Assembly (NCBI GenBank): GCA_947561715.1
Contig: OX387198.1
Coordinates: 17,422,001-17,486,000, forward strand
Direction of reading: 5' to 3'
DNA from: Ascidia mentula
Taxonomy: Eukaryota; Chordata; Ascidiacea; Phlebobranchia; Ascidiidae
DNA length: 64,000 nucleotides
A model generated the notes under the pieces. It had not been told where the DNA came from, did not search any database, and saw only the letters and a list, made by a program, of their open reading frames with translations. Positions 1 to 64,000 of the stretch are shown piece after piece. A program made the position numbers and the translations under genes. Numbering within the stretch: the first letter of the stretch is position 1; each line of letters begins with the position of its first letter.

Positions 1-942
1 GCAACACAAACTTGTTATTGTACATTTGTGCATAATTTCCCTGTTGTAAAAGTCAGCACCTTGATGATAATCGAATCGTCTTCCGCCTGGATTGTATTTC
101 TCGGGTTTCTTGACTTTGTGACGTTAACATTGGGGTCCAATCTTTACAGGAATTCGGCGCCAGAACAAACATATAAATTTGTTGTACAAACAAAGTTTTC
201 TCAGAGCAGCAGTGCTTCTTAAACCCTCTTCGGATATGTTGCACCATCTGTGGTGACATTGGAAAAAAGCTTTTATCACAAAAATATTCACAAAAAAACA
301 CTTTAAAATAAGGCAGCTGCATGTTTAAAAGAAGGCCCACCGAATACCTATTGGTAAAATAACCGATCCTCGTCAATAGAAATAATTCTTGTCTTTAGAA
401 ATAGGTTTTGAAACCGATGGAATCCATTTTAGTAACATTTAATCCTGTCTGCAAGCAACAAACCGATTGATGTGGGGAAATAGACATGTTTTTTTTCTTT
501 CTTTGTGCTTCCCAAGTCATTTCTGTGATAGGCTTCCCTTGGGAGAACTTCTTGGAGGCTGTAGGAGACTTCCAAGACAAGTCTATTTACCTAAATCTAC
601 TATCAAAAGACTTGCGCTGAGGTGAATCTCACCCGGTTCAACTTTAGTTTCTATAAAACACAACCTCATATCATCTCGTGCTTGTATTCGATTCTCACGA
701 GAAATTTTATGATACATTGATTACAATAACAAAATAATCAACAGGGTTAAAAAATCAAATCAATCCGCACAAAACTAAACACAATTTGTACAAAATGAAC
801 TTATACAAGCACAATAATACTCCCCTATGTAATGTAGTAAAATAAAATGGTCGCATCATATAAATTTGGTGGTAATAATAAATAATTTGTAGACTATAAA
901 GTTTGCATGTTCAGTATTTTTAAGACAGAAGCACAAATCAAG
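1..942. other. Intergenic, no gene recognised
   Basis: AT-rich sequence with no convincing coding region. A stretch around 80-200 resembles, at moderate identity and in the same orientation, a stretch around 2600-2720 on the other side of ligase A (shared pieces such as tttgtgacgtt and aaataaacata in the same order). This may be an old direct repeat flanking the gene. The 3' UTR of the minus-strand ligase A should lie at about 700-942. Confidence 0.4.
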
Positions 943-2466
943 TTAAATGAACTCCAGTGCTGTCTTTTGGGGTTTTCCCAGGCCAGTCTTTGGAATTTGA
1001 TCAATAAATTCCAAACCACCAAAGAGTTGCTGATATTCTGCCACTTGTGCGTCGTAGAATTTAAGCAACTCTTCCTTTGTCAAAATGTCGTGTTTTTTAA
1101 CAACAAATGCTTTTGCCGCCTCATTATAAACTGGATGAGCTGTACGAACAACAACTGCTTCCGCCACACCTGGATGAGACAAAAGTACTTCTTCAAGCTG
1201 GGTTGGAAAAACCGCCATATTTCCGTGCGATTTGATGACGTTCTTAAGTCTGTCGACCACGTAAACGATTCCTTTTTGGTCATAATACCCCAAGTCTCCT
1301 GTCCGAAACCACCCACATTCATCCAACACTGCTACAGTTTCCTTGTTGTTTAAATATCCTTTGAAAACCACAGGGCTCTTCACACAAAGTTCTCCATGAT
1401 TTCCAGGACCAAGTTCTGCTCCGTTTTCAACATCGATCACTTTAAGTTGAACATTGGGACAAAGCATTCCAACACTTTCAAATGGAGTTTGTTTTGTTAT
1501 AGAACCTGAAATGGGCCCACATTCAGAACTTCCATAACCACTTGTCACAATCACATTAAACTTATCACTTGCTTTCTGCATTAAAGCTGTGGGTGTAGAT
1601 GCTCCACCAACTACTAGAAACTGTAGGGTATGTTTAGTTTCCAAAAGTGCTTCGTTTGTAATTCTGCTAAACGTCACAAAGTCACTGATAATAGAACCTT
1701 TTATGCCAAAACTTTTCACGCAGTGGCTGAACAACTTTGGTGGAAGATTTGTTGTGACAACATGCTTAACACCCGATACTATGTAGGTAAAAAAACTTCT
1801 GATTCCAAACATATGTAGTTGTTTACAAACGTTCAGCATACATTGACCAGGTTTTAGGTTTAACAGTAATTCCCAAATTACAAAACTGGACACGAAATTG
1901 GCATTTGTAACAACCAGAGCCTTTGGTTCTCCAGTTGAACCGCTTGTAAATGCGATTAGGAGTGGGTCTCTATGAATGTCAACACCATTCGATGACAGTA
2001 ATTCGTCAAGCACATTCTTATCAAGATCACCTTTAACATTCTTGAAAGATTCAACATTAACAAGTTTGAGTTCTGAATCCAACTCCTGCTGCAATTCTTG
2101 GTTTTCGCAAATACAAAACTTTGCATTCACTTTCTTCATTTGTTTGGTAATATCTTTTGGCACAGCGTTGATATTACCAGTAGCCAGTGCAGCCTTGCAC
2201 AACATAATTCCAAGTATTAACGGAAAACATTTTGGATGGAAGTCAACCACCAAGCCAACAACATCGCCCTTCTCTACACCAATGGAACGTAGTTTGAGTG
2301 CAAACTCAATTGACTGCTGGCGGAGTTGGCTGAATGTCCACGATTGATCATGGTATGGATCTACCAAGGCCACAGAGTTGCCGAAGTGTTCCATCTTTTC
2401 CAAAGCATATTGAGCGATGGGAACTTGTGGAATCTCAACATCTGGAAACGAACTTTTCAGAACCAT
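943..2466 (-). CDS. Acyl-CoA synthetase / 4CL-luciferase-like AMP ligase (ligase A)
   Basis: Intronless 507-aa member of the ANL adenylate-forming superfamily, close in layout to 4-coumarate-CoA ligases and firefly-luciferase-like acyl-CoA synthetases. It should activate a carboxylic acid with ATP to an acyl-adenylate and pass it to CoA. Visible motifs: P-loop TSGSTGEPK (174-182), GYGSSEC (310-316), WFRTGDLGY (386-394), hinge DRLKNVIKSHG (405-415) and the A10 loop PKTGLGKPQK (492-501) with the expected catalytic lysine K498. Length is slightly short for the family. The C-terminus (ALEFI) is not a peroxisomal SKL-type signal, so a cytosolic location is likely. The start is the ATG matching the start of ligases C and D. 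It is the only minus-strand family member here and differs clearly from D. The acid substrate is unknown. Confidence 0.9.
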   Translation of the reverse strand: MVLKSSFPDVEIPQVPIAQYALEKMEHFGNSVALVDPYHDQSWTFSQLRQQSIEFALKLRSIGVEKGDVVGLVVDFHPKCFPLILGIMLCKAALATGNINAVPKDITKQMKKVNAKFCICENQELQQELDSELKLVNVESFKNVKGDLDKNVLDELLSSNGVDIHRDPLLIAFTSGSTGEPKALVVTNANFVSSFVIWELLLNLKPGQCMLNVCKQLHMFGIRSFFTYIVSGVKHVVTTNLPPKLFSHCVKSFGIKGSIISDFVTFSRITNEALLETKHTLQFLVVGGASTPTALMQKASDKFNVIVTSGYGSSECGPISGSITKQTPFESVGMLCPNVQLKVIDVENGAELGPGNHGELCVKSPVVFKGYLNNKETVAVLDECGWFRTGDLGYYDQKGIVYVVDRLKNVIKSHGNMAVFPTQLEEVLLSHPGVAEAVVVRTAHPVYNEAAKAFVVKKHDILTKEELLKFYDAQVAEYQQLFGGLEFIDQIPKTGLGKPQKTALEFI

Positions 2467-3923
2467 TGTTATACAAAAGGTTTAAGTATTTAAAAAATAA
2501 AGCTGTCATTGAACCTCGGTAACGCAGAAATGTCGCCTTAGCTGCTATGAACCTAAACCTCAGTAAACTTTTTTTGTCGTTAGTGAACCGCAAACTGGGT
2601 CGATTGCCTTTTTCAGGTTTGTTGATTTTGTGACGTTCATTTTGCAGACGAGTAATTTGAGGAAATCGATGCCAAAATAAACATAGCAGCATTGGTGAAT
2701 CCGTTACCAATGTCAATTCTCTTGATTAAAACCTATAGAAAAATGCTGCTGTTACAAAGTCACCACAATTTTGTGTTGTTTGGAGTACATTTTCTACTTC
2801 AGCAGAACCCATAGTCGCAAGTTTGTTCCTCCAACTATCTTCAAATAAAATAAACAAAAGTTTGGCGCCTACTGAACAATCAGAGCATTTCTCTCACATT
2901 GTCATGCAAAATAAATTCGTAAGCATTCAAATTAATGTTAATTATGTTTTAAAAACATGTAATTAGGTCATTTAACGACTGCATAAACATGACATATATA
3001 TTTGTGGCGTGAGCTATTTTTTTCTTATTTAGTTACTATATGCACCAGTAAACCGTCTTTTTGCCAATTACGCTTTGGTAGTTTGGCCAGTGACCCGGTT
3101 AATTATTGGCAGAAACCTGACGCATACAAAAAGTCAGCCGAGTAAAAAAACACACGATTTGCTAAAGACAGTTAAACTCGGTTAATCTGGATTAAGTTTT
3201 TTCGGAAATTTGTGTGAAGCTGGGGGTACAAATGATTTGTAAGCATTTTCTTGAGAGAAATATTCGAAATACTGAAATGTAATGTTCGCCTACTTCGGTT
3301 GAAAGCTCTTTTGACAACTCGTAATTCGTGCTTGGTTGGATTTTCTTGTTGCAACATTGCATTCGTACACCAAACCACTTTCTGTTACATGTTTATTCGT
3401 AATCTACGTTTCCTGAGGCGAGACCTTTCAAATCACATTTCCATCATTTTCCATACAACAAAATAACTTTGCATTAAAACTCTCAAACTAATAATTAAAG
3501 TCAAACGAGCTGGTTAACCAAAAAGTGTCTTTGTTGAGACATTAAAAACGGTTTTTCGAACTCAGTTAAATTTCAACATCGATTGACCAACCGCCATCAT
3601 AGCAAAGTCTGAAACAAATGACTTTTCGGATATTCGCTTAGTCCAGAAAAATTTGTCGCACATATCTCATCTGGATTAACCGATTTTTTTTGTAACATTA
3701 CCCAACTTAAACATCATGGCACAAAAAGTGTATATTATAAAAAACAAAACTAGTTGGAAACTAAAATAGCATTATGCAGTCACAAAATATGGCAGGGTTT
3801 CTTAAACTATTTATGGAACATGATCGACAGCATGTCTGGTCACCTTGGTACTAAAAAAACAGTTTCAACAATATTTTAATATATCATAAATAAAAGAAAA
3901 CGCTTGGTGTTAGAATTCATTAT
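2467..3923. other. Intergenic, upstream of ligase A
   Basis: Holds the presumed promoter of ligase A (reading leftward). No TATA box or splice acceptor stands out directly upstream of the ATG. The rest is AT-rich and I recognise no gene or named repeat in it. Confidence 0.35.
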
Positions 3924-4508
3924 TTGCCAGTGGTGCTAAGGCTCGTCTCATATATCGACTGTCTGTGCCAACAGGAACTGGATTGGGATGAACCGATGCC
4001 GGCAAAGGAGCTTGTCCGAAAGGAGAAGGGGCTGTCGAGCCTTATGGGTCTTCAGAATGTTACCATTGCAAGGAAGAAGAATGACAGTTCACTGATGACG
4101 TGCAAATTTGCAAGAGAAACTACTTCTATGGTGTTAAGTTTCAATCGCCTTAATTCCTATGAACGTTTTGTACACTGTCAAACTTCGCCAGCGAAATTAT
4201 TCTGCGTGCAAGACATCAGGGAAACCCATTCCCTTTGTTTGCAGCGCATAATTTTAAGTGTCAAGGAAGTGGTAAACTTGATTGAGGATCTGACGCACAA
4301 AAATAACCACGTTTTTCATTTCAATAAGACGGATAGTTACGATATATTTCTATCTCGACGTTCACAGATACTTGTTTTTATCGCAAAAAGTATGATGTGG
4401 GATACGAATTCAACACACATAACGATTGTTAAGAAATTTGAGGTGCACAAATGCAATGCAAGTAAGCGTGATCGTTGCGACGCCCACTTGGAAGCGATAT
4501 CAATATAG
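3924..4508 (+). mobile_element. BEL/Pao LTR-retrotransposon pol fragment (fossil)
   Basis: An open stretch whose first third carries the pattern typical of the region after the reverse transcriptase in BEL/Pao polyproteins (ELDWDEPMPAKELV, then LQNVTIAR). No LTR, integrase or gag is visible around it, so this is an isolated old scrap. The last third of the open stretch has no recognisable similarity. Family assignment is from remembered sequence pattern only. Confidence 0.45.
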
Positions 4509-4684
4509 GTTTAGGCAACATCGGTCAAGCTCTCGAACCATATACCTAGAAGAAAACGTGATCGAATTTTTCATTCCTAAAAATTTTGCCGTCATTTCAA
4601 TCCAAAAGTAAGGACGTTGACTTCAATAAACAAATTTCAACAGGACTAGCTTTGATTTTTGTGCCCCCCTTACTTTTGGAAACC

Positions 4685-4835
4685 AACGCAGAAGTAATGC
4701 CATGCTTTCGCATAGGCTTCGCAGCCTGTGAACCTTATGATCAGAATATTAGAGCTGTAATCGCCAAATATAAAGGGCCTGCGCAGTGGGGCGATCGTGC
4801 CTTGCTATGCGAAAGCATGGCATTACTTCTGCGTT
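4685..4835. repeat. 30-bp perfect inverted repeat with 91-bp loop
   Basis: The 30 bases at 4685-4714 are the exact reverse complement of 4806-4835, separated by 91 bases. A piece of the loop (gcagcctgtgaacctta) recurs near 9830, so the structure is probably part of a dispersed non-autonomous element or a local inverted duplication. No target-site duplication was identified. Confidence 0.7.
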
Positions 4836-4919
4836 GTCTGATTACGGTGGTGGAGATCCTCTATACGCATGTGAAGGTCGCCTGACAAGTTGTGCGCTCG
4901 CGCACCAGTGTACCTTGGC

Positions 4920-5100
4920 CACAATATACCCCGTGAAGCCGTTGGGCCTGGTTAGCCCATGGTCGTGAGTTCAAACCTCACCGCCCAGTCAGAAATTTAT
5001 GTACGGGCCACAATCGAATTTTCAAAGCATTAGGCTTGGCCCAAGAAATGCTTCCCATTGATTGCCCGTACTTCTATACATGGGGTATGACACGAAAGTG
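4920..5100 (+). mobile_element. tRNA-derived SINE-like sequence
   Basis: Contains an A-box-like stretch (tggttagcccatgg, about 4949) and a good B box (gagttcaaacctc, about 4967) at tRNA-like spacing, but no foldable complete tRNA. This is the usual look of a tRNA-derived SINE head. A short shared piece (cgcccagtcagaaatt) occurs inverted near 9740. Family not identified. Confidence 0.4.
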
Positions 5101-5229
5101 AACATCCGGCCTAACTTCGACCGTCAGTGATGTACCTTGCTTGAATGTTTTACATGTCCCATATATATATCTATGTTTGGTAACAGGAACATCACCACCA
5201 CAATATGTTTTAACGAATATTTATTGTGT

Positions 5230-6737
5230 TTACACAAACACATCAGTCACAGGAATTGTGTCACTGCTTGAACTACTGCTGTAACTGAGCTTTCGTCGCC
5301 GCTCCCTGCCTCCGTCCCAATCTGCGGCACTGGCCAAACAAATTTGAATTTCCTTTGGCAGCTGATGCCCGAAGTTTTCGTGTTTGGTGTGATGTAGAAC
5401 ATCTAAGTTTAAAAACAATTTTTTGAACAAAATGCAATGCTAAAAATAAAGAACTTATAAGCACAACTTTCTCAAAATAAGCTTTCACAATAATTAGCTA
5501 AAAGCAACATGCAGTAGCAATTAATAGTCACATATGAAATACTTACTTAACAGAAACAAGTAGAGCTTGTGCTCCTTGAAAGAAATCTTTAAATTTGGCT
5601 TTCTTTTTTCTCCCATGCCCGTCCAAGAAAATTTCATTGCAAGTTCACGGTGCAGAAACAGCTTCAAAAAAAACGTATAGTCCCACGTAAAGAATCTCGT
5701 TCAACAATCTCAGCAATTCGACCATGGTTCTATAACACAAAATACCTTGTAGATTTTATAGACAACAAGTAATTCCCAACCAGGGTGCCATTCAAAAGGG
5801 TACTGCAAGCTTTTTCCTATGTATTCAGTATGCAAGTTTGTTATATTCATGGTAACATTGTAATGTAAATGCTCCTCGATGTGCCACTGAATGCTAAATG
5901 TTTTTTGAAACTTTATTGGCTTACAGCACAACACAAAATATAAAATGTTTTTATTTTGTGTTGTGCTGTAAGCCAATAAAGTTTGGGATGCACTGCCGTG
6001 AAGTAACATTTTTTTAACTACCTTGATGCTCTCCATGATAACTTCCAATTCCTGTTCTTCTTTAGCTGATTTGAAATTAATTACCAAGGGTGCAGCTTTT
6101 GTTTCCTTGTTTACTAGCTTAACCAGTTGATTTTCCATTGCAATGAGCTTCACTTGAATGGATTGTAACTCATTTGAGTTTTTCATGACCATATGAAAAA
6201 TGTTGGCTAAATGGTCTTGTTCCACTCTTCTTTTTTTTCGAGGTGACATCTTTTTCGGAATAGCAAATGGGCTGAAACAGAGTTTGTATTAATAGCAGCT
6301 TTCGTTTTATTTTTTATTTGGGCATACCTTGGTGGTGAACTGGTAAAGATTTTTGGCACATTTGAAGGAATTGAAAAACTGTCTGTTCTAAGGAGAGGTG
6401 CCACCATTTCATTGTCGTCACTCTCTGAAAATGAAGACTCTACCTCTTTTGTAGTGTACGCTTTTGTTGCACAGCGATCGTATGAATCTGAAAAAAATAT
6501 GGTTAGAGCACCATATGTCCAGAATTTTAGCAAGCAAAAAAAATCATTACTAGATGCACATAAAATGCTGCAGCTGTATGTCTTCCAGTCATCCATACAA
6601 GGAGCTTTACTTCTTGCAAGCTCTTCTACTTGACCCTCATTTGGCCACTTGCAAAGGTTGTCGTTCAACATCCAATTTTTATAAACAATATCAGTCTTCC
6701 CTCCTTTTGCAAACTGTACACACAAGTACTTTTTCAT
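5230..6737 (-). CDS. DUF4806-like transposon companion protein, five exons
   Basis: Five exons joined by canonical GT-AG introns give one uninterrupted frame of 317 aa: 6551-6737, 6328-6487, 6022-6271, 5547-5730, 5230-5402. The N-terminus has the short 'KNWMLNDNLCKWP' block seen at the start of DUF4806 proteins. The middle has a basic nuclear-localisation-like stretch (SPRKKRRVEQD) and a helical segment. The C-terminal third carries the DUF4806 signature (HRELAMKFSWTGMGEKRK), and the tail is serine-rich. A strong splice acceptor sits 19 nt upstream of the ATG (after 6757), so the 5' end is probably spliced, either from an exon upstream of the transposase or by trans-splicing. Its role in transposition is unknown. 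DUF4806 assignment is from memory of the family pattern. Confidence 0.72.
5908..5984. repeat. Perfect 33-bp hairpin inside the companion gene's intron
   Basis: Positions 5908-5940 are an exact reverse complement of 5952-5984, with an 11-nt loop. It lies in the intron between exons 3 and 4 of the DUF4806-like gene. It may be a tiny palindromic insertion or a functional RNA hairpin of the transposon. Confidence 0.85.
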
Positions 6738-6805
6738 TGTTAAAATTTGCTTATTCCTGTAAAAAACAATTTTGGTAAGATAAAGGTTGCAGCATAACGT
6801 TATGC

Positions 6806-8977
6806 TTAACAAGTGGTGTGAACCTTTTCTATTGCAACAAACTTCTTCTTGTACGGTAGTAAAACACATTTTGTAACACAACAGTCAAATACAAATGACT
6901 CCAATTGTGAGCTTAAGTGATCAACTTCAAAAATTCCAACATGGGTCGAGCAAACAGGTGACGTAAAAAATGGTTGGACACTCTCATATTTTCTCACTAT
7001 GAAATATTTGCATGAAGATTTGACACAAATATTAACTACATGTGCAATCACACTTCCAACTTTAATGGTGGAATTTCCACAGGATTTTGGCACAATTAAA
7101 CAATCACTGTACAGTCTTGCCTTTTTATAATAAACAGCATTTTCAAAATAAGGCATCGGTATAGTAGTAATTGTTTTTAAAACAGAACTAACTCCACCCT
7201 TTTTTAACTTATTATATTTAGCCTGGGTGAATGTTACAGCATTACTATTTGCATGGTGAGAGTAAGAAGCAACTTGTTGTAATGGCTTAAAGCCAGATTT
7301 TACATAGTGTTTTAACACCCCAAGAAAACTCTCAAACATAAAGCTATTTACTAAATCAAGTGAACCATACATTTTATAATCATCAACCAAATGCACAAGA
7401 CTGTGGACATTATAAGACACAAAACCTTTTCCATACAAAGTTGGACACTCAGTGACAAAACCTTTTAACAACTGTGTGCATAAATTTAAGTTACGATCAC
7501 TTGTCTGTGAATATACAAGGAATCGTAAAGAAATGCAGAACTTAAGAAAATGATTATATTTTGTAGGTGATATAACATGTTTGTGCCTTAATATTACAAA
7601 TCCAGTGCACAACAAAAAAAGTCTGAACTCTGATGCCTTCCAGTATGCCACTTCAGATAGTTTTCGCATTTTGCGATTAAATTCTACAGGAATGAAATCT
7701 TTGAATTGTTTAATGTGCTGATCCATCTTTTGTACAGCAGTCGCTGACAGCTTTGCTTGGTTTTGTCTGAAGAAGTTTAAAAATTGAGGAATATTCATTG
7801 GAAAAGTTACCAATTTATTACACCTTCTGACACCTTTCCACCAATTAAGCAATCGTTTTGTAACTCCAAGACAACATAAGTGCATATAATCTAATACAAA
7901 ACCATGCACCATATTTACTCCAAATTCAGCTAATATTGATGTTCCACGGTGATGATTTTTATCAAATTGAGAAATGAAATCTTCATTTTTTCTTGGAGTC
8001 TTTTCACAACCTAGCAGGCATACATGATGTGAGACTGAGTCATAATGACCAGTGATTTGACACCTCTCACAAGAATTATATCCACTGTGGGCCTTTATTT
8101 TCTTGAGTGAAGACCTTGCAGGTGCATCGCAAATGTAAATACCTTTGTTTACCATTTGGAAAACTTGGCTGCCTGTTGAAATGGGGTGAGTAAAGAGAAA
8201 ATCAATGTCCTTTAAAAATTCCCTGAGAAATACATCGCCTTCAGGCATTTCACGATTGGTAGACTTCTCTGTGCAATAAATCCCAGCACAAAGGGGCCTT
8301 GATACAGTCTTGTATATGGAGCATAAAATAGGATATAATTTATAATCTTGTGTGTGCTGAAAAAGAGGAAGGCCATCTATATTAATGAGCAAACAGTAAC
8401 TAATATTTCCTGACATGCCTTGAAATGAATATTTCAAGAGATCTTTCAAACCAGACATCCAGTTGGTGAGATGTACATAGTTTCCACCATTCATAGGTCT
8501 ATATGTAAGGTTGGGATTGGGTATGAGAGTTTTGTATGATCGAGGTAGTTCTTTATGAAAATGGTGCAAAGCTTGCAAAAGTCTTGAAATTGAATCTTTA
8601 GGGACATTTGTTTCAGAAAGAGCCCATGTGGTCAATGCACTAACAACATCATAATTTTCTGCACAATCAATGGAATTATCTAACATAGCAGGGATGCCGG
8701 TGTCACATTCATCATCACTAAAATGATTTTCCAAAAATTCCAACTGTGAGTGGTCATGAAGTGCAGAACTACTAGTAGACGAAGTATTACAAACAGATTT
8801 ATTGTCATTACTATCTAAGGAAATATCATCAACTTCTTCATTTGAACTGACAGAAGTCATCGATGTCTCACATACATTGTGTGCCACATCGGCAATTTTG
8901 CGACGTTTCCATCGCTGTGTTCTTGCAAGTTTATGGTATGGTTTGTAAAACGAACGTTTCGTTTTGGTGCGTAACAT
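6806..8977 (-). CDS. tnp2/CACTA-like transposase
   Basis: A single uninterrupted 723-aa frame. The lysine/arginine-rich N-terminus (about 1-30) and acidic serine-rich segment (about 40-100) precede an RNase-H-like catalytic core. Core landmarks: NIDGLPLF with D201, ICDAPAR with D284 followed by a CERC/HHVC zinc-like cluster (303-320), LDYMHLCCLGVTKRLL (D363), and FMFESFLGVLKHYVK with E549. These are the hallmarks of tnp2-type transposases in animal EnSpm-like elements, which cut and paste DNA in the nucleus. The ATG chosen is the first in the frame and begins a basic region typical of DNA-binding N-termini. No stop or frameshift is seen. Which of D284 and D363 is the second catalytic acid I cannot decide. 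Confidence 0.7.
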   Translation of the reverse strand: MLRTKTKRSFYKPYHKLARTQRWKRRKIADVAHNVCETSMTSVSSNEEVDDISLDSNDNKSVCNTSSTSSSALHDHSQLEFLENHFSDDECDTGIPAMLDNSIDCAENYDVVSALTTWALSETNVPKDSISRLLQALHHFHKELPRSYKTLIPNPNLTYRPMNGGNYVHLTNWMSGLKDLLKYSFQGMSGNISYCLLINIDGLPLFQHTQDYKLYPILCSIYKTVSRPLCAGIYCTEKSTNREMPEGDVFLREFLKDIDFLFTHPISTGSQVFQMVNKGIYICDAPARSSLKKIKAHSGYNSCERCQITGHYDSVSHHVCLLGCEKTPRKNEDFISQFDKNHHRGTSILAEFGVNMVHGFVLDYMHLCCLGVTKRLLNWWKGVRRCNKLVTFPMNIPQFLNFFRQNQAKLSATAVQKMDQHIKQFKDFIPVEFNRKMRKLSEVAYWKASEFRLFLLCTGFVILRHKHVISPTKYNHFLKFCISLRFLVYSQTSDRNLNLCTQLLKGFVTECPTLYGKGFVSYNVHSLVHLVDDYKMYGSLDLVNSFMFESFLGVLKHYVKSGFKPLQQVASYSHHANSNAVTFTQAKYNKLKKGGVSSVLKTITTIPMPYFENAVYYKKARLYSDCLIVPKSCGNSTIKVGSVIAHVVNICVKSSCKYFIVRKYESVQPFFTSPVCSTHVGIFEVDHLSSQLESFVFDCCVTKCVLLPYKKKFVAIEKVHTTC

Positions 8978-10681
8978 AACGACCTCCTAATTAATAAACC
9001 TACGTTTATATCACTTACTGTTATTGATTAATGCTTGTCACCTAATACTAGTTGGGTTGCCTTAGATATAAGTCGCCTACAGTCTTCTGCAGGCCACGCA
9101 TTCGAAAAAGACCGATTTTGCGCATGAATGATCTCCTTGTCGTTTTGGCCGTCGTTCTAATAATCCGTACCTACATGGTGTCCTCCAACATCATTATTAT
9201 TCTTTCATTATTTCGTAAACGTTGTTTTACGAATTGTGAAAGAAAATGCATGTGTTTTTTTAGACAAAAAAAATATGTGAAATGTATACTTCTTCGGACG
9301 TAGAAAGTTTTTTAAAAACTCTTTGCGGCAAAGCAAAAGCAGTTTTGCTAACGCAATTACCTTGAAATTGCAAATACAGTGTAATAAAAGCCGTTCTCAG
9401 TTATTTTTCTGTTAAGTCGATCATAGTTTTGCTATGACCAAATTGCGTACCTAGGACGGCATAAATCCACTTACCCGCATTATATTTGGGGTTATCAACC
9501 CAATCTATCATACATCATCGATTTATGCAGATACGGCCATTTCTATCATACGCCTCTGGTAACTCAACTGTAGTTGACACGAATTCCAGCGGTGTTTTTG
9601 ATACACCACAAGCGAATTTTGTTTATCACGCATGTTTCTATGCTAATTTTGACAAATATCTCTGTGTTACGAATGTCAAGGAAAGCCCGGGTATTTGTCG
9701 ATTAATTCTGGCAAGGCCCGGTAATACGACAACTATAATTTCTGACTGGGCGGGAGCTTGATTTTTCAGGTCTTGCTCAGACTTGTCGGGAAAAGTGGCT
9801 GATCCAGCTTGGCTGCAATGCCTTGCTGCGAAGCCTGTGAACCTTATTTTAGAAACCAGATATTTTTTTATTTTTCTATCACGCTGCCGACTAAAGTCAA
9901 AACAAATTGAGCCGATTTTACAAACCCATCACTAAATATATTTCTTGAATAAAAAAAGGTTTACCAGAAAGTAACGCTGTTGAGCCCAAGTTATCCCAGG
10001 TGCAATTCCGATCGAGGTTTCATGAAATATGAGGCAAGCTCTGACCGAAGTTTTTTTCCCCTTTTTTTTGACCACAACAAGGTTTGAACCCATGATATCC
10101 TAGCCAGGAATCCCGAACAGGTTTTTTTTCTTGTTGTTCAGATCGGGCGCTTGACCAATGCTGCCAATCACCCGCCCCTGACCGAAGTTGCTCAATGCGA
10201 TAATGACTCGCGTATGTCGCAGCACCGTGTGTCGGAATGGAAATTTGCCTACAACCACCAGATGTCGCTTGCGATTCGATTTGTAATATGGCGTTTATTG
10301 GCAGCATTGACCAAGCGCCCAACCCGTATTCTCTCAATCTTTTTTTAACAACGTACGCTTTCGATGAACCTGTATAGGTGGTGTATCCTAATATTGTTGT
10401 TAATTTTTCTGACAAGAAAAACTTACACGCGTACCCCAGTTTGACAACCCCTGAACTAGTGCAAGTCGGGTGACTGCGTGGGGAGTCTTGTTTTCAGCAC
10501 ACTAAGTTTCTTCCGATTCCTCAATAATCATGGAACATAGAAAATACTCAAACGTCGTTAAATATAAATATTTACAAACTCATACTTAAGCACCCGCCAG
10601 ACGTTTATATGTCAGGAAAAACTTGCGGTATTAGCAAATATTTAACACGCCTCTTTTACTTCCTTATGTGACTGAACGAAC
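8978..10681. other. Intergenic with SINE-like scraps
   Basis: No gene recognised. Short pieces are shared with other repeats: near 9830 (gcgaagcctgtgaacctta) with the loop at about 4720, near 9740 with the SINE at about 4980 (inverted), and about 10075-10165 with the tRNA-like head of the SINE family at 11.6 kb (ggtttgaaccc...atatcct, minus orientation). Confidence 0.35.
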
Positions 10682-11170
10682 AAAAGCCTTAGGTTTCTAC
10701 TAGTTGGTGGAGCTCCAACCCCGAAGGCGTTAATGCAGAAAGTAAGTGATAAGTTTAATGTGATTGTGACAAGTGGTTATGGAGGTTCTGAAACCTGAAT
10801 GATTTCCTTTGGGTTGGTTTCGTGTTCTGCAATTACCCAAACTCCATTTGAAAGTGTAGGAAAGCTTTCTCCCTTGGTCCTGGAAAACATGGAGAATTTT
10901 ATGTGAAGAGTCCAGGTGTTTTCAAAGGATATTTAAACAACAAAGAAGCAACTGAAGAAGTGTTAGATGAATGTGGTTGGTTTCGGACAGGAGACTTGGG
11001 ATATCATGACGAGCAAGGATTCATTTACGTGGTCGACAGACTTAAGAACGTCATCAAATCTCACGGAAATATGGCGGATTTTTTCCTGCTCAGCTCGAAG
11101 AAGTACTTTTGTCTCATCCAGGTGTGGCGGAAGCAGTTGTTGTTCGTACAGCTCATCCAGTTTGGTATTA
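10682..11170 (+). pseudogene. AMP-ligase fragment B
   Basis: Matches the ligase family from about residue 281 (LRFLLVGGA) to about residue 447 (RTAHPV), most like ligase D. It lacks the whole N-terminal half including the P-loop, and the C-terminal A10 lysine loop. Internal frame damage is present around the GYGSSEC motif, and a deletion follows it. A clean open stretch remains at 10903-11158 covering the WFRTGDLGY and DRLKNVIKSHG motifs. It stands upstream of SLC17-1 in the same relation as fragment E to SLC17-2, and D sits downstream of SLC17-4, so it is a relic of the duplicated ligase-transporter unit. Confidence 0.85.
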
Positions 11171-11499
11171 TAATACCGCTTAATTACCTGAGGAAATGGA
11201 AATCCATGTGTAAAATATCATTTTTTGTTTTGTGTTAATCGATTTGTGTTAAAGTAGTTTGCATGGTTTAAAAGTGTTAGCTTTTGCAAATATACCAATT
11301 ATATATTTTGTTTTTCAAATGGTTAAAAGAGAACTGATTATTGAACTTGCCTTTGTGAGTTTTCATTTAAGGCAGGTACAATGTGGGGAATTACGCAGTA
11401 TTGAAAGGAGCACGAGAAAGAACGACAACGCAACAGTTTTCAAGCGCAAAGCGTAACACAATAAAAGTTATTTATATGAAAATCTTATAATTATATGAA

Positions 11500-11700
11500 A
11501 TATTTAAGTTGGTGTAGATGACAAAAATCAGTGAAACTGATTGTAGACTTCATGCAGATCTCCAAAACAACAATTAATCAGAACCTTGCTTTTTTACCAC
11601 ACCGTGACTTGAACCCGGGATATCCTGGCCACGAATACCGATCAGGTTTTCTGCTCAGTATACGGGTCGGACGCTTGACATTAGTGACGGCTAATACCTG
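11500..11700 (-). mobile_element. tRNA-derived SINE, copy 1
   Basis: On the minus strand a tRNA-like head with a B box (gggttcaagtcacgg, about 11603-11617) is followed by a tail shared almost base for base with 33072-33200 (for example ttggtgtagatgacaaaaat). Two copies at different flanks with a pol III-type internal promoter support a SINE. Both copies sit in the intergenic unit upstream of an SLC17 gene, so they may derive from one insertion that was later duplicated. Confidence 0.55.
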
Positions 11701-11847
11701 ATCTTTCCGGGCTTCAACCACATCGTGAAATGCCATGTTGGCCCAGTTAGTCACGTGAATCTAATATGGGTAATATTTTTTACAATTTTGTTTCGGAGAA
11801 TTTTGTTTAGTTTTACAACAAAATGTTGCGCCCTAATCTGCACGTCT

Positions 11848-12400
11848 TTACAAAGTGCATATGCCACGGCCATGGCAACTTTGCGTAAAACTAAAGGTAC
11901 ATCTACAAAAAACATATATCCAAAGTTTTTCGGTTCTACGTCAACTAAAAAATGTAGAAAACTACACGAAAAGTAACTGCGACCAAAAATCGTAAACCTT
12001 TTGCGCTGACCAGAAAAGAACATCACGTGACTCGCGTCGAAAAAATGCATTGTTTAGATAGGAGAAGGTGCCTTTTTTTGCAGATATCGGATAGTTAAAA
12101 AAAAAAAAAATAGGAGAATCCACAGCAAACGTTACCTTAAAGGTCAGGACAGGGTTAAGCATCACACAAAAATATGTCACTGTGACGTCACAAACCAAAG
12201 GTTTATTTATCCCTAATTAACGGAAGACCAAAGGGTGTAGCAGGAACGACATTACTCTGTACTCCGATAAGACGGGAATGGTGGTTTTTTTTGCTGAGTG
12301 ACATCACATGACGCCATATTGGGTGTGATGTCATAACTTTAACCTCCCCTTTGTGTTGACTTTAATTTGATGATTCCAACATTTCTTGTTTCGAACTAAT
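11848..12400. repeat. Dispersed about 0.5-kb non-coding repeat, copy 1
   Basis: Shares an ordered series of blocks with 48230-48775 and 56677-57040, and its distal part with 19055-19215: a 'gtgcat(a/g)tg(c/a)ca...gtcatggcaa' start, 'aaggtacatc', 'aaagtttttcg', 'caggagaatccaca', 'tgtgacgtcacaaa', and 'tgtgatgtcataactt'. It has no coding capacity. Copies differ by many substitutions and indels, so the family is old. The class is unknown; it could be a non-autonomous DNA element. Confidence 0.6.
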
Positions 12401-12708
12401 AAGTAAATCATTTATGACGCGAACTCGTCGGCAACGCTATACTGTCGGGCAAAAAGTGGTATTACGACAGAATAACAGCTAATTTGGTCCGCCAAAGTTC
12501 AATTAACCTACTTCTATCTTTTGCTGTGAGTGGACAAAATGACAATGGTAAACTAACGGTTTGTCTCTGTCGTGTTTTCAAAGGCTGATGTATCACGTTA
12601 GCTATCATAAATGCTGTAACAACAAGAACACCCTGTCCCAGTAACTGCTTTATTATTACACAACTAAATAAGACATAATAGGTCCAACAGTGGCCATCTG
12701 TCTTCAGC

Positions 12709-12981
12709 TTAAATTAACATAAAAATCCGTTTATTGCACTTGTTCACATTTTGTCCCCTGTTTAATGCAACATTATGTTTAACCAGTTTTACAATGTTTT
12801 CCATTCCTACGCATAAGGCTTGCTGCCAGCACTCACGCGCGACCGCAGCGGCTTCTATGATGTCACGCAACAACATCTCGCTTTCGCACGATTTCGTTCG
12901 CAGCGGCGTCCATGGTCTGCCCTTATACAGTGCAGCTCCGAAAAAGGTTCTTGCGGCTTTCGAAATTGATGCGGCCGCCAT
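12709..12981 (-). CDS. Possible small gene, 90 aa, mitochondrial-presequence-like N-terminus
   Basis: An uninterrupted 90-aa frame in a local GC- and CpG-rich island within AT-rich surroundings. It starts with an ATG in strong context (gacaATGGCGG). The N-terminal 30 residues are alanine- and arginine-rich without acids (MAAASISKAARTFFGAALYK, then more basic residues), like a mitochondrial targeting peptide. A helical segment follows (MLLRDIIEAAAVARECWQQA). AATAAA-like sequence lies near the stop. I do not recognise the family. The opposite strand is also open here, which weakens the call. Confidence 0.3.
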   Translation of the reverse strand: MAAASISKAARTFFGAALYKGRPWTPLRTKSCESEMLLRDIIEAAAVARECWQQALCVGMENIVKLVKHNVALNRGQNVNKCNKRIFMLI

Positions 12982-13020
12982 TGTCAATGCAGTAAAAGCA
13001 ATGTAGAAAAATCGTATTCG

Positions 13021-13902
13021 GTAAACTGTAAAATGTATAAACTTTTCATGCCGGTTTAACTTATATGGACATATAGCCTGGTCAATATTTTAACCAGCAA
13101 ATCCTCTGTCAACACAGAAAAAATTTGGATTAGGAATGAGATGGTCTGTTGTAAGTGAAGTGATTAGAATTAAGATGTAAGATAAAAATACACGATACAA
13201 AACAATCATGTTGCGATAATTACAGACCTTCACACATCATACTTGTTCTGTGCATTTAGTGTAAGTTCTGCAGGCGTTGCTTAAGTTTTCTACATTTTGA
13301 CGCGCAGTAGATAAGTATATTTAAACTTTGCACCAGCTACAATTTCATGACCTTATACGTTGCACATGGGCTTTTTTGTGCAAAAATGTTGACGAGTCAA
13401 AAAACTGCTGAGCGTTGATTAGTCAGTCAAGCGCGTTGAGAATTTTTGTGCATGTGCCAAAATCCAGTTAAAATATTTCAGCACTCTACATTGTTTGTGA
13501 TCAGATTCAAGGCATCAAAGGTAGCTGTTGCTACGTTACTGTGGTCATGCCATGTATGTGGCTGATATGATTTGTGTGAATCAGGGTCGACTCTTTGCAT
13601 CAACGTATTAAACAGATTTTAGCAGACACAATAAACGTGACAGAATTTTATGATGTTATGGCTAAATTCAGTCAACCTCACGTTGTTGTAAGGCAATGTT
13701 GAGGCGAAGTTAGAAATGCTACAAATTCGTTGTTTGTGCAGAAATCCCACATCTTTATGATATTTTTCAATTAAATCACAGAAGATCTTGGATCATATTT
13801 TAGTTGTTTGCTTTTAATTACACTTTGTGTAAAATGTCATGCTGTGCTCAAAGCAAGGTGGTAAGTATATCAACAAACTTTGAACTTAATTTTGCATGAG
13901 TT
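13021..13902. other. Upstream region of SLC17-1
   Basis: From about 13395 this is the duplicated unit found again at about 33208-34138, 37050-37903 and 42850-43700. Relative to those copies it lacks roughly 430 bases between about 13605 and 13615. Just before the transporter ATG, all four units carry a short upstream reading frame starting ATGTCATGCTGTGC (13838 here) that runs through a GTAAGT and ends about 10 bases before the main ATG. Confidence 0.5.
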
Positions 13903-16900
13903 ATGATGCCAATTGTTCGAAAGTGTTCCAGATGTCTGTCCCGTCTCCCTGCAAGATATGTACTCGCTTTCATGGGTTTTATGGGAATGTTCAACGTTTA
14001 CTCGTTGCGAGTTTCGCTGAGTCCGGTTATAGTTGCCATGGTGAACTATTCGGCAATCGAACTTCAAGCAAATCAACAAAACCTGACATTAGTCAGCGGT
14101 TGTGACGACCACCTTTCTACTTTAACCCGTGGTAAGACGTATCTGTGACTAGTAAATTTAGTTCCATTTCCGAAAAAGATCTCATCGGGAACGTTATATC
14201 GAGTTTTGGTGTCATAATAAATAGTAACCAGAGGCAATGGTTTTGTCCCGTATAGCGTGGGAAACGTAATCACAGGAAATTAGATGCGATTATTCTGTGA
14301 CCTACATAACTTTGTCAATTATTCATAGTTTGTAAATGTTTTAGTTTGAAGTGAGATTTGTGTTTCCCATGTATTTGTCAGAACAAAATAATACTTTTGC
14401 GTGGTTGTAGGCAACGCAAGCCATATCACTGCCAAGGATGGACCTTTTGCATGGGACAAAACCCTTCAAGGAACGATATTGGCTGCTTATTTTTACGGAT
14501 ACGTGTTTTCTCAGGTAATATCATCAAATCATTGTTGATTCAAATCAAAGAAATCTGTAAATTTCTACTATTTTAAGGTTTCAAGTAATTCCAGGACAAC
14601 AATTTTAACTCTACAGCAAATATAAGTTTACAGTTACTCGTATCACTCTCTTGTTTCGTCATCTGGTGCATTTACCCATATTTAGTTACGACAGTTGTTA
14701 CACATGATTGGGTGAGCAGCACTTTAAGAAAGCTCATGATATAAAGGTTTTTGTATATCAGTTCGGTTTACCATGTGCCAACAGACACTATAAGAGAGAC
14801 GCATGTAAAAAAATATTGAACAACTAATCTGTAACAAAAAAAAATGACTTTTCAACATCTTTCTTTCAGACTCCCGGTGCTTGGTTGGGCAGAAGGTACA
14901 GCGCGGTTATGGTGTGGGGGATTTCCCTGTGTGTAGCATCGCTTTTCACTTTGTTGACTCCTGTTTTTGTTTCAACTTGTGGATCGAGTGGACTTATTGC
15001 CATGAGGGTGTTGGTTGGATTCTTTTCTGTAGGTCGTTCCTCATTAGTTTGTCATAATCAAGAACCGAATATTGTTCGTTCTGTCTAAAAAATAAAAGGT
15101 TTAAAACAGCTACATTCGCTCCGCTTACAAATACCTTTTAGAGTTAGACTTTATGGACAGTATTATTTTGAAGTGCTGCAATATTATAAGAATACTTAAA
15201 CGATGACTTTGTGTTCATGTATTTTGTGAAGTAAAAACTTCTTTTTTTGCCGTGATAATAATGCCATATTTGTTGTCAGGGAGTCTCTTATCCTGTGATG
15301 CATGGAATGTGGGGAAAGTGGGCTCCGCCTAATGAGAGAAGCAGGCTTACTTCTATCTACTTTGCAGGTGAAATATATTGTGGCTTAAAACGCATTGAAA
15401 TGTGGTCACTGCTAGATACGTGTGAAGGGTTATATCCGATATACTGCTGATTGCAAACCTGTTGTTTTATTTGATTACTTTTGGTTCAGGTGCTGCTCTG
15501 GGTTCGTGCCTAATTCTCCCTGTTGCCGGAATTATGACGAGCTCGTATGGATGGCAGTCTGTCTTCTACATGACAGGTTTGTCGGTGTAAAAAAGAAATA
15601 AAGTTGCTGAAAAAACTAAAGTATCTGTGAAGGAATTGCGTCATTGGTTTGGTCGTTTCTATGGATGATGATGATGCACGACTCACCCTCTAAACATCCG
15701 AGGATTACGGAGGGAGAAAGGAACTACATAGAATCATCCCTCCTCGATGGAAATAACACTGTAATTTAAAATATTGACAAAACTTGCTTTGTGGAAGTCT
15801 GTTGCTTGAATCCGAAATAAATGAGGGTGAAAATTTAATTTTAATTCAAAATTAGGTTTGAATTAATCATGAAATTGTAGCAGAAGTAAGCTAAAATATT
15901 TTGAAATTAGTTCAGGAATTTTTCATTGTTTCAGGTGAAAGAAAAGTGTTCTATACCTTGGAAGAAAATGTTACTTTCACCAAAAGTAATTTGTGTTGCT
16001 TACGCTCATTTCTGTGCAAACATCGGTCGTTACATTGTCCTCACCATGCTTCCAACTTACTTTGTGACAATTTTGCATTTTAACGTTAAAACAGTAAGTT
16101 CGTAACTTTTTTTTATGTCTCCTGACTTTTTTTGCTGACTTTCTCCGATCTTACTTGATATAATTATCTTAATGTTCAAAAAAATGCCTCTCAGAGCGGA
16201 ATTCTAAGCTCCATTCCTTACGTCACCAAATTTGTTCTAATGATGGTTTGTGGAAACCTGGCAGATTTCTTTATTGTGAGAAAAGCAAAAACTATTTACG
16301 TAAGAAAAGCGTGCGGTGCTTTGGGTGAGGCTTGATTTCAAATAATATTATCTCTTTAAATGTGTTTAAAACTAGTATTCCTGTTACAATCACAGCTTTG
16401 CTGGTACCTGCCCTTTGCATAGCACTCGTGAGCTACGTGCATTGCAACATCCCCTTCACTATATTTTGCTTCACCCTGATTGGTTAGTGAGACTAATAAG
16501 GTTATATTAAATATGTTTTTAATGTCAACATGTTAGTCAAATCACCAGGAGAATATAAGCAATATTTTAAGTGTATTACTAGGTTTTCAGCACTAAAAGT
16601 TTAGACAAATAAATTACGTATGATCAATGTTTAATTGAAATAATACAGTCGACTTATTTTTTTGCTTTTATTCAGTTAGCATGGATGCCTTTAGTGTACC
16701 CGGATTCAAAGCATGTTTGGTGGATATGTCACCAGATTTCTGTGGTTTACTCTTCAGCTTTGGCAACATTCTTGGAAGCTGCGCAGGGTTTATAGCGCCG
16801 CAAGTGGTTGGCTCACTAAGGGATTCCAATGTATGAAAACTAAGTTTTAAACTAACAACAACAACTTAAATATTTCATGGTTTTGTGGTTGTATGCTTTA

Positions 16901-17367
16901 AAAAATTCTATAAAGATGAATATTTTTCCAAAATCATGAATATCTTTTACCTTCCCTTGACAATTTTTACTCGTGATGTACCGAAGGTTCGGTTTGCCGA
17001 ATTATTTGTTTTGATTTAGTCAAAACCGAATTTTTTCACTCAAGAAAAACATCCTAGAATATCTACAATAGCGTGTGGACCTTATAAATATTCGGTTTTG
17101 GTCCAAATCGAATTTAGACAATTCGGCACACCACTACTTGTTACCAGGACAAAATAAAAAACCTACTAAATTTTGGAAACTTTATTCACAAATCCAAAAA
17201 TATTCGGTATTTTACAGAAGGAAGATCCATTGCAGGGGTGGCGAAGTGGTTTTTGGTTGGGTGCTGGGATCTACACAACGGGTGCTCTCGGTTTTCTGGT
17301 GTTTGGAAGCAGCAATAAACAACACTGGGCAGAAAAAAAGGAAAAAAACAATGACGAAAGTATTTAA
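13903..17367 (+). CDS. SLC17-family (sialin-like) anion transporter SLC17-1
   Basis: Eleven exons with GT-AG junctions give an intact 491-aa frame: 13903-14131, 14411-14514, 14870-15028, 15280-15367, 15490-15576, 15633-15760, 15935-16093, 16195-16324, 16396-16482, 16676-16830, 17218-17367. This matches the usual SLC17 length of about 495 aa. Family landmarks: [20 protein letters not shown] then VAMVN (TM1 entry), [20 protein letters not shown] (TM2 and the following loop), [15 protein letters not shown] (loop after TM4), [14 protein letters not shown] (central loop), and a lysine/asparagine-rich cytoplasmic tail. SLC17 proteins are 12-TM major-facilitator carriers moving organic anions (sialic acid, glutamate, nucleotides, phosphate/urate) across lysosomal, vesicular or plasma membranes. 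The substrate here cannot be assigned. A ligase relic precedes it and ligase C follows. Confidence 0.92.
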
Positions 17368-18041
17368 GTTTATTCAGCATGCTATATTACACATTTAATC
17401 ACATGCCTTGCTTGTTTTAAATTAAGTTTCCTGCAAGCAATTGGGCCTTCTTTGCGTTGCTTTTTGTATTCTGGTATTTTTACCCTAAATCCAACGACAT
17501 ATATATGTTCCTATTACACAGTTTACAAAACATGATATTTGTAATGATAAGCGAACTTGATATTTTAGCCGTTATGTCAGAATACGGCGAAACAGTAATT
17601 TTAAAAGGCATAAAATGTGATACGTTTTGCACATGATGGTACCATGTTGGTGTCATCATACGACACTTGAATATATCGCTTTGTTAATTTGTTAATATTG
17701 AATTCGTGCCTGAATAAAAGTAATTTGTACATGTTGTAGTTTGTGGCTGGTACGATTTGAGCTTCTAACGCGAATTTTTGAATGACAGCGGGTTTTGCCT
17801 GAAAGTGTCAGCACTTACGGAATAATTTTCTGCTCAAACACGTTTTTACTGTCAAACCGAAAGTCGCACAAATGTTTGTCGGAGCCAAAACTTTTGGGAT
17901 AAATTGTGCTTTGTAATTTACATGCACCTTATTATAAATAAAACAAAAAATTTTATGTAAAGCTGATTGGGATTTGTGCACGAAAATGGGATTGTAAGAG
18001 ACTAGCACTGGTAAATTCAGCACACGACTTTTGTTCTGATT
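17368..18041. other. Spacer downstream of SLC17-1
   Basis: Homologous to the spacers after SLC17-2, -3 and -4 (35135 on, 41423 on, 47133 on). From about 17808 it matches the longer unit-4 form (47498-47710) rather than the shortened units 2 and 3, which lack about 250 bases here. No gene recognised. Confidence 0.5.
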
Positions 18042-18716
18042 GTACTGAAAAAAAATATTTTTTATCGAAAAGTCATATACTGCAAAATGGACAAGTGCTG
18101 AAATGGCACAGTTACATACGTTGTGCAACCGCAAAAGCAATACTGGAGTACCAGCGTTTTCCACTGTAAAATAAAGCTGGTACTGAAAAAAAACAAACAT
18201 TTTTTATCGAAAAGTCATATACTGCAAAATGGACAAGTGCTGAAATGGCACAGTTACATACGTTGTGCAACCGCAAAAGCAATACTGGAGTACCAGCGTT
18301 TTCCACTGTAAAATAAAGCTTGTACTGAAAAAAAACAAACATTTTTTATCGAAAAGTCATATACTGCAAAATGGACAAGTGCTGAAATGGCACAGTTACA
18401 TACGTTGTGCAACCGCAAAAGCAATACTGGAGTACCAGCGTTTTCCACTGTAAAATAAAGCTGGTACTGAAAAAAAACAAACATTTTTTATCGAAAAGTC
18501 ATATACTGCAAAATGGACAAGTGCTGAAATGGCACAGTTACATACGTTGTGCAACCGCAAAAGCAATACTGGAGTACCAGCGTTTTCCACTGTATAATAA
18601 AACTTGTACTGAAAAAAAAAAAAAACATTTTTTATCGAAAAGTCATGTACTGCAAAGTGGACAAGTGCTGAAATCGCACAGTTACATACTTTGTGCAACC
18701 GAAAAAGCAATACTGG
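18042..18716. repeat. Tandem array, 142-bp period, about 4.8 copies
   Basis: Monomers begin (at gtactgaaaaa) at 18042, 18180, 18322, 18464 and 18606; the first is 138 bp, the next three 142 bp, the last partial. The inner monomers are nearly identical, the outer ones slightly diverged, as expected for expansion by unequal exchange. The paralogous spacer after SLC17-4 (about 47700) has no array. Open frames inside it are by-products of the period. Confidence 0.95.
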
Positions 18717-18897
18717 ATGTGAAATTCAAGCCCTTCCTCAATTCCACCTTACAGTTCTTCAACTGGTTGTATAAGTTCGGTCAAGTTTTAATATTCACGT
18801 TTATTCCAGTATTCTCGAAATAAATTTCCTGGTTGCGATTTTTGAAAGATTTTGACCACACCTGTTCAAAAACAATATTAAAAGCACATACAGACTC

Positions 18898-18948
18898 ATT
18901 ACACCAGCCTCAACATTACACCGGCCTCAACAATACACCGGCCGAAAC
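18898..18948. repeat. 17-bp tandem repeat, three copies
   Basis: Three consecutive 17-mers (attacaccagcctcaac and two variants) at 18898, 18915 and 18932, differing at a few positions. Confidence 0.8.
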
Positions 18949-19054
18949 GTGGCGATAGTAAGATAGTAGGTGCTTCTTTCGTCATAAGACGTCGACAACA
19001 AAATCACTGTAGTGGCGGGAAATAATTATTTTGTACTGGGCTTATTGTCCGTAA

Positions 19055-19225
19055 CAATCACTATTGTATTTCAACATGAGATTGTGCAAATTTTGCTCAG
19101 TTACACCACATGACGTCATTTTGGGTGTGATGTCATAACTTAAACCTCACCTTCATGGTGAGGCAACGTGATGGTTCTAATATTTCCAGTTGCGAACTAT
19201 ATTGCGAAAAATACTTTATTGGTTG
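19055..19225. repeat. Dispersed 0.5-kb repeat, partial copy
   Basis: Corresponds to the distal third of the family at 11848-12400 and is closest to its paralogous position at about 48650-48790 (tgatgtcataacttaaacct shared). It was therefore present before the SLC17-ligase unit was duplicated. Confidence 0.6.
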
Positions 19226-19233
19226 ATTGTGCC

Positions 19234-19458
19234 CATAGCGCCCTTTATAACAGGCCTGGACACCGGTCATTCCTACGTTTCACACGCATTAACCTATCAA
19301 TAACACGGCAAAAACTATTTCATGTGATTATCCGAGCAATAACACGCTAAAGACTGTCTAGAAGTCCCGTACGACCGCAGAAACCAGTTGAAACACATCC
19401 GCCTCCAGTTTAGAAACGAGCGCGACCGGTGTCCAGGCCTGTTATAGATGGCGCTATG
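19234..19458. mobile_element. hAT-type MITE, 225 bp
   Basis: Terminal inverted repeats of about 33 bp begin CATAGCGCC and end GGCGCTATG. They are flanked by a perfect 8-bp target duplication ATTGTGCC (19226-19233 and 19459-19466). The paralogous segment at about 48791-48810 has the empty site, ggttgattgtgtcagattgcg with no insert. An 8-bp duplication and CA...TG ends are typical of hAT elements. No coding capacity. Confidence 0.88.
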
Positions 19459-19466
19459 ATTGTGCC

Positions 19467-20420
19467 AGATTGCGAATGATTGTATTAACGAACTCGAACA
19501 GTAAGTAGTAAAGTACTAAACTGATTACAGAACGTGTTTAGATATTACATAATGATTTTGCTTGCTTGGATTTCGCAATTTAAAAAGTAAATAGCAGTGA
19601 AATAACACTGTTCAAATTCATCGGGTGACTGAGGTTGCCGATCGTGATCATATAAAACTTACAGTTTCCCACCAGATATACTTTTAACTGATCGTTTAAC
19701 GTCACTGGTCAAACTTCGCACATATGTTCATAGTCTGCAAAATGAGCAACAGGATCCTTTATTGATACAGTTCGACTTTGGACAAGTTGTGCGCAGATCA
19801 AAGGACAATGGTTAGAAAAAGCATCAAGTTGCCGATGCATCAATTGATTTCTTAACTAACTTGAGTGGAGATAGATGTATGCAGTTTTATATTTCAAACC
19901 ACTACAGTATGACGTTATGACTCTTACCATGCGCAAGCACTGCAAGCAGACGCGAAGAGAGTTGGCTAAGATAAACTAAATCAATACAGGTCAAGTACGA
20001 AATGTACTTCACTTTTAAGTCACAGACTGGGTTATGTGCACGCATAATTTTGGTAACTTGAGAAGATTACCATTTTCTTAGATATTAATCAGGAGAATTG
20101 TGCTTCGTTCCGGTTCATTGATGCTTGAGTGTTTATTTTGCGCCAACTAATGATTAGTCAACAAAGTTTACGTTACAAACTAAGCAAAGGTCAATAGACC
20201 AGTGTTACGGTTCGATAATTATTTTGAATGAAGAATGTTTGGATTTGCGATTCAAATATCATATGAATATACACAGTATTTAGTAGTGTGTGCAGTGCGA
20301 TGTGTTTGAGCGTACATTGTTACGTCACAATAACAGCCTGTTCGTGAACTGGACTCGAACATAAAAAGCAACTAATGTCTAAAAGTTGCTTGTTTACAGC
20401 GGTGCGAATAATTGGTAGCA
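19467..20420. other. Upstream region of ligase C
   Basis: Collinear with 48810-49790 upstream of ligase D. It ends with a splice acceptor (tgtttacag, 20391-20399) 21 bases before the ATG, as in ligase D. No other gene recognised. Confidence 0.5.
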
Positions 20421-21105
20421 ATGGTGCTGAAAAGCCCGTTTTCAGATGTTGAGATTCCACAAGTTCCCATCGCCCAATATGCTTTAGAAAAGATGGAACA
20501 CTTCGGCAACTCTGTGGCCTTGGTAGATCCTTACCATGATCAATCGTGGACATTCAGCCAACTCCGCCAACAGTCAATTGAGTTTGCACTCAAACTACGT
20601 TCCATTGGTGTAGAAAAGGGTGATGTTGTTGGCTTGGTGGTTGACTTCCATCCAAAATGCTTTACTTTAATACTTGGAATTATGTTGTGCAAGGCTACAC
20701 TGGCTACTGGTAATATCAACGCTGTGCCTAAAGATATTGCGAAAACCAAGAATTGAAGCAGGAGTTAAAGTCAGTACTTAAGCACGTTAGTATCTATGAT
20801 CTTAAGGATTTAATAAATTTTGAAGATGATTTTGGGAAAAAGAAAGTAGTGGAAGAAATATTATCATCGAGCGGTGTTGATATTCATAAGGATCCATTAA
20901 TAATCGTTTACAACTAGTGAACCAAAAGCTCTTGTTGTGACAAATGCCAATTTCATGCATTCAATCGCAATTATAAGTTTGTTGTAAACCTGCAATCTGG
21001 TGAATGCATTTTAACCGTTTGTAAACAACTACATATGATGGGATTCATAATAATGTATTAAAATCCAAACACAGCGATCTTCAGACAGCTCAGATCGATT
21101 TATTT

Positions 21106-21149
21106 AGAGAAAAATATATTTCGCCTAAAACGGCATCATCAGTTTCTCC
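21106..21149 (-). ncRNA. Hammerhead ribozyme motif, PLE-1 tail 1
   Basis: On the minus strand: stem I GGAGAAA / UUUCUCU, core CUGAUGA, stem II GCC/GGC with a short loop, core GAA, palindromic stem III AUAUAU, then U before the stem I return. This is the minimal type I form known from Penelope-like elements, where the short palindromic stem III suggests activity as a dimer. Confidence 0.8.
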
Positions 21150-21608
21150 ATTTACCAAAACTGCCAAAAAGGAAAAACAGAAAGGAAAAAGTCAAGAATC
21201 TAACGCAAAAAGGTTACGCAAGCTAAAAATAAATAAAAATTAATAAAAACTATAAAAATATTCAGGTTTCAAGCATTAACTAAAAAATAATAAAAGTATG
21301 AATTAACTGCATGTGGTCAGACCTGTCTGTACTACTTTGCTTTCAAAAAACCACTGGCGCTGACACCGAGTGAGCACACAAACATACAGAAGCAACTGAA
21401 TGTAAAAACAGAACAAAAGTGGAAGGGGAATGGACGTCACGAACTGGAGACAGGTAGGCCTGTGGGCGAACAGGTGTGACCGATAAGACTCGGTGAATGA
21501 TAAGACGATAAAAACAGGTTAACAACACAGGAAAAGTCATCAACCCGTTACAGCGAAAACAAGCGCAAACAAAAACATAGTCCTACGGGCGGGGAATAGC
21601 AAAACAAA

Positions 21609-24440
21609 CTATTTGCATGATGGTGTTACCATGGTTTGCACATTGATTTGTGCCCGTATTCTGTGCAACCATAAGTCCTCATATAGATCCAAACTCCCTG
21701 CAGGTGGTTTTTGCACGAACGTCACGTCATAGCAACTTGGCAATATGGGTCTTTGCTGGAATGTTTCGCTATGCTTCTTCAGGTAGTGGTTACCCAGCGC
21801 CGTAGCATCGCTATCTAGCGAGCACTCGAACTGGTACCAAGTAGACCTGTGAGCATTCCAGCGAGTGGAGAACTTGTTTTTCGTCTGCCCAACATACTGG
21901 GCTCCGCAGGTTTTGCACGAGGCCACATATATCCCATAGTCGCGACATGTTAGTCGCTGACGCAACATTATTCTGCCTTTGGGGGTACACAGGAAGGTAG
22001 TTGTGGGCACCATGGGCTCGTGGTTACCATGGTGCCCGCACAGCGCACAGTGGCCGCAAGGGGCCGATTGGCCAGTGTCCAGAGGCTCGGTGTGATGGGC
22101 AAGCTGCTTGTAGTGGCATAGTTTGTTAAACATCGTTGGTCCTCTCCGATAAACGATGGAAGCATTTGCCTGGAGGCTCAATTCCTTGGGCGAAAGACGC
22201 AGTATATGAGGGAATGCTGTTGCCCAGATAAGTTTGTGCAGGCTTGGAAGCGAGTCTACCGACTTGTTGTGGAAGAATCTAGACTTCCAAGCGCTGGCTG
22301 TTGCTAACACATCGCATGTCATCCTCACCGGGAAATTGGATTTCACAGCTTTATCTTTCAGCCACAATAGGGCCTTTTTGTAGTCGCTTTCATTCTCGTT
22401 TAAGCGCCGCATCCGTATGGCTTCGGAAAACACAATTGATTTAAACACATGGATTGGGTGGTGGGAACGCCCATTAAGAAAACAACGGTCAAGTGCTGTG
22501 GGCTTAGTGTGATTGGTGGTTTTGAAGCCCGCCAGTGACATGGGGTCGATAATGTGGCACACATCAAGAAATTCAACTCCAGTGCATGGCTTTGCCGTTG
22601 TGGCTTGGCGGAAAGTTAGTTCCAAGCCTGCGTTACGAAAGCATTCCACCAACTTCTGTTGTATGACATTGGTTGTTTTAACGCCAAGCGACACCCATAT
22701 AATGTCATCAATGAACCTCTTAAATATGTACGCCTTGTTTATTGCTTTGGCAGCTTTGCAAACAATGAAGTGAACAGCAATGTTAGCCACCGATACTGAG
22801 TTATTGTCACCTGTGACAATGCCTTCTTTTCGGCAATAAAAAGAATCTGCATTCCTCAATATGGCGTTGTCAATGCAAAACATTGTCAATTCGATGATGG
22901 TGTTTCTTGCCTGCGCGGTGAATGTTGAGTGACCATTCAAAGCCGCCTTCAAAGCCTGGCGTATAATGGATCTGGGAAGGTTGGGATATAATGATTTTAC
23001 ATCCCCTGCCACAATGCATAGTTCCTGGCGCCGCATTTTCTTGGAGAGGTGTTGCGCATTTTCCATCTTCCACTTGTGGAGTTCTTCTAAATAATCTTTA
23101 CTGTCCCGGCAATATTCATTTACGTTTGCCTTGCAGTAGAGTACACTGATCGGCTGCAAAATGCTTTCCAGGAAAATCGTAGTTCGGGACGTCGTGGTGT
23201 TTCCAGATGCTTGCACCAGTCTCACTGGCATCTCTCCAATACTGCAATGCAGCAGCTCTTCAGGTGCGAGCTTGTGGGTTTTGAACAACGGATACGCATA
23301 TCCGGGTTCGTTGCACGCAAAGAATTTTGCTGTAGGACCAGAGATATGTCGATAGGTGCAACCATTGAGTTTGATGCCAGCCGTGTTATATAGGATGGTA
23401 TCGCTTACGACTCCAAACTTGTGCAGCTTAATGAGCTTATCATCAGAGGTGTCTTTAATCTTTTGCATCTCCGAACCTACTGTGGAACGCGTCAAGGGTA
23501 ATTGGTGATACGCGGAGAATTGTTTTAACATTGTGGTGTTGTAGTCTTGTAAGTTCAGAATGATGATTTTCCCATCCTTGTCCGCCCTGCATATTACTAT
23601 TTGTTTCTCCCTGGTCAATTTCGTTAATCTGTACAAACTCTCTCTGAGATTTGAAGTCAGATTATTCCGATTAACGAATAGGCGTCTGGCGGATGTCTCC
23701 ATATTCCTGACTTTGGCAAAAACCATTTCTGTGTAGGCTAGAACTTCTGCGCTTAGTTCACTTTTGTTAGGCCTGTTAAGCTTCGGTATTTTAAGCTTTT
23801 CAGGGATCGGCTCTTTGATCTCGTCTTCTTCACCATAGAGACTCTGCCATTCTACACGGCGAACATGTCTAATGGCGTTAACCCATTCTGAATGTTGTGT
23901 TGTTTCATTCCACTGCGGCGTTGGCACAAAATTCAGGCCATACATTAAGAGAATTTTATCGTCTGAATTGAGAACGTAGTCTGATTTATTTAATATCATG
24001 TGTTCCGCTCGATCCAAAAGTTGTTCGTCCAAACGTTTTTGTGTTCGCAAATTGTACCGCATTTTGCTTTTCCTGTTCCTCGATGTCGAAGGCTTCAAAG
24101 TACTTCTGGGTGCGGTGCTATACCTCGTTACTTGTTTTGCCGCAAGCCAATTGTATCGTTCAATGAATTTGGACGTAACCATTCGTTTGTATTTAAGTAG
24201 ATAACATCGAGAGGCTTCAGGTAATGCCAACCAATTGTGAAGTAGATTGTTACACCGTTTATTATGCAGACATAACTGTTTGTTGATCTTGCGTGATTGT
24301 TGGATCAAAAGTAGGTCCAAATCAATGCCTTTGCGGTAGTTAGAGGGAAGCAGCAGATGGCATCGCAAGCTTCGTCTTAAAAACTTAACCTTGGCTTCCA
24401 TGTACACATCTTTTTGGTAGTTTTCAATTGCCGGGTCCAT
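21609..24440 (-). CDS. Penelope-like polyprotein: reverse transcriptase plus GIY-YIG endonuclease
   Basis: An uninterrupted 943-aa frame. A basic N-terminal region (about 1-270) is followed by the reverse transcriptase: ICRADKDGKIIIL, VAGDVKSLYPN with the first catalytic aspartate, EGIVTGDNNSVSVAN, and the FIDD box in place of YxDD. A linker with a CCHH-type cysteine cluster (CGHCALCGHH) leads to a C-terminal GIY-YIG nuclease from about residue 835 (GIYVASC, YVGQT). This is the canonical domain order of endonuclease-containing Penelope elements, which prime reverse transcription at a nuclease-made nick. The start is the ATG in MDPAIENYQKD, downstream of the leader seen again at the right end of the element. 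Confidence 0.92.
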   Translation of the reverse strand: MDPAIENYQKDVYMEAKVKFLRRSLRCHLLLPSNYRKGIDLDLLLIQQSRKINKQLCLHNKRCNNLLHNWLALPEASRCYLLKYKRMVTSKFIERYNWLAAKQVTRYSTAPRSTLKPSTSRNRKSKMRYNLRTQKRLDEQLLDRAEHMILNKSDYVLNSDDKILLMYGLNFVPTPQWNETTQHSEWVNAIRHVRRVEWQSLYGEEDEIKEPIPEKLKIPKLNRPNKSELSAEVLAYTEMVFAKVRNMETSARRLFVNRNNLTSNLRESLYRLTKLTREKQIVICRADKDGKIIILNLQDYNTTMLKQFSAYHQLPLTRSTVGSEMQKIKDTSDDKLIKLHKFGVVSDTILYNTAGIKLNGCTYRHISGPTAKFFACNEPGYAYPLFKTHKLAPEELLHCSIGEMPVRLVQASGNTTTSRTTIFLESILQPISVLYCKANVNEYCRDSKDYLEELHKWKMENAQHLSKKMRRQELCIVAGDVKSLYPNLPRSIIRQALKAALNGHSTFTAQARNTIIELTMFCIDNAILRNADSFYCRKEGIVTGDNNSVSVANIAVHFIVCKAAKAINKAYIFKRFIDDIIWVSLGVKTTNVIQQKLVECFRNAGLELTFRQATTAKPCTGVEFLDVCHIIDPMSLAGFKTTNHTKPTALDRCFLNGRSHHPIHVFKSIVFSEAIRMRRLNENESDYKKALLWLKDKAVKSNFPVRMTCDVLATASAWKSRFFHNKSVDSLPSLHKLIWATAFPHILRLSPKELSLQANASIVYRRGPTMFNKLCHYKQLAHHTEPLDTGQSAPCGHCALCGHHGNHEPMVPTTTFLCTPKGRIMLRQRLTCRDYGIYVASCKTCGAQYVGQTKNKFSTRWNAHRSTWYQFECSLDSDATALGNHYLKKHSETFQQRPILPSCYDVTFVQKPPAGSLDLYEDLWLHRIRAQINVQTMVTPSCK

Positions 24441-24597
24441 GGTGATCCAGGCCGTATCTTTCCAATGTGATTAGTAAATCAAATCTGGATCAAAAAAACC
24501 AAAGGCCCCTGGCAGGCTGTCGATCGCACACCGTATCAATAATAATGTATTAAAATCCAAACACAGCGATCTTCAGACAGCTCAGATCGATTTATTT

Positions 24598-24641
24598 AGA
24601 GAAAAATATATTTCACCTAAAACGGCATCATCAGTTTCTCC
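24598..24641 (-). ncRNA. Hammerhead ribozyme motif, PLE-1 tail 2
   Basis: Second copy of the PLE-1 hammerhead in the adjacent head-to-tail terminal repeat. Stem II has one G-to-U-type change that keeps pairing as a wobble. The core CUGAUGA and GAAA are unchanged. Confidence 0.78.
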
Positions 24642-27111
24642 ATTTACCAAAACTGCCAAAAAGGAAAAACAGAAAGGAAAAAGTCAAGAATCTAACGCAA
24701 AAAGGTTACGCAAGCTAAAAATAAATAAAAATTAATAAAAACTATAAAAATATTCAGGTTTCAAGCATTAACTAAAAAATAATAAAAGTATGAATTAACT
24801 GCATGTGGTCAGACCTGTCTGTACTACTTTGCTTTCAAAAAACCACTGGCGCTGACACCGAGTGAGCACACAAACATACAGAAGCAACTGAATGTAAAAA
24901 CAGAACAAAAGTGGAAGGGGAATGGACGTCACGAACTGGAGACAGGTAGGCCTGTGGGCGAACAGGTGTGACCGATAAGACTCGGTGAATGATAAGACGA
25001 TAAAAACAGGTTAACAACACAGGAAAAGTCATCAACCCGTTACAGCGAAAACAAGCGCAAACAAAAACATAGTCCTACGGGCGGGGAATAGCAAAACAAA
25101 CTATTTGCATGATGGTGTTACCATGGTTTGCACATTGATTTGTGCCCGTATTCTGTGCAACCATAAGTCCTCATATAAATCCAAACTCCCTGCAGGTGGT
25201 TTTTGCACGAACGTCACGTCATAGCAACTTGGCAATATGGGTCTTTGCTGGAATGTTTCGCTATGCTTCTTCAGGTAGTGGTTACCCAGCGCCGTAGCAT
25301 CGCTATCTAGCGAGCACTCGAACTGGTACCAAGTAGACCTGTGAGCATTCCAGCGAGTGGAGAACTTGTTTTTCGTCTGCCCAACATACTGGGCTCCGCA
25401 GGTTTTGCACGAGGCCACATATATCCCATAGTCGCGACATGTTAGTCGCTGACGCAACATTATTCTGCCTTTGGGGGTACACAGGAAGGTAGTTGTGGGC
25501 ACCATGGGCTCGTGGTTACCATGGTGCCCGCACAGCGCACAGTGGCCGCAAGGGGCCGATTGGCCGAGTGTCGCTTGGCGTTAAAACAACCAATGTCATA
25601 CAACAGAAGTTGGTGGAATGCTTTCGTAACGCAGGCTTGGAACTAACTTTCCGCCAAGCCACAACGGCAAAGCCATGCACTGGAGTTGAATTTCTTGATG
25701 TGTGCCACATTATCGACCCCATGTCACTGGCGGGCTTCAAAACCACCAATCACACTAAGCCCACAGCACTTGACCGTTGTTTTCTTAATGGGCGTTCCCA
25801 CCACCCAATCCATGTGTTTAAATCAATTGTGTTTTCCGAAGCCATACGGATGCGGCGCTTAAACGAGAATGAAAGCGACTACAAAAAGGCCCTATTGTGG
25901 CTGAAAGATAAAGCTGTGAAATCCAATTTCCCGATGAGGATGACATGCGATGTGTTAGCAACAGCCAGCGCTTGGAAGTCTAGATTCTTCCACAACAAGT
26001 CGGTAGACTCGCTTCCAAGCCTGCACAAACTTATCTGGGCAACAGCATTCCCTCATATACTGCGTCTTTCGCCCAAGGAATTGAGCCTCCAGGCAAATGC
26101 TTCCATCGTTTATCGGAGAGGACCAACGATGTTTAACAAACTATGCCACTACAAGCAGCTTGCCCATCACACCGAGCCTCTGGACACTGGCCAATCGGCC
26201 CCTTGCGGCCACTGTGCGCTGTGCGGGCACCATGGTAACCACGAGCCCATGGTGCCCACAACTACCTTCCTGTGTACCCCCAAAGGCAGAATAATGTTGC
26301 GTCAGCGACTAACATGTCGCGACTATGGGATATATGTGGCCTCGTGCAAAACCTACGGAGCCCAGTATGTTGGGCAGACGAAAAACAAGTTCTCCACTCG
26401 CTGGAATGCTCACAGGTCTACTTGGTACCAGTTCGAGTGCTCGCTAGATAGCGATGCTACGGCGCTGGGTAACCACTACCTGAAGAAGCATAGCGAAACA
26501 TTCCAGCAAAGACCCATATTGCCAAGTTGCTATGACGTGACGTTCGTGCAAAAACCACCTGCAGGGAGTTTGGATCTATATGAGGACTTATGGTTGCACA
26601 GAATACGGGCACAAATCAATGTGCAAACCATGGTAACACCATCATGCAAATAGTTTGTTTTGCTATTCCCCGCCCGTAGGACCATGTTTTTGTTTGCGCT
26701 TGTTTTCGCTGTAACGGGTTGATGACTTTTCCTGTGTTGTTAACCTGTTTTTATCGTCTTATCATTCACCGAGTCTTATCGGTCACACCTGTTCGCCCAC
26801 AGGCCTACCTGTCTCCAGTTCGTGACGTCCATTCCCCTTCCACTTTTGTTCTGTTTTTACATTCAGTTGCTTCTGTATGTTTGTGTGCTCACTCGGTGTC
26901 AGCGCCAGTGGTTTTTTGAAAGCAAAGTAGTACAGACAGGTCTGACCACATGCAGTTAATTCATACTTTTATTATTTTTTAGTTAATGCTTGAAACCTGA
27001 ATATTTTTATAGTTTTTATTAATTTTTATTTATTTTTAGCTTGCGTAACCTTTTTGCGTTAGATTCTTGACTTTTCCTTTCTTTTTTTCCTTTTTGGCAG
27101 TTTTGGTAAAT

Positions 27112-27155
27112 GGAGAAACTGATGATGCCGTTTTAGGCGAAATATATTTTTCTCT
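27112..27155 (+). ncRNA. Hammerhead ribozyme motif, PLE-1 inverted tail
   Basis: Third copy, in the inverted partial copy and therefore on the plus strand. Sequence and fold are identical to the motif at 21106-21149. Confidence 0.8.
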
Positions 27156-28125
27156 AAATAAATCGATCTGAGCTGTCTGAAGATCGCTGTGTTTGGATTT
27201 TAATACATTATTATTGATACGGTGTGCGATCGACAGCCTGCCAGGGGCCTTTGGTTTTTTTGATCCAGATTTGATTTACTAATCACATATGATGGGATTC
27301 TTGAGTTTTCTTGTCTACATTGTTTTCGGAGTGAAACATGTTATTACAACAAATCTTCCACCAGAGTTGTTCATCCATTGCGTGAAAAATTATGATGTTG
27401 TTGGCGCTGTTATCAGTGACTTTGTGACGTTTAACAAAATTACAAACGAAGCGGTTTTGGAAAGAAACAAAAGCCTGAGGTTTCTACTAGTTAGTGGAGC
27501 ATCTACACCCAAAGCGTTAATGCAGAAAGCAAGTGATAAGTTTAATGTGATTGTGACAAGTGGTTATGGAAGTTCTGAATGTGGGTCAATTTCGTGCTCT
27601 CTAACAAAACAAACTCCATTTGAAAGTGTAGGAAAGCTTTCTCCCAATGTTCAACTTAAAGTGATCGATGTTAAAAACGGGTCAAAACTTGGTCCTGGTA
27701 ATCATGAGAATTTTATGTGAAGAGTCCAGGTGTTTTCAAAGGATATTTAAACAACAAGGAAGCAACTGAAGAAGGGATTTTATGACCAGCTAGGAGTCGT
27801 TTACGTGGTCGACAGACTTAAGAACGTCATCAAATCTCACGGAAATATGACGGTTTTTCCAACCCAGCTCGAAGAAGTACTTCTGTCTCATCCAGGTGTG
27901 GCGGAAGCAGTTGTTGTTCGTACAGCTCATCCAGTTTATAATGAAGCGGCAAAAGCTTTCGTTGTCAAAAAACACGACATTTTGACAAAGGAAGAGTTAC
28001 TTAAATTCTACAACGCACAAGTGGCAGAATATCAGCAACTCTTTGGTGGTTTGGAATTTATTGATCAAATTCCAAAGACTACGGGTCTTGGAAAACCCCA
28101 AAAGAGTATATTGGAGTCTCTTTAA

Positions 28126-28894
28126 CTTGATTTGTGTTTTGCTATAATAATTAACATACAGGCGTGTCATTGGAATATCTTATTTACAAAAATAATTGTT
28201 ATATTCTGACAATTAATGTTTACACCCTGGTGATTTTACTTGATGCTTTGTATGAGCGTTGATTTTGAACAAATCGAGTTGAAAACGGTGGGAATTGATT
28301 TGAAATGAATTTGCCTCGAGTAATTGGCGCCACTTATTGAAAGATGTTTAATATTATTTTCCCTTGCGATCGAAAAATATGTTATTGAGATTTAGAAATT
28401 TATTTGTATGAAATATGGTTTCCGACAAACACTATTATTTGATGATTGTTTTTACTAACTAAAATCGCCGAAATGTGCAACAGTATTTTTGTGTAAAAAA
28501 TCAATAGTAATTTTGTACGTAAATTACAGAGTGGTGAATTATGGAGTCCCGTTGTACCAGCTCCAGTTAGGGTAGGTCCGGGAAAGCATGCCAAATTTTT
28601 TCGTTTTTAAACCACGAAAACGTGTTCTTGCATTCTATGGGCTATTCTAAGTATATATTACAGAACATGTTCACCGCACAGGTTGTTGATAATAGGCTTA
28701 ATATGTTGGTTTGACTAAATAAAAGCAAGGTCGTTCAATTCGAAGAAGGGACTTGGGGAGTGTTTTTGTAGAACTGATGGAAACAATTTTGATATATATA
28801 TAATAATATATAGATATATAAATAACCTGCTATCGATTTAACCAAACACAGAAAAAAGTTACATCCAACTACTTTCCAAGTTAAATGATAAGTT
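28126..28894. other. Spacer downstream of ligase C
   Basis: Collinear with 51790-52740 downstream of ligase D, ending at the shared caagttaaatgataagtt just before the Ty3/gypsy LTR. It includes an AT microsatellite (about 28790-28822) absent from the paralogue. No gene recognised. Confidence 0.5.
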
Positions 28895-29026
28895 TGTGGC
28901 GATGTTTATTCAAGCGCCAACAAATCAGAATGACGGACACATCAACGAGCAACATAAAACGAGACACATGTAGAAAAAGGCAAACGAGGCATGTCACGGT
29001 TTGATAAACACGCAGTAGTCGCTACA
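28895..29026 (-). repeat. LTR of the CsRn1-like element (3' side)
   Basis: A 132-bp stretch beginning TG and ending CA (plus-strand reading) abuts a purine-rich tract on the minus strand (GAAAGGGGGTGG), as expected for a polypurine tract next to the 3' LTR. Homology with the ligase D downstream spacer stops exactly at its left edge. Confidence 0.6.
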
Positions 29027-32000
29027 CCACCCCCTTTCAGAAACGTACAATGCGGAAAATAAGGAGACATTTATATCATCTGAGCGCAGGATGTTTAGGC
29101 GGTCTGCCTCGACGCGGAGGTCGCGCAACTGCGACAGGTTCCGTCAGGTCAACTTCTGAGGGTTTAAGCCGATCAACAGAAATTATTACATGTCGGCCGC
29201 CAAAATCCAAAACAAACGTTTTTTGAGAAGTCTCAACAACCTTGTAGGGACCCTCGTAAGGTGCTGTTAATGTTTGTCGATGAGTATCCCTCCGTACAAA
29301 TACGTACATCGCAGTTAACAGCTTCCTCGGAAGCACCCACAGTAAATTGTCAACCCAGTTAACCGTTGACGTTGCGCGCGCCATAAGAGAACTTTGCAAA
29401 TGCCTGTTGAATCATTCCACAAAGCCATTGGCCTGGGGATGAAAAGCCGTTGTCAGATGCAGTTTAATACCGAGGAGCTTGTTAACAGCTGACCAGAGTT
29501 CGGAGGTAAACTGAGGTTCTCGATGCGACGTTAAATGGGAAGAAATGCAAAAGCGGGCAATCCAAGCTGATGAAAACTTTGGCGCAGGTCAAAGCTGTTG
29601 CATCCCGCATGGGGATGGCTTCAGGCCATCGTGCGTCACGGTCCACGGCAGTAAAAAGGTTTGTGAAGCCTTGGCATTGTGGCAAGGGGCCCACTATGTC
29701 AACGTTCAAGTGAGCGAAGCGTGCACGAACAAAAGGGTAGTCTTCAATCGGAGCTCGCACATGGCGTTGTACTTTGGAACGTTGGCAAGAAAGACACTGC
29801 CGTACCCAATTGCCTACAACTTTCTGCATTCCATGCCACACGTAACGTTGCGTAATGAGCTTTTTGGTCCTCCTCACCGATGGATGAGAAATGTCATGCA
29901 AAGCATGAAAAACGTGTTTGCGCCATGCTGTCGGCACTACAGGTCGCGGTACACCAGTGGAGAACCAGTCGCAAAGAATTTCGCAACCATCCAAAATTAA
30001 GTACTTTAAAGAGGAGATTGGTTATCGACGACCGATAATCTGTCATTTCTTGCTCATTTGCTCGTTGTGCTGCAGAAAGAGATTTGGGATCAAACTGTGT
30101 TGCAGAAGGTAGGACCTCCGCCACTAAAGATCGGGAAAGCGCGTCAGCGACACGATTCTGCTTGCCTGCGACATTCCGTACATCTGTGGTAAATTCTGGT
30201 ATGTAAGAAAGATGTCGTTGTTGACGACTCGGCCAAGGATCGGAACATTTTGTGAAAGCAAATGTGAGCGGTTTGTGATCAGTGAAAACCGTAAACGTAC
30301 GACCTTCAAGGAAGTATCTGAAATGACGTACCGCTAAATACAAAGCCAGCAACTCTCGATCGAATGCACTGTACTTTGTTTCCGCTGGGCGAAGCTGTTT
30401 GCTGAAAAATACCAAAGGTTTCCATTCGTCTTCAATAAATTGCTCAATTACAACCCCAACAGCTGTTTGTGACGCATCCACTGACAAAGCAGTGTCAGCC
30501 ATTGCCCGAGGGTGACTGAGAAGCGTGGCGTTTGCAAGCGCCTGTTTAGCTTGAAGAAACGCGCGGTTGAGTTCATCAGTCCACACTACTTCTTTTTACT
30601 TTGCCGCTATCGCTTTGTAAATGGGTGACATAATTTGTGCCGCAGATCGTATAAAGCGATGGTAAAAGTTTATCATCCCATTGAACTGTTGTAGGCCCGC
30701 TAGGGTTGTGGGTCGTAAAAATGCTTGAATGGCCTGTACTTTTGATTGCAAAGGCTTAGCTCCAGTTTTGTCCACTCGGTGTCCGAGAAAGTCTATTTCT
30801 GTTGGACCGAAGGAGCACTTTGGAATGTTAATAATAAGTCCATGGTCGTTAAGCCTCTGAAATATTTGCTGAAGATGCGTTACATGTATGACTACCGAGG
30901 AACTGGCGATTAAAATGTCATCCAAGTACACAAATGCAAATGGCAAATCCTGACAGACAGAATCCATTAGACGTTGGAAAGTTTGCGCAGCATTTTTTAA
31001 ACCAAAGAAACTCAAACAAACCAAACGGCGTTATTACTGCCTTTTTAGGAATGTTGGCGTCAATTACAGGAACTTGATGGTACCTGCGAACTAAATCAAT
31101 TTTGGAAAGTACGCATGCACCTGATAGCTGAGCTGAGAAGTCCTGTACGTGTGGAATGGCGTACCGATCAGCTTGTGTCACCGCGTTTAAGCGCCTGTAG
31201 TCTCCACAGGGCCTCCAGCCACCGGACGCCTTGGGCACCATGTGCAAAGGTGAGGACCAGGGGCTTCATAAGCGACGGATTATTCCCATGGATAGCATTC
31301 GCTGGAATTCCTGTTTAGCAATCATCAACTTTTCCGGCGGCAGGCGTCGTGCTCGTGCATGCATTGGCGGGCCCGATGTGGAAATGTAGTGTTGTACATA
31401 ATGCTTTGGCCTGGTGAAGGAAAATGTTCGTTGGTTAAACCAGAAAACTCATCAATGAGGTCGCGATACGTTGAGTCAACGCTTGAAACGCAGGGTTTTA
31501 ATGCACTATGTTCAGCCGTGCCAGTGCACAAATAGCGTCTTTTAAAATCCACACATATTCCCTTCGCTTTTAAAAAATCTGCTCCAAGCAGGGGTTTTGA
31601 TACATCGGCAATAGTGAAACTCCACGCAAATTTTCCACACGGCAGGTGCAGGAAAAGCTTTTTTAAACCGAACGTGCGTATGTTGGTTCCATTGGCTACT
31701 TTGCGTGCCGAGGATTGGCTCTGGAAATGTCGTCTTTCATAGACCGTTGGCGGAATTACACTGACTTCTGCACCGCTGTCTACTAAAAATCGGATTTTTG
31801 AGTTTCGTTCTGAGACGAAAATGCGATTGCTTTGTCCGCCGGCCGTCGAAAATATTGAGGACGGCCGGTTTGGTCGTTTCCCTGATAGGCACATGGCTTG
31901 CGGCATGCTTTCGCCTTTGCACCAAAACGTTGGTGGTAGTAGCAGAAATTGTCATTTGTTTGGCGTAGTGTTGGCCGTAATTTGGCAACTGCAAAGTTGC

Positions 32001-32290
32001 ATCTGTCTTCCCTAGCGTGCCATAACAAATCTGCCTTCTTTGCTATAGACCGAAGATCTATAAAATCCTCTTTTGCCAGATGAATACGAATTGCTTCTGG
32101 CATTTGTTGGATAAACAAATATTCAAAAAGAAAGCAAGGCTTATGTTGACCCAGCAATCCTAACATTTCGTCCATAATATCAGTAGGATTTGGATCCTGA
32201 GAACGGAGCATGTTTAGCAACTTAGACGCTCGTTCGTACCGTGACAGACCAAACGTATTAAGAAGTAGACTCAGAATGAACTAGACGAGA
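28895..32290 (-). mobile_element. Ty3/gypsy LTR retrotransposon, CsRn1-like (fossil)
   Basis: Minus-strand fossil reading right to left: a gag remnant, aspartic protease, reverse transcriptase with the FVYLDD box, RNase H, integrase with an HHCC-type start, and a C-terminal integrase tail ending in a proline-arginine-rich stretch. The style of the protease, reverse transcriptase and integrase tail (YEGPYKVVETSQKTF) recalls the CsRn1 clade. A short LTR is seen at the left end only; the right end looks incomplete. The element is broken, with several breaks, and old. It lies between ligase C's downstream spacer and ligase fragment E. Confidence 0.85.
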
Positions 32291-32316
32291 CGCCATGTAC
32301 ACTAAAATAAGAGACG

Positions 32317-32518
32317 GTTTGAAATTTCTTTAAAACAACAAGATGGCAACTGAAGAAGTGTGAGATGAATGTGGTTGGTTTCGGACAGGAGACTTGGGAT
32401 ATTATGATGAGCATAGATTCGTTTACGTGGTCGACAGACTTAAGTATATACGTCATCAAATCTCATGGAAATATGGTGGGTTTTCCTGCCCAGCTTGAAG
32501 AAATACTTTTGTCTCACT
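32317..32518 (+). pseudogene. AMP-ligase fragment E
   Basis: About 200 bp matching the ligase family from the LNNKE segment through [10 protein letters not shown] and DRLK to LLSH (about residues 372-431), with an in-frame stop and small insertions. The sequence after it (about 32519-32600) matches that after fragment B (about 11335-11420), showing that both derive from the same duplicated unit. Confidence 0.85.
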
Positions 32519-34138
32519 CATTATTGACCTTGCCTTTGTGAGTTTAGATTAAAGGCAGGTACAATGTGGTGAATTACGCAACAACGCACAGCGCAAAGCG
32601 TAACACAATAAAAGTCATTTTTATGAAAAGTCATATTCATATCACAGATGAAATGCTCATAGTAAATATTCAGCAATACTAGATTTTTAAAAATTGGATT
32701 TACATTTATAACATTTTAACTTTGCCTGATACGTGCTGACGTCACAATTTCATCATCAACCTCTCGCATGTTGCCCACTTTAACGCTCACGCATTACCAA
32801 AACTGTATAAACTGCAAAGCGAAACCGAGAGCAACTTATTACGCCATGGAAGCATATGCATGGTATGATCAGCGCCAGAGAACGCATTAAATGGCCTAAA
32901 ATTTCCAAAATAGATAACGTTCTCCAAAATAACAACACAATTGTGAAAATAGTGACAACTTGCCACCTAATGTCCAGGGTAAACGTTTACCTGCTTTCTA
33001 GGGATGTTCCGGACCGAATTCGAATATATACCATGGGCGAAAATCGCAGGTGAGGGTACTAGACCCCCCCCAATATTTAAGTTGGTGTAGATGACAAAAA
33101 TCAGTGAAACTGATTGTAGACTTCATGAAGACCTCTAAAAGCACAATTAAATAGAACCTTGCTTTTTTACCACACCGTGACTTGAACCCCCTAGGTTATC
33201 CAGGCCACGAGCGTTGATCAGTCAGTCAAGCGCATTGAGAGCTTTTTGTGCATGTGCCAAAATCCAGTTAAAATATTTCAGCACTCTACATTGTTTGTGA
33301 TCAGATTCAAGACATCAAAGGTAGCTGTTGCTACGTTACTGTGGTCATGCCATGTATGTGGCTGATATGATTTGTATGAATCAGGGTCGACTCTCTGCAT
33401 TGTAGCAGCACGCATTTTTTTCCAGGGCTAGTTATGACCACTCCGCATGTTTCCTGGAACTCAACTTCGGAACACCAGACGGAAAGGATACAGACGGAGT
33501 TACGCTTTCCTGCAGAGCTAAAACAAGCTGCTGATACTCTTTGTTGGACAACCACGTTTTTCCTGACACTTTGTTATAAAACGCCCTCGCAGTTATTGTA
33601 CGCTCTCGCTGTCTTCTTTTATTCTCGCCATCGCGCTGTTACGTTCGCAAGTACTTTTCTCGCCAACGCGCTTGGAACAGATTAAACTTAACGCCGCCTG
33701 ACATTGCAAATGTGTGTTTCCTTAAATTAATAAGTCTGTTCTCGGAGTCGAATTTAGTATTAACAGCAAGAACACGCAAGCAGACTTACCTTCAGCACTA
33801 GCAACCGACCTGGAACCAATTGGAACGCTGCAGCATCAACGTCAGAAGTATATTTTAGCAGATACATTCAGCGTGACAGAATTTTATGATGTTATGGCTA
33901 AATTCAGTCAACCTCACGTTGTTGTAAGGTAATGTTGAGGCGAAGTTAGAAATACTGCAAATTCCATGTTTGTGCAGAAATCCCACATCTTTATGATATT
34001 TTTCAATTAAATCACAGAAGATCTTGGATCATATTTTAGTTGTTTGCTTTTGATTACACTTTTTGTAAAATGTCATGCTGTGCTCAAAGCAAGGTGGTAA
34101 GTATATCAACAAACTTTGAACTTAATTTTGCATGAGTT
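32519..34138. other. Spacer with SINE copy 2, upstream of SLC17-2
   Basis: About 32519-32600 is ligase-unit flank and 33072-33200 is the second SINE copy. From about 33208 the duplicated SLC17 upstream unit begins. It contains a segment (about 33390-33830) present in units 2, 3 and 4 but not unit 1, open on both strands but with no recognisable product. Confidence 0.5.
33072..33200 (-). mobile_element. tRNA-derived SINE, copy 2 (truncated)
   Basis: Matches 11500-11620 closely (tail plus B box). The tRNA-like head is cut off where the SLC17 upstream unit begins at about 33208. Confidence 0.55.
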
Positions 34139-35134
34139 ATGATGCCAATTGTTCGAAAGTTTTCCAGATGTCTGTCCCGTCTCCCTGCAAGATATGTTCT
34201 CGCTTTCATGGGTTTTATGGGAATGTTCAACGTTTACTCGTTGCGAGCAAATGGATAAATATGAATGCCTGCAAGCGGAGATTGACAAAAATGTATCACT
34301 GGCTCGTGAAGAAATACAAAAATGCAAAAAGGAGCTTGAAGAAGCCCGGCTGGTTCATAAAAATCGTCAACAGTATGATGCCCTGGCTGGGATTGTGCTC
34401 AAACATCCAGACCGACAGAAAACGGAAGGACAAATTAGTGAGCTTGAAGAAAAGTTTTTCTTGGAAGCTGCGCAGGGTTTATAGCGCCACAAGTGGTTGG
34501 CTCACTAAGGGATTCCAATGTATAAAAACTGAGTTTTAAACTAACAACAACAACTTAAATATTTCATGGTTTTGTGGTTATATGCTTTAAATAAATCTAT
34601 AAAGATGAATATTTTTCCAAAATCATGAATATTTTTTCCTTTCCTTGACAAGAAACTGCTTTTTACTCGTGATGTACCGAAGGTTCGGTTTGCCGAATTA
34701 TTCAGCCGAATAAACGATTTTGACGAAGATTCGGTTTCGGCCGAGTTATTTGTTTCGATTTGGACAAAACCGAACTTTTTCGCTCAAGAAAAACATCCTA
34801 GAATATCTACAATAGCGTGTGGACCTTATAAATATTCGGTTTTGGTCCAAATCGAATTTAGACAATTCGGCACTCCACCACTTGTTACCAGGACAAAATC
34901 AAAACCTATTAAATTTTGGAAACAATGTTCACAAATCCAAAAATATTCGTTATTTTACAGAAGGAAGATCCATTGCAGGGGTGGCGAAGTGGTTTTTGGT
35001 TGGGTGCTGGGATCTACACAACGGGTGCTCTCGGGTTTCTGGTGTTTGGAAGCAGCAATAAACAACACTGGGCAGAAAAAAAGGAAAGTAAAGGAAAAAA
35101 TAATGAAGATAATGAAGTTAAAACAAATATTTAG
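34139..35134 (+). pseudogene. SLC17-2, internally replaced transporter copy
   Basis: Keeps the first part of exon 1 (34139-34244, [12 protein letters not shown] to VYSLR), the last part of exon 10 (about 34455-34523) and exon 11 (34961-35134). Exon 1 end through exon 10 start, about 2.7 kb in the intact copies, is missing. In its place lies a 210-bp fragment of a THOC7 coding sequence. The THOC7 reading frame differs from the exon 1 frame, so no transporter can be made. Intron 10 and both flanks match SLC17-3 closely. Confidence 0.93.
34245..34454 (+). pseudogene. THOC7: THOC7 coding fragment captured inside SLC17-2
   Basis: About 70 codons read EQMDKYECLQAEIDKN, then KCKKELEEARLVHKNRQQYD, then ALAGIVLKHPDR. 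They line up without gaps to the coiled-coil middle of THO complex subunit 7 (human: NRQEYDALAKVIQHHPDR). THOC7 is part of the THO/TREX mRNA export complex in the nucleus. No intron interrupts the fragment, it has no start or end of its own, and it joins SLC17 exon 1 and exon 10 at sharp breakpoints. It is a patch, not a gene. The parental THOC7 gene is not in this window. Confidence 0.88.
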
Positions 35135-36446
35135 GTTTATTCAGCCTGCCATCTTACACCTTTAATCACATTCCTTGGTTTAAATTAAGTTGCCTGCAAA
35201 CAATTGTGTCTTCTTTGCGTTGCTTTTTGTATTCTGTTATCTTTACCTTAAATCCAGCGATATATATATGTTCCTATTACACAGTTTACAAAACATGATA
35301 TTTGTAATGATAAGCGAACTTGATATTTTAGCCGTTATGTCAGAATACGGCGAAACAGTAATTTTAAAAGACATAAAATGTGATACGTTTTGCACATGAT
35401 GGTACCATGTTGGTGTCAACATACGACACTTGAATATATCGCTTTGGTAATTTGTAAATATTGAAATCGTGCCTGAATAAAAGTAATTTGTACATGTTGT
35501 AGTTTGTGGCTGGTACGATTTGTGCTTCTAACGCGAATTTTTGAACGACAGCGGGTTTTGCCTGAAAGTGTCAGCACTTCGAAAATAGAAACAATTTTTG
35601 TGTTCTGAAAACGTCGGTAAATCTTCACGGCGATTAATCATGGACCTTCAGCCAACGCCAACAAACGTTGCTTACGCCTATCTCTGCAGGGCGGTGTTTC
35701 CCAACCGGTAGTACGCTACGGCATTACAGGTGGACGCGAGAAACCTTTCAGTAACTTGTGGATATCGTTTGAATTTAAAAAATCGTTAGGTTACTTTGTT
35801 ACACTCAACTTGTTGGCACGCGTCGAAATTGTTTACCCTCCATGTGGTACGCAACCACAAAAGGTTGGGAGTCACTGCTGTAGGGAACGCAAGACATTTC
35901 ACATGAAATTACAGATGTTACGTTCCCATCCCATTTTAACGAACTCGAAAAATAACTAGTGAAGTACTGAAACGGATTACAGAACGTGTTTAGATATTAC
36001 ATTATGATTTTGCTCGCATGGATTTTGCAATTTAAAAGAGAAATAACAGTGAAATAAAACTGTTCAAATTCATCGGGTGACCGAGGTTGCCGATCGTGAT
36101 CATATAAAACTTACAGTTTCCCACCAGATATACTTTTATCAGCATTCCATTTATTTTTACCTGTCAACCCTATGTCTACCTGTCTGGGAAGGCGAGCAGT
36201 GTCTGTAAATATTTAACGTACTGATCGTTTAATGTCACTGGTTAAACTTCGTACATATGTTCATAGTCTGCAAAATGAGCAACAGGATCCTTTACTGATA
36301 CAGTTGGACTTTGGACAAAGTAAAATGGTTGGAAAAAAGTATCAAGTTGCTTGATACATCAATTGATATCTTAACTAACTTGAGTGGAAATAGATGTATG
36401 CAGGCTTAAATTTTAAACCACTACAGTATGATGTCATGACTCTTAC
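35135..36446. other. Spacer of the tandem SLC17 unit
   Basis: Nearly identical to 41423-42735, and largely collinear with 47133-49320 apart from about 250 bases missing at about 35577 and further indels. No gene recognised; the short open frames are the same in each copy and look incidental. Confidence 0.6.
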
Positions 36447-36457
36447 CATGCGCAAGC

Positions 36458-36933
36458 ATGCTTGCTTGTGCACTGCTTTTATAAGAGACAGACTGTTAAA
36501 TAACTTTATTGGCACGAGCTTTCGCGAGATTGATCTCGCTTCATCAGGTGCAGCAAATGACGTGTCAAATAAAATGCGGTAACAGCGCTAAAAACAAGGA
36601 AGAAAAAAAGGAAAAACGCACGAAGAGGTGATAATTGTTGGTCACTGAGTGCCCGTGGCATCTTGGTGCGTATAATGGCTCATAAAGCCCCAGTCTCTAT
36701 TGAGACCGTGGTTGATAGAGTCAAATTTTTGGATGTGGCGTTGTTCTGCCGTCTCTCTCGCTAGTCTCGTTCTTCTTATAACCTTCTGTAGCACCATGAC
36801 CCTCAAGTCTTCAACACTGTGGTCAGGCTCGTTGAAATGAGCACCTACCGGTTTCTCGTAGTTGTTGTGCCGAATATCATTTTTGTGACCGTCTTGATCA
36901 GAGACAGACACGACAAACCGAAGAAATTGAATC
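36458..36933 (-). mobile_element. Penelope-like element PLE-2, 5'-truncated tail
   Basis: A 476-bp insertion flanked by an 11-bp target duplication CATGCGCAAGC (36447-36457 and 36934-36944). Paralogous spacers at about 19930 and 49335 have the empty site. The minus strand encodes the end of a Penelope GIY-YIG domain (NNYEKPVGAHFNEPDHS, then VLQKV), then a 3' region with a hammerhead motif. The subfamily differs from PLE-1. Only the last part of the element is present. Confidence 0.85.
36512..36551 (-). ncRNA. Hammerhead ribozyme motif, PLE-2
   Basis: On the minus strand: stem I GCAC/GUGC, core CUGAUGA, stem II GCGAGA/UCUCGC with a UCAA loop, core GAA, palindromic stem III AGCU, then C at the cleavage position. 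All core residues are present. Confidence 0.82.
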
Positions 36934-37903
36934 ATGCGCAAGCACTGCAAGCGGACGCGAAGAGAGTTTGCTAAGATAAACTAAATCAATACAGGTCCGA
37001 TAATTTTGGTAACTTGAGAAGATTACCATTTTACCATGTTTTTTTAGACTCTACCTTGTTTGTGATCAGATTCAAGGCATCAAAGGTAGCTGTTGCTACG
37101 TTACTATAGTCAAGCCATGTATGTGGCTGATATGATTTGTATGAATCAGGGTCGACTTTCTGCATTGTGGCAGCACGCATGTTTTCCCAGGGCTAGTTAT
37201 GACCAATCCGCATATTTCCTGGAACTCAACTCCGGAACACCAGACGGAAAGGATACAGACGGAGTTACGCTTTCCTGCAGAGCTAAAACAAGCTGCTGAT
37301 ACTCTTTGCTGGACAACCACGTTTTTCCTGACACTTTGTTATAAAACGCCCTCGCAGTTATTGTACGCTCTCTCTGTCTTCTTTCATTCTCGCCATCGCG
37401 CTGTTACGTTCGCAAGTACTTTTCTCGCCAACGCGCTTGGAACAGATTAAACTTAACGCCGCCTAACATTGCAAATGTGTGTTTCCTTAAATTAATAAGT
37501 CTGCTCTCGGAGTCGAATTTAGTATTAACAGCAAGAACACGCAAGCAGACTTACCTTCAGCACTAGCAGCCGACATGGAACCAATTGGAACGCTGCAGCA
37601 TTAACGTCAGAAGTATATTTTAGCAGATACATTCAGCGTGACAGAATTTTATGATGTTATGGCTAAATTCAGTCAACCTCACGTTGTTGTAAGGTAATGT
37701 TGAGGCGAAGTTAGAAATACTGCAAATTCCATGTTTGTGCAGAAATCCCACATCTTTATGATATTTTTCATTTAAATCACAGAAGATCTTGGATCATATT
37801 TTAGTTGTTTGCTTTTAATTACACTTTGTGTAAAATGTCATGCTGTGCTCAAAGCAAGGTGGTAAGTATATCAACAAACTTTGAACTTAATTTTGCATGA
37901 GTT

Positions 37904-40900
37904 ATGATGCCAATTGTTCGAAAGTTTTCCAGATGTCTGTCCCGTCTCCCTGCAAGATATGTTCTCGCTTTCATGGGTTTTATGGGAATGTTCAACGTTT
38001 ACTCGTTGCGAGTTTCGCTGAGTCCGGTTATAGTTGCCATGGTGAACTATTCGGCAATCGAACTTCAAGCAAATCAACAAAACCTGTCATTAGTCAGCGG
38101 TTGTGACGACCACCTTTCTACTTTAACCCGTGGTAAGACGTATCTGTGTCAAGTAAATTTAGTTCAATTTCCGAAAAAAATCTCATCAGGAACGTTGTAT
38201 CGAGTTTTGGTGTTATAATAAATAGTAACTAGAGGCAATGGTTTTGTCCGGTATAGCGTGGGAAACGGAATCACAGGAAATTAGATGCGATGATTATGTG
38301 ACCTACACAACTTTCAATTAATCATAGTTTGTAAATGTTTTAGTTTGAAGTGAGATTTGTGTTTCCCATGTATTTGTCAGAACAAAATAATTCTTTTGCG
38401 TGGTTGTAGGCAACGCAAGCGATATCACTGCCAAGGATGGACCTTTTGCATGGGACAAAACCCTTCAAGGAACGATATTGGCTGCTTATTTTTACGGATA
38501 CGTGTTTTCTCAGGTAATATCATCAAATCATTGTTGATTCAAATCAAAGAAATCTGTAAATTTCTACTATTTTAAGGTTTCAAGTAATTCCAGGACAACA
38601 ATTTTAACTCTACAGCAAATATAAGTTTACAGTTACTCGTATCACTCTCTTGTTTCGTCATCTGGTGCATTTACCCATATTTTAGTTACGCCAGTTGTTG
38701 CACATGATTGGGTGAGCAGCACTTTAAGAAAGGTCATGATATAAAAGTTTTTGTATATCAGTTCGGTTTACCAAGTGCCAATAGACACTATAAGAGAGAC
38801 GCATGTAAAAAAATATTGAACAACTAATCTGTAACCGAAAAATAACTTTTCAACATCTTTCTTTCAGACTCCCGGTGCTTGGTTGGGCAGAAGGTACAGT
38901 GCGGTTATGGTGTGGGGGATTTCCCTGTGTGTAGCATCGCTTTTCACTTTGTTGACTCCTGTTTTTGTTTCAACTTGTGGATCGAGTGGACTTATTGCCA
39001 TGAGGGTGTTGGTTGGATTCTTTTCTGTAGGTCGTTCCTCATTAGTTTGTCATAATCAAGAACCGAATATTGTTCGTTCTGTCTAAAAAATAAAAGGTTT
39101 AAAACAGCTACATTCGCTCCGCTTACAAATACCTTTTAGAGTTAGACTTTATGGACAGTATTATTTTGAAGTGCTGCAATATTATAAGAATACTTAAACG
39201 ATGACTTTGTGTTCATGTATTTTGTGAAGTAAAAACTTCCTTTTTTGCCGTGATAATAATGCCATATTTGTTGTCAGGGAGTCTCTTATCCTGTGATGCA
39301 TGGAATGTGGGGAAAGTGGGCTCCGCCTAATGAGAGAAGCAGGCTTACTTCTATCTACTTTGCAGGTGAAATATATTGTGGCTTAAAACGCATTGAAATG
39401 TGGTCACTGCTAGATACGTGTGAAGGGTTATATCCGATATACTGCTGATTGCAAACCTGTTGTTTTATTTGATTACTTTTGGTCCAGGTGCTGCTCTGGG
39501 TTCGTGCCTAATTCTCCCTGTTGCTGGAATTATGACGAGCTCGTATGGATGGCAGTCTGTCTTCTACATGACAGGTTGGTCGGTGTAAAGAAGAAATAAA
39601 GTTGCTAAAAAAATTATCCGTGAAGGAATTGCGTCATTGGTTTGGTCGTTTCTATGGATGATGATGATGCACGACTCACCCTCTAAACATCCGAGGATTA
39701 CGGAGGGAGAAAGGAACTACATAGAATCATCCCTCCTCGATGGAAATAACACTGTAATTTAAAATATTGACAAAACTTGCTGTGTGGAAGTCTGTTGCTT
39801 GAATCCGAAATAAACGAGGGCGAAAATTTAATTTCAATTCAAAATTAGGTTTGAATTAATCATGAAATTGTTGCAGAAGTAAGCTAAAAAATTTTGAAAT
39901 TAGTTCAGGAATTTTTCATTGTTTCAGGTGAAAGAAAAGTGTTCTATACCTTGGAAGAAAATGTTACTTTCACCAAAAGTAATTTGTGTTGCTTACGCTC
40001 ATTTCTGTGCAAACATCGGTCGTTACATTGTCCTCACCATGCTTCCAACTTACTTTGTGACAATTTTACATTTTAACGTTAAAACAGTAAGTTCTGCTGA
40101 CTTTTTTTTTGCTGACTTTCTACGATCTTATTTGATATAATTATCTTAATGTTTTAAAAACTGCTTCACAGAGCGGAATTCTAAGCTCCATTCCTTACGT
40201 CACCAAATTTGTTCTAATGATGGTTTGTGGAAACCTGGCAGATTTCTTTATTGTGAGAAAAGCAAAAACTATTTACGTAAGAAAAGCGTGCGGTGCTTTG
40301 GGTGAGGCTTGATTTCAAATAATATTATCTCTTTAAATGTGTTTAAAACTAGTATTCCTGTTACAATCACAGCTTTGCTGGTACCTGCCCTTTGCATAGC
40401 ACTCGTGAGCTATGTGCATTGCAACATCCCCTTCACTATATTTTGCTTCACCCTGATTGGTTAGTGAGACTAATATGTTCATTTTAAATATGTTTTAAAT
40501 GTCAACGTGCCATTCAAATAACCAGGAGAATATAAGCAATATTTTAAGTGTATTACTAGGTTTCCAGCACTAAAAGTTTAGACAAATAAATTACGTATGA
40601 TCAATGTTTAATTGAAATAATACAGTCGACTTATTTTTTGCTTTTATTCAGTCAGCATGGATGCCTTTAGTGTACCCGGATTGAAAGCATGTTTGGTGGA
40701 TATGTCAACAGATTTCTGTGGTTTACTCTTCAGCTTTGGCAACATTCTTGGAAGCTGCGCAGGGTTTATAGCGCCACAAGTGGTTGGCTCACTAAGGGAT
40801 TCCAATGTATAAAAACTGAGTTTTAAACTAACAACAACAACTTAAATATTTCATGGTTTTGTGGTTATATGCTTTAAATAAATCTATAAAGATGAATATT

Positions 40901-41422
40901 TTTCCAAAATCATGAATATTTTTTACCTTCCCTTGACAAGAAACTGCTTTTTACTCGTGATGTACCGAAGGTTCGGTTGGCCGAATTATTCAGCCGAATA
41001 AACGATTTTGACGAAGATTCGGTTTCGGCCGAGTTATTTGTTTCGATTTGGACAAAACCGAACTTTTTCGCTCAAGAAAAACATCCTAGAATATCTACAA
41101 TAGCGTGTGGACCTTATAAATATTCGGTTTTGGTCCAAATCGAATTTAGACAATTCGGCACACCACTACTTGTTACCAGGACAAAATCGAAACCTATTAA
41201 ATTTTGGAAACAATGTTCACAAATCCAAAAATATTCGTTATTTTACAGAAGGAAGATCCATTGCAGGGGTGGCGAAGTGGTTTTTGGTTGGGTGCTGGGA
41301 TCTACACAACGGGTGCTCTCGGGTTTCTGGTGTTTGGAAGCAGCAATAAACAACACTGGGCAGAAAAAAAGGAAAGTAAAGGAAAAAATAATGAAGATAA
41401 TGAAGTTAAAACAAATATTTAA
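37904..41422 (+). CDS. SLC17-family (sialin-like) anion transporter SLC17-3
   Basis: Eleven exons with GT-AG junctions, intact frame of 499 aa: 37904-38132, 38410-38513, 38868-39026, 39278-39365, 39488-39574, 39626-39753, 39928-40086, 40172-40301, 40373-40459, 40652-40806, 41249-41422. The protein is nearly identical to SLC17-1, with a tail eight residues longer ([18 protein letters not shown]). Small differences include VPGLKAC for VPGFKAC and DMSTDF for DMSPDF in exon 10. It has the same 12-TM SLC17 landmarks ([37 protein letters not shown]). It is the only fully intact transporter of the tandem trio. Substrate unknown. Confidence 0.93.
40955..41168. repeat. hAT-like MITE in SLC17 intron 10 (shared by all copies)
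   Basis: Starts gtgatgtaccgaagg and ends attcggcacaccactac, imperfect inverted ends rich in TTCGG/CCGAA. The same element is in intron 10 of SLC17-1 (about 16972-17136, with an internal deletion), SLC17-2 (about 34670-34870) and SLC17-4 (about 46668-46868), so it predates the gene duplications. No clean target duplication remains. Confidence 0.55.
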
Positions 41423-43700
41423 GTTTATTCAGTCTGCCCATCTTACACCTTTAATCACATTCCTTGGTTTAAATTAAGTTGCCTGCAAACAATTGTGTCT
41501 TCTTTGCGTTGCTTTTTGTATTCTGTTATCTTTACCTTAAATCCAGCGATATATATATGTTCCTATTACACAGTTTACAAAACATGATATTTGTAATGAT
41601 AAGCGAACTTGATATTTTAGCCGTTATGTCAGAATACGGCGAAACAGTAATTTTAAAAGACATAAAATGTGATACGTTTTGCACATGATGGTACCATGTT
41701 GGTGTCAACATACGACACTTGAATATATCGCTTTGGTAATTTGTAAATATTGAAATCGTGCCTGAATAAAAGTAATTTGTACATGTTGTAGTTTGTGGCT
41801 GGTACGATTTGTGCTTCTAACGCGAATTTTTGAACGACAGCGGGTTTTGCCTGAAAGTGTCAGCACTTCGAAAATAGAAACAATTTTTGTGTTCTGAAAA
41901 CGTCGGTAAATCTTCACGGCGATTAATCATGGACCTTCAGCCAACGCCAACAAACGTTGCTTACGCCTATCTCTGCAGGGCGGTGTTTCCCAACCGGTAG
42001 TACGCTACGGCATTACAGGTGGACGCGAGAAACCTTTCAGTAACTTGTGGATATCGTTTGAATTTAAAAAATCGTTAGGTTACTTTGTTACACTCAACTT
42101 GTTGGCACGCGTCGAAATTGTTTACCCTCCATGTGGTACGCAACCACAAAAGGTTGGGAGTCACTGCTGTAGGGAACGCAAGACATTTCACATGAAATTA
42201 CAGATGTTACGTTCCCATCCCATTTTAACGAACTCGAAAAATAACTAGTGAAGTACTGAAACGGATTACAGAACGTGTTTAGATATTACATTATGATTTT
42301 GCTCGCATGGATTTTGCAATTTAAAAGAGAAATAGCAGTGAAATAAAACTGTTCAAATTCATCGGGTGACCGAGGTTGCCGATCGTGATCATATAAAACT
42401 TACAGTTTCCCACCAGATATACTTTTATCAGCATTCCATTTATTTTTACCTGTCAACCCTATGTCTACCTGCCTGGGAAGGCGAGCAGTGTCTGTAAATA
42501 TTTAACGTACTGATCGTTTAACGTCACTGGTTAAACTTCGTACATATGTTCATAGTCTGCAAAATGAGCAACAGGATCCTTTACTGATACAGTTGGACTT
42601 TGGACAAAGCAAAATGGTTGGAAAAAAGTATCAAGTTGCTTGATACATCAATTGATATCTTAACTAACTTGAGTGGAAATAGATGTATGCAGGCTTAAAT
42701 TTTAAACCACTACAGTATGATGTCATGACTCTTACCAAGCACTGCAAGCGGACGCGAAGAGAGTTTGCTAAGATAAACTAAATCAATACAGGTCCGATAA
42801 TTTTGGTAACTTGAGAAGATTACCATTTTACCATGTTTTTTTAGACTCTACCTTGTTTGTGATCAGATTCAAGGCATCAAAGGTAGCTGTTGCTACGTTA
42901 CTATAGTCAAGCCATGTATGTGGCTGATATGATTTGTATGAATCAGGGTCGACTTTCTGCATTGTGGCAGCACGCATGTTTTCCCAGGGCTAGTTATGAC
43001 CAATCCGCATATTTCCTGGAACTCAACTCCGGAACACCAGACGGAAAGGATACAGACGGAGTTACGCTTTCCTGCAGAGCTATAACAAGCTGCTGATACT
43101 CTTTGCTGGACAACCACGTTTTTCCTGACACTTTGTTATAAAACGCCCTCGCAGTTATTGTACGCTCTCTCTGTCTTCTTTCATTCTCGCCATCGCGCTG
43201 TTACGTTCGCAAGTACTTTTCTCGCCAACGCGCTTGGAACAGATTAAACTTAACGCCGCCTAACATTGCAAATGTGTGTTTCCTTAAATTAATAAGTCTG
43301 CTCTCGGAGTCGAATTTAGTATTAACAACAAGAACACGCAAGCAGACTTACCTTCAGCACTAGCAACCGACATGGAACCAATTGGTACGCTGCAGCATCA
43401 ACGTCAGAAGTATATTTTAGCAGATACATTCAGCGTGACAGAATTTTATGATGTTATGGCTAAATTCAGTCAACCTCACGTTGTTGTAAGGTAATGTTGA
43501 GGCGAAGTTAGAAATACTGCAAATTCCATGTTTGTGCAGAAATCCCACATCTTTATGATATTTTTCATTTAAATCACAGAAGATCTTGGATCATATTTTA
43601 GTTGTTTGCTTTTAATTACACTTTGTGTAAAATGTCATGCTGTGCTCAAAGCAAGGTGGTAAGTATATCAACAAACTTTGAACTTAATTTTGCATGAGTT

Positions 43701-46700
43701 ATGATGCCAATTGTTCGAAAGTTTTCCAGATGTCTGTCCCGTCTCCCTGCAAGATATGTTCTCGCTTTCATGGGTTTTATGGGAATGTTCAACGTTTACT
43801 CGTTGCGAGTTTCGCTGAGTCCGGTTATAGTTGCCATAGTGAACTATTCGGCAATCGAACTTCAAGCAAATCAACAAAACCTGACATTAGTCAGCGGTTG
43901 TGACGACCACCTTTCTACTTTAACCCGTGGTAAGACGTATCTGTGTCAAGTAAATTTAGTTCCATTTCCGAAAAAATTCTCATCAGGAACGTTGTATCGA
44001 GTTTTGGTGTTATAATAAATAGTAACTAGAGGCAATGGTTTTGTCCGGTATAGCGTGGGAAACGGAATCACAGGAAATTAGATGCGATGATTATGTGACC
44101 TACACAACTTTCAATTAATCATAGTTTGTAAATGTTTTAGTTTGAAGTGAGATTTGTGTTTCCCATGTATTTGTCAGAACAAAATAATTCTTTTGCGTGG
44201 TTGTAGGCAACGCAAGCGATATCACTGCCAAGGATGGACCTTTTGCATGGGACAAAACCCTTCAAGGAACGATATTGGCTGCTTATTTTTACGGATACGT
44301 GTTTTCTCAGGTAATATCATCAAATCATTGTTGATTCAAATCAAAGAAATCTGTAAATTTCTACTATTTTAAGGTTTCAAGTAATTCCAGGACAACAGTT
44401 TTAACTCTACAGCAAATATAAGTTTACAATTACTCGTATAAGTTTCTTGTTTTGTCATCTGGTGCATTTACCCATATTTTAGTTACGCCAGTTGTTGCAC
44501 ATGATTGGGTGAGCAGCACTTAAAAAAGGTCATGATATAAAAGTTTTTGTATATCAGTTCGGTTTACCAAGTGCCAATAGACACTATAAGAGAGACGCAT
44601 GTAAAAAAATATTGAACAACTAATCTGTAACCGAAAAATAACTTTTCAACATCTTCCTTTCAGACTCCCGGTTCTTGGTTGGGCAGAAGGTACAGTGCGG
44701 TTATGGTGTGGGGGATTTCCCTGTGTGTAGCATCTCTTTTCACTTTGTTGACTCCTGTTTTTGTTTCAACTTGTGGATCGAGTGGACTTATTGCCATGAG
44801 GGTGTTGGTTGGATTCTTTTCTGTAGGTCGTTCCTCATTAGTTTATCATAATCAAGAACCGAATATTGTTCGTTTTGTCTAAAAAATAAAAGATTTAAAA
44901 CAGCTACATTCGCTCCGCTTACAAATACCTTTTAGAGTTAGACTTTATGGACAGTATTATTTTGAAGTGCTGCAATATTATAAGAATACTTAAACGATGA
45001 CTTTGTGTTCATGTATTTTGTGAAGTAAAAACTTCCTTTTTTGCCGTGATAATAATGCCATATTTGTTGCCAGGGAGTCTCTTATCCTGTGATGCATGGA
45101 ATGTGGGGCAAGTGGGCTCCGCCTAATGAGAGAAGCAGGCTTACTTCTATCTACTTTGCAGGTGAAATATATTGTGGCTTAAAACGCATTGAAATGTAGT
45201 CACTGCTAGAATCGTGTGACGGGTTATATCCGATATACTGCTGATTGCAAACCTGTTGTTTTATTTGATTATTTTTGGTTCAGGTGCTGCTCTGGGTTCG
45301 TGCCTAATTCTCCCTGTTGCTGCAATTATGGCGAGCTCGTATGGATGGCAGTCTGTCTTCTACATGACAGGTTGGTCGGTGTAAAGAAGAAATAAAGTTG
45401 CTAAAAAAATTATCTGTGAAGGAATTGCGTCATTGGTTTGGTCGTTTGTATGGATGATGATGATGCACGACTCACCCTCAAAACATCCGAGGATTACGGA
45501 GGAAGAAAGGAACTACATAGAATCATCCCTCCTCGATGGAAATAACTCTGTAATTCAAAATATTGACAAAACTTGCTGTGTGGAAGTCTGTTGCTTGAAT
45601 CCGAAATAAACGAGGGCGAAAATTTAATTTCAATTCAAAATTAGGTTTGAATTAATCATGAAATTGTAGCAGAAGTAAGCTAAAAAATTTTGAAATTAGT
45701 TCAGGAATTTTTCATTGTTTCAGGTGAAAGAAAAGTGTTCTATACCTTGGAAGAAAATGTTACTTTCACCAAAAGTAATTTGTGTTGCTTACGCTCATTT
45801 CTGTGCAAACTGACTTTTTTTTCTGACTTTCTACGATCTTATTTGATATAATTATCTTAATGTTTAAAAAACTGCTTCACAGAGCGGAATTCTAAGCTCC
45901 ATTCCCTACGTCACCAAATTTGTTCTAATGATGGTTTGTGGAAACCTGGCAGATTTCTTTATTGTGAGAAAAGCAAAAACTATTTACGTAAGAAAAGCGT
46001 GCGGTGCTTTGGGTGAGGCTTGATTTCAAATAATATTATCTCTTTAAATGTGTTTAAAACTAGTATTCCTGTTACAATCACAGCTTTGCTGGTACCTGCC
46101 CTTTGCACAGCACTCGTGAGCTATGTGCATTGCAACATCCCCTTCACTATATTTTGCTTCACCCTGATTGGTTAGTGAGACTAATATGTTCATTTTAAAT
46201 ATGTTTTAAATGTCAACGTGCCATTCAAATAACCAGGAGAATATAAGCAATATTTTAAGTGTATTACTAGGTTTCCAGCACTAAAAGTTTAGACAAATAA
46301 ATTACGTATGATCAATGTTTAATTGAAATAATACAGTCGACTTATTTTTTGCTTTTATTCAGTCAGCATGGATGCCTTTAGTGTACCCGGATTCAAAGCA
46401 TGTTTGGTGGATATGTCAACAGATTTCTGTGGTTTACTCTTCAGCTTTGGCAACATTCTTGGAAGCTGCGCAGGGTTTATAGCGCCACAAGTGGTTGGCT
46501 CACTAAGGGATTCCAATGTATAAAAACTGAGTTTTAAACTAACAACAACAACTTAAATATTTCATGGTTTTGTGGTTATATGCTTTAAATAAATCTATAA
46601 AGATGAATATTTTTCCAAAATCATGAATATTTTTTACCTTCCCTTGACAAAAACTGCTTTTTACTCGTGATGTACCGAAGGTTCGGTTTGCCGAATTATT

Positions 46701-47132
46701 CAGCCGAATAAACGATTTTGACGAAGATTCGGTTTCGGCCGAGTTATTTGTTTCGATTTGGACAAAACCGAACTTTTTCGCTCAAGAAAAACATCCTAGA
46801 ATATCTACAATAGCGTGTGGACCTTATAAATATTCGGTTTTGGTCCAAATCGAATTTAGACAATTCGGCACACCACTACTTGTTACCAGGACAAAATCGA
46901 AACCTATTAAATTTTGGAAACAATGTTCACAAATCCAAAAATATTCGTTATTTTACAGAAGGAAGATCCATTGCAGGGGTGGCGAAGTGGTTTTTGGTTG
47001 GGTGCTGGGATCTACACAACGGGTGCTCTCGGGTTTCTGGTGTTTGGAAGCAGCAATAAACAACACTGGGCAGAAAAAAAGGAAAGTAAAGGAAAAAATA
47101 ATGAAGATAATGAAGTTAAAACAAATATTTAG
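43701..47132 (+). pseudogene. SLC17-4, transporter copy with exon 7 truncated
   Basis: Exons equivalent to SLC17-3 at 43701-43929, 44207-44310, 44664-44822, 45074-45161, 45284-45370, 45422-45549, 45724 on, 45883-46012, 46084-46170, 46363-46517 and 46959-47132. Exon 7 loses its second half and its splice donor to a deletion of about 90 bp after the AHFCAN segment. The reading frame meets TGA at once. All other exons and splice sites are intact, and coding differences from SLC17-3 are few, so inactivation is recent. A product stopping after about six or seven TMs, or one that skips exon 7 (53 codons, in phase), is conceivable but unlikely to transport. Confidence 0.9.
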
Positions 47133-49782
47133 GTTTATTCAGCCTGCCATCTTACACCTTTAATTACTTTCCTTGGTTTAAATTAAGTTGCCTGCAAACA
47201 ATTGTGTCTTCTTTGCGTTGCTTTTTGTATTCTGTTATCTTTACCTTAAATCCAACGATATATATATGTTCCTATTACACAGTTTACAAAACATGATATT
47301 TGCAATGACAAGCGAATTTGACATTAATGATAAGCGAACTTGATATTTTAGCCAGTATGTCAGAATACGACGAAAAAAATTTGAATTCGTTCCTGAACAA
47401 AAGTAATTTGTACATGTTGTAGTTTGTGGCTGGTACGATTTGTGCTTCTAACGCGATGTTTAAACGACAGCGGGTTTTGCCTGAAAGTGTCAGCACTTAC
47501 GGAATAATTTTCTGCTCAAACACGTTTTTACTTTCAAACCGAAAGTCGCACAAATGTTTGTCGGAGCCAAAACTTTTGGGATAAGTTGTGCTTTGTAATT
47601 TACATACACCTTATTATATTTATGACAAAAAATATATGTAAAGCTGATTGGGATCTGTGCACGAAAATGGCATTGTTCGAGACCAGCACTGGTAAATTCA
47701 GCACACGACTGGCGAAATCAAAACAAAAGTCGCTACTCCGAAAATAGAAACAATTTTTGTGTTCTGAAAACGTCGGTAAATCTTAGGCGATTTAATCATG
47801 GACCTTCAGCCAACGCCAACAAAGGTTGCTTACGCCTATCTCTGCAGGGCAGTGTTTCCCAACCGGTAGTACGCTACGGCATTACAGATCGCACGCGAGA
47901 ACCTTTCAGTAACTTGCGGATATCGTTCGAATTAAAAAAATCGTTAGGTTACTTTGTAACACTCAACTTGTTGGCACGCGTCGAAATTGTTTTCCCTCCA
48001 TGTGGTACGCAACCACAAAAAGGTTGGGAGTCACTGCTGTAGGGAACGCAAGACATTTCACATGAAAATACAGATGTTACGCTCCCATTGTATCTACTTT
48101 ATGTTTAATTTCAGAAATTGAAAATAATATGAATGGTTTCTCCTTATTTCACCACAAATTCCCTCCTGCGGTGTTTCTGCCTACCAATCCCTTATGACAC
48201 CCCTATAAGTTCTAACAGAGAGTTAACAACACTTTAAAGTGCATGTGACACGGTCATGGCAAATTTGCGTAAAACTGAAGGTACATCCACAACAAACATA
48301 TTTCCAAAGTTTTTCGCTTCTACGTCAACTTAATAAAGGATAAAACTGCACTAAAAGTAGCGGCGGCGAATAATCGTTAACCTTTTTCGCTGTAGCGAAT
48401 GTGACGTCAATACAAAGGATTCAATAAATGTATTGTTGGCATGTAGGAAAAGCGCCTTACATTAAAGATACGAAATAGTTTTAAATATAGGGTAACCCCG
48501 GTACGTTACCCGATAAGTCCAGGGTCAATCTGTGACATCACACAAAAATGAGTTACTGTGACGTCACAAATAAAGGCTTATTTATCTACGATTGTTGGCA
48601 AACGAAAAGGCTCAGCAGCAACAACATCACTCTGTACTTCAATATGATATGGTGCAAATCTTCGCTCAGTTACATCACATGACGTCGCTTTAGTTGTGAT
48701 GTCATAACTTAAACCTTACCTTCATGGTGGCGCAACGTGATGTTTCTTATATTTCTTGTTGCGAACTATATTACGAAAAATACCATGGTGGTTGATTGTG
48801 TCAGATTGCGATTGATTGTAATAACGAACTCTATCAATTACTAGTGAAGTACTGAAACGGATTACAGAACGTGTTTAGATATTACATAATGATTTTGCTT
48901 GCATGGATTTTGCAATTTAAAACAGAAATACAGTGTTCATATTTATCGGGTGACCGAGGTCGCCCATCGTGATTATATAAAACTTACAGTTTCCCACCAG
49001 ATATACTTTTATCAGCATTCCATTTATTTTTACCTGTCAACCCTATGTCTACCTGCCTGGGAAGGCAAGCACTGTCTGTAAATATTTAACTTACTGATCG
49101 TTTAACGTCACTGGTCAAACTTCGTACATATGTTCATAGTCTGCAAAATGAGCAACAGGATCCTTTGCTGATACAGTTCGACTTTGGACAAGTTGTGCGC
49201 AGATCAAAGGAAAATGGTTAGAAAAAGTATCAAGTAGCTGATACATCAATTGATATCTTAACTAACTTGAGTGGAGATAGATGTATGTAGTTTTATATTT
49301 CAAACCACTACAGTATGACGTTATGACTCTTACCATGCGCAAGCACTGTAAGCAGACGCGAAGAGAGTTTGCTAAGATAAACTAAATCAATACAGGTCCG
49401 ATTCAAGTACGAAATGTACTTCACTTTTAAGTCACAGACTGGGTTATGTCCACGCATAATTTTGGTAACTTGAGAAGATTACCATTTTCTTAGATATTAA
49501 TCAGGAGAATTGTGTTTCGTTCCGGTTCATTGATGCTTGAGTGTTTATTTTGCGCCAACTAATGATTAGTCAGCAAAGTGTACGTCACAAACTAAGCAAA
49601 GGTCAATAGACCAGTGTTACGGTTCGATAAGTATTTTGAATGAAGAATGTTGGGTTTGCGATTCAAATATCATATGAATATACACAGTATTTAGTAGTGT
49701 GTGCAGTGCGATGTGTTTGAGCGTACATTGTTACGTGACAATAACAGCCTGTTCGTGGACTGGATTCGAACAAAAAAAGCAA
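47133..49782. other. Spacer between SLC17-4 and ligase D
   Basis: Collinear with 17368-20380, without the 142-bp array and without the 225-bp MITE. It contains a dispersed 0.5-kb repeat copy at about 48230-48775. No gene recognised. Confidence 0.5.
48230..48775. repeat. Dispersed about 0.5-kb non-coding repeat, copy 2
   Basis: Shares ordered blocks with 11848-12400 (aaagtttttcg, tgacgtcacaaa, tgatgtcataactt). Non-coding; class unknown. Confidence 0.6.
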
Positions 49783-49790
49783 CTAATGTT

Positions 49791-50198
49791 CTGTGGTGCC
49801 AGTTGGGCGCTTTTTACGCTGAATTGTGCGTGATGTCTTGGGTGTTTGCGCTTTTTTGTTGCCCCTTGCGCTTTGGGCGTGTTTTAGAAATTTAAAAATT
49901 TGATAATTAGCTCATTAATTATGTGACAAAACGAAATATGACGTCATAATCATACTGCAAAGACGACTGTGATCCAAATAATGAGTGTTAGAGGTGTTGC
50001 GTCCTGCTCACGGTCTGAGTTTACGGTTTAAGTGTTCAACCATAAGCATAAAATGACAATTGGTGTACATAACTGATATGTGTAAACTTCATTAACATTG
50101 GGCGCATTTTGGCGTGTGGTTTTAGCAGAAATTGGCGCTTTTGGGCGTGTTGAAACAAAAAATTAGTCGGTTTTGGTAAAAAAAATCTGGCAACACTG
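49791..50198. mobile_element. hAT-type MITE, 408 bp, in the 5' region of ligase D
   Basis: Ends CTGTGGTGCCAG ... CTGGCAACACTG form a 12-bp imperfect inverted repeat, flanked by an 8-bp target duplication CTAATGT(T/C) (49783-49790 and 50199-50206). Ligase C's upstream region has the empty site (aactaatgtctaaaag at about 20370). The interior is rich in ttgggcg/gcgcttt motifs and non-coding. It sits 50 bp upstream of the ligase D ATG, just before the splice acceptor. Confidence 0.85.
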
Positions 50199-50217
50199 CT
50201 AATGTCTAAAACTTGCT

Positions 50218-50227
50218 TTTTTACAGC
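50218..50227 (+). promoter_or_regulatory. Splice acceptor 21 nt upstream of the ligase D start
   Basis: A pyrimidine-rich tract ending ttttttacag|cggtgcg (acceptor after 50226), conserved at ligase C (after 20399). Since the coding region is intronless, it implies either a 5' UTR intron or a trans-splice acceptor. Confidence 0.5.
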
Positions 50228-50247
50228 GGTGCGAATAATTGGTAGCA

Positions 50248-51789
50248 ATGGTGCTAAAAAGTCCGTTTCCAGATGTTGAGATTCCACAAGTTCCCATCGC
50301 TCAATATGCTTTAGAAAAGATGGAACACTTCGGCAACTCTGTGGCTTTGGTAGATCCTTACCATGATCAATCGTGGACATTCAGCCAACTTCGCCAACAG
50401 TCAATTGAGTTTGCATTCAAACTACGTTCCATTGGTGTAGAGAAGGGTGATGTTGTTGGCTTGGTGGTTGACTTCCATCCAAAATGCTTTACTTTAATAC
50501 TTGGAATTATGTTGTGCAAGGCTACACTGGCTACTGGTAATATCAACGCTGTGCCAAAAGATATTGCCAAACAAATGAAGAAAGTGAATGCAAAGTTTTG
50601 TATTTGCGAAAACCAAGAATTGAAGAAGGAGTTAAAGTCAGTACTTGAGCACGTTATTATTTATGATCTTGAGGATTTCATAAATTTTGAAGATGATTTT
50701 GGGAAAAAGAAAGTAGTGGAAGAAATATTATCATCGAACGGTGTTGATATTCATGAGGATCCATTAATAATCGCATTTACAAGCGGTTCAACTGGTGAAC
50801 CAAAAGCTCTTGTTGTGACAAATGCCAATTTCATGCATTCAATCGCAGTTTATGAATTTGTTGTAAACCTGCAAACTGGTGAATGCATTTTAACCGTTTG
50901 TAAACAACTACATATGATGGGATTCTTGAGTTTTCTTGTCTACATTGTTTTCGGAGTGAAACATGTTATAACAACAAATCTTCCACCAGAGTTGTTCATC
51001 CATTGCGTGAAAAATTATGATGTTGTTGGCGCTGTTATCAGTGACTTTGTGACGTTTAACAAAATTACAAACGAAGCGGTTTTGGAAAGAAACAAAAGCC
51101 TTAGGTTTCTACTAGTTGGTGGAGCATCTACACCCAAAGCGTTAATGCAGAAAGCATGTGATAAGTTTAATGTGATTGTGACAAGTGGTTATGGAAGTTC
51201 TGAATGTGGGTCAATTTCGTGCTCTCTAACAAGACAAACTCCATTTGAAAGTGTAGGAAAGCTTTCTCCCAATGTTCAACTTAAAGTGATCGATGTTGAA
51301 AACGGGTCAAAACTTGGTCCTGGAAAACATGGAGAATTTTATGTGAAGAGTCCAGGTGTTTTCAAAGGATATTTAAACAACAAAGAAGCAACTGAAGAAG
51401 TGTTAGATGAATGTGGTTGGTTTCGGACAGGAGACTTGGGATATTATGACGAGCACGGAGTCGTTTACGTGGTCGACAGACTTAAGAACGTCATCAAATC
51501 TCACGGAAATATGGCGGTTTTTCCAACCCAGCTCGAAGAAGTACTTCTGTCTCATCCACGTGTGGCGGAAGCAGTTGTTGTTCGTACAGCTCATCCAGTT
51601 TATAATGAGGCGGCAAAAGCTTTCGTTGTCAAAAAACACGACATTTTGACAAAGGAAGAGTTGCTTAATTTCTACAACGCACAAGTGGCAGAATATCAGC
51701 AACTCTTTGGTGGTTTGGAATTTATTGATCAAATTCCAAAGACTACGGGTCTTGGAAAACCCCAAAAGAGTATATTGGAGTCTCTTTAA
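50248..51789 (+). CDS. Acyl-CoA synthetase / 4CL-luciferase-like AMP ligase (ligase D)
   Basis: Intronless, intact, 513 aa, beginning MVLKSPFPDVEIPQ at the ATG 22 bases after a conserved splice acceptor. It has the same ANL layout as ligase A: P-loop [37 protein letters not shown], and an A10 loop reading PKTTGLGKPQK. That loop has one residue more than ligase A and the usual family spacing before the catalytic GK lysine. The region after residue 120 diverges most from A (ELKKELKSVLEHV against ELQQELDSELKLV), followed by a short acidic-basic insertion (FEDDFGKKK). The C-terminus SILESL is not a clear peroxisomal signal. It should form an acyl-adenylate and acyl-CoA in the cytosol; acid unknown. 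Neighbour of SLC17-4; C is its closest relative. Confidence 0.93.
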   Translation: MVLKSPFPDVEIPQVPIAQYALEKMEHFGNSVALVDPYHDQSWTFSQLRQQSIEFAFKLRSIGVEKGDVVGLVVDFHPKCFTLILGIMLCKATLATGNINAVPKDIAKQMKKVNAKFCICENQELKKELKSVLEHVIIYDLEDFINFEDDFGKKKVVEEILSSNGVDIHEDPLIIAFTSGSTGEPKALVVTNANFMHSIAVYEFVVNLQTGECILTVCKQLHMMGFLSFLVYIVFGVKHVITTNLPPELFIHCVKNYDVVGAVISDFVTFNKITNEAVLERNKSLRFLLVGGASTPKALMQKACDKFNVIVTSGYGSSECGSISCSLTRQTPFESVGKLSPNVQLKVIDVENGSKLGPGKHGEFYVKSPGVFKGYLNNKEATEEVLDECGWFRTGDLGYYDEHGVVYVVDRLKNVIKSHGNMAVFPTQLEEVLLSHPRVAEAVVVRTAHPVYNEAAKAFVVKKHDILTKEELLNFYNAQVAEYQQLFGGLEFIDQIPKTTGLGKPQKSILESL

Positions 51790-52780
51790 CTTGATTTGTG
51801 TTTTGCTATAATAATTAACATACAGGCGTGTCATTGGAATATCTTATTTAAAAAAATAATTGTTATATTCTGACAATTGATGTATACACCCTGGTGATTT
51901 TACTTCATGCTTTGTATGAGCGTTGATTTTGAACAAATCGAGTTGAATATGTTGGGAATTGATTTGAAATTTTGCCTCGAGTAATTGGCGCCACCTATTG
52001 AAAGATGTTTAATATTATTTTCCTTGCGATTGAAAAAATGTCATTGAGATTTAGAAATTTATTTGTATGTGTAAAATCCGACAAACACTAGTATTTGATG
52101 ATTGTTCTTACTAACTAAAATCGCCGAAATGTGCAACGGTATTTTTGTGTAAGGTAAAAAGCAATAGTAATTTTGTACGTAAATTGCAGAGTGGTGAATT
52201 TTTGAGTTTCGTTGTACCAGGTCCAGGTTGGGTAGCTCCGGGAAAGCATGCCAACTTTTTCGTTTTCAAACCACTAGAACGTGTTCTTGCATTCTATGAG
52301 CAAGTAAATATTGCAGAGCATATATATAAAGTACAGGTTGCAGGTGATAGGCTTAATATGTTGGTTTGACTAAATAAAAGCCAGGTCGTTTAATTCGAGG
52401 AAGGGCTTTGGGCGTAAGACACAAGTCCGTTACTAAAAGGAGGCGTGATAGAAAAAAGATTAAGAACCACTGTTGTAAAGAGTTTTTGCATATGGAATCC
52501 TATTTGTAATTGCCATCTTTATTGGCGTAGCCTACACCTGATTATAAGTAAAACTAAAAGTAAATTCTATGCAAATCCCCAACAGCAGAATTACTAATTT
52601 GTGCATGCGGTAATTTGTTGCTGGAAGGATTTGAGCATTCAAAGCGATTTTTGAACGACAGCGGATTTTGCCTGAAAGTGTCAGCACTTAAAAAAGTAAC
52701 AACTAACTACTTGCCAAGTTAAATGATAAGTTACATGAAAACAAAGTAAACCAGAGTATTCAATTTCAAATGTTACTAGA
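51790..52780. other. Downstream spacer of ligase D
   Basis: Collinear with 28126-28894 downstream of ligase C for most of its length. It contains MITE-end-like pieces (gattaagaaccactgttg at about 52460) missing in the C copy. A 74-codon open stretch at 52145-52369 is not conserved as a frame in the paralogue, so I do not call it. Confidence 0.4.
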
Positions 52781-52789
52781 ACAACTTTG

Positions 52790-53340
52790 TGTCCACGCTT
52801 CTGGTTTTAGAAAACATGTTTCGCTTTTTATTAAAGCATCTTCAGTTCTACAAACAAAATAAACAGAAAAGACATAGTTAGACGCTAAAAATGATAAAAC
52901 GATAAAAACTGGCCGAACAGTAGAAACCTCTGGTGCTAACATACTGCACGACGCTCTGATCAGATGTTACAAGTGACCTACTTTTTTATCACCACAGGCG
53001 TACATTGGTTAATCAGGTGAAACAACGATAAAAAGATTGTAATAAAATAAATAAAATAAATAAATGAAATGGGTGGGGGGTCACGTAACTGACGGTAAAA
53101 TTAATTTTTGAATGTTGATTTTTGCGTTTAAGTGTTTGTGCCATTTGTCCTCGTATATGTCCAATTGGTCCATGGGCGGTTGTTGTAAAAACACCACAGA
53201 GTAGCATTCAGCTAGCTTTGGTCTTTCTCTGAATTGTTGATGGTGGTGTACTTCGAAATGGCGGAGTAATGCACTTTTGTCACCCGTGGCCCTGGTGTTA
53301 AAAGTTCTCCACATTTGTCGATGTTGCACTGCTAACCAGT
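52790..53340 (-). mobile_element. Penelope-like element PLE-3, 5'-truncated tail
   Basis: The minus strand encodes the last part of a Penelope GIY-YIG domain (GDKSALLRHFEVHHHQQF, then YEDKWHKHLNAKINIQ). It is related to but distinct from PLE-1 (shared spacing of the YED...W...NAKINIQ block). It is followed by a 3' region with AT-rich repeats and a hammerhead motif. The upstream end is abrupt at about 53340, beside unusual homopolymer runs. No target duplication identified. Confidence 0.75.
52808..52850 (-). ncRNA. Hammerhead ribozyme motif, PLE-3
   Basis: On the minus strand: stem I UAGAA/UUCUA, core CUGAAGA (fits CUGANGA), stem II GCUUU/AAAGC, core GAA, palindromic stem III ACAUGU, then U at the cleavage position. 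It has the same architecture as PLE-1 and PLE-2 with entirely different stems, which is good covariation evidence. Confidence 0.78.
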
Positions 53341-54750
53341 TTGGGTTAAAAAAGCCCCCAAAAATTGGGTCGGTCCATGGGAAACCCCCCCCCCCAAAAA
53401 AAAAACAATCGCGTGGCAAACGTTAATTTCAAACAAATCTGGACAGGTCGCTGGAGATAGATCACATAATACACAAACAATTTAAACAAGACTGAAGACT
53501 TCACTGAACACATTGTGTTAGAATCGTGTGGCAAATATTGGTCGTCAAAACACAATTTACGTTTGAATTTACTCATTTTGAAATGAGAGGCTCTGACGTA
53601 TGCGCGTGCCCCCCGTAACATATTGAATACCATACTCAAGTCTAATTAAGAGATTCTGAAATAAAATGACGTAATCTGACTGTTTTGTGGCCAATGTTCA
53701 TAATATCCTGAAAGTTACGTACGTAAAACACGTAACAAAGAGTAAATTTGCTCAATCACTGATAGGAAACCGATATTACATGTGTATGTTTCATAACAAT
53801 TACTTGAAAATAAAACTTAATTCAATATTAAGTAGCGTACATAGCATTTGTACATTGTAGACAGCTCATCTTCCAGGCTTCAACCAGGTGGAAACGAGTA
53901 AATAACTTATGCATATCTATCATGTCTTTTATGGAGGAATAAAATCAACCTTATTGGAATAAAACAGACAAGGATTATGACCTCGCATTGCATTTGCTTA
54001 GAGATTTGAATTGTTGGCGAAGTATTATAACTCAATTGATTGATTAATCAACTCATTTCTCTAAATAAATAAGCTTCATACAATTTGTGCGAAAGTGGGG
54101 TTATTTCATTATACGCTAGCTCGTAGCTAAGTCAGACATATTCCTCCAAACTAAGCTCTGGCGTGAAGAAAATGTCAGGTATCCTAAAATATTTATTATA
54201 AATGTATCCGATTGTCTTCCGCTTTAGTTTTTGGAAACATTGACATATTAGTACTAAGAATTAGCTTTTCTGTCAAATCGCGACATATGGTGTACCTAAG
54301 TGGAAATCGCGTTTCACGGTGCGTTGTGACTCAACAGAGGAAGCTGATGGGAAGTCACCACTTGGAAATATTCTTTATCCTGGTAGGAGGGAGGAAACGT
54401 GGGTGAATTCTCTGCTCTGCAAATAATTTACAAACAAAGTTGCGCAATAAACCCATCTTTATGTGGTTTGCAACCGTGATAATATCTTTTCTCAAAACAT
54501 TATTAATCGCCACAAACTGGCCAGAAAGCATTCATAATAAACTTCTTCCAACATCGTGTGTTTTTCTTCCTCGTTGTATTTCGAGAGAAAATTTAACATT
54601 GAATTCAAAGCGAAAAAACCATCAAACTTTCCATGATGTGAATTTCAGCGAACGCAATTATTGCTTCCAGTATACCCCTTGATGGGATCTTTAATAGTCA
54701 CACGAACAAAGATGGCGTAGCGAGGAAGATCTCTTTCCTGTCTGGGTTGA
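53341..54750. other. Intergenic, no gene recognised
   Basis: Begins with an 11-C run followed by a 10-A run at about 53386-53406. The rest is AT-rich, without coding signals I trust. The promoter of the secreted peptide gene should lie at its right end. Confidence 0.4.
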
Positions 54751-54758
54751 GATATTAC

Positions 54759-54765
54759 TTATAAA
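54759..54765 (+). promoter_or_regulatory. TATA-like box of the secreted peptide gene
   Basis: ttataaa lies about 30 bp before an initiator-like ttcagtg (about 54791). A short 5' UTR exon then ends at 54815 (agaag|gtaagc), and an intron runs to the acceptor at 54871, immediately before the ATG. Confidence 0.45.
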
Positions 54766-54871
54766 CTCGCTCAATCGACGACTCGATACATTCAGTGTAT
54801 TGGAGACACAAGAAGGTAAGCAATGTTTGGTTGAACGTTTTAAACACGATCTCCAATGATATTTTCCGCAG

Positions 54872-56104
54872 ATGAAATCGAAAACGTTGCTGACTTTGAT
54901 GCTCGTGTTTCTGCTTGTAATTGATTTGGGAGAATCGTGGGGCGGAAGGTAAGCACTTTTACATGAAGTGGTAAATAGTTTGTTGATTCACAATAAAATG
55001 TCGCTGTTTGTCCGCTGAACAGATTACTCATTTCAGTGTATTTGTTAATAGCTTCATTTAAAATTATACGGGCAGAAAAATTGGGTGTGTAAATGTGGAC
55101 GATTGAAAAAACAGTTTGTGAACAACTGCTTTAGGAAAGAAACTTTGTTCACCCAGTGGTGCCACTTAGCGAGTCGAAATAACGCAAAATTTGCTCTAAA
55201 ATATCCAAAACACAAATCGCATCTCAACATTTGCCAAACTGTTGTAGTTCCCCCGCAGTTTGAACCAAATTTAAGAGACTGATTATAATATTCTTTCGGA
55301 AGGTAAAACGTTTGTTGCGATTCAGAGGATTCATGATCTTATTCGGTAAAAACTCGTAACAATTTCCCACTCACCCATTTTGCAATTTTGTTGCTATTTT
55401 TGCATCAGATATCTGCAACGTCTGACAAACTAACGTCTGACCGCAATTTAAAAACGCTCCTCTGACTGTATAAACTGACAAGAAACTTCAATAAAAAAAA
55501 ACTTTGCAAATTCAATGAAAACCAACGTCAACGAAATAATCAACAAATATACGATATTTTACTACCAAAACGCGCAAGGTACGTTGTCGCTTCCCAAATA
55601 TTTACCGTCTGCGCGCTCACTTTGCCTTATTGACTGGAAGTCTTAAAAAACATTTTATGTCACACCTAATTACGCGACGAAGTTGTCTTTAAAAAGTGCA
55701 TTGAGGTGATAAATGACATTGCGGCACAGAACAAACGTAATGTAGTTCACTAAATATGCACATTAATATTTATCGTTAAGTTCATTATACCGTTTGCAAA
55801 AATTTTGTTTTAGGCGAAGAGTTTGGCAGTTCCAAACTAATAGAGGTAAGGTTGCTATATATTTTTAACGACTAACAATTTCGTTTAACACACATGGATT
55901 CTGTTAAAATTTAACTTATTCCTGACTTCTGTCCAAACATTTTGATAAAAGAAGGATCCGTACGAGCCTAACATTTTCTGTTTATGATATTTCTGTGTTG
56001 AAGGGGATGGTACAGATGTGAATACAAAAGAAAATTCTGATATTCTTGATGTTATCAAATATCTTCGTGAAAAGGAAGATGAGGAACAGGAAAGAACCTA
56101 TTGA
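54872..56104 (+). CDS. Small secreted peptide precursor, antimicrobial-peptide-like
   Basis: Three coding exons with canonical junctions and matching phases, 54872-54948, 55814-55845 and 56004-56104, encode 69 aa. A hydrophobic signal peptide (MKSKTLLTLMLVFLLVIDLG, cleavage likely after GES) is followed by a short basic aromatic stretch (WGGRRRVWQFQTNRG, net charge about +4). The acidic C-terminal part is about 32 residues long (from DGTDVNTKENSD to EKEDEEQERTY). Signal, cationic segment and anionic propiece is the layout of ascidian antimicrobial peptide precursors; a bioactive neuropeptide-type precursor is the alternative. A 5' UTR intron and TATA-like box support a real transcript. Too short for ordinary ORF scans because the exons are small. 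No homologue is recognised by sequence. Confidence 0.65.
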
Positions 56105-56559
56105 GGAAATTTACAATTAAAGTAAGGATTAACAATATATTCGATGTATTATTAGAAACAGGTTGGCATCCGTCTTTGCGCATTCGCATAACAGATACCT
56201 CGCGTGAACAAAAAAATACTTATTTTTTTTTTATTTCCACAGCCATTAATTATATTCTATTACAGGTTGATCTTCAAGATTCAACTTTATTCAAAGCATT
56301 GCGAAATAAAATGAATAACGTACTTGTAAGCTATATTTAACAAAAATTCCGGACAGATTAGTCAGTGTATGCTGATGTTGCTGCTGGGATTAGAAACTGT
56401 CCTTCTGACACATAAACAAAGTATCAGATTATCAGATGAAAAGGAAAGTCAAATAAAATCGAATTAAATGCGAAAAAAAGTAGATGACGATCTTACAGGC
56501 GAAATACATGCAGATATTGTAATGTGATTGTGTCTGCTTTGATTTTGCAATTTATTTAA
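56105..56559. other. 3' flank of the peptide gene
   Basis: Probably includes the 3' UTR of the peptide gene. A 79-codon open stretch (56101-56340) begins over the stop of the peptide gene and has no recognisable features. Confidence 0.35.
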
Positions 56560-56661
56560 TTGATGCGCGGTGTGATAACATTGTTTAAACTGGGGATGTA
56601 ACTTATCTAGCAAACCGTGGCGCAAAACCCAATCGAAAGCTTTGGGTATATCTAGGAACAC
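56560..56661 (-). mobile_element. LINE reverse-transcriptase fragment
   Basis: About 34 codons (MFLDIPKAFDWVLRHGLLDK, then L) match the LINE reverse transcriptase block of the LDxxKAFDxVxHxxLLxKL type, containing the first catalytic aspartate. Nothing else of the element is seen. It abuts the dispersed repeat copy at 56677. Confidence 0.5.
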
Positions 56662-56676
56662 ATTTCGTCAATCATT

Positions 56677-57040
56677 AAAGTGCATATGACACGGTCGTGG
56701 CAACTTTGCGTAAAGCTAAAGGTACATCTACAACAAATATACTTTCAAAGTTTTTCGGTTCTTTGTCAACTAAAAAGTGTAGAAAACGGTGCGAAAAGTA
56801 GCGACGATCAAAAATCGTAAACTTTTTTGATGCAGCGAATATGAAGCCACACAAGGCACTCACGTCAAAAAATGCATTGTTTACGCAGGAGAAGGCACCT
56901 TATATTGTAAATATCGAATAGTTTCAAACACAGGAGAATCCACAAATTGTGTTACCTCAAAGGTCTGGACAAGGTTTTACATCATACAAAAATACGTCCT
57001 GTGACGTCACAAACCAATGGCTCATTTGTCATAACATATT
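56677..57040. repeat. Dispersed about 0.5-kb non-coding repeat, copy 3
   Basis: Closest to copy 1 (11848-12200): shares aaggtacatctac, aaagtttttcggttct, aaaaaatgcattgttta, aggagaatccaca and tgtgacgtcacaaacca in order. Confidence 0.65.
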
Positions 57041-57054
57041 TAGATAAATTCCAA

Positions 57055-58100
57055 TCAATTTTTTTTACTATTTGAAAATGTGCAGATGATCAATGAGGCC
57101 GCTACTGATTCTGCCTGATTTAAACCCTTAAATTCTGAACCAAAACCATGACAATTTGACAGGTTCACAAATGACCATATGAGGTGAAATGCAACATACC
57201 TATATTTCATTGCAAAGTTGTAAAGCACTGCAGTTGCAACAATAACAGACAAAGCTGTTTGAACATGGACTCTTAAGCCTTGTGAAAGACAGGGAAATAT
57301 CCTTTTCCACACTCCAAACATTCTTTCAATGGTGTTTCGTGTTTTCACATGGGACTTGTTGTATTTAATTCTGACAGAGGTTTGGGGAGTTAAAAATGGT
57401 GTCATAAGGTAAGGTTTGGATGGGTAACCACCATCACCAAGAAGAATATGTCTGTATTGTCCACAATCTTGAATTTTCAAATATTCTGGAGTCATGTACA
57501 GACCCTCTCCATCTGGCAACAATATTTGTTATAGACATGTCTGCATCACAAACAGCCTGAATAATAATTGAAAAATATCCCTTTCTGTTTCTGAATAGTT
57601 GAGCATCTGGGCCCCCCAGAAGACTGTATTTTTATATGGGTGCAATCAAGAGCTCCTATTGCACCAGGAAACTCAGCTTTCTTATAAAACTTTCTTGATT
57701 GCCCAAGTACATCTTCTGGACTACTTGGAAAGAAATAAATTGACCTCTTTTTCTTGCAATAAGTTTGCTGATTTTTTTTACCAGTTAGTAGGCTGTGAAA
57801 CGCTTTCCAAATCTCCTGCAACTATTTGATAACAGCCAGTAGCATAAAATTTTAAAACTACAGTGAACTGTAAAATTGGGGGCAAAGTCAAACCTCTGTT
57901 TGAATCTCTTTGCAGATCATTCACCAACAGTGGCATAAATTGGTACAGTGTTTCTTTTGTAAGCCTATACCGCATATAAAACTGATTGTTTGTTAGGCTT
58001 TCAACAGGATTCTGTCCATCAGTAAATATTTTCGGATTTTTGGTTCCTTTTTTCTTTGAATTACCTGCAGAATTGCTATTGCCTCCATCTTATCAATTGA
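57055..58100 (-). mobile_element. PIF/Harbinger DNA transposon, decayed transposase
   Basis: HARBI1-like nuclease pieces on the minus strand: an N-terminal piece (57778-57975, YRLTKETLYQFMPLL), GAIGALDCTHIKI with the first catalytic aspartate (57546-57821), then LLGDGGYPSKPYLMTPFL with the second aspartate and KTRNTIERMFGVWKRIF with the glutamate (57055-57522). The three parts are in different frames, so there are at least two frameshifts, one near 57590 and one near 57450. The stretch between them still reads ADMSITNIVARWRGSVHDSR in a third frame. A possible short first exon begins at about 58090 (MEAIAILQ|gt). No Myb-like partner gene or terminal repeats found. Inactive as it stands. Confidence 0.8.
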
Positions 58101-58307
58101 ACTTTTACCTGTAAGTCTGACTTAAGAACGGTATACTGAACTCAAAAATTGCTGTCCGAGTCAGCAACAAAAAAGCCTACTTTAGTCAAACTCAAATAGG
58201 GTTAAGGAGTGCCTCTAATTTCAATTTCAATTCAGTTTATTTACATCATAATCCGATAAAATACAATGCGGAACAGGAAAACGCAATAAATGATCCAGTT
58301 GAGATTG

Positions 58308-58784
58308 TGTTACGCTTCTTAAATAAACGATTCCCAAGGTCCTCAGGACGCTGCATTAACGGCTAACCACCAGCCTGTTCCAGCACAACGGTTAAACAAT
58401 GCGATTCAATCTTGTTCATAAAACTATAAAAATTGCACAGCTGAATCACAATCTGCCCAAACAGTCTGCCCTCCGATTTTTCTTAGCGTCTCGTGTTAGT
58501 TCGGTTTTATCTTTTTCTCGCCAGTCATTGGCCCAACAGTGTCACGTGAGAGGAAGGGAGCTAGCGCTACGATATCAAATCAACGTGCGGTGACTGGTGC
58601 GTTCGAGACACTTAAATAATAAATACAAAAATATAAATCAATACAAAACATTTAAATGAACAGGTGGAAGGTGAAATAACAAAAGGTGAAAAAGAACGTG
58701 GCGTAAAAGAATACGTGATTTAACGAAAGCGTGAAACTTGGAAATGAAACGCAAACAAGTGGGCAAATTCTTTTGCGCTACACA
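58308..58784 (-). repeat. 3' LTR of the Ty3/gypsy element
   Basis: Begins TG (tgttacgcttctt) and ends CA on the plus strand. It abuts a purine tract on the minus strand (agaggggggagtg). It matches the right LTR from 63658 on, apart from a short indel and few substitutions. Confidence 0.88.
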
Positions 58785-61700
58785 CTCCCCCCTCTATGTC
58801 GAGGCACTCCCGTGCAGACTTGTGGGGAATAGCGCTGAGTGGGACGGCGATTTACGCGAAGGCGACTGGCAATTCCGTTGTCATCGCGAGAGTTCGGTGC
58901 CTGCGCATTTTCTTCGTTTTCGGTGATATTGGTCCAGGTCACCACTTGTGTCGTGGGGTCTCCCGTAGGTGGCAATGTCCGGACTTCCTCTTCCACGGTT
59001 GGTCGCCCCTCCGTCTTGTCCGCCCCTTCTATAATGGACGACTTTTCGGTGTCCTTCTTCGTCCTCGATCTCATACGTCACGGCTGACTTGATGTCCACC
59101 ACTTTGTACGGGCCTTTGAACGGAAGGTGGAATTTCCTCGCCATCCCTGGCTTCACCGCGGGGTCTGTTAAGAGAACAAAATCACCCACATTCAGCGGTT
59201 TGCCCCTCTTATGTCGGTCGTACTGCGACGTCATGCGCCGTCTTTGTTTCCGCAACGTTTCACGGGCCACCTCTTCAGCTAACTGGAGCCTAGCGCGTAG
59301 CCCTTCCAGTGGTTCCGGGAATGGATCGCGCTGGGCGGGAGCACCGAATAAATCTGCTGGGAGTCGTAGAGCGTGGCCATTTAACAAATAATGTGGTGAC
59401 ACACCTGTACTTTCATGGACACTCGCATTATAGGCGGCGACCACCGCCGACAGCGCCTCATCCCAGCACCGTTCATCGTGCTGTACGTAATTCCGTATCA
59501 TGGAGAGTATTGTTCGGTTGTTGCGTTCGCACGCACCGTTTCCTTGATGATACGCGGTCGTCCGGGTCTTTCGGCAGCCCATCAACCGTGCTAGCTCTTT
59601 AAATAAAATAGATTCAAAGTTTGCACCTTGATCGGAATGGATTACGTCCGGGACGCCGTGTACCGTAAACCAACGATGAAACATTGTCCCGGCTACGTCT
59701 TCTGCCCTTTGCGTCCTGAGTGGCCATGCGCGCACGTATTTAGTGAATATGTCGCATGCAACCAATACGTATTGATTACCACTGGAGGTTGCCGGAAGTG
59801 GCCCCATTATGTCCACCTCGACCAGCTCCATTGGTTGCATCTCCCCGGAAGGAACCAACGGAGCGCGGGGCCTTGCTGTAAACTTCTTACTTCTTTGGCA
59901 GTGGCGACAGGAACGGACATATGCCTCAACGTCGGTCCTCCAACCGCCAGAAGTGTCTTTCTTCGATCTTCGAACAGGTTTTTGCCATCCCGAGATGGCC
60001 ACCGCCAAGTGGTGCGTCGTGCAAAACGGACGTAATCGTTTCTCTGGTGGTCTGTGGAGTGATAAGGCGGTACACACACGCGCCCGGTTGATGTAAGGAG
60101 TCACTCGTTTGATACAACAAGTTGTTTTGAACGATTAACCGCCCGAATTGCCCCCAAAGGTGTTTGGTCATCGTCGAGGCAGACCTAACAGTTCGGTAAG
60201 GTGGTCTCTTGCCAAGGTTTAACCACCTAACAGCCGGGGAAATTTCGGGGTCGTCGTGTTGGGCTTTACTTATTTCCTCGTATGGCAGTCCAATGGAGCG
60301 ACGCAAGTCTAAGGAATAAACTTCTTCTGTACCGTTGCGACGACTGTTTGTGCCGTAGGAAGTGTTGACCGGAAATGGCATTGCTTCTTCCTCTTCATTG
60401 GTCAAGCGGCTTAGTGCATCGGCGTTGCCGTGTTTTTTTCCCGGGCGATGAATCAGTGTGAAGTCGTACTCTGCGAGGCGTTCAAACCAACGCGCACACT
60501 GGCCATACATCTCCCGCGACTTCCACAACCACCGGAGTGACGAATGATCAGTCCGCAGTAGAAAGTGCCTGCCAAGCAAATAACACCTATACAATTTAAC
60601 GGCGTATACTACAGCTAACAATTCTTTTCGCGTAGTAGAATAATTGCGCTCAGCTTTCGATAGCGATTTGCTGCCATAGGCGATCACATGTTCTTTGCCA
60701 TCTACTACCTGGGACAACACACATCCCACCGCGTTATTGGAAGCGTCGGTATCTAATACAAAAGTCGCTGAAAAGTCCGGGTGCTGTAGAATAGGTGCTT
60801 GTGTAAGGCGTCGCCTTAGTTCGTCGAATGCATCTTGTTGCTCTTCCCCCCATTTGAATGTTCGACCCTTTTCTGTAAGCTTGTGTAACGGACCAGCCAC
60901 CCGAGCATAATCTTTGATAAATCTGCGATAATAAGAAGTAAGGCCAACGAATTGTCGAATGTGTTTAACACTCCTCGGGGTAGGCCAGGAACTTACAGCA
61001 TCTATTTTGCCGGGATCGCAAGACACTCCTTTATCGGAAATCACATGCCCTAAAAAACTTACTTGCGATTGAAACAAATTGCATTTGATCGGTTTCAACG
61101 TGAGACCCGCCTCTACTAACCGATCGAGTACTCTACTTAAACGATCCATGTGCTTTTCAAAGGTAGTGGCATACACTATAATATCGTCGAGGTATGCCAA
61201 AGCGCCGCGCCATTCCATCCCGTTTAGAACTAGCCGCATTAATCTCTGAAAACTAGCCGCGGCATTGCACAGTCCCATGGGCATAACATTAAACTCGTAA
61301 AGTCCCATGTGCGAAGAAAAAGCGGTTTTCTCTCGGCAGTCATTCCGCATTGGAATCTGCCAATAGCCTGACTTAAGATCAAGAGTTGAGAAAAACTTCG
61401 CATGAGCCATTTCGTCTAAACTATCGTCCACCCTTGGTATCGGGTAGCTACACTTTTTCGTAAGAATGTTTATTTGCCGGTAATCCACACAAAACCTCGT
61501 CTCACCAGACTTTTTCCGAACCAGAACGACGGGACTTGACCACGGCGATTGCGAAGGGCGCACCAAACCCTGTTGCTCCATCTCCCCGACAATTTCCTCC
61601 ACTTTCCTTTTGTTTCCTGGGGCCATCCGTCGTGGCGGTTGTCGGACCGGTGCATGATCACCTGTATCTATCGCGTGTTCGGCCAAGTGGGTCCGACCGA

Positions 61701-63657
61701 GATCCCCTGTCTCCGTGCAAAACGCGGCTTGTTTCCTAGAAATTAATTCTTCGACACGTTTTTTCTGAGCGGACGTCAGTCCCTCATTAATTGAAACGGA
61801 ATCTATAATCCTACCCGCTCCTGAGCGGCCGGCCTTTGGGGTTCGTTGCGCTGTTGTCGTGATCGAAGCAATATATTCACTGTTGATGAATATATTCACT
61901 CTGTCTTCGCAATCACAACCTGGCGATGGAAAGGATTCCACTGCAACACAGTTGTCGTCAGACGAACATGTGACGTTGCCGGAGGTCAGTATCGGAGTCA
62001 GGCGAGCAACATGCGAATCTGCAAGCAACCTCACCGGGTCGTCGGACAAATTTGCTAAAAATACCGGAACAGTTGCTTGCGAAGTTATAGTTACATAAGT
62101 TCCGCCGAGTAAACTATTTCGGAGTGTGAAGTCAAGGTTTTTCTCAACAAGAACTTGCATCGCACTAGGGACATTTTCTGGGGGATTCCTTATGAATGAA
62201 CCAACAACGCATACCTCTGAAAATGGTGGGATCGTCACATCTTCTTTTAGACGTACATCTGTGCGTTTACAGTGGAAGGGGGAAGAAAGTAGAGCCGCGG
62301 AACCCGATCCAACGTAGAACAACATTTTTTTGTAACAGAGTTGGCAACCGTTGCTCTGAATGAAGTCCAGGCCTAAAATGCATTCTTCTTGAATGTAGCG
62401 TGTCACGCACATTCTTTGCGATAAGCGTAACCCGCAAATCCTTACGTCAACATCGACAGCGCCGTCCATCAAAATAACTTCTCCGGAAGCGTTGACATAC
62501 TCTGTTTCCAACGGTAAGGGTTGTAACACCCCATTAGGTGTAGCTTTAAGTGACTTATATACGCGACGGTTTAATACGCTTATTGTCGCGCCAGTGTCTA
62601 CTAAAGCGCACACGATCCGATCTCCCAACAATATGTTCAGGTAGCGATTTTGTTTGTTCGTCTTGGCTATTCCTTGCACGGTAACCCGCGACTTACTTGG
62701 TGTCGGCCTTTGCTGGGCGGTGTTCACCACCTGCGATGGGGATTGTTGACTTGATGGTCTAAAAGATGTAGATTTAATCGTCCTATCGCCGCCGCGTGGT
62801 CGACAACAATTTCTTGCCATATGGCCACGTACCCCACAGTTGTAGCAAGCGCTTGTAGACTTACTTGGGCGCAACCTTGGTGGTCCGGGTCGCTGGAGAA
62901 CATCGAAATCACGGCGCATGGCATCGAGCTCGTTACGAAAGCTATCAATAGATCGTTGCACATTCGAATTAAGCTCGACCAAGTGTTTTTGAGTTCGACC
63001 AACTCAGGATTTCGGGTTGAACTTATCGATGTAACGGGAAGAGAGCCGTGTGACACATCGGACTCGACGACCATTTTAGCACAAACACTGAAATCCCGCT
63101 GTGGACACTTTTGTCTAACTGAGTCCACTAGTTGGCGGTCCTTGAGACCCCGCAATAAAGCGAGAAGCATCACCTCATTTTTAATGGCGGCGTCGGCTGC
63201 CCTCGGGTACGCACGGGCGGCTAAAGCTTCTATGGCATACACGAAAGTTCTACCGTCTTCTTGTGGCCCTTGGATTCGGTTGACCAACTGGCTTCTTAAC
63301 GCGCATTGGCCAGTGGCGTTTACTTCGACTGCTTTGGCTTTAGTAACTATCTCTTCAAATTGCATTTCGTACAGATTATCGGCCCCGTTTTGAATATCCC
63401 ATATAAAGTCTTTGTCAACATTTTTAAAGAAAAGGTGCTTCTTAACCTCTTCGGTAGCCTTTATGCTGGCGCAATAAGAATTAAAAACTTGTAAAAATGA
63501 GTTAAAATTGTCTCCATTTCTAAAATGCGGGGGAGTCATGCCGATGTTAAAAGCCATCTTCCGGATCAAGAAAAAATATATCGAACCTTGGTCCTTTCTC
63601 GTGTGACAGGAACTCTTCTTCTGTGGTTGCAGCGTCCTGGCGTGCTCGCCAATTTCG

Positions 63658-64000
63658 TGTTACGCTTCTTAAATAAACGCTTCCCAAGGTCCTCAGGACG
63701 CTGCATTAACGGCTAACCACCAGCCTGTTCCAGCACAACGGTTAAACAATGCGATTCAATCTTGTTCATAAAACTATAAAAATTGCACAGCTGAATCACA
63801 ATCTGCCCAAACAGTCTGCCCTCCGATTTTTCTTAGCGTCTCGTGTTAGTTCGCCAGTCATTGGCCCAACAGTGTCACGTGAGAGGAAGGGAGCTAGCGC
63901 TACGATATCAAATCAACGTGCGGTGACTGGTGCGTTCGAGACACTTAAATAATAAATACAAAAATATAAATCAACACAAAACATTTAAATGAACAGGTGG
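63658..64000 (-). repeat. 5' LTR of the Ty3/gypsy element (cut by the window end)
   Basis: Starts with the same tgttacgcttctt as the left LTR and is collinear with it to the end of the window. A tgg-initiated stretch (tggcgagcacgcc on the minus strand) a few bases inside is a possible primer-binding site; the tRNA is not identified. Confidence 0.88.

Follow-up and report, generated by a model that had tools for sequence, protein, structure and literature searches.

Tunicates, the closest sister lineage to the vertebrates, depend on innate defence. Peptide genes made of three tiny coding exons, like the Ascidia mentula gene described here (W), are difficult to annotate, and among the papers listed from one open-access library, as judged from titles and the beginnings of abstracts, there was no report on antimicrobial peptides of A. 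mentula or on the gene cluster described below. Among ascidian peptides, clavanins are made with a signal peptide, a short mature peptide and an acidic tail, a layout that is also predicted for W.

In Ciona, the LCAMP criteria are a signal peptide, next to it a cationic region of net charge 3-10 with an amphipathic alpha-helix, an anionic C-terminal region of net charge -3 to -10, a size of 50-100 residues and no Cys after the signal peptide, together with expression in haemocytes and microbicidal activity (PMC7387483). Two synthetic peptides, KH.C1.640 and KH.C7.94, are active on yeast as well as on E. coli and S. aureus, and negative on P. aeruginosa; for KH.C1.640 the MIC is 12.5 uM on yeast and <3.125 uM on each of the two susceptible bacteria (PMC7387483). 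Four other Ciona candidates, three of them Arg-rich, were inactive or weakly active on E. coli (PMC7387483), so that activity cannot be read from an Arg-rich core. Styelins (Styela) and botryllin (Botryllus) are prepropeptides cut to a short basic peptide (PMC7387483, PMC9966394) and have a KHK motif in common (PMC9966394), and cleavage before D and DD is described for styelins and clavanins (PMC7387483). Finally, the sequence of CiEMa, a 14-mer of Ciona haemocytes, was confirmed by tandem mass spectrometry, and its authors consider cleavage at Gly|Asp followed by amidation to be its likely origin (PMC10888236).

Gene structure at the locus

The window, that is the whole stretch of 64,000 nucleotides that was analysed, consists of bases 17,422,001-17,486,000 of C2 (chromosome 2) of A. 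mentula; the genome searched comprises 195.8 Mb in 79 contigs. W has five intact paralogues in this genome, C1 on chromosome 1 and R1, R2, R3 and M on chromosome 2. Its features, in window coordinates, are as follows.

54700..54787, + strand: proximal promoter, in a block (54700-55001) with 79% identity to C1
54760-54765, + strand: TATAAA box, 28 nt 5' of the inferred start of exon 1
54788..54815, + strand: exon 1 (5'UTR), start inferred, donor AAG|GTAAGC
54816..54871, + strand: 5'UTR intron of 56 nt, size matched in C1, R1, R2 and R3
54872..54948, + strand: exon 2, coding for the signal peptide MKSKTLLTLMLVFLLVIDLGES and the start of the core (WGG and part of R), ending in phase 2
55814..55845, + strand: exon 3, 32 nt, coding for the remaining cationic core RRRVWQFQTNR, first codon split, phase 2 to phase 1
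56004..56104, + strand: coding part of exon 4 (acidic tail), with homology to the acidic exons in C1 and R1-R3
56102-56104, + strand: stop TGA, exon 4 continuing to 56121
56122..56265, + strand: 3'UTR intron (GTAAGGAT...TTACAG), with a counterpart in C1, R1, R2 and R3
56266..56326, + strand: exon 5 (3'UTR), 3' end inferred, AATAAA at 56305-56310

The initial annotation, made from the letters of the window, had proposed three small coding exons with correct phases, preceded by a UTR intron and a TATA-like box, and all of these are present. A splice scan of the locus with generic splice weights returned a single model, with the same coding junctions as those first proposed, and none of 400 dinucleotide shuffles of the sequence downstream of the signal peptide yielded any model under the same criteria; as the scan demands an acidic last exon, it is the layout that is tested here and not splicing itself. 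GT-AG ends are present in all four introns, the phases agree, and the three coding exons contain neither frameshifts nor premature stops, the stop lying a few codons before that of C1. Exon 1 is identical to that of R1 and R2 over its 28 nt and to that of C1 at 25 of them, exon 3 has the same length and phases in C1, and exon 5 is identical to its C1 counterpart at 50 of 58 aligned nt, with 3 gap columns. The extent first given to the gene is right for the coding model and has to be enlarged by the 3'UTR intron and the fifth exon with its AATAAA. Since five intact paralogues share the same architecture, comparison at the sequence level confirms W as a real multi-exon gene. Two other scans of gene structure were dropped, one without splice weights, the models of which were unreliable, and one with strict cut-offs, which missed most genes.

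Matches to intron 2 found elsewhere in the genome (L007, L008, L042, L043 and two unlocated) map to 55442-55551 of the window, a stretch that looks like an interspersed element. The window also contains the following.

943-2481, - strand, and 50239-51789, + strand: long open acyl-CoA-synthetase-like ORFs (PF00501 and PF13193 scanned on 943-2481 only)
10852-11238 and 27283-28125: fragments reading like acyl-CoA-synthetase-like ORFs
21609-24470, - strand, and 25101-26653: reverse-transcriptase-like ORF, its RVT_1 match being below the Pfam cut-off, and partial duplicates of it on either strand; we assume that the ORF at 21609-24470 is perhaps a Penelope-type element
58881-63659, - strand, and 29482-32280, - strand: Gypsy-type retroelement ORFs, the second set split over several frames; RVT_1, RNase H and zinc knuckle in 59926-63003, the part scanned
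57055-57528, - strand: DDE_Tnp_4 transposase fragment, about 0.7 kb downstream of W
34629-35165, 40896-41477 and 46648-47163: three ORF-bearing repeats with near-alike translations, at intervals of about 6 kb, suggesting that they arose by tandem duplication

The MKSKT family

The paralogues, found by searching the genome at the DNA and protein levels, and one truncated copy are located as follows.

Chromosome 1, 6.6236 Mb: C1
C2 17.494 Mb, same strand as W: R1 (L010)
C2 17.505 Mb, same strand as W: R2 (L011)
C2 17.507 Mb, same strand as W: R3 (L011)
C2 17.510 Mb, strand opposite to W: M (L038)
Contig C1:14,525,003: truncated copy, tail end and 3'UTR only

R1-R3 and M thus lie 17-33 kb downstream on chromosome 2. 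All six members of this MKSKT family (W, C1, R1-R3 and M) have the signal peptide, the 5'UTR intron, a phase-2 and a phase-1 intron and the acidic exon. The 5'UTR intron, 56 nt long in the other five, has 72 nt in M; exon 3 measures 32 nt in W and C1, 38 nt in R1-R3 and 35 nt in M; and a 3'UTR intron was modelled in W and four of the five paralogues (C1 and R1-R3), none being modelled for M. The family signal peptide reads MKSKTLL(T/S)L(L/M)LVFL(L/F)VIDLGES, with that of M slightly different. In R1-R3 the intron-2 donors are weak (GTTAAAAC, GTCAAAAC) and the splice scan gave no model, the gene models of these three copies resting on alignment to other copies; they may give a product that is not spliced and lacks the acidic tail.

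The predicted cores differ widely in charge: net +20 in R1 (IRFRRRWSRRRIRRRSIIRRRFFYRRRCHYYRRRRW-GK-D...), +19 in R2, R3 and M (the last reading WWRRRR(YSRRR)4HWYRRRF-GK-D..., with a fourfold YSRRR repeat), and +2 in C1 (LSRRFWRDTKSEQS). Most of the family is predicted to encode very basic secreted peptides. An Arg-rich block in exon 2 is found in R1-R3 and M and is absent from W and C1, which, judged by this comparison, are reduced members of the family. Loss of the block in the ancestor of W and C1 would be the simpler history, as M, the most divergent copy, retains it. By their charge, R1-R3 and M would be stronger antimicrobial candidates than W, and they are Arg-rich like KH.C7.94 (PMC7387483). 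The cores of R1-R3 hold one or two Cys, unlike the Ciona linear peptides, and R1-R3 and M are longer than 100 residues, so that these copies would fail the Ciona LCAMP screen (PMC7387483). We treat the likeness of the family to KH.C7.94 and KH.C1.640 as resemblance: striking by eye for KH.C7.94, it was not significant beyond composition, the score of the best comparison being reached by 96 of 2000 composition-preserving shuffles.

Conservation between W and its sister C1 is mosaic. Identity is 86-92% in exon 1, intron 1, the signal peptide and exon 5 but falls to 50-67% in introns 2-4 and exon 4, and exon 3 is barely alignable. Across chromosomes, intron 1 is about as alike as the signal-peptide exon (window 54739-54937 against the paralogues). 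This pattern suggests that a 5' module underwent gene conversion or was shared recently.

The initial annotation had named coding constraint as a check on the gene, and the outcome differs between its parts. For the signal peptide, the comparison of W with M counts 12.5 synonymous changes on 15.5 sites and 5.5 non-synonymous changes on 50.5 sites, and when the independent pairs W-C1 and R1-M are pooled, 12 of 20 changes are synonymous (P = 0.0008), the excess in the pair W-C1 alone being not significant (P = 0.1). On these substitution counts, the signal peptide is under purifying selection within the family. The tail shows no synonymous excess between W and C1 (dN/dS 1.77, compatible with neutrality, P = 0.22), no significant constraint between W and R2 (P = 0.18) and weak constraint between C1 and R2 (P = 0.024, uncorrected, with three pairs compared). 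In a neutral simulation the tail stayed open in 35% of runs, and was both open and of net acidity at least 5 in 8%. Judged from the signal exon, the reading frame is secure throughout the family; the tail supports it only moderately. The charge of the core is not conserved, being +4 in W and +2 in C1.

The predicted precursor of W and its interpretation

The predicted W precursor has 69 residues: a signal peptide of 22 residues, with an n/h/c pattern by reading, a core of 14 residues and net charge +4 (WGGRRRVWQFQTNR(G)), and an acidic tail of 33 residues and net charge -6, with no Cys after the signal peptide. The antimicrobial-precursor layout first claimed for the gene is therefore there, in the form known from Ciona: the precursor falls within the LCAMP limits for signal peptide, cationic charge (at the low end of the Ciona range), anionic charge, length and absence of Cys, and has the same signal-cationic-anionic order as the Ci-MAM, Ci-PAP, KH.C7.94 and KH.C1.640 precursors, the KH.C1.640 peptide being, like the W core, a 14-mer of net charge +4 rich in Trp, Arg and Phe (PMC7387483). 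The core has no His, unlike clavanins, and the Clavanin model PF05452 gave a single match in the genome, on C72, with an E of 5.9, below the cut-off. Nor does the core have a styelin-like helix, although loci that we take to be styelin-like (e.g. L068-L072) share the mini-exon pattern of W. The KHK motif is absent from the W protein by reading, no Pfam family matches this protein, and the solved structures offered nothing usable for it or for the relatives tried.

C1 and R1-R3 use a last acceptor 3 nt upstream of that of W (TTGAAG|GGGATGG). This acceptor reads CAG|AAG in C1, R1 and R2, TAG|AAG in R3 and TAG|AGC in M; in W the paralogue-type CAG has been changed to TTG, the next AG being 3 nt on. 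The shift leaves the frame intact, removes one Glu and gives rise to NR-G-D, and the RGD tripeptide, found in none of the five paralogues, stems from it alone. An alternative acceptor, the CAG at 56016, scores -3.8 against 0.6 for the site at 56004. The tripeptide pointed out in the initial annotation is thus present in the predicted precursor, but the integrin-binding meaning considered with it is not supported, since RGD is absent from the paralogues and sits at the presumed cut site; a Gly|Asp site for processing and amidation is the better reading. If the rule proposed for CiEMa applies, the mature W peptide would end in ...QTNR-amide. W would then resemble CiEMa, a 14-residue amidated haemocyte peptide with the same proposed processing, in length and cut site; CiEMa is not Arg-rich, unlike W (PMC10888236).

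We lean, with moderate confidence, towards W being a five-exon gene whose product is a secreted prepropeptide like those of the linear cationic antimicrobial peptides of ascidians. W would be transcribed and its signal peptide removed; the acidic tail would neutralise the basic core in storage, probably in haemocyte granules; a cut before the Asp of ...NR-G-D, with amidation, would give WGGRRRVWQFQTNR-amide; and this Arg/Trp/Phe peptide would bind and disrupt microbial membranes. The reading draws on the Arg-rich cores of the paralogues and on the occurrence of the same exon pattern in styelin-like precursors, and KH.C1.640 is the nearest peptide of measured activity with which W can be compared. 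An antimicrobial role is plausible for W and, by charge, better founded for its paralogues. The strongest objections to it are the modest core of W and the poor conservation of that core in C1.

Alternatively, W could be a paralogue undergoing drift and decay: its frame would still be open and it might be transcribed, but the antimicrobial core would have been lost together with that of its sister, leaving a peptide of no importance. We give this a minor but appreciable chance. W lacks the Arg-rich exon-2 block and has lost the acceptor of its paralogues, its tail shows no detectable constraint against C1, the core of that sister is only +2, and the fragment at C1:14,525,003 shows that copies of this gene do decay. 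Against decay stand the intact coding exons, the four GT-AG introns, the nearly unchanged signal peptide and an acceptor 3 nt downstream that preserves the frame, and a tail that remains open and still acidic arises in only about 8% of neutral simulations. A more speculative possibility, which we put forward tentatively, is that the family remakes its products by cassette: the module of promoter, 5'UTR intron and signal peptide would stay almost unchanged among the copies of both chromosomes while the core exons turn over, drift of the acceptor would create the Gly|Asp amidation point, and W and C1 would form a new short-core class with a function of its own.

That W encodes a secreted haemocyte signalling peptide, processed like CiEMa, and not a microbicide seems rather unlikely, as the Arg-rich cores of the paralogues point to a membrane-active origin; the predicted mature length and Gly|Asp processing do match the proposal made for CiEMa (PMC10888236), and the charge of the W core is modest. 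An integrin-binding peptide acting through RGD is very improbable. The predicted precursor carries the motif if the acceptor at 56004 is used, but it is the product of a 3-nt shift seen in no paralogue, would itself be cut by the predicted processing, and belongs to a class of short tripeptides that are frequent by chance. We give equally little credit to chance exons without a gene: the splice signals are individually ordinary and the exon-3 acceptor scores low (-2.1), yet the five intact paralogues, the constrained signal peptide and the failure of all shuffles to yield a model effectively refute this. Our preferred reading remains that of an antimicrobial-type precursor.

Other signal-peptide loci in the genome

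Further signal-peptide loci were traced from a weak match of M, and then by protein searches with the resulting genes. Among the matches listed, and after merging, 57 loci had a signal-peptide match with E <=0.01 in at least one search and 25 further loci had one at E 0.01-1, numbers to be read with the caveats that Arg-rich composition can inflate match scores and that a score was given to the best candidates only. This census of 57 and 25 loci takes in the six MKSKT genes. It admits matches that begin in the first 10 query residues and leaves out tail-only matches; C70:15527261, C71:2138350 and C72:11726971, where the matches begin later, are omitted. Precursors with Arg-rich starts form clusters in the following regions.

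C73, 10.91-10.95 Mb and 12.78-12.81 Mb: tandem clusters of Arg-rich precursors (L059-L062, L064 and L067-L073)
C67, 7.80-7.89 Mb: cluster of Arg-rich precursors including L052

In 20 of the 22 loci that were read (L054-L075) an Arg-rich stretch comes after a hydrophobic leader, the exceptions being L074 and L075; L055 and L056, L065 and L066, and L069-L071 are overlapping or near-identical. L069 (...GGWIRKAVRVVRRGYRLYKKYKKPIHFAARLI-GD...) and L060 have an Arg-rich start, then a helix-like stretch, then G-D and an acidic tail. We take the helices of several such loci (e.g. L069 and L060) to be cecropin/styelin-like, and L068-L072 are presumably styelin-like precursors. L054 is a variant in which the acidic stretch begins inside the signal exon.

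The weighted splice scan of these MNK genes took 18 loci and used the start pattern ATGAACAA, so that L062, L063 and L073, with the start ATGAATAA, fell away and 15 loci were covered; L054, L056 and L066, being the same genes as, or near-copies of, others, stood outside it. In the scan of 15 MNK loci there were 16 starts, 12 with a model and four without (two in L055, and those of L057 and L065). A 32-nt exon 3 between phase-2 and phase-1 introns, as in W and C1, occurs in nine of the 12 automatic models, of which L068-L072 look like recent duplicates and are therefore not independent. L052 has a 26-nt exon 3 in the scan and one of 32 nt in a model made by hand, L067 has 42 nt in the scan and 32 nt in a looser scan, and L058 has a 36-nt exon 3 with phases 1/1. 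The mini-exon pattern was not seen in the MNKS and VEESEG subtypes (L054-L058 and L065). When the MKSKT and MNK signal peptides are compared, 5-21 of 20000 full shuffles reach the score, as do 447-1552 of 20000 region-preserving shuffles. Common descent of the two types is suggested by their gene structure, and the signal peptides are no more than suggestive of it.

Starting from W, the analysis arrived at a repertoire of clustered precursors, Arg-rich and styelin-like, in a single solitary ascidian, and the recurrent mini-exon signature could be used to find more precursor genes. One member of this repertoire, L067 (C73:10935473, minus strand), is unlike the others seen: its Arg block is followed by a four-unit Pro/Arg/Leu-rich repeat (GLRRPLLRIGPL-like) and then by the acidic tail.
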